Shown: one piece after another, positions 1 to 45,476 of the stretch
Layout: every line of letters starts with the position of its first letter
Numbering within the stretch: position 1 is the stretch's first letter
Source: Rhodospirillaceae bacterium
Lineage (GTDB): Bacteria; Pseudomonadota; Alphaproteobacteria; Rhodospirillales; Rhodospirillaceae
Direction of reading: 5' to 3'
Length of the DNA stretch: 45,476 nucleotides
NCBI GenBank assembly: GCA_009694245.1
Contig: SHVO01000006.1
Span: forward strand, 1-45,476
Program-made: the position numbers and the translations under genes
The notes under the pieces: generated by a model
Told to the model about the DNA's origin: nothing
Seen by the model: the letters and a program-made list of their open reading frames with translations, nothing else
Database searches by the model: none

Positions 1-82
1 GTGCGCCATTCTTATTCGGACAGCTTTCACGACCACACCTTGGCTTGCGACCAGACCACGGCAGTCGTGGCTGAATCGTCAT

Positions 83-529
83 TTATTGGCGCAACAGCCT
101 CAGGAGGCCGTTGTCATACCAACGAAGGATCATGGTATCGGCATCGACCGGCTGGACCACTCCGCCCGGGCCCCAATCCTCATCGCCGCAGAGGACATTA
201 AAACCACCCTCAACCTGGAAATTGCTGGCGGGATTGTCCGGGCCGGCGGAGGTTACCTTCGGCGGGGCGTCACAGTTGTCGACCTCGGGCACAATCGAGC
301 GAGCAGGCGTACCGTTTAGCCAGACGATCTTGTCGACGCTAAACTCCAACACGGCGCCCAGGAATTGAGGGTCATCGTCCACAAGAGTCGACATGCCGTC
401 GGAGTTAACGGCCACGCCACTCACGCGCCATATTCCTATCAAGTCGGCGTATTTCAGTTTCCCTGGAGCTGCGGCGAGGGTGGAAACCGACATCATCAAC
501 GCCGCCGACAACTCCGTTAGGTACTTCAC
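83..529 (-). CDS. exported hypothetical protein
   Basis: I do not recognise a family. From the GTG at 529 the protein has about 148 residues and starts with a lysine followed by a hydrophobic stretch (LTELSAALMMSVSTLAAA) that looks like a Sec signal peptide. The mature part contains a GIWRVSG motif near its start, a paired-cysteine region (DNCDAPP ... NVLCGDEDWG) and an ILRWYDNG motif near the end, giving a small secreted domain of lipocalin or beta-barrel flavour. The frame stays open upstream to ATG codons at 565 and 595, but those starts would bury the signal peptide, so 529 is preferred. The gene runs divergently from the CHRD gene. Function unknown. Confidence 0.6.
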   Translation of the reverse strand: MKYLTELSAALMMSVSTLAAAPGKLKYADLIGIWRVSGVAVNSDGMSTLVDDDPQFLGAVLEFSVDKIVWLNGTPARSIVPEVDNCDAPPKVTSAGPDNPASNFQVEGGFNVLCGDEDWGPGGVVQPVDADTMILRWYDNGLLRLLRQ

Positions 530-779
530 CTTTGGACCCCACTCCCGCAGCCGGCCGTCGCCCATGATAAAACGGGCGCCCGCCGTCAACACCATCTATT
601 TTGCAGTGCAATATCCGCCGCGGTCCCTGCGTCATCAAACCTTTATCGAACGCGTCGGGAAACCTCCTAGAAACCTTGGCGGATTGGGGATATCGTTGCG
701 CGCCTTAGGTTTAAAGGTCGGCCGCAGCGGCCCTTCGGCCAGCTGTTCGGGTTGTAATCACTGTATTCAGGAGGATTGG

Positions 780-1217
780 ATGACGAAAAGGATCCGGATT
801 TTCGCGGGCTCGATGCTCGCCGCAGGATTGGCGTTCACCAGCGCCAGCGCCGCCGAGATAAAGCTGAAGGCCATGTTAAATGCCGCTTCGGAAGTGCCGG
901 CGAACGCCAGCACCGGCAAGGGCACGGCCGAGCTCATGCTCAACGATGCCACCAAGGAAATCAGCTGGACGATAACTTATGAAGGCCTCACGGGCGACGC
1001 GGTCGCAGCCCACATCCACGGCCCGGCCGCCGCCGGCGCCAATGCCGGCGTGGTAACAAGCTTGGGGCCCATGGGCGCGCCCTTCAAGAGCCCGCTCGTT
1101 GGCAAGGCGACGCTGACCGACGCCCAAGTCGCCGACGTTCTGGCCGGCAAAACCTATGTCAACGTGCACACCGCCGCCAACAAGGGCGGCGAAGTTCGCG
1201 GCCAAATCGGCAAGTAA
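780..1217 (+). CDS. CHRD domain-containing secreted protein
   Basis: The 145-residue protein has a Sec signal peptide (residues 1 to about 23, ending SASA|AE) followed by one CHRD domain. The landmarks are ASEVPAN at the start of the mature part, AAHIHGPA in the middle and YVNVHTAANKGGEVRGQI at the end, where the closing GE-x-RGQ signature is diagnostic. CHRD proteins are secreted or periplasmic; their bacterial role is not established. The ATG at 780 has an ideal AGGAGG Shine-Dalgarno at 769-774. The same frame is open upstream to 393, but that extension lacks coding character. An intrinsic terminator follows at 1284, so the gene is probably monocistronic. Confidence 0.9.
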   Translation: MTKRIRIFAGSMLAAGLAFTSASAAEIKLKAMLNAASEVPANASTGKGTAELMLNDATKEISWTITYEGLTGDAVAAHIHGPAAAGANAGVVTSLGPMGAPFKSPLVGKATLTDAQVADVLAGKTYVNVHTAANKGGEVRGQIGK

Positions 1218-1283
1218 CCGCGCGCAGGTGCGAGAACCGGCTCGGGCAGCGTTGCTGATTTCCCGCAGTTCGGCGCAAGTCAT

Positions 1284-1317
1284 GAAAGGCCGGGGTTACA
1301 CCCGGCCTTTCTTTTTT
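1284..1317 (+). terminator. intrinsic terminator after the CHRD gene
   Basis: An 11-bp perfect stem (GAAAGGCCGGG at 1284-1294, CCCGGCCTTTC at 1301-1311) encloses a 6-nt loop and is followed by six T residues at 1312-1317. This is a textbook rho-independent terminator on the plus strand and separates the CHRD gene from the ABC exporter. Confidence 0.93.
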
Positions 1318-1415
1318 GCCCGCCGGTCTTTTTACGCCCGCCGCCGCGCGCGGTTGGGTAGAATCACGAGCGGTACGTTCCCCGCCGCGACCTTACGGGC
1401 TCTAACACTCAACTC

Positions 1416-3284
1416 ATGCCTGACGACTCCCATCGCCGATCCCTAGAGCCGCCTCCCCGTGACGCTGGGGGCAGCAACGCCGCGCGCGCCGCCGCACAAC
1501 TTACGCTTCGCCCGAGCGATGGATTGCCGACTTCGCCCTTCGCCCTCATTTTGCACCACGTCAGTCGTCACGGCCGCCGGCGCATCTCGGGCATCGTCAG
1601 CCTCGCGCTGGTTGGCGCGTTCGTGGACAATCTACAGCCCTATGCGTTGGGCGCTCTGGTCAACGCCCTCAGCGATATCTCGGTGGCGAGAAGCCTCAAC
1701 CCCGGAAGCGAACATCAGGCGCTGATCTGGTTCGGCGTGCTGTGCGCGATCTGGGTGGTCGGCCCAGTGCTGTCGCGGCTGCATACTCTCGCCAGTACCA
1801 CGACCATGCTAGCGCTTAGAACGCACATCCAGGACGAGCTCTTCATGTACGTTCACGGCCATGCGCCACGTTTCTTCCTCGACCAATTGTCGGGCGCGTT
1901 GTCCTCGAAAGTGCGCAACGCCGCCGGCGCTGCGACAGCCGTGATCGATTACCTCTTCTCGACACTCCCGCGGTTAGTCGTACTGTTCATTGTTTCCGCG
2001 GTCCTGGTATCGCAACAGGCTCCGCAGTTTCTTGCGCTGTTTGGCGCCTTCGCCGTCGTCTTCACGCTGGTCGCGGCGACGCTGGCCCAGAGTTGCCGCA
2101 AATATGCCAAAGCCAGTTCGGTCGCTAGTACTGCCTATACCGGGCGGCTCGTCGACTCGCTCAATAACTGGGACCTCGTCAGGGCATTCGGGCGCCGCGC
2201 GCTTGAACGGGCGACCCTCGATCCCTTGAACAGGCGCGAGTACGCCACGGGCGTGGAACTGCGTCTGGTTCTCTTCCGTATGCGGCTCGTGCTTCATGCG
2301 GTGGGCGTGCTGTTCCTTATCGTTGTCGTGTGGTGGGCCTTCCAAGAGGCGCTGAAGGGACGCGTGTCCGTGGGCACATTCACGATGCTGATGTCGCTTA
2401 GTCTCCTGATCTCGGCTCACGTCAACGCTCTGGGCGATAATCTGCTGACGTTTTTTGAACATCTTGGCCTACTCACCGAGAGCCTGGAAACAGTGACCAA
2501 GCCCCATGAGATCGTAGATCCGCCCGGAGCCCAGCCGCTACAGGTCACCGGCGGCGCCATCGATATCCGCGACGTGTCATTCCATTACCCCGACGGTACG
2601 CAAGTCTTTCCCGGATTGAGCCTTGCCATTGCCGCTGGTGAAAAAATTGGCCTCGTCGGACCTTCGGGCGCGGGCAAAAGCAGTTTGTTGCGGCTCTTGC
2701 GCCGCCAGTTTTCCATACAAGGCGGCGGCATCTTTATCGACGGCCAGGACATCGCCAGTGTCACTTGGGATTCCTTGCACGACGCTTTCGCCGAAGTGCC
2801 GCAGACACCCAGCGTCTTCCATCGGTCGGTTCGCGACAACATCATGTACGGCCGACCGGCGGCGACAACCGATGAAATGATCGCCGCTTCCAAGCTTGCC
2901 CACTGTCATGACTTCATCGCCCTACGCCCGGGCGGCTATGATGCGGTCGTAGGCGAAAAAGGCATGAAGCTCTCCGGCGGCGAGCGCCAGCGCGTCGCCA
3001 TTGCCCGCGCGTTTCTCAAGAATGCGCCGATTCTGATTCTCGACGAGGCGACTTCTTCGCTCGACAGCGAAGCCGAACATCTGATCCAGGACGGGCTCCT
3101 CAGGCTGATGCAAGGCCGCACAGTCATCGCCATCGCTCACCGGCTCTCGACCATCATGCACCTCGACCGTATCGTCGTTCTTGAAGAGGGCCGCATCGTC
3201 GAGCAGGGCACGCACACCAAGCTCTTGGAGCTAGGCGGCACCTACGCCCGACTTTGGAACCGCCAGGCCGGCGGGTTCATGTAA
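1416..3284 (+). CDS. ABC exporter, fused permease and ATPase
   Basis: The 622-residue half-transporter has an N-terminal six-helix exporter domain (about residues 45-345) and a C-terminal nucleotide-binding domain. Visible motifs are Walker A GPSGAGKS (415-422), signature LSGGERQ (519-525), Walker B ILILDEA (539-545) and the switch histidine in IAHRLST. The architecture is that of MsbA/ATM1-type homodimeric exporters; the substrate cannot be told from sequence. The ATG at 1416 has no clear Shine-Dalgarno, so the start may lie further in, for example near GLPTSPF. The stop codon overlaps the ATG of a GST-like remnant (TAATG). Confidence 0.9.
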   Translation: MPDDSHRRSLEPPPRDAGGSNAARAAAQLTLRPSDGLPTSPFALILHHVSRHGRRRISGIVSLALVGAFVDNLQPYALGALVNALSDISVARSLNPGSEHQALIWFGVLCAIWVVGPVLSRLHTLASTTTMLALRTHIQDELFMYVHGHAPRFFLDQLSGALSSKVRNAAGAATAVIDYLFSTLPRLVVLFIVSAVLVSQQAPQFLALFGAFAVVFTLVAATLAQSCRKYAKASSVASTAYTGRLVDSLNNWDLVRAFGRRALERATLDPLNRREYATGVELRLVLFRMRLVLHAVGVLFLIVVVWWAFQEALKGRVSVGTFTMLMSLSLLISAHVNALGDNLLTFFEHLGLLTESLETVTKPHEIVDPPGAQPLQVTGGAIDIRDVSFHYPDGTQVFPGLSLAIAAGEKIGLVGPSGAGKSSLLRLLRRQFSIQGGGIFIDGQDIASVTWDSLHDAFAEVPQTPSVFHRSVRDNIMYGRPAATTDEMIAASKLAHCHDFIALRPGGYDAVVGEKGMKLSGGERQRVAIARAFLKNAPILILDEATSSLDSEAEHLIQDGLLRLMQGRTVIAIAHRLSTIMHLDRIVVLEEGRIVEQGTHTKLLELGGTYARLWNRQAGGFM

Positions 3285-3484
3285 TGAAGGCCGCCACGCC
3301 GCCAAGCATCACGCTCTATCAATTCGCGCCCATGTTCGGATTGCCCAACCCCAGCCTTCTCACGTTTACATCGGCGACCACCAACCGATCCGCGACCATC
3401 AGCATCGCCCCGGGACCAGCACTGGCCAGCACCCGCGTCGATATGGTGGTGTCGCCTAGTAGTCCGTCGGCGCTACGGCGCTAG
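3284..3484 (+). pseudogene. glutathione S-transferase-like N-terminal remnant
   Basis: The frame starting at 3284, whose ATG overlaps the ABC exporter stop, begins with MKAATPPS and then ITLYQFAPMFGLPNPS. This closely resembles the first beta-alpha unit of Fax/metaxin-type glutathione S-transferases, which usually continues PSPF(C/V)-x-K. After PNPS the resemblance ends and the frame stops at 3484 with about 66 codons, against 200 or more for the family, so this looks like a decayed 5' end. The minus strand of the same stretch carries a 53-codon open frame ending GLGNPNMGAN with no good start. It could be the true fossil instead, so the call is tentative. Confidence 0.4.
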
Positions 3485-3511
3485 GGCAGGCTTCGGCTAA
3501 AATGCCCTGGC

Positions 3512-3693
3512 TCAGGCGACGGTGTTGAGGGTCTGGCCGCGGAGAAGGGATGCGGGCTCGGAGTCTAGGGGCCGGACGCTCAGCCTTAGGCGGCGGCGGG
3601 GGTGGTTTGGCGTCTTGGGCCGCGCCCGGGTCCTTGACCCGCGTGGTCTGGGTCTGCTGAAAGGCCTACGGCTTCACCATTGATCGGATCCAT
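3512..3693 (-). pseudogene. possible small frameshifted gene
   Basis: On the minus strand an ATG at 3693, preceded by AGGGAG, opens MDPINGEAVG. Another frame of the same strand ends in a protein-like tail, SEPASLLRGQTLNTVA, with a TGA at 3512-3514. A third frame between them reads TRVKDPGAAQDAKPPPPPPK. The distance from start to stop is 182 nt, one short of a whole number of codons, as a single lost base would give. I do not recognise the product, and the assembled reading is speculative. Confidence 0.25.
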
Positions 3694-3746
3694 GGCGTGC
3701 TCCCTGTCGCGCATAGGCGGGTAAACGGGCCCGAATGTTGGCACCA

Positions 3747-3774
3747 ATCAACCCTCAAATATTCAAGGGTTGAT
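3747..3774 (-). terminator. hairpin downstream of the ferredoxin reductase gene
   Basis: ATCAACCCT at 3747-3755 pairs perfectly with AGGGTTGAT at 3766-3774 around a 10-nt AT-rich loop. It lies about 33 nt beyond the minus-strand stop of the oxidoreductase. There is no clean T tract on the minus strand, so a terminator role is only plausible. Confidence 0.35.
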
Positions 3775-3806
3775 CTTTTCACACCCTACACAACTATTAG
3801 TATTAT

Positions 3807-5015
3807 TTATAGGTCTTTTAGGGCTAGGGCTAGATTCGCCAAATTTTCGGGATCGGGCCGGGCATGGCCGGCAATGAGTTTCTTGGACTGGATGAAGTCC
3901 TTAACCATGTTAACCGCCTGACAAGCCACGAATACGCCGTCGCGCAAGTAGCAGGCCGAGAACTTGCGTTCCGATATGACCCCGCGGATCACGACACGGT
4001 CGCCGGGACGCGACAGTCCGGCCATCTGCAGTTTGAGGTCGTATTGATCCGACCAGAACCAGGGCACTTCAACATGGGGTTGGCCGAGTCCCATGATCGC
4101 GCCGGCCGCGGCTTTGCCCTGGGCCAGAGCATTCGGTACCGACTCGAGGCGCAGGCGTCCGCCGATAATGCTATTGGGGTGATTGGTGCAATCGCCAGCG
4201 GCGAAGACATCGGGGTCGACGGTGCGCGTACACTCATCGACCACGATCCCGTTATCGACAGCGAGGCCCGCCTCCGCCGCAAGTTCGACGTTCGGCACGA
4301 TGCCGATTCCGATCACGACCAGATCGGCGTCGATGACCGTATCGCCGCAGATCACACGCTCAACCTTGCTCCTGCCTTCGAACGCCGTTACGCCGGTGGA
4401 TGTGCGGACATCGACTCCCGCCGCGCGGTGCACGCCGGCGTAGAACCGGGACATTTCCGGCGCGACGACGCGGTTCAGCACCAGCGGCAGCATCTCCAGA
4501 ACGGTAACACGACAGCCGCGCTTTATGGCGACGGCTGCGACTTCCAGGCCGATATAGCCGCCGCCGACGACCACGAGCTTCGCACCCGGCGCTAAACGGT
4601 CACGAAAGCCGCGGACGTCGTCGATGTTTCGCAGGTAGTGAATGCCGGGAAGATCTGCGCCTGGACAACTCATCTTGCGCACGCGGCCGCCCGTGGCCAG
4701 GACGAGCTTGGTATAAGGCAGGGTTTCCCCGCTGCTGAGCTGCACGCCTCGCGCCGCCCGGTCGATGCGCGTCGCCTGGATTCGCTGCATTAAAGTGATG
4801 TGCTTCTCGGCGTAAAACGCTTGCGGGCGCAAGAATAGCCGCTCTTCGCTGACCTCTCCGGCCAGATAGCTTTTCGACAGCGGCGGACGTTCGTAGGGAG
4901 CATACGGTTCTTCCCCGACAACGGTGATGGTTCCCGGGAATTCCAATTGACGCAGCGCCAGCGCGACTTGGCCGCCCGCCTGTCCGCCGCCAATGATGAC
5001 AACCGCCTCGGTCAT
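3807..5015 (-). CDS. FAD-dependent ferredoxin/rubredoxin reductase family oxidoreductase
   Basis: The 402-residue flavoprotein resembles putidaredoxin reductase and other ferredoxin reductases of aromatic-ring oxygenase and P450 chains. Residues 5-13 (VVIIGGGQAGG) form the FAD Rossmann motif. YAPYERPPLSK is the family hallmark, VVVGGGYIGLE (about 147-157) is the NAD(P)H-binding motif, and VDPDVFAAGDC is the second FAD-binding motif. The C-terminal third is the reductase dimerisation-type domain. It presumably passes electrons from NAD(P)H to a [2Fe-2S] ferredoxin, but no ferredoxin or oxygenase gene lies nearby. It follows the receiver gene on the same strand, separated by a weak terminator, so it is probably transcribed alone. 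Confidence 0.88.
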   Translation of the reverse strand: MTEAVVIIGGGQAGGQVALALRQLEFPGTITVVGEEPYAPYERPPLSKSYLAGEVSEERLFLRPQAFYAEKHITLMQRIQATRIDRAARGVQLSSGETLPYTKLVLATGGRVRKMSCPGADLPGIHYLRNIDDVRGFRDRLAPGAKLVVVGGGYIGLEVAAVAIKRGCRVTVLEMLPLVLNRVVAPEMSRFYAGVHRAAGVDVRTSTGVTAFEGRSKVERVICGDTVIDADLVVIGIGIVPNVELAAEAGLAVDNGIVVDECTRTVDPDVFAAGDCTNHPNSIIGGRLRLESVPNALAQGKAAAGAIMGLGQPHVEVPWFWSDQYDLKLQMAGLSRPGDRVVIRGVISERKFSACYLRDGVFVACQAVNMVKDFIQSKKLIAGHARPDPENLANLALALKDL

Positions 5016-5037
5016 TGTGATGGATTTCTATTCGGAG

Positions 5038-5061
5038 AAAAAATATCGGGCATCGCCGATC
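5038..5061 (-). terminator. weak intrinsic terminator after the receiver gene
   Basis: Read on the minus strand, ATCGGCGATGCCCGAT forms a short stem of about 5 bp and is followed by a run of six T residues (AAAAAA on the plus strand at 5038-5043). It lies just beyond the receiver stop at 5068 and before the oxidoreductase start at 5015. Confidence 0.45.
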
Positions 5062-5067
5062 AGGCAC

Positions 5068-5451
5068 TCAGCGATCGCGAATGCTGTCGCCAGCCACCAG
5101 TTTGTCGATTTGGTCCTGCGTAAGACCGGCTTTGCGCGCCAGGATCACTTTCTCACGGCGCGTTTCGGCAGTGATCATAATCACCGGCGTGAATTTAAGC
5201 GGACCTTTATCAGCACGTACGGCCCTCAGCAGCTCCACACCGCTCATGGGCGCGAGGAGTGCCTCGGTCAAGACAATATCGGGTGCCCAGGAGCGCATGT
5301 TCGATAGCGCCTCGCCGCCGCTTCTGGCCTCGTCCATATTCTTGCAGCCCAACGTTTCAAGAATATTTTTGATTACCCGGCGCATGTATGCCTGGTTATC
5401 CACGATCATGAAACTGATCGGCTTTAGATAATCCGATGTCGACGTTACCAT
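5068..5451 (-). CDS. CheY-like receiver protein with Glu at the phospho-acceptor position
   Basis: From the ATG at 5451 the protein is a single 127-residue receiver domain. It has the beta1 acidic residue (IVDNQ, D18), the beta3 strand DIVLTEALLAPMSG and the beta4 threonine (MITAET, T94). At the position where CheY-type domains carry the phosphorylated aspartate, this protein has glutamate (E63). The usual acidic pair is reduced to one Asp, and the beta5 Lys-Pro switch motif is not recognisable; the chain ends in QIDKLVAGDSIRDR. It may be a pseudo-receiver, perhaps constitutively active-like, though Asp-to-Glu does not always mimic phosphorylation. The frame is open further upstream to 5742, but that part overlaps the divergent HD gene and is unlikely to be translated. 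Confidence 0.75.
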   Translation of the reverse strand: MVTSTSDYLKPISFMIVDNQAYMRRVIKNILETLGCKNMDEARSGGEALSNMRSWAPDIVLTEALLAPMSGVELLRAVRADKGPLKFTPVIMITAETRREKVILARKAGLTQDQIDKLVAGDSIRDR

Positions 5452-5590
5452 AACGCTACGCTCAATACTTACGTGTGAGCCGTCGCCGCGCGGGGCGGCC
5501 GGAGTCCACCCCATTTGGGGAAGGCAGCTTCCGAAACTATAAGGTATTATTTCTGTTGGGAAATTTAAACAGTTACAAAGGACCTCGCCG

Positions 5591-6232
5591 GTGAAAACGC
5601 AATTTGTCACCCCTCGTGGCCATCTAAGCGCGCACGCTCCCAGGACGTGGCAGCGCATGCTTTCGGGGCGCCGCCTCAACTTGATCGAGCCTTCGCCGCT
5701 CGACATCGAGATCGAGGACATCGCCCTGGGCCTTTCCCGCAATACCAGGTGGAATGGTCAGACCAAGGGTTCCCATGGCTGGAGTGTCGCCCAACATTCC
5801 GACCTGGTGGTGGATATTGTGCGGCGCATCAAACCCCGCGCGGGGGCTCGGCTGCTGATGGCCGCGAAATTGCACGATGCGTCGGAGTACGTTACCCACG
5901 ATCTGATTACGCCTCTGAAGGCCGTGGTGGGCGACGTCTTTAAAGAAGTCGAGCAGCGCTTGACCCGGGCGATCTACTTGCGTTTCGGTCTTGCCCCCGT
6001 GCCGACGCCCGCGGATCGCGCGCTGATCAAAGAGGCCGACAGGATCGCGGCGGCGACCGAAGCTGTACAGCTTGCCGGCTTCTCCGCGGCCGAATGCCGT
6101 TCGGTCCTCAAGTTCAAGGAAAGGCCCTTGAAGGATGTCAAATTGGTGCCACTTCCCGTGGCCGAAGCCGAACGGCGGTTCCTGGAAGGATTCCTCGCCC
6201 TTGAAAAGGCGCTTACGCTCCAGGCGCGCTAA
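5591..6232 (+). CDS. HD-domain phosphohydrolase, YfbR-like
   Basis: The 213-residue protein has the features of YfbR/HD-type 5'-nucleotidase-like hydrolases. There is an early metal-ligand histidine (WSVAQHSDLV), the HD dyad in AKLHDASEYVTHD and a later aspartate in IKEADRIAAATEA. The N-terminal segment GRRLNLIEPSPLDIEIEDIALGLS is typical of the alphaproteobacterial members. The start is a GTG at 5591 with AAAGGAC about 9 nt upstream. It is divergent from the receiver gene across about 140 nt. The likely substrates are deoxynucleoside monophosphates or related phosphates, by family inference only. Confidence 0.8.
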   Translation: MKTQFVTPRGHLSAHAPRTWQRMLSGRRLNLIEPSPLDIEIEDIALGLSRNTRWNGQTKGSHGWSVAQHSDLVVDIVRRIKPRAGARLLMAAKLHDASEYVTHDLITPLKAVVGDVFKEVEQRLTRAIYLRFGLAPVPTPADRALIKEADRIAAATEAVQLAGFSAAECRSVLKFKERPLKDVKLVPLPVAEAERRFLEGFLALEKALTLQAR

Positions 6233-6280
6233 GATTAGTTCACTGCACGCGTCTTGGTCCGAATCACGAAGGACATGATC

Positions 6281-6694
6281 ATGAACCCCAGCCGTTTCGC
6301 CGTCGGATCTTATGCATTTGGCGCTCTCTCGGCCCTGGTGTCGGCGGCGCTCGCGGCCCTGACCACCCACGGCCTCGCCGGTCTCGCGCCGGCCGGCGAT
6401 CAGGCGGTCGAGTGGTTTAAAATCGCCACCAGCTTCCAGATGAACCACGCACTGGGACTTATAGTCGTGACGGCCATCGCCGAGCGCCTCGACGCCGGGC
6501 AGGCGCGGACTCTCATGCGCGCGGCCGCGGTCTTGCTGGGCGCGGGCGCACTATTGTTTCCCGCAGCACTTTATTCATTGTCGTTCGGTGGTCCAGTTTT
6601 CCTCGCACCTTATGGCGGAATCGCCGCCATGGCAGGATGGGCATTGTTTGGCGTCGCCGTGTTAGTCACCCTGAAGCCCAAAACCACGGAGTAA
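6281..6694 (+). CDS. DUF423 family membrane protein
   Basis: From the ATG at 6281, which has AAGGA at 6269-6273, the protein is about 137 residues with four hydrophobic segments. The first is GSYAFGALSALVSAALAAL followed by the THGL motif, and then come FQMNHALGLIV, LLGAGALLFPAALYSLSF and GWALFGVAVLVTL. The HG(L) and FQ-x-H-A-LG-L patterns are those of DUF423 (YgdD-like) inner membrane proteins of unknown function. An upstream ATG at 6272 and a GTG-type start at 6254 are in frame but less well placed. Confidence 0.8.
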   Translation: MNPSRFAVGSYAFGALSALVSAALAALTTHGLAGLAPAGDQAVEWFKIATSFQMNHALGLIVVTAIAERLDAGQARTLMRAAAVLLGAGALLFPAALYSLSFGGPVFLAPYGGIAAMAGWALFGVAVLVTLKPKTTE

Positions 6695-6727
6695 TTCGCA
6701 TGTTCTCAAGCTCAAACCTTCTCGCCG

Positions 6728-6937
6728 TTGTTCTCGCCGGTATTCCAAGGATTGGGCGTGACCACGGTCCCTGACGCCATAGTCACGGCCGAAGCATTGG
6801 CGTTGGGATTGGTGGTCTCTAACCAGCTCATGCGCGACCTATTTCACGGCGCGTCGGCGCAATTGTCATTGATCAACGGCGCTAACAGCGCGGTGATTTT
6901 TCTGGTCATGGCTCTGGTATTGGTCTTCTTGAGGTAG
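6728..6937 (+). CDS. small membrane protein, start uncertain
   Basis: A 69-codon frame read from a TTG at 6728 has two hydrophobic stretches (AIVTAEALALGLVVSNQLM and SAVIFLVMALVLVFLR). I recognise no family. An ATG at 6700 in another frame begins MFSSSNLLAVVLAGI, a plausible signal or first helix. The true protein may begin there, with an indel near 6750 separating the two halves. The gene is squeezed between DUF423 and the convergent crotonase, whose stop is 1 nt away. Confidence 0.4.
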   Translation: MFSPVFQGLGVTTVPDAIVTAEALALGLVVSNQLMRDLFHGASAQLSLINGANSAVIFLVMALVLVFLR

Positions 6938-6938
6938 C

Positions 6939-7721
6939 TTACTTGGCCCAGACCGGCTTGCGCTTTCCAAGGAAGGCGTCGATGCCCTCGGTAGCGTCAT
7001 CCTCGAGCAAGTTCCTGGCCATGACGGCGCCAGCGTAAGCATAAGAGTCCGAAAGCCCCAGCTCGATCTGCTCGTAGAATGCTCGCTTGCCGATGGCGAG
7101 GATCTTAGACGATTTTTCCGAGATCGCCGTGGCTAGCCCGTAGACGGTTTCATCGAGTTTATCGGGTGCGACCGCCATATTGATCAGGCCCGCGGTCGCG
7201 GCATCGGCGGCCGATAACGGCCGGCCGATGAGCAACATTTCCATGGCCTTTTTCCGGCCGATGTTGCGAGCGAGCGCGACCATCGGTGTCGAACAGAACA
7301 GGCCGATGTTCACGCCGGGTGTGGCAAAGGTCGCAGTCGTCGACGCCACCGCCAAATCCGCCGTCGCAACCAATTGGCAGCCGGCCGCCGTGGCAATGCC
7401 ATGGACGCGCGCGATGATCGGCTGCGGCAGGCGGATCATCGCCAGCATCACGGCACTGCAGGAATCAAACAGATCGCGTGTCCACTCAGGGTCGGGATTA
7501 GCCCGAAGTTCCTTTAGATCATGTCCGGCGCAAAAAGCCGGCCCGCCGCCGGCCAGCACGACAACCTTAATGGCAGCATCCCGCTTAATCGCATCGAGGG
7601 CGGAGGTCATATCCCTGATGCCCGACCGGGTCAGCGCGTTGCGCGACGCCGGGCGGTTCATAGTCAGAGTCGCGACACCCTCAGTATCGGTGCGCAGAAT
7701 GAACGGAGCGGCGGATGCCAT
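6939..7721 (-). CDS. enoyl-CoA hydratase/isomerase family protein (ECHDC3-like)
   Basis: The 260-residue crotonase-fold protein has the CoA-binding and oxyanion motif AFCAGHDLKE (about 62-71) and HGIATAAGCQLVATADLA (107 onward), the pattern of ECHDC3-type proteins. Both glutamates that catalyse hydration in classical enoyl-CoA hydratases appear to be replaced: the first by Gln in AAGCQLV and the second by Gly in ATPGVNIG. Hydratase activity should therefore not be assumed. There is no Shine-Dalgarno before the ATG at 7721. Instead a run of eight C residues (G8 at 7732-7739 on the plus strand) lies just upstream. The gene lies 18 bp after an exported hypothetical on the same strand and may be co-transcribed with it. 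Confidence 0.85.
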   Translation of the reverse strand: MASAAPFILRTDTEGVATLTMNRPASRNALTRSGIRDMTSALDAIKRDAAIKVVVLAGGGPAFCAGHDLKELRANPDPEWTRDLFDSCSAVMLAMIRLPQPIIARVHGIATAAGCQLVATADLAVASTTATFATPGVNIGLFCSTPMVALARNIGRKKAMEMLLIGRPLSAADAATAGLINMAVAPDKLDETVYGLATAISEKSSKILAIGKRAFYEQIELGLSDSYAYAGAVMARNLLEDDATEGIDAFLGKRKPVWAK

Positions 7722-7739
7722 TTGAACCGTTGGGGGGGG

Positions 7740-8360
7740 TCAGATTCGTCCAACGATCTTGCGCGCGAGACCTTCTTCCATCTTACGCTGCGACGATTTA
7801 TCGCCATTCTGCAGGAAGACCGAGACGCCAAAACTCTTGTTGCCCTTACGCGAGGCAACGCCATCACCCCACCACAGGCCTTCGTCGCCAATATCGACCG
7901 CTATAGGCTCACTCGGGATGATGTCGTGTTTGAAGGCGTCGCGGAAACTTTGCAGAAACTTCGCCGAGTCATCGCCGCCCGCCGGCCAAACCATAATATT
8001 GAGGATGGCAAAGCGCTTGCCGCCCATGGGCAGCGTCGGGTTGTCGTCGGCGACCGCATCGGTGGAAAACTGCCAGAAGCAGGTCGAGGAATAGGTGCCG
8101 AGCGGCGCGTAGTCGCCCTTGCCGCCGACCTCGCCGTCATCGCGACGTTCGCCAGGCGTGACTTTCGCGCCCACCGCCGCCGATACTTCATCGTCGGCAA
8201 GCATTGCACAGGCATTGATCGGAGCGTTTTGGCCGCTGGCGGCCTGCACCTTGCCGGCTGGGGCTGCCCCGCCCTTAGCTTGGTTGTAGGAAACGACCGC
8301 AAGTCCCACCAGGGCGAGGGCGGAAGCGGCTAACAGGCTTTTCGCGGCGGTCACGGCCAT
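7740..8360 (-). CDS. exported or membrane-anchored hypothetical protein
   Basis: The 206-residue protein has an N-terminal hydrophobic helix (AAKSLLAASALALVGLAVVSY) that acts as a signal peptide or anchor, then an Ala/Gly-rich linker and a globular domain. That domain contains INACAMLADDEVSAAVG, a motif common in small periplasmic proteins of the DUF3558-like type, and paired cysteines (ACAML and STCFWQF). The C-terminal part includes GDEGLWWGDGVASRKGNKSFGVSVFL. No catalytic motif is visible and no specific function can be assigned. The gene is upstream of the crotonase on the same strand and starts at an ATG at 8360. Confidence 0.7.
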   Translation of the reverse strand: MAVTAAKSLLAASALALVGLAVVSYNQAKGGAAPAGKVQAASGQNAPINACAMLADDEVSAAVGAKVTPGERRDDGEVGGKGDYAPLGTYSSTCFWQFSTDAVADDNPTLPMGGKRFAILNIMVWPAGGDDSAKFLQSFRDAFKHDIIPSEPIAVDIGDEGLWWGDGVASRKGNKSFGVSVFLQNGDKSSQRKMEEGLARKIVGRI

Positions 8361-8468
8361 GGATAATCTCCTGATCCAATTTGATGTAGATATAGGACCA
8401 ATTTGTAGCCCGATAAAGGCCGGGATTTACTTACATACTTTGAAGAGCTTGGACGAGAGGGGCAGAAC

Positions 8469-8785
8469 ATGACACTCGACGACTACGCGGCCTGGGCGGC
8501 GACGATCGGACAGCAAGGCGACCGCCGGCGACCGCGATCGGGCTCTTATCCTACCTGGCCTTGGGCATTACCAGCGAGGCTGGCGAGGTCGCAGCCGAGG
8601 TCAAGAAACTCTTGCGCGACGGCACCTGGGATGCCGAGCGGGTAGCCGAGGAGCTGGGGGATGTCATCTATCATTGGAGTCGACTGGCGGCGGCTACCGG
8701 GCGCAAGCCGTCCGAAATTCTCGCGGCGAGCCGAGCCAAAATCGATGCCAAAGTTAATGCCAAAGCCTGGGCCGATCAAAGTTGA
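8469..8785 (+). pseudogene. MazG-like nucleotide pyrophosphohydrolase, frameshifted
   Basis: The ATG at 8469, with GAGGGG at 8457-8462, begins MTLDDYAAWAATIGQQGDR. At about 8525 the reading must shift to the frame PATAIGLLSYLALGITSEAGEVA, which continues to the TGA at 8785. Joined, the two halves give a 105-residue MazG-like domain with the EAGEVAAEVKK and AEELGDVIYH helices carrying the metal-binding acidic residues (EExxE and ExxD pattern). The span is 317 nt, one short of a whole number of codons, so one base appears lost within the CGCCGGCG context. Such enzymes hydrolyse NTPs to NMPs. This may be a sequencing error or a real null. The 3' end overlaps the convergent MFS gene by 10 nt. Confidence 0.75.
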
Positions 8786-10020
8786 GACCGGGAGGGTCGC
8801 GCACGCCTTCGCCAAATCACGACGGCCACGCCGGTGGTGACCAGCCCGGCGGCGACGATGGTGTTCGTGAATCCGAACAGGCTGGCGAGAGTGCCGAGAC
8901 ACAAGGCGCCGACAGCTAAGCCCACGCGCGTCAGTGTGTACCAGATGCTCAAGATGCGCCCGCGCATGTCTTCCGATGCCAAAGCCTGAATGACGGTCTG
9001 CGATCCGGCGCCACCGACCACCATGAACATGCCACTCACGGCATATAATGGCACGGCTAGCCAGAAGACCTTCGTGAGCGCGAAGGCTGTCATGAAAATG
9101 CCATTGAGCATGACGCATCGCAGGAAGATCGTGTCCATGCCGACATTTGTTTTTCGATGGGCGAGAAATAGGCCACCGCAAATGGCTCCGATGCCCTGCG
9201 CCGAGGTAAAGATCGCCAGCGCGCCGACGCCGCGCCCGAATTCATTGTCGGCGATCCCGGCCAGGAGATCGCCAATCGGCCAGGTCAGGACCGAGGCCGT
9301 CACGACCGTCGGGATGACCCACTTCAAGGTCGGGTGCGCGAAGGTATAGCGCCAGCCTTGCATGAAGTCGGCCCACATGCCGGTGAAGGCAGAGGGTTGT
9401 GGACCGCTCGCGCGCTGACGGGGCGCAAGTCGCAGACTGGCCAGCGCCTTGATCACAAAGAGATAGGATACGGCGTTGAATACAAAAGCGAAGCCGGGGC
9501 CGGCGGCGGCGATCAGCGCGCCCGCCACCGCCGGACCGACAATACGCGCGCCGTTGAATATCAAGGACGTTACGGCCACGGCCTGACCGACATTTTCGCG
9601 CGGCACCAGCGTCGGCACCAAGACCAGCCGCGCGGTCTGAATGAGGGGCTGGATCAAGCCCGAGGAAATCTGAAGGAGGAGAATAATGAGGGGTGTGATG
9701 CCACCCGATAGCGTGAACGCCGCCAAGGCCGCGGCCTGGATGGTCGCGAAGATCTGTCCAACCACGGCAATTCGGCGACGATCGAAGCGATCCGCCATGA
9801 CCCCGGTGAAGGGGGCAAGGAAAATCACCGGCAGGAATTCGGCCATGGAAACCGCACCCAACCAGGCGGCCGAATGAGTCAACTCCCAGGTAAGCCAGCC
9901 CACGGCGACACGCTGGACCCAGTTCCCGATCAACGACACGCCGTTGCCGGCGGAAAAGACGGCGAAGTTGCGGATGGCGAGCGTGCTTCGCAGGGCTGAA
10001 AAGTCGAAGGCGGGCATCAT
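8776..10020 (-). CDS. MFS transporter, EntS/MFS_3-type exporter
   Basis: The 414-residue protein has about 12 hydrophobic segments. The N-terminal pattern is SLIGNWVQRVAVGWLTWELT, followed by the MFS cytoplasmic loop motif GVMADRFDRRRIAVVGQ. These match the EntS/MFS_3 family of exporters, which handle siderophores or drugs. FNGARIVGPAVAGALI is the typical fifth-helix motif. There are adjacent ATG codons at 10020 and 10017. The substrate is unknown and no siderophore genes lie nearby. It is divergent from the crotonase gene at 10141. Confidence 0.88.
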   Translation of the reverse strand: MMPAFDFSALRSTLAIRNFAVFSAGNGVSLIGNWVQRVAVGWLTWELTHSAAWLGAVSMAEFLPVIFLAPFTGVMADRFDRRRIAVVGQIFATIQAAALAAFTLSGGITPLIILLLQISSGLIQPLIQTARLVLVPTLVPRENVGQAVAVTSLIFNGARIVGPAVAGALIAAAGPGFAFVFNAVSYLFVIKALASLRLAPRQRASGPQPSAFTGMWADFMQGWRYTFAHPTLKWVIPTVVTASVLTWPIGDLLAGIADNEFGRGVGALAIFTSAQGIGAICGGLFLAHRKTNVGMDTIFLRCVMLNGIFMTAFALTKVFWLAVPLYAVSGMFMVVGGAGSQTVIQALASEDMRGRILSIWYTLTRVGLAVGALCLGTLASLFGFTNTIVAAGLVTTGVAVVIWRRRARPSRSQL

Positions 10021-10140
10021 GATGCCCCGAGAATAGCCTTCCCGCGGCGTGGTGCCAGGGTGTTATCGCGTCGGTGTTGGTTGCGGGTGGAAATCGGGTT
10101 AGAAAAGGGGCCTCAGTTCTCGTCACCCCTGGATTTTCGC

Positions 10141-10923
10141 ATGCCGCAAGACACCGTCTACCTGGATCGCGACGGACCGATCGCCACAATTCATCTCAAT
10201 CGCCCCAATAAGCGCAACGCGCTCGACAGCGGGATGTGGGCCCGGTTGATCGATCTGGTTGACGCCGCCGAGGCCGACCCGGCGGCGAAAGTCATTGTCG
10301 TCACCGGCGAAGGCGGGACCTTTGCCGCTGGATCCGACATCGAGGAATTGGGCCGTTCCCTCGACGATCCGGCGGTCTCCGAGCGAGCCGGGGACATCAC
10401 CTATCGCGCGCAGATGCGTCTGCGCCGCGCGGCCAAGCCGACCATTGCCAAAATCCGCGGTGCCTGTGTCGGCGGCGGTTGCGGTATCGCGCTGTGCTGT
10501 GACCTGCGCTTCGCCGACACCTCGGCGCAGTTTGGGATTACGCCTGGCAAGCTCGGGCTGATTTACTCGGTTGCCGACACCAAGCGGCTGGTCGACGTGG
10601 TGGGCCAGGCCCGGGCCAAAGACATCCTCTATACCGGGCGCGTGTTCGGCGCGGCGGAAGCCCTCGACTACGGCCTAATCGACTGGCTGGCGGAGCCCAA
10701 AGATCTCGATAAAGCGGTGGCGGATTACACCGCGCAAATTTGCGATGCGTCGCAGGTCTCGGCGCGCGCCAATAAGGAGATCATCCATGCCATCCTCGAC
10801 GGCCTGGCCGACGATACGCCGCGGACACGCCGGCTTTTTGTCGACGGCTTCAAGGGCGCCGACTTCAAGGAAGGCCACGCGGCCTTCATGGCCAAGCGCA
10901 AGCCCGTGTTCAAATCAACTTAG
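10141..10923 (+). CDS. enoyl-CoA hydratase/isomerase family protein
   Basis: From the ATG at 10141 the protein has 260 residues with a crotonase fold: HLNRPNKRNALD, then the oxyanion motif TFAAGSDIEEL (60-70) and ACVGGGCGIALCCDLRFA (108-125). The usual catalytic glutamates are missing: the first is Gly in GGCGIAL and the second is Gly in ITPGKLGL. It therefore probably catalyses another crotonase-family reaction (isomerase, decarboxylase or thioester hydrolase). The frame is open upstream to 10060 without coding character. The TfoX-like gene starts 12 nt downstream, so the two are likely one transcript. Confidence 0.85.
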   Translation: MPQDTVYLDRDGPIATIHLNRPNKRNALDSGMWARLIDLVDAAEADPAAKVIVVTGEGGTFAAGSDIEELGRSLDDPAVSERAGDITYRAQMRLRRAAKPTIAKIRGACVGGGCGIALCCDLRFADTSAQFGITPGKLGLIYSVADTKRLVDVVGQARAKDILYTGRVFGAAEALDYGLIDWLAEPKDLDKAVADYTAQICDASQVSARANKEIIHAILDGLADDTPRTRRLFVDGFKGADFKEGHAAFMAKRKPVFKST

Positions 10924-10935
10924 CGAGACGTTCGC

Positions 10936-11379
10936 GTGGCCGACATTTTTTTCTCTGACTATGTGATTGAGCAGCTCGGCGCGTTCGGGAAACTGACGGC
11001 GCGGCCGATGTTCGGCGGTCATGGCTTGTTCAAAGGCGGCCTCATGTTTGGCTTGATCAGCGAAGGCGAGCTATACTTCAAGGTGGATGATGCCAACCGC
11101 CCCGATTTCGAGGCGCGCAAATCCCAACCATTTTCCTATGAGGCGCGCGGGCGAAAGATCGCCTTATCCTATTGGTTTGTGCCGGAAGATGTGATCGAGG
11201 ATCCAGGTGGCCTGCAGGAATGGGCGGCGAAAGCCTATGCCGCCGCTGTCAGAGGGCGCAAAGCCGAAGTCGCCAAGCCTAAGGCCCGCCGGCGCGCACT
11301 TGGCCCGCCGCGTCGCGCCGCTGCCGGTAGAACGTCATACCAGGATGATTTTGGCCGGACTCTTCCGCCGGATAATTAG
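10936..11379 (+). CDS. TfoX/Sxy N-terminal domain protein
   Basis: The 147-residue protein has the TfoX-N fold signature: a start ending in a GTG at 10936, then KLTARPMFGGHGLFKGGLMFG, GELYFKVDDANRPDF and FSYEARGRKIALSYWFVPEDV. Full TfoX/Sxy regulators of competence have an additional C-terminal domain; this protein has only a basic Ala/Lys/Arg-rich tail (about residues 105-135). Stand-alone TfoX-N proteins are widespread and of uncertain function. The last codons (GAT AAT TAG) lie inside a long inverted repeat that supplies the stop, so the native C-terminus may have been altered by insertion of that repeat. Confidence 0.87.
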   Translation: MADIFFSDYVIEQLGAFGKLTARPMFGGHGLFKGGLMFGLISEGELYFKVDDANRPDFEARKSQPFSYEARGRKIALSYWFVPEDVIEDPGGLQEWAAKAYAAAVRGRKAEVAKPKARRRALGPPRRAAAGRTSYQDDFGRTLPPDN

Positions 11380-11457
11380 GGTCGGAGTAAAAATCCGCGC
11401 TCCGCTGTCGTGAAATATTCAAACCACGTGCGGAATTTTACTCCGACCCTAATTATC
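11371..11457. repeat. REP-like long inverted repeat
   Basis: A 22-bp perfect inverted repeat (left arm 11371-11392, right arm 11436-11457, core AGGGTCGGAGTAAAA) extends by one mismatch and five more pairs to 11398 and 11430, leaving a 31-nt loop. The GGGTCGGAGTAAAA core resembles REP sequences that accompany REP-associated tyrosine transposases in Proteobacteria, though no such transposase is in the window. The left arm overlaps the end of the TfoX gene and contains its stop codon. Confidence 0.8.
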
Positions 11458-11491
11458 GTCACCACCGCTTCAACCTAAAATCATCCTGCTT

Positions 11492-11596
11492 TAGACCGCA
11501 ATCCGATCAATTTGAATCAGGATTGCGGTCTAGATTATTGATTTGGTCGCATTATCTGAGGTGAACCGGCACCCACTTCGCCGGATAATGCTCTAG
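11492..11596. repeat. RIME-like compound palindromic repeat
   Basis: Two hairpins follow each other. A perfect 13-bp palindrome (TAGACCGCAATCC at 11492-11504, GGATTGCGGTCTA at 11520-11532) is followed by an 8-bp stem (GCATTATC at 11549-11556, GATAATGC at 11584-11591) whose loop reads GAGGTGAACCGGCACCCACTTCGC. That loop and the trailing CTCTAG are typical of the dispersed intergenic palindromes of alphaproteobacteria (RIME-type). It ends about 6 nt before the stop of the hydroxyacid dehydrogenase gene. Confidence 0.75.
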
Positions 11597-11601
11597 CCGG
11601 T

Positions 11602-12708
11602 TCAATACCCGCGTCTGATATCGACGACCGAGTACATTTTTTCGCCGGCGACGTAGCGGCGCAGGTTTTCGCGAATCAGAACCCATGCGCGGTCGGCCTT
11701 CAGTTCCGAATTGCCGGCGGTATGCGGCGTGATGACGACGTTGGGAATGCGCCACAGCGGATGATCCTTGGGCAGCGGATCCGGGTCCACCAAGTCCATG
11801 CCGACGCCGGCGAGCTTGCCGGACTTGAGGGCGGCCATGAGGTCGGCAGTGTTAACGCTCTCGCCCCGGCCGATGTTGATGAAATAGGCCGTGGGTTTCA
11901 TGCGCGCGAACATGGCCGCGTTGAACAGGCCGATGGTCTCGGGCGTTAGCGGAGTTACATTCACCACCACGTCGGCCTCGCCGATCATCGCCGGCAGTTC
12001 ATTGGCAAGGCCCACGCGCTCGACAAACGGCGGGCCCTCGCGGCTGCTGTTGCGCGTGGCGATCACGCGCATTCCGAAGGCATTGGCGCGCTTGGCAAGA
12101 TCGGTGCCGACCCCGCCAAGTCCGACGACCAGCATGGTCTTACCGTCGAGATCCATGACCCGGCGCATGGGCCTTGCGTCCCAAATCCCATCGCGCTGAT
12201 TGCTTATCGCGACATTGATCTGGCGCGTTAGGGTGAGCAGCAGCGCCATGCTGTGTTCGGCGACATTTGGTCCATTCAGGCGTTGGGCATTGGTAAGCAG
12301 CATGCCGCCCGCGCGCACCTTGGGCACCGCGAGGCAGTCCTCAACACCGGCCTGTTGCGAATGGATCCATTTCAGTTTTACCCCGGCATTGACGACCTCC
12401 GCCTGGCAGAACCCCACCAGGGCGTCGGCGTCGCCAACTTGCGCCAAGGCCTCCTTGGGATTTCGGGCAGGCACCAAAGTCACGCCTTTAACGGCCTCCT
12501 GAAACCAGGCGATGCGTTCGGCGCCCTCCGCGAGGACGACAATCTTCTTAGGTTTCTCCCAACCCTTCATTTCCCTTACCGGTGCAGGCCCCTCGCGCAG
12601 ACCAAGCGCGGCCACGACCTCGGCGACAGATTCTTCCGCCCGTGCCGGTATGAGTGCGCCGATCAGGCAAATCAGGGCGATACTTAAGGATCGAATAGCC
12701 GGCATCAT
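11602..12708 (-). CDS. D-2-hydroxyacid dehydrogenase with signal peptide
   Basis: The 368-residue protein has a Sec-type leader (SLSIALICLIGALIPARA|EE, cleavage near residue 24) followed by a complete D-2-hydroxyacid dehydrogenase. The NAD-binding motif GLGGVG lies at 196-201, the catalytic arginine in NIGRGE is R281, and the catalytic histidine in TPHTAG is H329. Where most relatives have Glu in the E-P-L-P motif this protein has Asp (D310 in VDPDPLP). Such enzymes are normally cytoplasmic NAD(P)H-dependent 2-ketoacid reductases, so export would be unusual. Either the leader is a membrane anchor or the enzyme works in the periplasm with bound cofactor. It heads towards the palindromic repeat and overlaps the upstream small gene by 4 nt (ATGA). 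Confidence 0.85.
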   Translation of the reverse strand: MMPAIRSLSIALICLIGALIPARAEESVAEVVAALGLREGPAPVREMKGWEKPKKIVVLAEGAERIAWFQEAVKGVTLVPARNPKEALAQVGDADALVGFCQAEVVNAGVKLKWIHSQQAGVEDCLAVPKVRAGGMLLTNAQRLNGPNVAEHSMALLLTLTRQINVAISNQRDGIWDARPMRRVMDLDGKTMLVVGLGGVGTDLAKRANAFGMRVIATRNSSREGPPFVERVGLANELPAMIGEADVVVNVTPLTPETIGLFNAAMFARMKPTAYFINIGRGESVNTADLMAALKSGKLAGVGMDLVDPDPLPKDHPLWRIPNVVITPHTAGNSELKADRAWVLIRENLRRYVAGEKMYSVVDIRRGY

Positions 12709-12935
12709 CGTTCGTCCTCATAAAAAAGACTCCGCATGGCGCGTACGATCTGTTCGCGCGTCTTGGGGTCCTCGATCGCCGCCGACAGCTTTTCACGAAT
12801 CTGAGCGACGTTTCGCGCCGCGAGCCGACCATCACCGGCAGCGGCCGCGATTTGCGCGGCCTCGGCTCCGAGCGCTTTGGCCTTGGTTCGCGCCGGCTTT
12901 TTGGTTCCCTTACGATCCTTACCGGTCGGCGTCAT
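12705..12935 (-). CDS. small basic hypothetical protein
   Basis: The 76-residue protein from the ATG at 12935 has a Lys/Arg-rich N-terminus (TPTGKDRKGTKKPARTKAK) and a helical remainder with VAQIREKLSAAIEDPKTREQIVRAMRSLF. I recognise no family. The start overlaps the stop of the upstream membrane protein (ATGA), and its own stop overlaps the start of the hydroxyacid dehydrogenase. The three genes therefore look like a translationally coupled operon. The frame extends to 12947, but the coupled ATG is the more likely start. Confidence 0.6.
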   Translation of the reverse strand: MTPTGKDRKGTKKPARTKAKALGAEAAQIAAAAGDGRLAARNVAQIREKLSAAIEDPKTREQIVRAMRSLFYEDER

Positions 12936-13204
12936 CGCTCCGACCACTCCGACGGATCCGGATCGTTCATGGGTTCCTTATAGGGTCCCCGGTAAGGCTT
13001 GACTCTGGATACGATGACGCAGAACGCGCCATGGCTGATGGCAAAACACAATAAGACCGGCCATGGAGGAATCCCGTTGAAGAACGCGATCGCGAGAGCG
13101 GTGAGGACGACGAACACCGCAACCGTCATCCAGACAATCACCCGGCGTGGATTCATGGCGTTGCCATAGCGGCTCGCCGGTGAGCTCGATGATTTGTTTG
13201 CCAT
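12932..13204 (-). CDS. small two-helix membrane protein
   Basis: From the ATG at 13204 the protein has 90 residues. There is a polar, Ser-rich N-terminus and two hydrophobic helices (VIVWMTVAVFVVLTALAIAF and WPVLLCFAISHGAFCVIVS). The acidic C-terminal tail ends NDPDPSEWSER. No family is recognised. A TTG at 13237 would add 11 residues. It is first in the three-gene operon with the basic small protein and the hydroxyacid dehydrogenase. Confidence 0.6.
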   Translation of the reverse strand: MANKSSSSPASRYGNAMNPRRVIVWMTVAVFVVLTALAIAFFNGIPPWPVLLCFAISHGAFCVIVSRVKPYRGPYKEPMNDPDPSEWSER

Positions 13205-13217
13205 GGGTAAGCTTACT

Positions 13218-13248
13218 CTGCCGGGTATACCCTTCAAGTCCCCGGCAG
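13218..13248. other. hairpin between ilvA and the small membrane-protein operon
   Basis: CTGCCGGG at 13218-13225 pairs perfectly with CCCGGCAG at 13241-13248 around a 15-nt loop. It lies about 80 nt beyond the ilvA stop and just upstream of the next gene. It lacks a T tract, so it could be a rho-type RNA structure or a leader hairpin rather than an intrinsic terminator. Confidence 0.4.
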
Positions 13249-13328
13249 GTTTTAACGGCTGGACCGGAGCCGCCCAGGGAAATTCCGCAAGGCCCAGATT
13301 CGCGCCGTTATTTCAGCATGATACCGCC

Positions 13329-14575
13329 TCAGGCTTGGTTCGGGTCGCGGACCGTAAGTTTGAAACCGGCCGCGCGGATGTCGTCTATGACCTGTTGGGC
13401 GTGCGTCTGGTCGCGGGTTTCGATGGTGATACCAAGCCGCGCCGCACTCGCCGACAGATCAAGCGCGAAGCGGCCGTGGGAAACCTCAAGAATATTAGCG
13501 CCCAATTCCGCGCAGATGCCGGCGATCGCGCGCAACGATCCCGGCCGGTCGGGAAGTTCGATCGACAAGGTCAAAATCTGGCCGATGCGCATTAAATTGC
13601 GCATGAGCACCGACGACAGCATGCGGGCGTCGATATTGCCGCCTGAGAGGACGAGGCCGACTTTCCGGCCTTTGAACCGCTGCGGGTATTCCAGCAGCGC
13701 CGCGAGCGGTGCCGCACCCGCACCCTCTGCAACCGTTTTCGCCATAGTGGCGTAGATGCTGATGCCGCGCTCGATGTTGGTTTCGGTAACGGTGAGGATT
13801 TCCTTGACCAAGTCCCGGACAATCGGGACAGAAAGCCGCCGACCTCACGCAGGGCAATGCCTTCGGCCATGGTCGCGCCCCCACAGGGCCGATTGCCGCG
13901 CGCGAGAGAATTGATCATCGCGGGATAGAGCTCGGTCTCAATGCCGACGATCTCAACCTCGGGCTTGATCTCCCTGGCGGCTAACGCGATACCAGCAATC
14001 AGACCGCCGCCGCCGATCGGGACAACGATCGCATCGAGGTCGGGTGCCGCTTCAAGCATTTCCATGCCGATCACGCCCTGGCCGGAGATCACCTCGACGT
14101 CGTCGTAGGGGTGAATCAGCAAGAGCCCCCGTTCCTCAGCCATGCGCCGCGCTGCCACCGCTGCTTCGGCGAAGTCGTCGCCTTCGAGCACGACTTTGCC
14201 GCCGTAGTCGCCGGTCTTGCGGATTTTGTCGAAAGGCGTGCCCCGTGGCATGACGATGGTGGCGGGAATGCCGAGACGTCTCGCGTGAAAGGCGATTCCT
14301 TGCGCGTGGTTTCCAGCCGACATAGCGACCACGCCGGCTTTTTTTTGCGCGTCCGACAGCGTCGTCAGCTTGGCTATGGCGCCGCGTGCCTTGAAGGCGC
14401 CGGTATGCTGCATATTCTCGTACTTGACGAAAACCTCGCAACCGGTGAACTGCGACAGCGCGGGGCGATGCAATGTCGGCGTGACAATAAACTGACCCTT
14501 GGTGCGTTCGCGGGCGGCGCGGATCGAGGCGGCGGTGGGAAGCGCTGCCGGCGTCACGGTGTTGGGCGCGCTCAT
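13329..14575 (-). pseudogene. ilvA: threonine ammonia-lyase with ACT domain, frameshifted
   Basis: The gene starts at the ATG at 14575. It encodes a fold-type II PLP enzyme with the lysine in HTGAFKARGA (K62), the SAGNHAQG substrate loop and the glycine-rich phosphate clamp VVPIGGGGLIAG. At about 13826, after EGIALREVGGFLS, the frame changes. The continuation PIVRDLVKEILTVTE and the C-terminal ACT domain (ILTLSIELPDRPGSLRAI) are read one base away to the stop at 13329. Length is 1247 nt, one short of a whole number of codons, and the break lies at a CCC run. Intact, this would be the 415-residue catabolic-type threonine dehydratase that makes 2-oxobutanoate for isoleucine. The pyridoxal and ACT parts are otherwise well preserved. 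Confidence 0.85.
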
Positions 14576-14579
14576 CGGT

Positions 14580-15338
14580 TTAGCGGGGTTTGAAAATGAA
14601 GTTGTTGATGTAACCGGCTCCGCCAAATGCCGCGCGGTTGCGTTCAGGATCGAATTCGGCAATCGGGCGCAAACTTCCGTCGCGCAAAAAAAACGCATCC
14701 ATGCCCAGCTCCAAGACGCCTGCCAGGCACTGCTCGATGGACTTGCCCGTGTGTTGTTCCTCGAGTTCGATCTGCATGACTGGCCGCTCGCGCTGAATGG
14801 TCTCGAGCGCGCCGGCAAGGACCGCGGTCTCATGGCCCTCAACATCGATCTTGATGAAGCCGACGTTGGCAAACCCGTATGAGTCGAGTGTGCGCTGGGT
14901 AACCGGTAACGAGCCGGCGCCGACGTTGCGTTTGCGCGGGTTCAATGAGGCAGTCTGGTTGGAGTAGCCTCCGCCGTACATGGGCACGATCAGCTCGGCC
15001 GTGCCGACGCGGTCCGACAGCGCCACCCGATGGGCCACGACATTGGGCGGCAAGCTGCGGGTGAGAATGCGGTAGATCTTCGGATTGGGTTCGAAGGCCT
15101 CGACGCTTTGACAGGTCTGGGCGAGCAGGTGGCTGTAGACGCCCTTGTTGGCCCCGACATCGATAGCGACGCGGTCGCGAGGCACAATCTGCGGCAGGAT
15201 CTTGAGCTCGGCCTCGCCTTTGCGCAGGTGTTTGCGGATCAGACGCCACATATAAAGCCGCGGCGGGACCAGGGCGTATTTCAACCGCTCTTCCAGCGTA
15301 TAAGGCGGAGTCCAATCGGCGGGCAGTTCGACGCTCAA
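14580..15338 (-). CDS. FkbM family methyltransferase
   Basis: The 252-residue protein has the FkbM-type SAM methyltransferase core. The SAM-binding motif is VAIDVGANKGVYSHLLA, followed by VEAFEPNP and the conserved FIKIDVEGHE block, then MQIELEEQHTG near the end. Such enzymes O-methylate sugars and other secondary metabolites, and many sit in surface-polysaccharide loci, which fits the glycosyltransferase-like gene just upstream. The start is a TTG at 15338 that overlaps the TGA of a 45-codon upstream gene, so translation is probably coupled. The ilvA start is 4 nt downstream. Confidence 0.87.
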   Translation of the reverse strand: MSVELPADWTPPYTLEERLKYALVPPRLYMWRLIRKHLRKGEAELKILPQIVPRDRVAIDVGANKGVYSHLLAQTCQSVEAFEPNPKIYRILTRSLPPNVVAHRVALSDRVGTAELIVPMYGGGYSNQTASLNPRKRNVGAGSLPVTQRTLDSYGFANVGFIKIDVEGHETAVLAGALETIQRERPVMQIELEEQHTGKSIEQCLAGVLELGMDAFFLRDGSLRPIAEFDPERNRAAFGGAGYINNFIFKPR

Positions 15339-15472
15339 GGTTTGACCTGCAGGAGCACGTCGCGCGGCGAGAACGGTGCAGTGGAGATCGCGGACTTTTC
15401 ATCCGGCACGGCGATAATGACGCCGCCCAGCACGATAAAGGCGATCAGGAAATAGAGAATGATCATCGGCAT
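15335..15472 (-). CDS. 45-residue single-helix membrane protein
   Basis: Between the glycosyltransferase-like gene and the FkbM gene, an ATG at 15472 opens a 45-codon frame. It has one strong transmembrane helix (MIILYFLIAFIVLGGVIIAV) and then a short polar tail ending LLQVKP. Its TGA overlaps the FkbM start codon, which supports expression by translational coupling. No family is recognised and the Shine-Dalgarno is weak. Confidence 0.5.
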   Translation of the reverse strand: MPMIILYFLIAFIVLGGVIIAVPDEKSAISTAPFSPRDVLLQVKP

Positions 15473-15511
15473 GAACCGGTCATAGTCCGGAGGATTGGAC
15501 GAGGCAAGCTG

Positions 15512-16580
15512 TTATGCGTTGCCGCGCTTCGTATCGGTCAGCATGGCCGATAACACACGGACGGCCGTCGGCTTGGGCGCGTAATGTTCGATCGCCCAGG
15601 CGCGGCCCTGTTCGGCAATGGCGGCCCAGTCTTTTTCATGATCGAGGAGCTGTTCGACCGAGCCGACAATGTTGTCGAGGTCGATAGGAGCGTAATGCGT
15701 CCAGGCAACCGGCTTGACCGGCAGCGCAAAGCCATATTTTTCAAAATCGAGATGGACCGTCAAGCAGCCTGCGGTAAGGGATTCCCACAGACGAAAACTG
15801 TCCCACCGGAAAATCACCGCCGGCGCCTTGAGCTGAACGAAGGCGTGAGCGGCGGACAGCGGCGGATCGTTGCGCGCGAACCAGGGATTTTTCATGATCG
15901 GTGCATAGAAGTCGCCGCCATAGGCGAGGCAGATGGCGGAGTTCAGCAAGGCGTCGAGGTAAGCATCAGGCGCCCGCGTGCTGCGGTCCACGGGCATGTG
16001 ACGGGTGAGTGCGGGCACGTAGGTCAAGTCGAGCACGGCCCGCACACCCTGGTTCAAGGTGGCGCGGAAATTGCGCAGGGCGGCGCGGCGGCGAGTCGGA
16101 AACCCCGGCCGGCGCTCCGGTTGCGGCTATCAGGCCCTTGCTCAGGCCAAAGGCGATCGGGTGGCGCCGGCCGCCCTTGCTGGCAAAATCATTTTCATGG
16201 GTCACGAACAGCAGGTGTTCGTCAGGAATGCGGGCGAAGGCGGCGGTGTCGCTTTGGTTCAGATAGGCCAGACGGCCGTCGGCGATGCCGCCGAAGGGCG
16301 TAAACTGATTGGTATGGGAAATATCGACGATATATCCCGCAAAGCCGGCACTGGGCTTGGTGACCAAAGGCGTTAGATCGTCCCCCTTGAAGGGCATCGA
16401 GACCGGCCGTGACGTCAGCTGCGGCCCGCAGAGTTTTATGGGAATCTCCAAATCCATCGCGCCCTCGGCCAGGCAGCCGGCATTGTGGGTCAAGGGTCCG
16501 CCGATGGCGTGGAAGTACACCGCATTGGCGAAGGCTTCGCGCAGGGTATCGACGGATGGCATGGCTAAGTCGGGAGTCAT
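15512..16580 (-). pseudogene. glycosyltransferase-like protein, frameshifted
   Basis: Two overlapping frames form one gene. The 5' part from the ATG at 16580 contains VYFHAIGGPLTHN and YIVDISHTNQFTPFGG. Around 16110-16125 the reading must pass to the frame PERRPGFPTRRRAALRNFRA, which continues through VIFRWDSFRLWESLTAGCL and FEKYGFALPV to the stop at 15512. The RLWESLTAGC-type motif near the end, where glycosyltransferases with GT-B folds bind the sugar nucleotide, suggests a glycosyltransferase of the exostosin or GT1 type. The family is not certain. The span is 1069 nt, so one extra base or two missing bases are implied. The downstream FkbM methyltransferase suggests a polysaccharide role. 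Confidence 0.65.
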
Positions 16581-16660
16581 GAGATTGTAACTCTAGGCGA
16601 GCTTCCTATAATCGTCCATCGTTGCAGCGCGCTGGGAAGGACCGTCCGGAAAAAAGGTGC

Positions 16661-16918
16661 ATGGCCAAGGTCATTTTCACCTCGCACTTGAAAAGCGTGG
16701 CGCCCGATGTGGCGGTTGACGCTCCCGGTGGCAGTGTCGGGGCGGCGATTTTCGCAGCGCATCCCGCGGTGCGTGGATATGTGCTCGATGATCAAGGCCG
16801 CTTGCGGCTGCATATCGCGGTGTTCGTTGACGGCGTCCATGTGCGGCGGGACGCATTGGATCACCCGCTGCGCTCCGACAGCGAGCTTTATATAATGCAG
16901 GCGCTTTCCGGAGGTTAA
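16661..16918 (+). CDS. MoaD/ThiS-family ubiquitin-like protein
   Basis: The 85-residue protein is a beta-grasp sulfur-carrier-type domain. It starts MAKVIFTSHLKS, has LRLHIAVFVDGVHV in the core and ends with the GG dipeptide (YIMQALSGG) needed for C-terminal adenylation and thiocarboxylation. The ATG at 16661 has AAGG just upstream; an earlier in-frame start at 16622 is less likely. It is followed by the BNR-repeat gene 45 nt downstream, a pairing seen elsewhere for these two families. No MoaE, MoeB or ThiG gene is in the window, so its sulfur acceptor is unknown. Confidence 0.8.
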   Translation: MAKVIFTSHLKSVAPDVAVDAPGGSVGAAIFAAHPAVRGYVLDDQGRLRLHIAVFVDGVHVRRDALDHPLRSDSELYIMQALSGG

Positions 16919-16963
16919 TGAGGGCCGGCGGCTGATGTCGGCGAGGCAGAAGGGAGGACGGTC

Positions 16964-17407
16964 ATGGCCAATCGACTTTACGTGGCATCGCGCAAGGGAC
17001 TGCTGATTTACGAACGCGGCGCCAAGGCTGGGTGGCGCCACGCCACCACCGCCTTCCGCGGTTCGCCGGTGACCATGGTGCTGGCGTCACGCGACAACCG
17101 GACGATTTTCGCAGGCCTCAACCTCGGCCACTTCGGAACCAAGCTGCACCGCACGACCGACGATGGCGCCAGCTGGACCGAATTGCCGGCGCCGAGTTTC
17201 CCTAAGGTCGAAGGCGGCGACAAGGACGCCAAGGCACCCGCCGTATCGGCGATCTGGTCGATGGAATGGGCGGGGAAGGACAAGCCGGGAGCGCTGTGGC
17301 TCGGCACCGCGCCGGCGGCCCTGTTTCACTCGTCCGACAACGGCGGCGATGCCTGGACGCTGCTGTCGGCGAACTTGCCGCCGGTTAACGCGGTGCGCCT
17401 GGTCTAG
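16964..17407 (+). pseudogene. BNR/Asp-box beta-propeller protein with apparent internal deletion
   Basis: The frame starts at the ATG at 16964, with a strong AGGGAGGA about 6 nt upstream, and reads RLYVASRKGLLIYERG, an Asp-box TTDDGASWTEL, WSMEWAG and LWLGTAPAALFHSSDNGGDAWTLL. It then ends within a few residues at ANLPPVNAVRLV. Full members of this exo-alpha-sialidase-like family, as I know it, have about 350-380 residues and end with a similar LPP-x-x-AVR motif. The 147-residue product thus has a normal start and a normal end but lacks most of the propeller, as if two Asp-box repeats had recombined near 17370. It may be non-functional. Confidence 0.6.
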
Positions 17408-17413
17408 CGGAGC

Positions 17414-18055
17414 TTAGGACGCGGAGAAAGCCGGGCAGACGACGCTGGTGCCGCCGTGACCGCAGTAGCCGCCGGGACTCTTGGCCAGGTACTGCTGGTG
17501 ATAATCCTCGGCATAATAGAATATCGGTGCGACGATAATTTCAGTGGTGATCGTGCCATAGCCCTCGACGCCGAGGGCTTTTCCATAGGCGGTCTTCGAG
17601 ACCTCCGCCGCGCGCCGCTGGGCGTCGCTGAAGACATACACGCCCGATCGATACTGGGTTCCGCTGTCGCCGCCCTGACGCATGCCCTGGGTGGGATCGT
17701 GCCCCTCCCAGAATTTCCTCAGCAGCGCGTCAAACGTGACCTTGGCGGGGTCGAAGTGGATGCGCACAACTTCATTGTGGCCGGTCAGTCCGCCGCAGAC
17801 TTCGGGGTAGGTGGGGTTGGGCGTCAGTCCGGCGGCGTAACCGACTTGCGTCGAATAGACGCCGGGGATTTGCCAGAACAATTTCTCCGCGCCCCAAAAA
17901 CATCCCAGGCCGAACATCGCTGTAGCAAGGCCTTCGGGGAAGGGGGCTTTCAGGCGGTTGCCGTTGACAAAATGTCTCTCGGGTACCGGCATGGCATCGG
18001 CGCGCCCCGGCAGGGCATCTTGGGCGCTAGGCATTTTGGATTTGGTGAAAAACAT
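17414..18055 (-). CDS. msrA: peptide methionine sulfoxide reductase MsrA
   Basis: The 213-residue protein has the catalytic GCFWG motif (C52), the EVVRIHFDP and FWEGHDPTQ substrate-binding segments, and two C-terminal resolving cysteines (C198 and C207 in [13 protein letters not shown]). It reduces the S-form of methionine sulfoxide in proteins, using thioredoxin. The first 45 residues are an extension of moderate length with no clear signal peptide, so a cytoplasmic location is likely. It is 40 nt downstream of the outer membrane factor gene on the same strand and convergent with the BNR gene. Confidence 0.95.
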
Positions 18056-18095
18056 CGCGGGGCTCCGTCACGAGAACAGGTTTCGCGGTCGTGCG

Positions 18096-19529
18096 TCAGA
18101 ATGGATCGTATACCGCCTGAAGTGGCGGCGCATCGGGCACCGCGCCATCCCATCCGCCGCCCAGGGCCAGTGTCAGGCCGATCACGGCGGTGAACCGCGA
18201 GAGCCGGCTCTGCACCAAGGATTCCTGGGACTGGAATGCGCCGTTCTGGGCATTGAGCACAGTTTGAAAATCCACGGCCCCGGCGCGGTATCGAAGTTCA
18301 GCGAGATGATTGGCCAAATCAGCCTGCGTCGAGGCTTCGCGGGCAAGGTCGTATTGCTGGCCGTTCTGGCCGACGGCGGCCAAGGCATCTTCGACGTCAC
18401 TAAATGCCGAAATCACGGCCTGCTGATAGTTCTCCGCCACTTCGCGATAGCGCGCGCGGGATGCCTGTTCTTGGGCCTGGAGCCGCCCACCGGCAAACAG
18501 GGCTTCCGATGCCGAGGCGCCGAGGCTGTATAAAAAAGTTCCGGTCGTGAACAGGCTGGCAAGCGCGTTCGATGCTGAGCCGCCCGAGGCGGTCAATTGA
18601 ATGCTGGGCAGTCGCTGGGCGCGCGCGGCGACGACATCAAAGCTTGCCGCCTTGAGATTGGACTCGGCGCGGCGCAGATCGGGCCGGCGCACCAATAGTG
18701 TCGAAGGAATTCCGGCCGCCACTGCCGGCAGAGCCAGATCGCTGAGCATGCGGGCCTCGACGTCGAACCCCTGGGGGTTGCGGCCCAACAATACCGCAAG
18801 AGCATGTAAGGACTGTTGTTCGGCCAGCCTCAGCGCGGGCAGGGTTGCCCGTTGATTGGCCAGCGCGGCGCGCTGCTGCGCCAGCTCCAACTCCGACAAC
18901 GTGCCGACGCGGCGTTGGGTCTCCAACAAGCGCAGAATCGCTTCGGCGTTCTTCAGTCGATCGGCGGCATATTGCTGACGTTCACGGGCCGAGAGCACTT
19001 GCAGGTAGGCGGTAATGACACTGGAGACCAGGGTGATGGTGACCGTCTCGCGGTCGTAAAGGCTCGATTCCAGCCGCTTGGCCGCCGAGGCCGCCGAATT
19101 CCGGGCCTCACCAAACAAGTCGAGCTGATAGGAGGCCTGCAAGGTCGCCTGATAGCCGACGCTGGTAGTCGAGCCGCCGCCTGGATCCTGCCGGCCACTT
19201 CGGCTCGCACCGAGTCCGGCGGATACCGACGGAAACAGCGCCGCGCCGGCGACGACGGCCGACGACTCCGATTGCAGCACCCGGAACACAGCGCTCTTGA
19301 GATCGTGATTGTTGGCCACGGCCTCGACGATCAGTTGGTTCAGCTCCGGACTTTGGAAACGCTGCCACCACAAGGCATCGAGAGGTATTGCAGCTTCAGC
19401 GCCGGTGGCGGGCGCCGCCGCTTGCCAGCTGTCCGGGACATTCACGTCCGGCGCCGTCACGCCGGCGCAGGCGGCGAGACCGAAGGCCGTAAGAATAACA
19501 TGGGCGAAGCGAACGGCTGGCGCCAGCAT
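18096..19529 (-). CDS. RND/MacAB-type outer membrane factor lipoprotein (NodT/OprM family)
   Basis: The 477-residue TolC-family protein has a leader with a lipobox (FGLAAC at about residues 16-21), so it is likely a lipoprotein, followed by two outer-membrane-efflux repeats. Motifs are DALWWQRFQSPELNQLI near the N-terminus, YQLDLFGEARN, LLVRRPDLRRAESNLKAA and FLYSLGASASEALFAGGR. It forms the outer-membrane channel of a tripartite pump and lies 14 nt downstream of macB, completing a macA-macB-OMF operon. The substrate cannot be told. Confidence 0.93.
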   Translation of the reverse strand: MLAPAVRFAHVILTAFGLAACAGVTAPDVNVPDSWQAAAPATGAEAAIPLDALWWQRFQSPELNQLIVEAVANNHDLKSAVFRVLQSESSAVVAGAALFPSVSAGLGASRSGRQDPGGGSTTSVGYQATLQASYQLDLFGEARNSAASAAKRLESSLYDRETVTITLVSSVITAYLQVLSARERQQYAADRLKNAEAILRLLETQRRVGTLSELELAQQRAALANQRATLPALRLAEQQSLHALAVLLGRNPQGFDVEARMLSDLALPAVAAGIPSTLLVRRPDLRRAESNLKAASFDVVAARAQRLPSIQLTASGGSASNALASLFTTGTFLYSLGASASEALFAGGRLQAQEQASRARYREVAENYQQAVISAFSDVEDALAAVGQNGQQYDLAREASTQADLANHLAELRYRAGAVDFQTVLNAQNGAFQSQESLVQSRLSRFTAVIGLTLALGGGWDGAVPDAPPLQAVYDPF

Positions 19530-19543
19530 GACTTGTGCTCCGC

Positions 19544-21562
19544 CTATTCCGCGCCCAGCGCGACCACCGGGTCAAGGTTGGCGGCCTTGCGGGCGGGCAA
19601 ATAACCGAACACCAGACCGGTGACGAAGGCGCAGGAGAAGGCGAGGAAAATCGGTCCCGGCGAAAATTGTACCGGCTTGCCGAAAGTGGAGAAAGCCCAT
19701 GCCGTGCCCATTCCGACGGCGACGCCGATCACGCCGCCAAGGGCGCAGACCACCAAGGCCTCGGTATTGAACTGCAACAGGATATTAAGCTTGCGCGCGC
19801 CGGTCGCCATGCGGATGCCGATCTCGCGGGTGCGCTCGGTCACGCTGACGAGCATGATGTTCATCACGCCGATGCCGCCGACGAGGAGTGAGATTGCGGC
19901 GATGGAGCCCAGCAGGATGGTTAGCGTATTTTGCGTCTCGGCGGCGGCCTCGATCACTGAAACCATGTTGCGGATCTGGAAGTCCTCATTCTTGTGCCGA
20001 GAAATCAGCAATTGGGTAATGGCGGCTTGCGTCGCGTCAATCTTGCCGACGTCGGCGACCGCCACCGTGATCGTGCGCGCATAACGCTGGCCGTAAATCC
20101 GCTGCGCGCCGGTGGTGATGGGCGTGAAAATCTGGTCGTCCATGTCGTTGCCGTTGTTATTGGCGCCCTTGGCCGCCATCACGCCGATCACTTGGAACGG
20201 ATTGTTGTTGACCAGGATGTACTTCCCGAGCGGATTCTCACCATTGGTAAATAGGGCTTTGACGACAGTCCTGCCGAGCACCACCACGGGCGCATAGTCC
20301 GCGACGTCGCCATTGGTGAAGAACGCACCTTCGGCCGCCGGCCAATCGCGCGCGCGCGTGTAGTCAGCCGTCGTGCCGTCGACTTGCGTCTGAGCGTCGT
20401 TCTTTCCGTAGCGAACGGTTACGTTCGTGGGGAATTCGGGCACGGCCTGATCGACGTTGGGCAATTCGGCGATGGCCTCGGCATCGGCCGGAACCAGCGA
20501 CGCGCGGAACCCGCCAACGAATCGTTGATTGGGCGCGCCGGGGCGAATCAGCAGAAGATCGGTGCCCATGGCCGAGATGCCGTCGAGCACTTTCTGCTTG
20601 GCGCCATTGCCGATAGCCAGCATCGCCACGACCGACGCCACGCCGATGATGATGCCAAGCAGCGTCAGCAGGGTGCGCATGACATTGTTCCTGAGCGAAC
20701 CAAGCGCCATCTTGCCGGCCTCGACGACGTCGGGAACGCTCGCGAAATTTGGCGCCGGACCCAGGCCCTCGGGCCGAATGATTGCCTTGAGCCGGGCCGC
20801 ATCGGGCTTCAGCGCGCCGGTGTCGGCGGTAATGCGGCCATCCTTGATCTCAACGACACGCTTGGCGCGCCGGGCGACCGCGGGGTCGTGCGTGATGATC
20901 AGAATGGTGTGGCCGGCCGCGTTGAGATCGGCCAACAGCCTCATAACTTCCTCGCCGCTCGTGCTGTCGAGAGCGCCGGTGGGTTCATCGGCAAGGATAA
21001 CCGCACCGCCGTTCATCAGCGCGCGGGCCACGGAAACGCGTTGTTGCTGTCCTCCCGACAGCTGGCTAGGCCGATGGTCGAGTCGATCGCCAAGTCCGAG
21101 GGCGGTCAACAGGGCCTCGGCCCGTTCGATGCGCTGGGCATGCGATAACCCGGCATAGATCGCGGGCACCTCGACGTTCTCGGTGGCCGAGGCGCCGGCA
21201 AGCAAGTTGTACTGTTGGAAAACAAATCCGAAGGCGCTGCGCCTGAGGAGCGCACGCTGATCAGCGTCCAGATCGGCGACCTCGCTGCCGGCAAACATGT
21301 AACTGCCCGATGTGGGCCGGTCCAGACAGCCGAGGAGATTCATAAGGGTTGTCTTGCCGGAGCCCGATGCGCCCATGATGGCGACGTATTCGCCGGGATA
21401 GATTTCGAGCGAGACACCGTTCAGCACCCGCAGGGCAACTTCGCCGCGGCTAAAGGTCTTGGTGATATCGCGTAACGCGATGATTGGCGCGACGCCGGTC
21501 GGCGGCAATTGGGTGCCGACAAGCGCTTGGGCCTCGCGCCAGGGATTGGTGAGGGCGGTCAT
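19544..21562 (-). CDS. macB: MacB-type ABC transporter, ATPase and permease
   Basis: The 672-residue protein has an N-terminal ABC domain with Walker [10 protein letters not shown] (64-72), signature [15 protein letters not shown] and Walker [14 protein letters not shown]. It is followed by a transmembrane helix, a large periplasmic domain and three C-terminal FtsX-type helices ([25 protein letters not shown]). This is the MacB mechanotransmission transporter, which uses ATP to drive export through the outer-membrane channel. Its start overlaps the macA stop by 4 nt (ATGA). Typical MacB length is 640-670 residues, so it is full-length. Confidence 0.95.
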
Positions 21563-22851
21563 AGGTGCGGACCGCCGGGCCGGCCGCGCTGGTTGCTACC
21601 GGGGGCCTGTGGGCCGTTACGCGGCTGTACGCCGCCGTCGAGCGCGATCTCCTCGCCCGCGTTGAGTCCGGATTTGACCTCCGCCACCATCCGGTTCATG
21701 ACGCCGACGACGATCTCGCGTGTGACCACATCGCCACTTTCGACCACATGGACGGCGTAGCGCAACGCAGATGAACCTTGCCCCTCGTCGGCCCCACCCC
21801 CCCGGCGATCGGCGCGCGGCCGCGCGGGCGCTTGACCGGCGCTCGCTGGATGAAGGGCGGTCACCGGAACCACCGTAACTTCGCGTGCGGTGGCAAGAAC
21901 GAAGAACACCTGGGCGCTCATCTGAGTCAGCAGATCACCGTCGGGGTTCTCGACATCGAACAGGCAGTTGTACAGAACGACGTTGTTGATAACGTCCGGT
22001 GTCGGAATGATTTTGCGCAATTTGCCGTAGCGGCGCTTCTCGGACGTGCCCAGCGTCGTGAAATAGGCTTCCATGCCAATTGTCAGCTTCGGGACGTCAG
22101 CTTCCGAGACCTGCGCCCAAACGGTCATGGTGTTGAGATTGGCGATGCGCAGCACGATCGGGGCCGTTTGGTTCGCGTTCAAGGTCTGGCCCTGCTTGGC
22201 TATCAGGTTGACGACGGTGCCATCCATGGGCGCGTAGATTTTGGTGTAGCCGAGATTGGCCATGTCGCCGTTGAGGGTTGACTGGGTCTGCTTGAGCTGA
22301 GCTTCGAGCTGCGCGATCTGCGCCACGGCGACCTTGAGATTTGAATTGGCGCTGTCAAAGGCGTCTTGGCTCGTGGCGTTTTCCTTCAGCAGTTCCTGCT
22401 GGCGCGCAAACTGAAGTTCAGCGAGCGATCTTTGCGCCTGGCGCTGCGCCAGCTGGGCGCCCAGGTTCAAGAGCTGCGCCTCGTCGGCGTTGACCCGCGA
22501 TTGATAAATCGTCGGATCGATCTCGGCCAGCAAATCACCCTTCTTGACGGTGGCGCTGTAATCGACGTGCAGAATTCTCAATTGCCCCGAGACCTGAGTG
22601 CCGACGTCGACAAATTGCAGGGGCTGAATTGTGCCGAGCGCCGTGACCGCATCCTCGACATTGCCGATGGCGACCCGTTGCGTGAGGGCCGTGGTCATGG
22701 GACCGCTCCCACCCAAAGACAGCCAGCCGCCCGCGGCAATGACCGCGACGATTACGGCCGCGAGACCGCCGATCAGCCAGCGCGGCCGGCGACCTCGGGC
22801 GAAACTCGAAAGGGCGGCCCTATGCAGCGGGATTTTAGTCGGTTCATACAT
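21559..22851 (-). CDS. macA: MacA-type periplasmic adaptor (HlyD/RND MFP family)
   Basis: The 430-residue membrane fusion protein has a cytoplasmic basic N-terminus, one transmembrane helix ([20 protein letters not shown]), the lipoyl domain ([11 protein letters not shown] and [16 protein letters not shown]), a long helical hairpin (about 105-190) and the beta-barrel domain. The C-terminal part has a Pro/Arg/Gly-rich insertion ([20 protein letters not shown]) and a tail ending [10 protein letters not shown]. It bridges MacB to the outer membrane factor. It is first in the operon, and the start codon ATG is at 22851. Confidence 0.93.
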
Positions 22852-23187
22852 CTCTGGTCTCTCTGATCGAAGAGTATAGGCTAGAATCCCCTAGAGCACG
22901 TCCCGGAAAGGCGGCGCCCGCTTTCATGGTGGCCTCCCGCGTTGAGCCCATCGGTCCGTGCCAAGCGCGGCCGAAGGGTAGACTGCGCGGAACGCCGTGA
23001 CCGGCACTATCCGAGAGGCAGCTTCGCCCATATCTTGCCCGGCGTCCTCCGCAGGCGAATCTGGCGGACATCGTAAATCACTCTAAGTCTTTATTCACTC
23101 ATCGGAATATATCTTTATTGTAACGCTTGAGGCGGCAATTTCCTGCACTGCCGCATCGGCTGGTTTTAAGGTCAAGGGACGACGCCG
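22852..23187. other. divergent intergenic region between macA and the CDP-alcohol transferase
   Basis: No gene is supported here. Both flanking operons are transcribed away from it, so it should hold their promoters. An AT-rich patch at about 23071-23125 is the most likely promoter zone for the plus-strand operon, but I cannot place -35 and -10 boxes with confidence. CTAGAGCACGTCCCGGAAA near 22891 resembles one half of a RIME-type palindrome. Confidence 0.5.
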
Positions 23188-23964
23188 GTGACAACCACAG
23201 ACAAGCGGAGATTTGTCCGACGCGCGGCGACCATTGCGGTTGCCGGGGGAGTCGCCCTCGCCGCACTGATTTGGCTGGCGGCGCGGCTCGGCGATTTTGG
23301 CGTACCGGCGACGGCTGTCGCGCTCGGACTTTATTTTGGCGCGAGCCTGATTTTCGTCGCGCGCATCGGTGACCATCACCCCTTTGCTCGCATTGGCGCC
23401 GCCAATGTCGTTACCCTGGCGCGCCTGGTTCTGACGTGCCTGTTCGCCGGCGTCGTCGTCCAGATCGCCGAGGACTCCCTCGGGCCAACGCCGGTCGCGG
23501 CCTGGGCCTTTTTTGTCGTGGCCTCGCTCGCCGCGGCCCTTGACGGCATCGATGGCCCGCTCGCACGACGTCAGGGGCTGGTCTCTGACTTTGGGTCACG
23601 TTTTGACATGGAGACCGACGCCTTGCTGATATTACTGCTTTCAGTCGCCGCGCTCGCGCTTGAGAAAGCCGGCGCTTGGGTGCTGGTTGGCGGCGCGCTG
23701 CGATACATATTCATTGTCGCCGGGTGGATTTGGCCCGCCTTGGCCCGTCCCCTGCCGCCGTCGCTGCGCCGCAAGGCGATATGCGTTTTTCAAAGCGCCG
23801 CGCTCGCGCTCCTGCTGACGCCGATCATTACGCCGCCTGTGAGCGGCTTGCTCGCATTTGCCGCCTTCATTCTCCTGGTCTATTCATTCGGCCAAGACGT
23901 CGTCGGGGCCTTCCGTGGTGCGGCGTCTCAAGCCTCTCAAGCGTTTCGGGCGTCTCACGGGTAA
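23188..23964 (+). CDS. CDP-alcohol phosphatidyltransferase family protein
   Basis: The 258-residue membrane enzyme carries a perfect CDP-alcohol phosphotransferase motif: D119-x2-D122-G-x2-A126-R127-x8-G136-x3-D140-x3-D144, in the segment LDGIDGPLARRQ...DMETD. Several hydrophobic helices flank it. The family transfers a phosphate-bearing alcohol from a CDP-alcohol to a lipid or other acceptor; the specific substrate is unknown. The start is a GTG at 23188 with AAGGGA 8 nt upstream. The sulfatase-like gene follows 11 nt downstream and then the creatininase, suggesting one operon. Confidence 0.88.
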   Translation: MTTTDKRRFVRRAATIAVAGGVALAALIWLAARLGDFGVPATAVALGLYFGASLIFVARIGDHHPFARIGAANVVTLARLVLTCLFAGVVVQIAEDSLGPTPVAAWAFFVVASLAAALDGIDGPLARRQGLVSDFGSRFDMETDALLILLLSVAALALEKAGAWVLVGGALRYIFIVAGWIWPALARPLPPSLRRKAICVFQSAALALLLTPIITPPVSGLLAFAAFILLVYSFGQDVVGAFRGAASQASQAFRASHG

Positions 23965-23975
23965 AAGTCGAAAAC

Positions 23976-25628
23976 ATGAACGGCAGAAGACTTGCAAGGC
24001 GTCCGGACCGCAGCCGCCTCCAGCACGGGCTGAGATGGATCGGCGCCCTCGCGCTATTGAACGCCGTGCTTATCCTGCCCGACCGGATCACCGAACTAAA
24101 TTTGTCCGCGCTGTCACGGCTGCCCGTGGAACTGCCGCTGATCGTGCTGACCATGGCCCTGCTCGCGGGCAGGGCCCGCGCCGTCTTGCGCGGCGCTATC
24201 GTGGCGGCTCTCGCCGCCATGCTGCTTCTCAAAATTGCCAATATGGCGGTGTATTTCGGATTCGATCGGCCATTCAATCCGCTGGTCGACGTATTGATGG
24301 TACCTACCGCCCTCGACACCCTCGGCAAGACCGGCGGCATGGGCGCCGCCGCCGCCGCGGTCTTGGTGGCGGTCTTGATCGTCGCCATGATCGTTGCCGT
24401 TCTCACCTGGTCCACGGGAGTCCTCGCTCAAGATGTTGCCCGCGAAGCCAGGCTCTCGCTGGCCGCGGGCGCCGCCCTGGTCGCGGCGCTCGGGTTTTCG
24501 CCCTACGCGACGACAGCGGCGACAGTGTTCGTCCGTGACCAGGCGGTCGCGACTTCACAAGGCCTTCGCGATGCCGCGCAGTTTCGGGCGCAGCTTCTTG
24601 AAGATCCTTTTGGCAAGCTTCCGCCTCTGAGCCGTCTCGCCAAACTCAAAGGCAACGACGTCTTGTTGATATTCGTCGAGTCCTACGGTCGCGCATCGCT
24701 CGACAATCCAGCCTATGCAGCGTTGTTGCGCGGCAACTTGCGGCGGTTCGGCGATGCCGTCAAGGCCGGTGGATTCAGCGCGCGTAGCGCCTGGATGACG
24801 TCGCCAACCTTTGGCGGCGAAAGCTATCTCGCGCACAGCACCGCCGTGTCGGGCTTGTGGGTCAATAATCAGCAGCGCTATGCGCAGTTGCTTCGCAGCC
24901 GCCGCCCGAGCCTGATCAGCGATTTCAACGGCGCTGGCTGGCGGACGGTCGCGGTCATGCCGGAGATCACCATGCCTTGGCCGGAGGCAGCCTATTTTGG
25001 TTATGGGAAAATCTATTCGGCACCGGAACTCGCCTATAAGGGCGAGTCGTTCGACTATTTAACGATGCCTGATCAGTACACGCTTGCGGTTTTCCACAAT
25101 TATGAGCTGGCGCCGATCGAGCGCGCGCCGGTCATGGCCGAGATCGCGATGATCTCCAGCCACATTCCCTGGGCGCCGATTCCGAAGCTCGTACCCTGGG
25201 CCGATGTTGGCGACGGCCGGATATTCACCACCGCGCGCACGCCCGAGACCGCCAATGAAATTTGGCGCGACGCCAAAAGGGTGGCAGAATATTACGCTCT
25301 GTCGGTGGATTATACGCTGCAAACCCTGATGTCGTTTGTCACGACGCACGGTCGCGACAATATGCTGCTGATCATCCTCGGCGACCACCAGCCGATGACG
25401 TTTATTGCCGGCGCTGGCGCCAATCACGAAGTGCCGGTTCATATCATCGCCCGCGACCCCGAACTCCTGGCGGCGCTCGACGAGGGGACGTGGACCGAGG
25501 GCATGGAGCCTGACAAGACCAGCCCGTCATGGCCCATGGACAGCTTGCGTGGCCGCATACTTGGCGCTTTCACGCCGGCGGCGGATGCGACATTGTCCCT
25601 GCAGCCAGGTCCCATACAGAAACCCTGA
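23976..25628 (+). CDS. membrane sulfatase/phosphoethanolamine- or phosphoglycerol-transferase-like protein
   Basis: The 550-residue protein has an N-terminal membrane part of about five helices (to about residue 200) and a C-terminal alkaline-phosphatase-superfamily domain. Motifs include FVESYGRASL (catalytic-site Glu235), the TFGGESYLAHST segment and GDHQP (D470, H471) in the metal site. The arrangement resembles LTA-synthase and phosphoethanolamine-transferase proteins that modify envelope glycans or lipids rather than soluble sulfatases. The ATG at 23976 has no clear Shine-Dalgarno and is 11 nt after the CDP-alcohol transferase stop. The two may make and transfer the same phosphoalcohol head group. 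Confidence 0.82.
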   Translation: MNGRRLARRPDRSRLQHGLRWIGALALLNAVLILPDRITELNLSALSRLPVELPLIVLTMALLAGRARAVLRGAIVAALAAMLLLKIANMAVYFGFDRPFNPLVDVLMVPTALDTLGKTGGMGAAAAAVLVAVLIVAMIVAVLTWSTGVLAQDVAREARLSLAAGAALVAALGFSPYATTAATVFVRDQAVATSQGLRDAAQFRAQLLEDPFGKLPPLSRLAKLKGNDVLLIFVESYGRASLDNPAYAALLRGNLRRFGDAVKAGGFSARSAWMTSPTFGGESYLAHSTAVSGLWVNNQQRYAQLLRSRRPSLISDFNGAGWRTVAVMPEITMPWPEAAYFGYGKIYSAPELAYKGESFDYLTMPDQYTLAVFHNYELAPIERAPVMAEIAMISSHIPWAPIPKLVPWADVGDGRIFTTARTPETANEIWRDAKRVAEYYALSVDYTLQTLMSFVTTHGRDNMLLIILGDHQPMTFIAGAGANHEVPVHIIARDPELLAALDEGTWTEGMEPDKTSPSWPMDSLRGRILGAFTPAADATLSLQPGPIQKP

Positions 25629-25648
25629 ACAGGCAGGAGTTCAACCCG

Positions 25649-26416
25649 GTGTTTATTCGGTTCGTTGAGCAGACACAGACGTCGACACAGCGTGAAGCGG
25701 CCGTGGCAATTGTCCCGCTGGCAGCGGTTGAGACCCATGGCCCGCACCTGCCGCTCGCCACCGATGGCCTGATCGTTGAAGGCATTCTTGACCAGGCGGG
25801 AAAGAATGACGGTTCCCCATCGGCCTATGTCCGGCTGCCGATGCTTTGGCTGGGCGCGTCAACCGAGCACGCCGACCGTCCAGGCACACTAAGCATCGAG
25901 CCCGAACAGCTGATCGGGCAGATTGTCGCGATTGCGGAGGGATTGTCGCGCTGCGGAATCCACCGCGTCGTGTTGTTCAACGGTCATGGCGGCAATGTCG
26001 CGGCGGCGGCGATCGCCGCGCTCAAACTCAGAACCCGCTTTGAAATGCTGGTGGCCAGCGCTCACTGGCTCGATTTCGGGTTGCCGGCGGGCCTGGTTCC
26101 GCCCGCGCCGCTCACCGGCGACGTCCACGGTGGTTGGGTCGAGACGGCCGCGATGCTGCATCTCGCGCCGCGGCTTGTGGTGAAGGGGGCGATGGCCGCG
26201 CGGCCCGCGACAGCGCCGGCGCCGAGTTTATTCCCCCAAGGCCCGATTGCTTGGGGCTGGAAACTCGACGATCTCGCAGCCGATCAGGGCGACGCAGGAG
26301 GTTGGATTGGTCGCGCCGATCTTGCGACGGCGGAACTGGGGAAATCCCTGGTTGACCACGCGGCGGCAGCGCTCTTGCGGCTTCTCCAAGAAATATCCAC
26401 CGCGCAGTGGCCGTGA
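25649..26416 (+). CDS. creatininase family amidohydrolase
   Basis: The 255-residue protein has all metal-ligand motifs of the creatininase fold: ETHGPHLPLATD (E28, H30, H33, D39), FNGHGGN (H113) and GDVHGGWVETAAM (H160, E165). The family includes creatinine amidohydrolase, mycofactocin MftE and the archaeal ArfB deformylase of riboflavin/F420 biosynthesis. The GTG at 25649 has AGGAG 10 nt upstream and follows the sulfatase gene by 20 nt. The neighbouring GTP cyclohydrolase and stand-alone RibD reductase make an ArfB-like role in pyrimidine or pterin chemistry the most interesting option, but sequence alone does not prove the substrate. Confidence 0.87.
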   Translation: MFIRFVEQTQTSTQREAAVAIVPLAAVETHGPHLPLATDGLIVEGILDQAGKNDGSPSAYVRLPMLWLGASTEHADRPGTLSIEPEQLIGQIVAIAEGLSRCGIHRVVLFNGHGGNVAAAAIAALKLRTRFEMLVASAHWLDFGLPAGLVPPAPLTGDVHGGWVETAAMLHLAPRLVVKGAMAARPATAPAPSLFPQGPIAWGWKLDDLAADQGDAGGWIGRADLATAELGKSLVDHAAAALLRLLQEISTAQWP

Positions 26417-26733
26417 AAGTAGCGCAGAGCCTTTTAGGCCCAGCGGCCTGCTTCGGCTAAGACGCGTAGGGCGGGATGATTCTAGCTCTGATCATCAGAA
26501 AGGTTGTCATCCTCGACCAACCGAGCCGCAAGGCGAGGCGTAGATCGGATATCCATCGTACAAAGAGTCGCCCGACCAGCGTATTTAGCACGGGTGGACC
26601 CCCACTTTCCCTTGGTGGGGCGCCAGTTTCAGTAGGGTCGCTTCGCTCGCCAACAGAAACTAGGCGCGCCGGGGTGACAATGGTGAAGAAGCGGCCGCGT
26701 CGTCTCGACACACGCGAGCGTTTCAATGTCAAA
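26417..26733. other. intergenic region between creatininase and ribA
   Basis: No gene is supported. A minus-strand frame of 133 codons (26457-26858) overlaps the ribA 3' end and reads as low-complexity repeat-like peptide (VSVGERSDPTETGAPP), not as a family member. The DNA contains a short stem (CCCCAC and GTGGGG around 26611-26631). The segment could be a dispersed repeat. Confidence 0.45.
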
Positions 26734-27864
26734 TCAGCCCGCTCGTGTGATTTCGTCCAACATGTGGCCGGCCCGGCGGGCCTTGGTTCTGAGATAGTTG
26801 TGGTTGTGGGGATTGACGGCGCCGAGGATGCGCTGATGACCCACCACATTGACCCCAAAATCCTCCAGCGCCGTGATCTTGCCGGGATTGTTGGTCATCA
26901 GCGTTATCTTGCGGAACCCTAAAAGCGCCAGCATGGCGCCGGCAACCGCGTAGCGCCGCTCATCGGGGCCATAGCCGAGGACGGCGTCGGCATCCATGGT
27001 ATCGTGGCCCAATTCCTGCAGGCCATATGCACGCATCTTATTGAGCAGTCCGATACCACGGCCTTCTTGGTCGAGGTACAGCAGCACGCCGCTGCCGGCG
27101 GTCGCGATCTCACCGACGGCGAGGCGTAGCTGGTCGCCGCAATCGCACTTGAGGCTGGCAAACAAATCTCCCGTCAGGCAGGCCGAGTGCAGCCGCGTCA
27201 AAACCGGCTGCCTCGGATTGGGCTCGCCAATGACGATGGCGATCTGATCGTGCAATCCGTCGCCACCACGGAAGATGACGAACTCGGCGCTGGCGGCTTC
27301 GCTGAGCGGTACGCGTGTCCGCGCGGCAATCGTCAGGTCGCGCGCGGACTGTTCATGGAAGTCCGCGACAGCCGCGGCGTGGACTTCTGCCAGGGCGGTC
27401 TTTTCGCCGGCCTCGCCCGGAAGCACCAGCGCCGCCGGCAGGAGATAGGCCCGCTTTACCAACTCGAGCGCCAAAACCTCCAGCGACAGGGCGGGCCGAT
27501 GCTCGATGGCCGGCACGTCGGGCTCGACCGCCAGCAGGATATCGTCGATCTCGCAGGCGAGGAGACCTGCGAGGGACACATACGAAGGTACCGACGTCGT
27601 GATACCCAGGTGGGCAAGCCGCGGTGCCGGCAAAATCAGGCCGGGGGTGCCAGCGGTAGCTTGATGCCAGGCGGCGATACGCTCGCCCGCAAGCATTTCG
27701 GCGGCGGCCACCATGAGACTCTCGCCGTTGGACCCGGTGAGTTTTACCGGACGGCCGGCGCGCAGCTCGCTGACGGCACGCTGCACCGTCAGGCGGCCCA
27801 GGTTCCCGAACCACCTTGCCAAGTCCCCATCGACGGTACCAATCTTCACATCCTCGTTGGGCAC
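26734..27864 (-). CDS. ribA: GTP cyclohydrolase II with degenerate N-terminal extension
   Basis: The C-terminal half of this 376-residue protein is GTP cyclohydrolase II, which opens GTP to 2,5-diamino-6-ribosylamino-4(3H)-pyrimidinone 5'-phosphate, formate and pyrophosphate. The zinc cysteines are C229, C240 and C242 (HSACLTGD and KCDCGDQ). LDQEGRGIGLLNKMRAY (264-280) is the nucleotide-binding block, and Y280 matches the catalytic tyrosine of the E. coli enzyme. The usual HSECLTGD reads HSACLTGD here. The N-terminal ~190 residues (VQRAVSELRAGRPVKLTG and on) look like the non-catalytic extension of alphaproteobacterial RibA proteins. The gene is divergent from the RibD-like gene across only 27 nt. 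Confidence 0.92.
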   Translation of the reverse strand: MPNEDVKIGTVDGDLARWFGNLGRLTVQRAVSELRAGRPVKLTGSNGESLMVAAAEMLAGERIAAWHQATAGTPGLILPAPRLAHLGITTSVPSYVSLAGLLACEIDDILLAVEPDVPAIEHRPALSLEVLALELVKRAYLLPAALVLPGEAGEKTALAEVHAAAVADFHEQSARDLTIAARTRVPLSEAASAEFVIFRGGDGLHDQIAIVIGEPNPRQPVLTRLHSACLTGDLFASLKCDCGDQLRLAVGEIATAGSGVLLYLDQEGRGIGLLNKMRAYGLQELGHDTMDADAVLGYGPDERRYAVAGAMLALLGFRKITLMTNNPGKITALEDFGVNVVGHQRILGAVNPHNHNYLRTKARRAGHMLDEITRAG

Positions 27865-27891
27865 GGCTAACCTTTACGCAAAGAATCTGTC

Positions 27892-28683
27892 ATGAAGGCC
27901 ATTGTGGACTGGGACCGGGACACTCCGCAATGGTCGGCGGTGCTTGCCGCCGCCAATGCTGGCGGCGGCCGGGACGAGGATTTCGCCGAAAATGCCTTAT
28001 GGGCCCTCTATGCGCCGCTGATTCAGACGCCGCGCGATCAAAGTTACGTGATCGGCCAGATCGGACAGTCGCTCGACGGACGCATCGCCACAGCTTCCGG
28101 CCATTCTCACTTCATAAATGGCGCCGCCGCCATTGTTCATCTGCATCGCTTGCGGGCTCTGGTTGATGCCGTTGTGGTGGGGGTCGGAACGGTTATCGCC
28201 GACGATCCCCAGCTGACCGTGCGCGAGGCACGAACCAGGCCGGGCCGAGCGCAACCGGCTCGGGTGGTCCTGGATCCGGCGGGGCGTATCCCGGCCCGGG
28301 CCAAATGTCTTTGTGACGACGGCGCGCGGCGAATCCTCGTGCAAGGGGCCGGCCGGCCGCGCCCGCATGGCGTGGAATACCTGGAGATACCGGAATCCCT
28401 AGGCGCCATGGCCCCCGCGGCCATTCTCTCGGTGTTGGGCAAGGTAGGACTTCACCATATACTTGTGGAAGGGGGCGCCAATACCTTGTCGCGATTCGTC
28501 GCGGCCGACTGTTTGCATCGGCTTCACATTCTGACGGCGCCCTTGATCATTGGCTCCGGCCCGTCGGGGATACAGTTGGCGCCGATCGACCGTCTTGAAG
28601 ACGCCCGACGTCCGCTAGTGACGGCTTTCGCGCTGCCGGGCGGTGATGTCTTGTTCGACTGTATCTTCTCCACTGCACCCTAG
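27892..28683 (+). CDS. RibD reductase-domain protein without deaminase domain
   Basis: The 263-residue protein is the dihydrofolate-reductase-like C-terminal domain of RibD. It has the NADPH/substrate segments GQSLDGRIATASG (58-70), VVGVGTVIADDPQLTVR (95-111) and ILVEGGANTLSRF near the end. The zinc-binding cytidine-deaminase domain that normally precedes it is absent; the first 45 residues show no deaminase motif. Stand-alone reductases of this type act before deamination in archaea and fungi. Cytochrome b561 starts 9 nt downstream, so the two form an operon. The pathway role is inferred from neighbours. Confidence 0.88.
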   Translation: MKAIVDWDRDTPQWSAVLAAANAGGGRDEDFAENALWALYAPLIQTPRDQSYVIGQIGQSLDGRIATASGHSHFINGAAAIVHLHRLRALVDAVVVGVGTVIADDPQLTVREARTRPGRAQPARVVLDPAGRIPARAKCLCDDGARRILVQGAGRPRPHGVEYLEIPESLGAMAPAAILSVLGKVGLHHILVEGGANTLSRFVAADCLHRLHILTAPLIIGSGPSGIQLAPIDRLEDARRPLVTAFALPGGDVLFDCIFSTAP

Positions 28684-28692
28684 GTCCGATCG

Positions 28693-29232
28693 ATGACCGA
28701 AAAATTCCTTCACTACCGCGCTCCGGCCCAAATCCTCCATTGGCTGACGGCGCTGGTAGTCGTCTGCGGCGTGACGTTCGGTGTTGGCATGCTCAACGCC
28801 TCGCCGGGCGCCCTGCAAAACCGGCTGTTTGATCTGCACCGTTCCTGCGGCGCCCTGATTCTGGCACTCACCGGCCTCAGGCTCTTGTGGCGTCTCTATA
28901 CGCCCCCGCCGCCGTTAATCGCCGGAATGCCCGCGTGGCAGGAGCGCGCCGCCCGCATCACCCATGCCGCACTCTATATATTGCTGTTCACCGTCCCGTT
29001 GGTGGGTTGGGCCGGGACCTCGGCATTCGGCGCGCCCATCCCGGTCTTCGGCCTCTTCGAGCTGCCGATGATTCTCGAAAAGGACAAGGCGGTGGCGGAC
29101 GTGCTTTTGCCGCTTCACGGCGGACTGGCGTTGACGCTCTGCGCGCTCTTGCTGCTTCACATCGGCGCGGCGCTACACCATCATTTCATCCGCAAGGACA
29201 ATACCTTGCGGCGCATGCTGCCAGAACTTTAG
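28693..29232 (+). CDS. cytochrome b561 family protein
   Basis: The 179-residue protein has four transmembrane helices and the histidine pattern of bacterial cytochrome b561 (CybB-like): H16 in ILHWLTA, H49 in DLHRSCG, a histidine in LPLHGGLAL and another in LLHIGAALHHHF. It should bind two b hemes and shuttle electrons across the inner membrane, for instance between quinol and superoxide or a periplasmic partner. It follows the RibD-like reductase by 9 nt. Its stop overlaps the stop of the convergent methyltransferase gene by 4 nt. Confidence 0.88.
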   Translation: MTEKFLHYRAPAQILHWLTALVVVCGVTFGVGMLNASPGALQNRLFDLHRSCGALILALTGLRLLWRLYTPPPPLIAGMPAWQERAARITHAALYILLFTVPLVGWAGTSAFGAPIPVFGLFELPMILEKDKAVADVLLPLHGGLALTLCALLLLHIGAALHHHFIRKDNTLRRMLPEL

Positions 29233-30059
29233 AGGATCCGTGCGAAGACGTCGCGGTGGCCAACGATCAGCTGTTTGGTGTTTTCACGTTGATGTTCCAG
29301 CCAGGCGGCCAGTTCATCGCCAGCGACGCCGATTTCAGCCGCCGCCGCCGCCATTCCTTCGACGGTCGCCTGCAATAGTTCCGAGGGCTCCAACACCCAG
29401 GGGCTTTCGCCGGCGGTGAGGGCGTAGCCGGCCGCTTCGAGGGTTTGCTCCAGGAACCGTCCGGCGTCGGCCCCCGCCGAAGGGCCGAAGCCCTTGTCGC
29501 GGGACTGATGTTGGCGAAAAGCGGCCGCGACTTTCTTGTCGAGGGGGTGGGGCGGGCTTGCGGCGATCTTTTCATCGGCGGTCAGCGTCGCCAGCAGCGG
29601 CCGTCGGCCCGCGGCCAGCGCTGCAACCAAACGCTTGATCCAGGCCGCCGACGTCAGATCGAACAACGCCGACGCCGTCACAAGATCGGAATCCATGGGC
29701 CAGCACGCGGGGTCTCTGGCCAAGTCGAGAACCTCGGTGCGGACCTCGATCCGGCGCAGGCCGTGATGCAGCGTTAGTCCGGCGTCATGACGCAAAGCTT
29801 TGTCCGCCCAAGCCTCAAGCGCGGTCAGTGCGCCCGCGAGGTTCTCCGGATCGCGATCGACTAGGGTCCACTGTTGTTCGCCCGGCAGCAGGTCGGCGAA
29901 AGCCCGCAGCGCCGCGCCGGTGCCGGCGCCCAAATCGCAAACCTTCAGGCTCGAGCGGGCGGCAAAAGTGAGCGCGCAGCGCGCTATAACATCGCGATTG
30001 CGCGCGGCCCTGTCGGCGGGCTCACGCAGGGCCAGCCAAGCCGGCGAAAAACCGCTCAT
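29229..30059 (-). CDS. class I SAM-dependent methyltransferase
   Basis: The 276-residue protein has the SAM-binding motif I LKVCDLGAGTGAALRAF, the acidic motif II end WTLVDRDPENL, and a motif IV-like DSDLVTASALFDLTS. The N-terminus FSPAWLALREPADRAARN and the C-terminal IVGHRDVFARI are characteristic of this cluster-associated type, as far as I can tell. The substrate is unknown; given the neighbours a pyrimidine, pterin or sugar intermediate is possible. The start overlaps the stop of the GT4 gene by 4 nt. Confidence 0.83.
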   Translation of the reverse strand: MSGFSPAWLALREPADRAARNRDVIARCALTFAARSSLKVCDLGAGTGAALRAFADLLPGEQQWTLVDRDPENLAGALTALEAWADKALRHDAGLTLHHGLRRIEVRTEVLDLARDPACWPMDSDLVTASALFDLTSAAWIKRLVAALAAGRRPLLATLTADEKIAASPPHPLDKKVAAAFRQHQSRDKGFGPSAGADAGRFLEQTLEAAGYALTAGESPWVLEPSELLQATVEGMAAAAAEIGVAGDELAAWLEHQRENTKQLIVGHRDVFARIL

Positions 30060-31108
30060 TGCGAACTCCTTATAAGTGCCTGGCCAACCTGCGCCGCGGT
30101 ATCGCTCCAGGTCGGCAGTCCGCGGCCATGATCCCAGGCGGCATCGCTGAGTTGCTTACGATAGATCGGGTCGGTGAGTAGGCGCCGCAAAGCCTCGGAG
30201 AGGGCGGCGGGATTGTCCACCGGCACTAGCACGCTGGCAGCCGCGGGCACGGTCTCGGTCACCGCGCCGGCGGCACAGGCAACGATGGGTAGGCCGCGCG
30301 CCAGGGCCTCGGCGAAAACCATGCCGTAGCCCTCGTGGCGAGAGGGTAGGACAAAGATGTCGCTGCCGGCATAGGCCGCGTCCAGAGCCGAATCCTGCAA
30401 CTCGCCTAACAGTCTCACACGTGCCTCCAGTCCACTGGCCTTGATGAGCGCGCGAACGTTAGCGGTGATCCGCGGATCGCGGTCAAGACTGCCGACAAGA
30501 TCGCACGACCAGGCGAGATCAGCCAGCCGCGCCAACGCCGCGATCAGGACATCGTGGGCCTTGCGATGGGTCAGTGTGGCGACCGTCAGAAGTTTCGCAG
30601 TTGGGCCGCTGCCCCGGGCGCGGGCGGCTTGATCGGTGCCGGGCGGCGCCAGGCAGAGCTTTCCGCGCGCAACGCCGTATTCGCGCACCAGCGTCTCTCG
30701 TGTATGGCGGCTGGTAACCACAACGGCCCGGGCGGCGGCGAGTGCCGCGCGTTCGCAATCCTTGAATTGCTCGACTTCGGATTCACTCAGGCCGGTTTCT
30801 GCGGCCAGGGGATGGTGAACCAGCGCGACAAATCCGAGGTCGAAGTCCGCCAGCATCTCGCGCGGCAGCGCGCTGAAAGCCAGGCCGTCCACCAGGACGA
30901 TAGCGCCCGCCGGCACCGCCGACAGAATTGAGCGCGTGGCCGAAAGCGTGCTCGCTGAGGGCTTAGGGAACTCTGCGGGCAGCCGAAGATGACGGGGGAT
31001 CCAGCCCGCGGATGGCAGGGCGGCTATTAGCCGGCGCGCGTAGGCATATCCACCCGTCAGCGCCGCCAAGTCGCCGGGTATGGCAAACCAGACGTCAGGC
31101 ACCGACAA
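30056..31108 (-). CDS. glycosyltransferase family 4 protein
   Basis: The 350-residue protein shows a two-domain GT-B fold with a GT4 signature. VATLTHRKAHDVLI begins the C-terminal domain, YAGSDIFVLPSRHEGYGMVFAEALARGLPIVAC holds the E-x7-E nucleotide-sugar motif (E in HEGYG and E in AEALA), and GAVTETVPA follows. It transfers a sugar from a nucleotide sugar to an unknown acceptor. It overlaps the PTPS-like gene by 14 nt and the methyltransferase by 4 nt, so these three are coupled in one operon. Confidence 0.88.
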   Translation of the reverse strand: MSVPDVWFAIPGDLAALTGGYAYARRLIAALPSAGWIPRHLRLPAEFPKPSASTLSATRSILSAVPAGAIVLVDGLAFSALPREMLADFDLGFVALVHHPLAAETGLSESEVEQFKDCERAALAAARAVVVTSRHTRETLVREYGVARGKLCLAPPGTDQAARARGSGPTAKLLTVATLTHRKAHDVLIAALARLADLAWSCDLVGSLDRDPRITANVRALIKASGLEARVRLLGELQDSALDAAYAGSDIFVLPSRHEGYGMVFAEALARGLPIVACAAGAVTETVPAAASVLVPVDNPAALSEALRRLLTDPIYRKQLSDAAWDHGRGLPTWSDTAAQVGQALIRSSQ

Positions 31109-31502
31109 GGTCCGCTTCGTAGGAGGCCAGCGCGGTGTGGGACTCGTGAAGCGTGATCTTCAGGCGCGCCAGGCCGCGGGCGGCGGGGCCGAGCTTTCCG
31201 GCGGCAATGGCGGCTTGGAGCTTGTCGAAGACCCAGCGGGCGACGACTTCGGTGGTCGAGCGCCGGCCGAGAAATTCCGGATGTTCGTCGAGGTTGCTAA
31301 AATTGATGGCCGCCAGAACTTCTTTAACCGTGTCGGTGGCAAGGCCGATGTCGACCACGATATCGTTCTCGTCCAGTTCCCGGCGCATGAAGCACACATC
31401 GATGACATAGGTTGCGCCGTGCAGTCTCTGGGCGGGGCCAAAGACCTCACCCTTGATGCTGTGGGCGATCATGACGTGGTCGCGGACTTCTACGGCGTAC
31501 AT
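31095..31502 (-). CDS. 6-pyruvoyltetrahydropterin synthase/QueD-like protein with altered metal motif
   Basis: The 135-residue T-fold protein has the PTPS/QueD layout: H14 (MIAHS), H28 in RLHGATYVIDV, the DIGLATDTVKEVL block, NLDEHPEF (H74) and the late glutamate in LHESHTA (E120). Canonical family members have HGH, giving three zinc histidines, plus a nearby catalytic cysteine. Here the second histidine of HGH is Ala (A30) and no cysteine precedes it. The zinc site or reaction is probably different from PTPS and QueD. The position in an operon with the MDR dehydrogenase and a glycosyltransferase supports a specialised pterin-like function. Confidence 0.8.
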   Translation of the reverse strand: MYAVEVRDHVMIAHSIKGEVFGPAQRLHGATYVIDVCFMRRELDENDIVVDIGLATDTVKEVLAAINFSNLDEHPEFLGRRSTTEVVARWVFDKLQAAIAAGKLGPAARGLARLKITLHESHTALASYEADLVGA

Positions 31503-31526
31503 GGCAGTGTGATTCCTCGTTGAACG

Positions 31527-32498
31527 TTAGCTGTAACGCAGGACCGTCATCAGCCCGGCGCTGTTGTCGGCAAGTATCTTGGGTAGTTCAAGCGCGGCCT
31601 CGGCAAAAGCGATCTCACCGGTGACAAGGGCGTCAAAGCGGTCGTCGCACAACAGCTCTAGTGCCTTGCTCATGCGGCGCGCGTTTGTCCACCGCGCGCG
31701 CCGGTCGGCAGGAACGACCCCCACCTGCGAGGAAATAAGCTGCAGGCGGCGCGCGTGAAAAGCCTCGCCGAGCGGAACCGAGATCTTCTTGTCGCCGTAC
31801 CAGCTCGCCTCGACCACCCGCGCCTCGGTTCCGGCGGCGGCCAGCGCGAGCCTCAGGCCTTCGGCCGTGCCGCTGGTGTGGATGACAATGTCATAATTTT
31901 CGGGCGTCATGGCTGGCGATGCGAAGCTGACGCCAAGTCTTTTAGCAATAGTCTCACGCGCGGGATCGATATCGGTGACGGTGACCTGCGCTCCGGGCAG
32001 GCGCGTAACGATCCCGGATATCAAAAGTCCGAGTACGCCGCCGCCGACAATGAGAATCCGGTCTCCCGGCGAGACTCTCGCATCCCAACAGACATTGAGC
32101 GCGGTTTCCATATTGGCCGCCAGGGCGGCACGGCGCGGCGGCAATCCAGCCGGCAAGGCGTGGACGGCGGAAAGGGGGACGCACATCCGCGTTTGATGAG
32201 GATGCAGGAGGAAAACGTGCTCGCCAATGCGCGCCTTTGGTCCATCCTCGATCTGGCCGACGAGTGCGTAACCGTATTTCACCGGAAACGGGAACTCCCC
32301 GTCCTGGTGTGGACAACGCATGCGCTGATATTCCGAGGCCGGCACACGACCCGTGAGCACCAGCCGTTCAGTGCCGCGGCTTATGCCGGAGAACCGTGCC
32401 GCTACACGGACATCTCCCGCCGCGGTTTCCGGCAGGTCCACGGGGCGGATCTCGGTCACCCCATCGGCCACGTACCACAGGGCTTCGCTACGCAGCAT
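31527..32498 (-). CDS. MDR-family dehydrogenase, zinc ligands not evident
   Basis: The 323-residue protein has the alcohol-dehydrogenase-like N-terminal GroES-like domain (SGISRGTERLVL, VKYGYALVGQI) and the NAD(P)-binding Rossmann motif ILIVGGGVLGLLISG with the acidic end VTVTDIDP. The Cys/His zinc ligands of zinc ADHs are not recognisable. The pattern SGISRGTE is shared with BchC-type and related MDR reductases. It heads the minus-strand operon, with the PTPS-like gene 24 nt downstream. The start is at 32498. Confidence 0.8.
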   Translation of the reverse strand: MLRSEALWYVADGVTEIRPVDLPETAAGDVRVAARFSGISRGTERLVLTGRVPASEYQRMRCPHQDGEFPFPVKYGYALVGQIEDGPKARIGEHVFLLHPHQTRMCVPLSAVHALPAGLPPRRAALAANMETALNVCWDARVSPGDRILIVGGGVLGLLISGIVTRLPGAQVTVTDIDPARETIAKRLGVSFASPAMTPENYDIVIHTSGTAEGLRLALAAAGTEARVVEASWYGDKKISVPLGEAFHARRLQLISSQVGVVPADRRARWTNARRMSKALELLCDDRFDALVTGEIAFAEAALELPKILADNSAGLMTVLRYS

Positions 32499-32511
32499 TC
32501 ACTCGCTCCCT

Positions 32512-32617
32512 AGCGCGCTTTCCGGAAAAGCGGGCTTCCGGTTTTCCGACAGGAAGCGCGCTATTCATATGAATCTAGACTCTTTCCCGATTCAAGAGTA
32601 TCGGGAATAGAGTCTAG
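32512..32617. repeat. compound palindromic repeat
   Basis: Two imperfect palindromes lie in tandem. AGCGCGCTTTCC (32512-32523) pairs with GGAAGCGCGCT (32552-32562). CTAGACTCTTTCCCGAT (32575-32591) pairs with its complement at 32600-32617 with one bulged base. The CTAGA...TCTAG ends and GAAAAGCGGG-type loop resemble RIME-like intergenic elements. It lies upstream of the MDR operon and downstream of the first OGT gene. Confidence 0.7.
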
Positions 32618-32753
32618 GCCGATCCAACTGCCGTGCTTCGCCTCGTCGGTACCGCCTCAAACGCCATGAGCCCGACCGGGTCTCACCGGAGCATACTCTT
32701 CGCCATTTCCGCGCGCGAACCCTTTGATAGTCGCCTCCGCCGGGCTTCCGATC

Positions 32754-35291
32754 TTATTTTTCCACGAAGATATGGTCGGGCGATAGGCCCGCCTGCGAGC
32801 GCTCATACATCCGTGTGTAAGCCGATTCTATGTGCCGGGCGTAGAGCGCGGCATTGAACAACGGAGCGGTCAGCCGGTTCCGCGCGAGCTTCCGGCGAGT
32901 GTCTTCCATCTCATCGGGGTTGGTAGCCAGCGCGACGGCCCGGTCTTCGTAGGCTTTGGCATCGAAGGTGATGAGTTCTGGCAGGTCGAGCGCCGTCAGT
33001 ATGCCCGCGGCCACCCGCCCGGCGAAGGACTCGCCGGCACAGGTCAGGATTGGCAACCCGGCCCAGAGCGTGTCGCTAGCGGTCGTGTGAGCATTATAAG
33101 GCAGTGTGTCGAGAAATAGATCCGCAACGCGTTGGCGCGCCAAATTGTCGCTAAAGGGCGTGCGTGGCGCGAAAACCAAGCGCCGCTCGTCGACCCCCTG
33201 ACGCTTCGCCTCCCTGCGGAGATTCGCTGCCGCCAAGGAATTATCCTCCAGCAACCACAGCACGCTGCCCTCGACCCGATTGAGGATGCGCATCCAGCCC
33301 GCGAAAGTTCCGGGCGAGATCTTGATATTGATGTTGAAGCAACAGAAAACAAAGCCCGAGCCGATTGGCGGCAGACCGAGCTCCTCGCGGGTAAAGATTT
33401 TGTCGGCGATCTTTCGTGTGGCGTCGTTGGGCTGATAGCTATGAGGCATATAGACGATCTTCTCGGCGTAGTGGTGCCGCCCGTCTTCAGGGATAATCAT
33501 GTGGTCGGCGACAATATAGTCGTAATAGTCCGCGCCCATGGTGCCGGGATAGCCAAGATAATTGACCTGAATTGGGGCGGCGCCGATGGCGAATATGCCG
33601 GTGCGGGGCTGTCCCGTGTATCCCGCGAGATCGACGGCGATATCAATCTCCATCCGCCGCGCCATCTCGGCTATTTCCATATCCGAAGCGCTGCGGACAT
33701 CGACAAAGGTGTCAACCGCGGCTTCCATCCGCTTGCGCAAGGCGTCCTCGGAAGCCGGGCCATAGGAGAACGCGATGACCTCAAATTTCTCCCGGTCGTG
33801 AGCCTCGATGACGCCGGCAGTCAGCTGCGATACCGGGTGGTTGTGGAAATCCATCGAGAAGTAGCCAAGCTTGATCTTGGCTGATCGGGAACGGCGCGGG
33901 AGCGCGCCCAGAATTGAATTGCGCGGAGATTGATCCCGCATCCAAATTTCCGCCCCCTCACGCAACAGTCCGGGAGAGCTGATGAGGGTGAGCAATGAAA
34001 AAGGCGGCGATGCCAACTCACCACGCTCAAGCCTTCTCAACAGTTCATCGATCTCAGAGTCAAAGCCCGTCCATTCGCAGATGTTCAGTTTGGTATAGAG
34101 CCGTATTCCGTAAAGAAATGGGTAGCTCGGGTTCAATTGAAGCGCCGTGCTGTAGCTGGAAATGGCGGCGTCGAATCGCTTCATCTCATTCAGCGCACTG
34201 CCGCGGTTATTGTAGGCCTCAGCCGAGTCGGCCTTAATGTCGATCGCCTTGTCGAAAGCCTCGAGCGCGAGTTCGAGCTGTTTCAAATCCTGAAACGCCA
34301 CGCCCATGTTGTTGTAGGCCTCGGAATATGCAGGCTTTAGCTGAATGGCCTGATCGTAGCTTGCTAAGGACTCTTCATGGCACCCGAGCTCGCTCAACAC
34401 CACGCCGCGATTGTTGTGGGCCTCGGCATAACCGGGCCTGAGGGCGATGGCCCGGTCGTAATCGTCGATGGCGGCCTGGAATTTCTTCAGCGCCCGGAAA
34501 TTGGTTCCGCGGCTGTAGTAAGCCTCGGCGTAGCCGGTCTTGAGCGCGATGGCTTTGTCGTAATCGTCGCCGGCCGCGCCGTACCGCTTTTGGTCGCGGC
34601 AGACATGGCCACGGTTATGGTACGCCTCGGCGTAGTCCGGTTTGAGCGCGATCGCCTTGTCGAGGTTCAAAATCGCGGCCTCGAAATACTTGAGGTCGCG
34701 GAGCGCATTGCCGCGATTATTGTAGGCCTCGGCATAATCCGGCTTAAGCGTGATCGCATTCTCGAAACTCGCGATGGCGGCGTCGAGGTGCTTGAGGTCG
34801 CGGAGTGCGTTGCCGCGATTATTATGAGCCTCGGCGAAATCCGGTTTCAATTGTATGGCGCGATCGAAGCTGTCGACGGCCTCCCGGTGGCGCCTCAAGG
34901 CCCACAACGCATTCCCGCGGTTATTGTAGGGGTCAGCATTGTTGGGTTCGAGCCCAATCGCCTTATCGAAGCTGGCGATGGCCTCTTGGTGCCGGCCCAA
35001 ATCTCCCAAGGCATTGCCGCGGTTGTAATGCGCCGCTGCATTGTTCGGATCGACGTCGAGGGCCCGGCCGATCAGCGCGACGGCCTGGTCGATGTGGCCA
35101 GTCTGAGCGGCGATGATTCCAGCCAGGTGGAGGGCATCGAAGTGCCGGGGCTGCAGGGCGATCACCTGTTGGTAAATCGCCCAGGCCTCGCCCAGCCGAC
35201 CGTTTTGATGGTGAGCCCAGCCCTCAAGGAATTTGGCTTGGATTTGCGCGGCGGTCGCCAGCTGACCAGGGCCGTGGGTTTCAGGCGTCAT
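32754..35291 (-). CDS. TPR-containing O-GlcNAc-transferase/SPINDLY-like protein
   Basis: The 845-residue protein has 11 consecutive 34-residue TPRs (about residues 15-390) and a C-terminal GT41 catalytic region. The catalytic part shows IKLGYFSMDFHNHPVSQL, VDLAGYTGQPRTGIFAIGAAPIQVNYLGYPGTMG and LFLDTLPYNAHTTASDTLWAGLPILT, the UDP-sugar-binding segment. This is the OGT/SPINDLY family, which glycosylates Ser/Thr (O-GlcNAc or O-fucose); bacterial targets include flagellin. Start 35291 is chosen by alignment with the paralogue at 37851; 35351 is an alternative in-frame ATG. TPRs 5 and 6 are nearly identical at DNA level. Confidence 0.9.
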   Translation of the reverse strand: MTPETHGPGQLATAAQIQAKFLEGWAHHQNGRLGEAWAIYQQVIALQPRHFDALHLAGIIAAQTGHIDQAVALIGRALDVDPNNAAAHYNRGNALGDLGRHQEAIASFDKAIGLEPNNADPYNNRGNALWALRRHREAVDSFDRAIQLKPDFAEAHNNRGNALRDLKHLDAAIASFENAITLKPDYAEAYNNRGNALRDLKYFEAAILNLDKAIALKPDYAEAYHNRGHVCRDQKRYGAAGDDYDKAIALKTGYAEAYYSRGTNFRALKKFQAAIDDYDRAIALRPGYAEAHNNRGVVLSELGCHEESLASYDQAIQLKPAYSEAYNNMGVAFQDLKQLELALEAFDKAIDIKADSAEAYNNRGSALNEMKRFDAAISSYSTALQLNPSYPFLYGIRLYTKLNICEWTGFDSEIDELLRRLERGELASPPFSLLTLISSPGLLREGAEIWMRDQSPRNSILGALPRRSRSAKIKLGYFSMDFHNHPVSQLTAGVIEAHDREKFEVIAFSYGPASEDALRKRMEAAVDTFVDVRSASDMEIAEMARRMEIDIAVDLAGYTGQPRTGIFAIGAAPIQVNYLGYPGTMGADYYDYIVADHMIIPEDGRHHYAEKIVYMPHSYQPNDATRKIADKIFTREELGLPPIGSGFVFCCFNINIKISPGTFAGWMRILNRVEGSVLWLLEDNSLAAANLRREAKRQGVDERRLVFAPRTPFSDNLARQRVADLFLDTLPYNAHTTASDTLWAGLPILTCAGESFAGRVAAGILTALDLPELITFDAKAYEDRAVALATNPDEMEDTRRKLARNRLTAPLFNAALYARHIESAYTRMYERSQAGLSPDHIFVEK
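34690..34844. repeat. near-identical 102-bp TPR-coding tandem repeats
   Basis: A 53-nt segment at 34690-34742 recurs at 34792-34844 with about seven differences, a period of 102 nt, exactly three times 34 codons. It lies in the OGT TPR array and encodes repeats with NNRGNALRDLK. This points to recent duplication or gene conversion within the array. Confidence 0.75.
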
Positions 35292-35546
35292 CGGCAAGTA
35301 TCTATCATCCAGTCGTTCGGGTTGGCGATCGCACGAGGCCGGGCCGTCCATCGATGGCGTTCCCGCTGCGATGATTCGGACCCCTGGTTTGGCTCATTTT
35401 CCGTAGCGGGGTCAAGGCGATCAAGTCGCCGGAGTTCCTTGCCTGTAAGTGATGCGGCCGCGCCTCGTCCACGCCATCACCCCGGGTGCGGCATGCCATA
35501 TGATATCGACTCGGCGTGTCGGCGGATTTTTCGGGGAGCGAGGCGG

Positions 35547-37711
35547 TTGACTTACAAGGCGGTCATACCCGGCTTGGCGCTCAGCCAGTCGTTGGCGCCG
35601 CCGCTTTGGCCCGGCCAGGCTCTCGCAGCCGGCCCCGACATTTCACCCGCCGCCGCTGATACCGGGACCGTCAGCTACGGGCGGGAATTTTTCGCCCAAT
35701 ACGACGTAACCAGCGCCGAGGAGATTTTGCGGCGGATTCCCGGCGCCGCCGCGGTCCTCGATTCATCGTCCCCGCAGAACCAGGAACGCGGCTTCGGCTC
35801 GCGCGGCGATCAGGTGCTGATTAACGGCAAGCGCATGGCTGGCAAAAATCAGATCGAGTCGACCCTGCGCCGCCTGCAGGTCGCCAACATCGAGCGCGTC
35901 GAATTGATCCGGGGCACGACGGCCGAGATCGACGTTCAGAGCGAAGGCCTCATCGTAAATATCGTGCTCAAAGAAGGCGCCGGCACGGGCGCGGGGTCGT
36001 CGCAGCTGGATGCCCGTTTTGACGATCACGGTAAATTCAACTTCGACGGCCTGGTGAATTACAGCAACAGTTGGGGGCGGCTCGACTACATCGTCGGCCT
36101 GGAGCGCAACCTGTGGCCTCCCAGGGGTTTTGCGGGCGGTGACTGGAGCATACGGTATCGCGACGAGTTTTATTACTTTCCCAATGGCGCGGTACAGGAA
36201 GTCCGTGAGCAGAGCTTCAGACGTCAACACAATAAGTTCATTCTCACGAGTAATCTCGCCTACAATTTGGACAATGGCAACCGCCTGCGATTGAACGGCC
36301 TATTCGAGCCCCGCGATGTGAACGAGACCGACGTCACGCCGTTCACGCGCTTCAATGCCGCCGGCTCGCCTTCATTCCTGGCGACCGACATTCACCAGCG
36401 TCACAGCGGCTGGGTCATGCGCTGGGAGGTGGGCGGCGACTATGTCCGCGCGATGGGAAATGGATCGCTTAACACTGTGTTTATCTAGGGATCGATGGAC
36501 AACCCGGTCGACGAGTTCCGCAATCAGGCGGTCGGCGGGACGGTCTCCGAGATCAACCGCAACCTGACGACACAAAAGACCACCGAGAGCATCTTCCGCA
36601 GTTCCTATAGTTGGTCGGTGGCGACCCGGCAGATATTGGAGGTGGGAGGCGAAGGTGCGCGCAATACCCTCTCGCAGCATTTCCGGCCGTTCTTCGACCT
36701 TAATCGCGACGGCCGGGTCGAGGAGATCGCCATCCTGACGGCGCGCGCCAAGGTCCAGGGCTGCGGGGCGAGGCCTTCGCCAACCACAACTGGACTGTCA
36801 CCAACGATCTCACGCTCGAGAGCTCACTGAACTTTGAGTTCTCCAAGATCACCAATAACTACCCTTTCAGCCCGACAGCCAAATATAAGTTTCTGAAGCC
36901 CCGCGCCGACCTGCGCTACGATCTTACCGACGCCGACCAGGTGCGACTCAAGGCCGAGCGCACCATCAGCCAACTCCAGTTCTTCAATTTTGTTCCGTCC
37001 TTCGACGTTGTTGACAATGAAATTGATGCCGGAAACCCCGATCTGAAACCGGAAAAGGCCTTGACCTTTTAACTCGCCTATCAGCACCGCATGCCTAACC
37101 GGCAAGGCCTTCTCGAAGGCCGCGCTTTTTACAAAGCCATCAACGACCATATCGACAAGTTCATCATTCGGCGGGAGGCGTCGGGTGAACTTGTTTCGGC
37201 GACCGGAAATATCGGCAAGGCACGGGTGATTGGCGCCGAGATCAAGGCCGGCACACGTCTGGCGTGGCTCGGCTTACCCGATGTCGGGATTGACGCACGC
37301 TACTTGCGGCAGCGTTCGCGGACAACCGATCCGTTCACCGGCATGCACCGCGGCCTGACGTTCTACTGGGATGATGAGGTCGATTTTAGCCTCCGGCACG
37401 ATGTGACCGCTTGGGGTATGTCCTGCGGCGGCAAGTTTACCGCGACCGAAGGCCAGCAAACCTTTACCGATGCCCGCGTACAGCGCGTATTCGAGCGCGG
37501 GCCGAAGCTCGAAGCCTTTGTCGAAAAGAAGTTGTGGGCCGGGCTGACGGGGCGCATCGATGCTTACGACCTGATGCCGAAGCACAATCGCGAATACCAG
37601 TCCCGCATTCTTTACACCCGCGATATCATCGACGGCGCGATCTCGCGCACTGAACGCTATACCGAGATCCGGGATCGCCGCTTTGTCGTCAGCCTTCGCG
37701 GGCGGTTCTAG
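35547..37711 (+). pseudogene. TonB-dependent outer-membrane receptor, broken by two stops and a frameshift
   Basis: A likely TTG start at 35547, with GGGGAG upstream, opens a signal peptide (AVIPGLALSQSLAPPLW) and a plug domain (EEILRRIPGAAAVLDSS, GSRGDQVLINGKRMAGK, ERVELIRGTTAEIDVQSEG). The barrel continues to the final Phe in FVVSLRGRF at 37711. The reading is interrupted by an in-frame TAG at 36486-36488, by a one-base shift at about 36758 (KVQG to LRGEAFANHNW) and by an in-frame TAA at 37070-37072 (EKALTF to LAYQHR). The total of 2165 nt fits one missing base. The rest reads like an intact receptor, so decay is recent or partly due to sequencing. Its ligand is unknown. The ATG at 35493 is an alternative start. 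Confidence 0.85.
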
Positions 37712-37745
37712 AGCAAGCAGCGCTAAATCGGAATCACGTTGGTGG

Positions 37746-37853
37746 CTCTAGCTATTTGTGGTTGCATCGTTCCGCGCGCGAAGGCGCGCATCTAGTTAAT
37801 GCCGGCCTTCGCCGGCGCGAAAACCGGTCCCCACTTTTCGGCACGATGCTCTA
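37746..37853. repeat. RIME-like palindromic repeat
   Basis: The intergenic segment after the TonB receptor begins with CTCTAG and ends with CTCTAG. GCATCGT at 37764-37770 pairs with ACGATGC at 37843-37849, and internal GCGCGC and GCCGGC self-complementary blocks (37801-37816) form further stems. GAAAACCGGTCCCCACTTTTCGGCACGATGC-type sequence is typical of alphaproteobacterial RIME-type repeats. It abuts the stop of the second OGT gene. Confidence 0.75.
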
Positions 37854-39779
37854 GCCTTCAACACGAAAATGTTCCGGCGCCAGGCCGGCTCCATGCCGGT
37901 CAAACATGCGCTCATAGGCAGCTTCGATGCCGCGCGCGAAGCGCCGCGTGTCGAAGAGCGTCGTCGTCAGGCGGTTACGCGCGAGCTTTTCCCTGATGCC
38001 GCCGAGCCGAGCCGGGCTATGAGCCAAGGCAACCGCCCATGCCTCGTAGTCATCGGGCGTTGTCGCAATCAGTTCGGGCAGGCCGATGGCCATAAGCAGG
38101 CTCGCCGCTACCCGGCCGGCGAAGGACTCTCCGGTGCAGGTCAGAACCGGCAATCCGGCCCAAAGCGCGTCGCTGGCGGTAGCGTGGGCATTGTAGGGCA
38201 GGGTATCCAGGAACAAATCCGCCAGGCGGTGGCGCGCCAAGTGGTCGGCGCGCGAGGACTCATGGCTGGCGAAAACGAGGCGGTCTTGCCGGACACCCCT
38301 GCGCGACGCCTCGCGCCGCAGATTTCCGACGGCCGTGTCGTTCTTTTCCGAAAGCCAGAGCACGCTGCCGTCCACCGCCTTCAGGATTCGCATCCATCGA
38401 TCGAAGACCGGGGGTAGGATCTTGTAGGCAGCGTTGAAGCAACAGAACACGAATCCCGATTCCGGCAGGTCCGCCAGTCGGCGGAGTGGCGTCGCCCCCG
38501 AAATCCTTTGCTTGGTGTCGTTGGCCTGAAAGCACGGCAGGTAGACGACTTTCTCCGCATAGTGTTGCCGGCACTCCGTTGGGATCACCGTCTCATCGGC
38601 GACAATATAGTCCATGAAGGCGGCGCCCATGGTGCCGGGATAGCCGAGATAGTTGACTTGCACCGGTGCGGCTCTGGCGGCGAATATTCCCGGGCGTGCG
38701 CCAGTGGTAAAGCCCATGAGATCCACGGCTATGTCGATCTCCAGTTGTCGCGCGACGTCAGCGATCTCTTGGTCGGCTTTATCGCCGACCGTGTGGAATT
38801 TGTCGAAGGCGAGCTCTAAGCGCTTGCGCGTATCGTCTTTAGAATCGGGGCCAAAGGAAAATGCGGAAACGTCGAACTTTTCGCGATCATGTTGTTCATA
38901 TAACTCGGCCGTGAGCGCGGAAACCGGGTGATCGCGAAAATCCGCCGAAAAATAGCCGACGCGAATTTTACCGCGACGCGGGTGGGCAGGAATTCGGCCG
39001 ACGTCGCGTTGGGCGTGTTTCGCTGCGGTCCATATCCCGGCCGCCAGGCGCTGTACCGGCAAGGATCCCGTGAGTCCCAACGCCGGCCAAGGTGGCGAGA
39101 CTTTCGCGCCGGCGCTGATCCTTTCCGCCAGCGCCGAGATTTCCGCATCCACTTCCCGCCAATCGCAGAGGCGCAACTTGGTATAAACCCGCGTGCCCGG
39201 CAAGAATTCGTAATCGGGATCGATCGCCAGAGCCTTGTCGAAGCATTCCAGCGCGGCCGCGTGCCGCGACAGCTCATCGAGTGCGACGCCGCGATTATAA
39301 TGGGCCTCGGTGTAGGCTTGGTTCAGCCGGAGCGCATGGTCAAAGCTTGTGACAGCTTCTTGAAGGCGTCTTAAGGCCGCCAGCGCCGTGCCGCGATTGT
39401 TGTAGGCGACGGCGTGATCCGGCCTGAGCGCAATGGCGCGGTCGTAGCTGCTGATCGCCGCGTCATACCGGCGCAAGTCCTCCAAGGCGTAGCCAAGGTT
39501 ATAGTGGGCAGTAGCATTCTTCGGATCGACGGCGATGGCGCGGCCAATGAGCTCGACCGCCTCGGCGAAGCGCCCCGACTGCGCGGCAAGGACTCCCAGA
39601 AGATGCAAGGCGTCGAATTGCGCCGGGACCACTCGGAGCACCTCGCGATAATTCCGCTCGGCTTCCGCCAACCGCCCAGCCTGTTGCCAGGCGACGCCTT
39701 CCAGCAGTTTCGCGCGAACTTGAGCCGCGGTGTCATCGCTGTCCATCGGATCGGGAGCCTGCCCTCGCGTCGTGATCAT
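37851..39779 (-). CDS. TPR-containing O-GlcNAc-transferase/SPINDLY-like protein, short paralogue
   Basis: The 642-residue protein has five TPRs (about residues 20-190) and the same C-terminal GT41 region as the protein at 32754. Landmarks are KIRVGYFSADFRDHPVSAL, VDLMGFTTGARPGIFAARAAPVQVNYLGYPGTMG and FLDTLPYNAHATASDALWAGLPVLT. The two are clearly paralogues, differing in TPR number (5 against 11), which likely changes protein-partner recognition. The ATG at 39779 has AGGA at 39787-39790, which supports this start over the ATG at 39746. It is divergent from the cytochrome c gene and faces the TonB receptor. Confidence 0.9.
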   Translation of the reverse strand: MITTRGQAPDPMDSDDTAAQVRAKLLEGVAWQQAGRLAEAERNYREVLRVVPAQFDALHLLGVLAAQSGRFAEAVELIGRAIAVDPKNATAHYNLGYALEDLRRYDAAISSYDRAIALRPDHAVAYNNRGTALAALRRLQEAVTSFDHALRLNQAYTEAHYNRGVALDELSRHAAALECFDKALAIDPDYEFLPGTRVYTKLRLCDWREVDAEISALAERISAGAKVSPPWPALGLTGSLPVQRLAAGIWTAAKHAQRDVGRIPAHPRRGKIRVGYFSADFRDHPVSALTAELYEQHDREKFDVSAFSFGPDSKDDTRKRLELAFDKFHTVGDKADQEIADVARQLEIDIAVDLMGFTTGARPGIFAARAAPVQVNYLGYPGTMGAAFMDYIVADETVIPTECRQHYAEKVVYLPCFQANDTKQRISGATPLRRLADLPESGFVFCCFNAAYKILPPVFDRWMRILKAVDGSVLWLSEKNDTAVGNLRREASRRGVRQDRLVFASHESSRADHLARHRLADLFLDTLPYNAHATASDALWAGLPVLTCTGESFAGRVAASLLMAIGLPELIATTPDDYEAWAVALAHSPARLGGIREKLARNRLTTTLFDTRRFARGIEAAYERMFDRHGAGLAPEHFRVEG

Positions 39780-39964
39780 GAAGCTGTCCTAGTGTCGCGA
39801 CCGGTATGGGCGAAACGCGTCTAAATAGTGGGCGATGCAGACCACCCGAGCAAGTCCCGCCACCCGCGTCAACCCGCTCCACCAATAATTGATGTGGCTC
39901 AATTTCTTTCCGGTCCCGGGCATCTATCTTGGCTAGAGCCCAACCGATTGGAAGGAGTGGCGGC

Positions 39965-40273
39965 ATGAAGCCGGCAGCATTGTTCGGAGCGATCGCCCTG
40001 ATTTGTTATGTTTCGCCGGCGCTGGCCGCAGGGAACGCCGACGACGGCGCGGAACTGGTGGAAAGCCAGTGCCGGTCCTGCCACGTCAGCGACACCATGC
40101 CGCAGCCCGCTGGCGGACCGCCCGGCTTTCGCGACATCATCCAAAGTCATAAGCTGAGCCGCAGCCAATTCTGCCGCTATGTAACCGAGCCGCACTACCC
40201 CATGCCGCCAAAGGCCCTAAGCCTTTCGCAGATCGACGACCTCGTCGCCTATTTCGACCGCGCGGGCTATTGA
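39965..40273 (+). CDS. periplasmic cytochrome c
   Basis: The 102-residue protein has a Sec signal peptide (ALFGAIALICYVSPALA|AG), a single heme-binding CRSCH motif and a candidate distal methionine in HYPMPPKALS. It is a small class I c-type cytochrome. The ATG at 39965 has AAGGAG at 39952-39957. The molybdopterin enzyme follows 250 nt downstream on the same strand, so this is likely its electron acceptor, as in SorAB-type sulfite dehydrogenases. Confidence 0.9.
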   Translation: MKPAALFGAIALICYVSPALAAGNADDGAELVESQCRSCHVSDTMPQPAGGPPGFRDIIQSHKLSRSQFCRYVTEPHYPMPPKALSLSQIDDLVAYFDRAGY

Positions 40274-40523
40274 CCCTGAACAGCCTGCGCCCCCGCGCCC
40301 CGGTTCGCCCGCCACCGCGATGCGAAAACCCGCGGGCGCCCCCGGCCGATCCGGGGCCGATGGAAACTAAATCGATTCAATGCCTTATTTTCTGGGGAAC
40401 GGCGCCACCCCCACGCCCGCCACCCGGAACTTTGCCGCCGTCGGCATTGCTCAGGGTCGCCAAAACGGCGTATTGTTCGCGCTGTCGTCGATGCTCGCTA
40501 AACCCCAAATCAGAGGTGCGCGG

Positions 40524-41243
40524 ATGACTATCTCACGGCGGGATGCGCTGGCTATTTCAGGTTCGACGTTGGCGGGCCTTTCCTTGGTGGCCGCGGCGCG
40601 CGGTAACGCCGAGGCTCAGGAAAAGCCGGTGGAGGCTTGGCCGGACAGCTTGGTCGAGAAACCCATGCGGCCTGGTTTCCCGGCGGCACTTCCCCTAAAC
40701 GCCGATGGCTCCGCGCCCGAGCATCCCGAAAGCGCCGCTGGCGCCATTGTCGGTCGGCTCATGTGGCGCACCGAGAACCGCCAGCCGCCCGCCATCGAAT
40801 TCGACTACCGCAAAATGGCGATCAAGGTTGATACGCGGGGCCTTGGCAAACTCACGGGCACGCTTCGTTTCGCGGATTTGGAAAAATTGCCCCGCGTGTC
40901 CCACACATTTCTCATGCAGTGTGGCGCCGCCGAACCCCACGGCATCGTCAAGTGGACCGGCGTCAAGTTCAGCGATTTTGCCGACATGTTGGGCGTGGTC
41001 CCGGGCACGCACTACGGCCGATTGGTCGCCTCGGACCGCCACTATGTCGATGAACCGATGACGACCTTGCGCCATCCCCAGGTCATGCTGGCGTGGATGA
41101 TGAACAATGAACCGCTGCCACCGGCACACGGGGCGCCGCTCCGCCTGGTCATTCCCTTCCGCTACGGAAACCGCAGCATCAAGGGGATCACCGAAATATC
41201 ATTTGGCACGCCGGGCCTGCCGATGCCGCCGCTGCCGGCCTGA
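40524..41243 (+). CDS. molybdopterin-dependent oxidoreductase, sulfite-oxidase-like
   Basis: From the ATG at 40524 the 239-residue protein has a Tat-type leader (SRRDALAISGSTLAGLSLVAAA), a sulfite-oxidase-fold domain with the molybdenum-ligand cysteine in FLMQCGAAE (C133), and GVKFSDFADMLG in the pterin-binding part. Full sulfite oxidases and SorA proteins of about 400 residues have an extra dimerisation domain; this is the short YedY/MsrP-like form. The upstream 250-nt gap in the same frame (from 40380) encodes a low-complexity extension and is not taken as coding. The exported methyltransferase-like gene starts 18 nt downstream, so the genes form one operon. Confidence 0.85.
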   Translation: MTISRRDALAISGSTLAGLSLVAAARGNAEAQEKPVEAWPDSLVEKPMRPGFPAALPLNADGSAPEHPESAAGAIVGRLMWRTENRQPPAIEFDYRKMAIKVDTRGLGKLTGTLRFADLEKLPRVSHTFLMQCGAAEPHGIVKWTGVKFSDFADMLGVVPGTHYGRLVASDRHYVDEPMTTLRHPQVMLAWMMNNEPLPPAHGAPLRLVIPFRYGNRSIKGITEISFGTPGLPMPPLPA

Positions 41244-41261
41244 GGCGGTTGGCGGAAAAGC

Positions 41262-41969
41262 TTGCGTCTATCACTAACGACCGCCTGGGTCGCCGCCGCA
41301 CTCATTTCGGGCGGGGCGCCGCCGCCGGTGGCGTATGCCGCCGAAGTCCAGAGTGTGCGGCCCGACATCAACGTGCCCTACAAGAATCCTGATCTCAACG
41401 CCGAAGCCCAAGATAAAAGTTTTACCGCGGAGAACCGTGAGACCTACGCCAACCGGGTCGAAATCGCCAAGGCCATCGGCCTAAAGCCCGGCATGACCAT
41501 TGCCGACGTCGGCGCCGGCACCGGCATCTACGAACCGGGTTTCTCCGAGAGCGTTGGGCCGCAAGGCCGGGTCTATGCCGTGGATATCGCCAAACCGCTG
41601 CTCGCGTTCATCGACAAAAAAATGAAGGCCGCGGGCATCGCGAACGTGACAACCGTACTCGGCGATGACAAATCCACCAATTTGCCGCCCAATTCCGCGG
41701 ACGTCATATTCACGTCGGACGTCTATCACCACTTCAAGTATCCGCAGACGATTCTCGCCGACATTCGCCGCGCGCTGAAAAGCGGCGGAGAGTTTATTGT
41801 CGTCGATTACGATCATCTACCGGGCGTCACGCCACCCGCGATACTGCAGCATGTGCGGACCGACAAGAAAACCGTGATCGCTGAATTGGCGCAAGCCGGC
41901 TTTCAGCCTCCGGAGGAAGCGAAGATCTCCGGCTTCAAGAGCAGTTTCTTTCTGCGGTTCAAGAAGTAG
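41262..41969 (+). CDS. exported SAM-dependent methyltransferase-like protein
   Basis: The 235-residue protein starts at a TTG at 41262. It has a signal peptide (LSLTTAWVAAALISGGAPPPVAYA|AE), then a class I methyltransferase domain with the SAM motif MTIADVGAGTGIYEPGFSE, the acidic YAVDIAKPLL and the DVIFTSDVYHHF segment typical of cobalt-precorrin/UbiE-like methyltransferases. Methyltransferases are normally cytosolic because SAM is, so the leader is odd. It may be a membrane anchor facing the cytosol or mark a protein with a repurposed fold. It follows the molybdenum enzyme by 18 nt. Confidence 0.8.
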   Translation: MRLSLTTAWVAAALISGGAPPPVAYAAEVQSVRPDINVPYKNPDLNAEAQDKSFTAENRETYANRVEIAKAIGLKPGMTIADVGAGTGIYEPGFSESVGPQGRVYAVDIAKPLLAFIDKKMKAAGIANVTTVLGDDKSTNLPPNSADVIFTSDVYHHFKYPQTILADIRRALKSGGEFIVVDYDHLPGVTPPAILQHVRTDKKTVIAELAQAGFQPPEEAKISGFKSSFFLRFKK

Positions 41970-42217
41970 GCGCAGGGCTGCCCGGTCGTCATTCGATTAT
42001 TAGTCGTCTGACGCGAAACGCCGCGCCCGGCTCATGGGCGCAACGCGGCCACAGCCGTCGAGCGCGCGCTTGGGACTTTGGGGCTGCGCCGATCGGCCCA
42101 TCTCCCCTGATAGGACTGACAGGTATCCGTGCGGCTGGCCGCCCCGGCACTCTCTAACCTGTGTCGAAGACTTCGGCCTTTGCCGGGCCTCGACCCCCTA
42201 TTTCTGGAGCCGAATAA

Positions 42218-43299
42218 ATGGCCGAAACCCGCCTTCCGGCAAGTTCCCCGGGTTTGACGCTGCCGCCGGAATATCTGACCAGGGTTCAGGCCGCGCACTC
42301 GGTCGAGCAGCGCGTAATCCGCGCGCGCCAGGCGCTCGCAGAAACGCTCGCGGAAAACCCCGCCGCGCCCCGTGACGTGATCCTCGCCCTGGCCAAGGAC
42401 GCGGACTTGGTGGCTGCTCCGATCCTAACGCTATCGGATATTCTGACGGCCGAAGAAATGATCGCGATCATCTACGATCAGGCCAGCCTCGTGAAAATGG
42501 CGGCCATCGCCGATCGCCGGCGCGTCCCCCCGATGTCTGCCTGGCGCTGATCGAGCGCGGCGACGCGGACACCGCAAATCACCTACTTAGGAATCCGGGC
42601 GCCGACATCTCCGAGCCGGGGCTGCATCGCATTGTCGACCGCCACGGCGAGCTCTACGACGTTCAGTCAAGTCTCGTGGCCCGGGCAGCGCTGCCGGCCT
42701 CGGTCATTGAGCGCGCTGTCGCGGCGGTGTCTTTTGATCTGGTCGCGCGGCTTGTCGAGCGCCACAAGATTCCTGTTGCGGCCGCTGGAAAGCTGGCGCT
42801 GGCGACGCGGGAGCGGGCGACCCTCGGCCTGACCAGCGGGTTACCGCTGGATAGCATGCGGAGCTTGGTCGAGCAGCTCATGGCTGGCGGCAGGCTGACG
42901 TCTTCGTTATTGCTGCGCAGCCTTTGTCTCGGCAACCTCGATTTCACGATTTACGCGATTGCCATCCAGAGCCGGCTGAGTATCGACTATGCGCGCAGCC
43001 GTTTGATGGAAGGCGACAATCTCAAACTTAGGGAGCTCTGGCTGGGCGCGGAACTGCCGGCAAGACTTCTGCCGGTCGCCAAGGCAGCGATCGCCATCAT
43101 GAAGGATACCTCGATCGAGGGCATGAAGTGGGATGTCGCCTTCTATCGTCGCTGCATCGTCCAGCGATTGATCACGGGGGTCGCCGATTTGAGTTCCGAA
43201 TTCAGCGACGACGACATCAAGGAACTTCTGGCCGAAGCCACAGGTGGCGATGTCCAGCTGCAGGATTTTGTTCCCGACGGCGCGCGCGCAACGGCCTAA
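42218..43299 (+). pseudogene. DUF2336 domain protein, frameshifted
   Basis: The ATG at 42218, with GGAG about 10 nt upstream, begins MAETRLPASSPGLTLPPEYL and reads EQRVIRARQALAETLAENPA. At a CCCCCC run near 42526 the reading moves one base to PDVCLALIERGDADTANHLLRNPGADISEPGL and continues to the stop at 43299. The joined 360-residue protein is a DUF2336 HEAT-like repeat protein, a common alphaproteobacterial family of unknown function. The length of 1082 nt is one short of a whole number of codons, and the break is in a six-C homopolymer, so a sequencing deletion is likely; a real or phase-variable change is also possible. Confidence 0.78.
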
Positions 43300-43422
43300 G
43301 CGGCCGGCCTTTCGCGACCAGCGGCGAATTCACAGATTTTGCGATCCGTGGTATCCCTTTTCAGGGGCTTTTGCGGAGCGAGTCCCTGACGAATACTGGC
43401 TCTTTTAATGGGGTGCCGACTC

Positions 43423-45450
43423 ATGAAATTTAGCAGCTTGGCTTTGTTGACGGCGCTGTTCGCGGCTTGGCCTTCGGTCGCCGCCGAATCCCTCGCGCAG
43501 GCGGATACCACCACCGCGCCGCGATTTGGATCCTGGGGCTTCGACCTCCTGGGGCGCGATACCGCCGCCAAGCCCGGTGACGATTTCTTTCGTTTCGCCA
43601 ACGGCACCTACGTCGATCGTACCGAGATTCCACCCGACCGCGTCCGCTTCGGAGTCTTCGACGCCCTCAGGAAGCTGTCCGAGGAGCGCGTTCACGCGAT
43701 TCTCGAGGAGGCGGCAGCTAAAGGCGGCGCGAAAATCGGCGAATTCTACAAAGCCTACATGGACCAAGCCCGCATCGGGGCGCTTGGCATTGTCCCGCTC
43801 GAGGCGGACCTCGCTGGTGTCCGATCGGCGAAGACCCGGGAAGACATCGCCGCGCTCATGGGTGATCGAAGCGGATTCCGCCGGGCGATTTTCAATGTCG
43901 GCATCGACGCCGACAGCAAGGACCCCGCGCGCTACGCGGTGGAGTTATCCAGCGACGGCATGGGCTTGCCTGACCGGGACTACTACCTGAAGTCGTCCTT
44001 CGCGCCGATCAAGGAAAAATATCAGGCCTACATCGCCGAAATGCTGACTCTGGCCGCGTGGCCCGATCCGGCCGCACGCGCCGCGGAAATCGTCGCGTTT
44101 GAATCCAAAATGGCCGAGGCCAGCTGGGAACGCGCCGCGCTCCGCGATCGCGATACCACCTACAACCCCATGACTGAGTCTGAGCTGCAAAGCACTGCGG
44201 CGGGTTTTGACTTCAAACGCTTTTTCGCGGCCGCCGATCTGGGCAATGTCGGCCGGTTCGTGGTCGCCGACAATACGGCTTTCCCAAAGAAGGCCGCGAT
44301 ATTCTCCAGCACGCCAGTGGAGTCCCTCAAGGCTTGGCTCGCTTTCAATATCGTCGATGCCGCCGCCCCGGTGCTGCCAGAGCGCTTCGTTACGGCGCGG
44401 TTCGAGTTCCGCGATAAGACCCTCGCCGGTCAACCCGAGCTCGCCCCGCGCTGGCATCGAGCGGTCACCGCCACGGATCGTGCGCTCGGCGAGGACGTGG
44501 GCCAGGAATATGTGAAACAGCATTTTCCGCCGGAATTCAAACGCCAAATGGTTGGGCTCGTCGACAATATCAAGACCGCCTTCGGCGCGCGGTTGGAGCG
44601 GCTCGATTGGATGAGCCCCGCGACCAAGCAGCGGGCGCGGAAAAAGCTGGCCCGCTTCACCGTCAAGATCGCCTACCCCGATCGCTGGCGCGACTACAAT
44701 GATCTCAAGGTCGATCCCGCCGACCTCTACGGCAATGTCAAACGCGCGCGCAGCTTCGACTGGCACTATCGGTTGGCGCGGCTGGATAAACCCGTGGACC
44801 GGGGCGAGTGGGGCATGACGCCGCAAACCGTCAACGCCTATTACAATGCAACGCTAAATGAGATTGTCTTTCCGGCAGCGATCCTACAGCCGCCGTTCTT
44901 CGACCCCCAGGCCGACGCGGCGATCAACTACGGCGCTATCGGTGGCGTCATCGGCCATGAACTAAGTCACGGCTTTGACGATCAGGGCCGCAAGTCCGAC
45001 GACACCGGCCGGCTGAACGATTGGTGGACGGCAGAGGACGCGACCAAGTTTGACGCCCGCGCCAAGGACCTGGCCGGACAATACTCGGCCATGGAGCTGC
45101 TGCCCGGCGAGAACATCAACGGTCAACTGACTTTGGGCGAAAACATCGGCGACCTCGGTGGCCTTAACCTCGCCCTCGAGGCATTCCATATTTCGCTGAA
45201 GGGCAAGCCGGCGCCGGCGCTTGAGGGCGTCACCGGCGATCAGCGCGTATTTCTGGCATGGGCGCAGGTGTGGCGGGGCAAGTCGCGCGACGAGGCGCTG
45301 CGGCAACAGCTTCACACCGATCCGCACTCGCCGATCATGGCGCGCGTCAACGGCGTCGTGCGCAATATCGATGCCTGGTATCAGGCCTTCGGCGTAAAGC
45401 CTGGCGACAAACTTTATCTCGCGCCAGGCGATCGCGTGCGGATCTGGTAG
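43423..45450 (+). CDS. M13 family metallopeptidase (neprilysin-like)
   Basis: The 675-residue protein has a Sec signal peptide (SLALLTALFAAWPSVAA|ES) and both zinc motifs of M13 peptidases: HELSH (H512-H516, in VIGHELSHGFDD) and the downstream E573 with D577 in ENIGDLGG. NAYYNATLNEIVFPA and the C-terminal W residue, reached in DRVRIW, are also family landmarks. It is expected to be a periplasmic zinc endopeptidase that cleaves peptides. The ATG at 43423 is chosen because the signal peptide follows; an in-frame ATG at 43408 adds five residues. It is 120 nt after DUF2336. Confidence 0.95.
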   Translation: MKFSSLALLTALFAAWPSVAAESLAQADTTTAPRFGSWGFDLLGRDTAAKPGDDFFRFANGTYVDRTEIPPDRVRFGVFDALRKLSEERVHAILEEAAAKGGAKIGEFYKAYMDQARIGALGIVPLEADLAGVRSAKTREDIAALMGDRSGFRRAIFNVGIDADSKDPARYAVELSSDGMGLPDRDYYLKSSFAPIKEKYQAYIAEMLTLAAWPDPAARAAEIVAFESKMAEASWERAALRDRDTTYNPMTESELQSTAAGFDFKRFFAAADLGNVGRFVVADNTAFPKKAAIFSSTPVESLKAWLAFNIVDAAAPVLPERFVTARFEFRDKTLAGQPELAPRWHRAVTATDRALGEDVGQEYVKQHFPPEFKRQMVGLVDNIKTAFGARLERLDWMSPATKQRARKKLARFTVKIAYPDRWRDYNDLKVDPADLYGNVKRARSFDWHYRLARLDKPVDRGEWGMTPQTVNAYYNATLNEIVFPAAILQPPFFDPQADAAINYGAIGGVIGHELSHGFDDQGRKSDDTGRLNDWWTAEDATKFDARAKDLAGQYSAMELLPGENINGQLTLGENIGDLGGLNLALEAFHISLKGKPAPALEGVTGDQRVFLAWAQVWRGKSRDEALRQQLHTDPHSPIMARVNGVVRNIDAWYQAFGVKPGDKLYLAPGDRVRIW

Positions 45451-45475
45451 GGGTCCGTCCGCCCGCGTGGACCCT
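45451..45475 (+). terminator. hairpin after the M13 gene, cut by the window end
   Basis: GGGTCC at the start and GGACCC at the end of 45451-45475 form a 6-bp perfect stem just after the stop. The window ends before any T tract could be seen, so whether this is a terminator is open. Confidence 0.4.
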
Positions 45476-45476
45476 A

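Follow-up and report, generated by a model that had tools for sequence, protein, structure and literature searches.

Gene content of the locus

The window, the whole 45,476-nucleotide stretch of Rhodospirillaceae DNA analysed here, holds ten open reading frames between positions 23188 and 32498 (Table 1). The preliminary description had counted eleven; the families it named and the tight or overlapping spacing are, with one exception given below, borne out by Pfam/NCBIfam matches and by the coordinates. RibA and RibDc are divergent, their called starts 27 bp apart. MT and GT4 overlap by 4 bp and GT4 and PTPS by 14 bp (called starts, some uncertain), and a gap of 24 bp separates PTPS from MDR. 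The Sulf start is the first ATG after CDPtr, with residues numbered from 23958; the start codon of the creatininase gene is uncertain (the frame opens at 25529) and its residues are numbered from 25628.

Table 1. Open reading frames of the locus and their family matches
Feature	Position	Strand	Match and remarks
CDP-alcohol phosphatidyltransferase family (CDPtr)	23188..23964	+	258 aa; PF01066, E=8e-17
Membrane sulfatase-fold protein (Sulf)	23976..25628	+	PF00884, 19.7 bits, below cut-off
Creatininase-family amidohydrolase	25649..26416	+	PF02633, E=2e-53
GTP cyclohydrolase II (RibA)	26734..27864	-	PF00925, E=1e-49, residues 183-343
Stand-alone RibD-type reductase (RibDc)	27892..28683	+	PF01872 only, without deaminase domain
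Cytochrome b561	28693..29232	+	PF01292, E=3e-30; accessory
SAM methyltransferase (MT)	29229..30059	-	Weak Pfam matches, below cut-off; core
GT4 glycosyltransferase	30056..31108	-	PF00534, E=1e-28; core
PTPS-IV (FGPAQ) T-fold protein	31095..31502	-	PF01242, E=9e-23; core
MDR dehydrogenase, BchC-like	31527..32498	-	TIGR01202 bchC, 57.6 bits, below cut-off; core

Zinc MDRs carry Cys and GHE motifs. At these positions the window MDR has SGISRGTE and YGY, and on this pattern it is predicted to be without the usual catalytic-zinc ligands. The GT4 protein matches EpsE best (89.3 bits) and an MshA-like family at 74.5 bits, both below cut-off. CDP-alcohol phosphotransferases carry the motif D-x2-DG-x2-AR-x8-G-x3-D-x3-D, and D119, D122, G123, R127, G136, D140 and D144 of CDPtr are invariant across 34 aligned rows, placing it among these enzymes. 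Sulfatases use the formylglycine motif C-x-P-x-R; in Sulf the Ser of GGxSW (S289) is conserved in its place and is invariant in 17 rows, as are E241, H402, D476 and H477. With its Pfam match below cut-off and the usual nucleophile motif missing, the earlier label "sulfatase" falls away. Judging by its conserved residues, which we take to be comparable to those of LtaS, Sulf probably transfers a phospho group, as LtaS, OpgB and EptA do; a sequence search for PDB relatives of Sulf found none.

6-Pyruvoyltetrahydropterin synthase and QueD have a zinc-binding His triad, a catalytic Cys and an Asp-His pair. Compared with PDB homologues, PTPS-IV has LHGA for HGH, NF or NY for the DH pair, and no Cys. 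With these active-site residues missing from the window protein, a synthase or QueD function was rejected, and of the earlier designation "PTPS-like" it is the fold family that stands. Haloarchaeal and Chloroflexi relatives retain HSH and lack both the Cys and FGPAQ. The best PDB match of the PTPS-IV profile is 3d7j (SCO6650, E=1e-58), named "uncharacterized"; SCO6650 of S. coelicolor reportedly lacks the zinc, the triad and PTPS activity. We found no published function for PTPS-IV, although this crystal structure exists. The window protein has the motif H14..FGPAQ..LHGA, with F21-G22-P23-A24-Q25 each at least 90% conserved (A1). FGPAQ is given as the signature of PTPS-IV within COG0720 (PMC5445326), and by this motif and its PF01242 fold family the window protein belongs to that group.

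The same 2017 paper already prints PF00925 and RibD_C beside PTPS-IV: its AGeNNT cluster-node 62 (561 sequences) has PF00925/PF01872 neighbours, as in the window. Its section on PTPS-IV labels PF00925 "GTP cyclohydrolase I/FolE2" (the Pfam name is GTP_cyclohydro2), proposes no pathway, and names no MDR, GT4, MT, CDPtr, GTP cyclohydrolase III or fusion. The pathway had been called undescribed; the neighbourhood is thus in print, and the description holds for the pathway as far as that section goes. A literature search, with thin coverage of subscription papers, found no paper on the full cluster, and the excerpted parts of PMC4814558 contain nothing bearing on it.

Recurrence of the gene set in other genomes

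Using the PTPS-like protein we picked 58 loci in other genomes; the loci behind the PTPS-IV profile had originally been reached via RibDc, so this choice is not wholly blind. Neighbouring genes were MDR at 57 loci, GT4 at 55, MT at 52 (by a family HMM) and RibDc at 47, followed by CDPtr (24), RibA (22), cytochrome b561 (14), creatininase (11), the flippase-like family PF03706 (11) and Sulf (9). One of the 22 RibA matches (L235) is a 50-bit match inside a riboflavin-type region. MDR, PTPS, GT4 and MT stand in the same order on one strand at 50 of the 58 loci. By comparison, all of MDR, PTPS, GT4, MT and CDPtr were absent from 36 other RibD loci; as these are the subset longer than 15 kb out of 60, come mostly from other phyla and were selected on RibD, they gauge specificity rather than a matched rate.

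The cluster occurs in Alpha- and Gammaproteobacteria, Actinomycetota, one Chloroflexi MAG and haloarchaea. The cluster gene was detected in 27 out of 398 genomes from the window's phylum (taken as Pseudomonadota) and in 36 out of 289 from its class (taken as Alphaproteobacteria), the window genome being included in both counts. It is often plasmid-borne (21 plasmid records), and on two Streptomyces plasmids PTPS-IV stands alone. Eleven of the 58 loci lack RibDc, three of them ending at a contig boundary, and only two of these 11 genomes have a cluster-type RibDc copy elsewhere; 36 loci lack RibA. RibDc also led to 15 relatives at the order level; of these, one locus (L042) is without further cluster genes over about 10 kb, and another (L040) has only creatininase and RibA as cluster companions.

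For the core genes, recurrence and collinearity go beyond chance. The conserved neighbourhood on which the preliminary description turned is found in related and unrelated genomes alike, and supports its view of one functional unit with methylation, glycosylation and envelope genes. That the genes act together is well supported. The single cluster it drew holds for the core; creatininase and cytochrome b561 are accessory, and for these two adjacency by chance is possible. The putative metal residues of the creatininase (E35, H37, D46, H120, E172) are invariant in 26 rows, and the H. sinaiiensis and H. marismortui loci have the gene too. A distant MDR relative lies on a Rhodococcus plasmid without the cluster.

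RibA, the reductase and GTP cyclohydrolase III

The window RibA, in which about 180 residues precede the catalytic domain, keeps the three zinc Cys, Tyr105 and Arg128 (E. coli numbering) that we take to mark GTP cyclohydrolase II. Seven catalytic positions are intact in the window and at 25 loci. SCO6655 of S. coelicolor is said to be a GTP cyclohydrolase II in which a Tyr-to-Met change halts the reaction at the formylated product. In contrast, 24 of 25 RibA proteins in a further set (E. coli reference row excluded) are intact with Tyr, S. fungicidicus alone having Met; its locus has RibA without RibDc, and creatininase is present. A deformylase role for creatininase beside a Met-type RibA would fit S. 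fungicidicus, as well as the creatininase of the H. sinaiiensis and H. marismortui loci, but was rejected as an explanation of the window, which pairs creatininase with a Tyr-type RibA. The window creatininase is far from ArfB (22.5 bits against a cut-off of 180).

In seven loci, of Brevibacterium type or from Chloroflexi, RibA and RibDc are joined in a single reading frame. At the 49 loci with full flanks RibA occurs with RibDc 20 times and alone never (p=0.015, not corrected); with about 28 gene pairs tested and related genomes sampled, this and the p-value given below overstate the association. The RibDc profile matches 6p8c, named 2,5-diamino-6-ribosylamino-pyrimidinone 5'-phosphate reductase, at 167 bits, 2azn at 143 and RibD chains at no more than 137, so that its closeness to 2azn barely exceeds that to bacterial RibD. 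The domain make-up of the window RibDc, RibD_C without deaminase, is the one expected of a reductase that acts on a non-deaminated substrate, and RibDc may be such an enzyme. RibD deaminase, RibE and RibB are absent from the window cluster, as the preliminary description had noted for deaminase and RibE, and the cluster is thus not a riboflavin operon; across the 58 bacterial loci the deaminase was never found and RibE/RibB once.

Archaeal riboflavin synthesis begins with GTP cyclohydrolase III, the creatininase-family deformylase ArfB and a 2,5-diamino reductase, enzyme kinds similar to those of the cluster; the 58 bacterial loci differ in having no RibD-type deaminase and RibE only once. Three Haloarcula loci read CDPtr-GTP cyclohydrolase III-MDR-PTPS-MT, the cyclohydrolase (PF05165, E=3e-81) being non-homologous to RibA and in its place; as near relatives these loci may represent one event. 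GTP cyclohydrolase III is present at four of ten haloarchaeal loci, with none nearby at the other six, and one locus has GTP cyclohydrolase III-MDR without PTPS. This replacement of RibA is the best evidence that GTP would be the feedstock, and makes the feedstock of a cluster whose core reaches archaea directly testable. GTP entry via the cluster RibA is well supported, in agreement with the GTP-derived pathway first proposed. At least two RibA copies were counted by eye in 51 of 59 PTPS-IV genomes vs 14 of 54 genomes without PTPS-IV (12 of 21 among those of at least 2.5 Mb), the latter being of one class and many of them small, with degenerate RibBA halves counted; the extra RibA copies thus lend weak support.

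A proposed route from GTP and its alternatives

We suggest, with a modest balance of probability in its favour, that the locus forms a single dedicated unit of biosynthesis, a PTPS-IV gene cluster encoding a five-step route from GTP. Cluster RibA would open GTP to 2,5-diamino-6-(5-phosphoribosylamino)-4(3H)-pyrimidinone, and RibDc would reduce this to the ribitylamino compound, keeping the 2-amino group because the cluster has no deaminase; homology and fusion support this reduction as the likely second step. The zinc-free MDR would then oxidise a side-chain hydroxyl, and the T-fold PTPS-IV protein, as a putative binder of a 2-amino-4-oxo-pyrimidine, may help in closing or reshaping the ring, giving a pterin-type product that GT4 and MT would decorate. 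In some lineages including the window, CDPtr may link a phosphorylated polyol head to phospholipid, with the Sulf phosphotransferase (elsewhere also the PF03706 protein) acting on the outer face and cytochrome b561 as an optional redox partner. We infer the third to fifth steps, including ring closure, lipid linkage and product, from gene content. The outcome would be a non-deaminated ribityl-aminopyrimidine phosphate, probably closed to a pterin-like ring and then glycosylated and methylated. Of the flavin- or pterin-like product suggested earlier, the GTP origin is retained, and a flavin is unlikely given the missing deaminase.

The same GTP route might instead end in a soluble pterin or pyrimidine, glycosylated and methylated, that serves as cofactor, antioxidant or pigment, with CDPtr, the flippase-like gene and the sulfatase-fold gene forming a separate lipid/glycan module that is co-located only sometimes. 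We regard this as a real but lesser possibility. The lipid genes are patchy beside near-universal MDR, PTPS, GT4 and MT, and CDPtr, present at 24 of 58 loci, never accompanies an MdoH-like gene at the 49 full loci, 14 of which have neither; lipid attachment is therefore not universal. Yet CDPtr is tied to the core in two distant lineages, Haloarcula and the Brevibacterium-type loci, where it immediately precedes the RibA-RibDc fusion, and PF03706 is found only alongside CDPtr (10 of 10 at the 49 full loci, p=4e-5).

A more tentative extension of the dedicated-unit reading, which we consider doubtful, is that bacteria and haloarchaea share a route to a new class of polar lipid, in which a pterin or ribityl-aminopyrimidine head bearing sugar and methyl groups, derived from GTP via RibA or, in some archaea, GTP cyclohydrolase III, sits on a CDP-alcohol-derived phospholipid and works at the membrane, for example as a redox cofactor bound to lipid and partnered by cytochrome b561. 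Assembly of phosphatidylinositol and PIM-type lipids likewise uses a CDP-alcohol transferase plus GT4; unlike there, the core has no inositol gene, and a ribityl-pyrimidine or pterin would serve as acceptor. If this extension is true, RibA, the reductase, MDR and PTPS-IV would form a second pterin-ring route independent of GTP cyclohydrolase I, 1'-reduction plus 2'-oxidation being equal to an Amadori step. Should the dedicated-unit reading hold, a GTP-derived membrane molecule would have been overlooked in the well studied Methylosinus trichosporium OB3b and Haloarcula marismortui, and many "6-carboxytetrahydropterin synthase" annotations would be wrong.

A paralogous supply line for riboflavin/lumazine or F420 is improbable. 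RibA and RibD_C are riboflavin families, and a passage in PMC5041015 places PTPS-IV in F420 synthesis, as unpublished and perhaps not for the FGPAQ group. Against this stand the missing deaminase and the near-absence of RibE/RibB, and CofH scores above cut-off in only 7 of 59 PTPS-IV genomes, for which F420 was rejected as the general function; CofH/FbiC was not found in the window genome, which is 76.5% complete. The preliminary description had considered that the locus might merely supply ribA to a complete riboflavin operon lacking it. Such an operon was looked for in the window genome, where contig C19 has RibE, a RibBA-type gene and a RibD that includes the deaminase, and contig C6 a separate RibA with intact motifs; a role as mere supplier was rejected, and with its own riboflavin genes and another intact ribA elsewhere, the PTPS-IV locus appears dedicated. 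A chance juxtaposition of two or three unrelated operons, raised earlier for two, would fit the three transcription blocks of the window and accessory genes that differ by lineage, but recurrence from Proteobacteria to haloarchaea and the RibA-RibDc fusion exclude this for the core and leave it very little probability overall.

One genome (G760) has a CofH gene about 9 kb from PTPS-IV, and phage records gave two weak matches.

Conservation of the gene set and its core

The cluster in the window (contig C38 of a 1.64 Mb genome bin, G000, that is 76.5% complete) is real, widely conserved and functionally uncharacterised. The preliminary description had counted eleven genes, but its own list and the ORFs give ten; the families it named were the same by Pfam and NCBIfam. 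The RibD protein has a reductase domain (RibDc) as its sole domain, and the sulfatase, methyltransferase (MT) and BchC-like dehydrogenase (MDR) matches did not reach the Pfam cut-offs. Calling the pathway undescribed holds for its function and not for its neighbourhood, since PMC5445326, which gives FGPAQ as the PTPS-IV signature, already describes a PTPS-IV node (561 sequences) beside PF00925 and PF01872.

Scanning 150 genomes of the window's order, we found a close relative of the reductase (E ≤ 1.1e-35) in 16, the window's included, cleanly split from the remainder, whose matches were at best RibD-like (E = 1.4e-27 and weaker). MDR, PTPS, glycosyltransferase (GT4) and MT lie alongside in 11 of the other 15; two have short contigs bearing MT and creatininase, one (L040) has creatininase and RibA only, and in one (L042) the other cluster genes are absent within about 10 kb. 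Among the best 80 of 160 named relatives, window genes recur in alphaproteobacteria (Chelatococcus, an Alsobacter MAG), gammaproteobacteria (Hydrocarboniphaga, a Granulosicoccus MAG), actinobacteria (Brevibacterium, Agilicoccus, a Yaniella MAG) and, more diverged, one Anaerolineae MAG.

To lessen circularity, a profile was built from the PTPS-like protein alone; it matched at E ≤ 1e-20 in 27 of 398 phylum genomes and 36 of 289 class genomes, each count including the window genome. The surroundings in all 58 other matching genomes were scored with family HMMs. MDR (57), GT4 (55) and MT (52) are near-universal neighbours, followed by RibDc (47), the CDP-alcohol phosphatidyltransferase family (CDPtr, 24), RibA (22, L235 being weak), an MdoH/OpgH-like glycosyltransferase (19, partial matches counted), cytochrome b561 (14), creatininase (11), the flippase-like PF03706 (11) and the sulfatase-fold protein (9). 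The order MDR-PTPS-GT4-MT is kept at 50 of the 58, bearing out, for the PTPS-like and MDR genes, the conservation that the preliminary description had proposed to check. As a control, 36 other RibD loci from the named-relatives survey, each longer than 15 kb and mostly of other phyla, were scored; MDR, PTPS, GT4, MT and CDPtr were absent from all of them. Against a single unit, RibDc is missing at 11 of the 58 loci; a contig end truncates three of these, and only two of the 11 genomes (G165 and G571) carry a cluster-type copy elsewhere. Two Streptomyces plasmids (L133, L252) likewise have a solitary PTPS-IV, with zero other core genes in the fetched flanks. The PF00459 gene of a Palleronia plasmid (see table) could possibly serve a dephosphorylation step.

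Positions of features in the window and at other loci
Locus	Position	Feature
Window	19544-22851	MacB-type ABC transporter and HlyD-like adaptor preceding the cluster (by eye); relatives also at L054
Window	23188-32498	Ten-gene cluster
Window	32754-35351; from 37851	Long TPR and SPINDLY/O-GlcNAc-transferase-like proteins flanking the cluster (by eye); relatives adjoin it at L052-L054
L049 (G000 contig C19)	5845-6978	RibBA-type protein whose GTP cyclohydrolase II half lacks the zinc Cys motif (by eye)
L255 (Palleronia plasmid)	8171-8971	Inositol monophosphatase-family gene (PF00459) amid cluster genes
L256 (Neorhizobium)	9098-11011	MdoH/OpgH-like glycosyltransferase
L257 (Natrarchaeobaculum)	8216-9990	GTP cyclohydrolase III overlapping MDR
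L257 (Natrarchaeobaculum)	9991-10539	183-aa protein without Pfam match at the expected place of PTPS
G760 contig C10	about 2.1 kb	PTPS-IV cluster
G760 contig C10	about 11.9 kb	F420 CofH, about 9 kb from the cluster

Alternative envelope modules

Co-occurrence was tested at 49 full-flank loci. CDPtr and the MdoH-like gene exclude each other (21 and 14 alone, 14 neither, none both; Fisher p=7e-5), PF03706 occurs only beside CDPtr (10/10, p=4e-5), b561 associates with MdoH (9 both, 4 and 5 alone, p=4e-4) and RibA occurs only with RibDc (20/20, p=0.015). With about 28 pairs and related genomes, the last would fail a simple correction and the other three would pass. We therefore distinguish a near-constant core (MDR, PTPS-IV, GT4, MT and mostly RibDc) from two alternative envelope modules. 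PF03706 is the LPG synthase TM region, and the MdoH-like protein is of glycosyltransferase-2 type; its gene adjoins or sits just upstream of the core at L058, L056, L039, L044 and in Neorhizobium, often close to a protein without Pfam match (f15). CDPtr has a complete catalytic motif, and its nearest PDB profiles (choline/ethanolamine phosphotransferases, phosphatidylserine synthase) leave the acceptor unfixed. In the sulfatase-fold protein E241, S289, H402, D476 and H477 are invariant, a pattern resembling that of LtaS.

Entry from GTP

Seven catalytic RibA positions are kept in the window and 25 loci, and then in 24 of 25 further loci. The exception, from the S. fungicidicus cluster, where RibA stands without RibDc, has Met for Tyr, a substitution that reportedly halts the SCO6655 reaction at the formylated stage. 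A single frame spans RibA and RibDc in the Anaerolineae MAG and at Brevibacterium-type loci, giving proteins of 455-502 aa apart from one called at 630. The RibDc profile best matches PDB 6p8c (167 bits; by its depositors' name a 2,5-diamino-6-ribosylamino-4(3H)-pyrimidinone 5'-phosphate reductase), then 2azn (143; an archaeal reductase), with RibD chains at 137 and less.

The core also occurs on haloarchaeal plasmids. Three Haloarcula loci, which may represent a single evolutionary event, read Gfo/Idh oxidoreductase, CDP-alcohol transferase, GTP cyclohydrolase III, MDR, PTPS, MT; the cyclohydrolase is annotated 'IIa', and Pfam confirmed PF05165 in both proteins tested. A search with one of these two found the enzyme at 4 of 10 opened haloarchaeal loci and at no bacterial locus, and RibA and RibDc had no match in the fetched flanks of those ten. 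Although not homologous to RibA, GTP cyclohydrolase III opens the same GTP ring. No other observation argues as strongly as this substitution for GTP as the substrate and a non-deaminated pyrimidine as the intermediate. Entry from GTP is well supported. As archaea reduce first and deaminate second, they would need no dedicated RibDc.

The cluster is dedicated, not housekeeping, and no riboflavin deaminase was found at the 58 loci. That the locus merely supplies a missing ribA is ruled out: G000 contig C19 encodes RibD with its deaminase, RibE and a RibBA-type protein (by eye and family matches), and contig C6 a separate RibA with CLTGD...CDCG intact. Riboflavin synthesis probably runs on the latter, because the RibBA half has lost its zinc Cys motif.

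The PTPS-like protein and the product

In PDB the PTPS-like profile matches 3d7j, the S. coelicolor protein SCO6650, with E=1e-58, whereas its matches to further PTPS/QueD entries lie only between 2e-9 and 7e-4. In the alignment the zinc HGH is replaced by HGA and the Asp-His pair by NF/NY, and the Cys is absent. The window protein carries FGPAQ; haloarchaeal relatives keep HSH and miss FGPAQ, and one haloarchaeal locus lacks PTPS. In the G000 bin (76.5% complete) the PTPS-IV gene is the sole PF01242 protein found, and a search for QueD came up empty. The window MDR lacks the usual zinc residues.

The product is likely a glycosylated, methylated pterin-type molecule; the order in which MDR, PTPS-IV, GT4 and MT act is guessed from the kinds of enzyme involved, as is the ring closure. 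It is possibly lipid-linked in lineages with the CDP-alcohol transferase, the window's included, and lipid attachment cannot be general across clusters. A PTPS-IV role in F420 is stated as unpublished in PMC5041015; CofH exceeds its cut-off in just 7 of 59 genomes carrying PTPS-IV, and in G760 the two lie on one contig.
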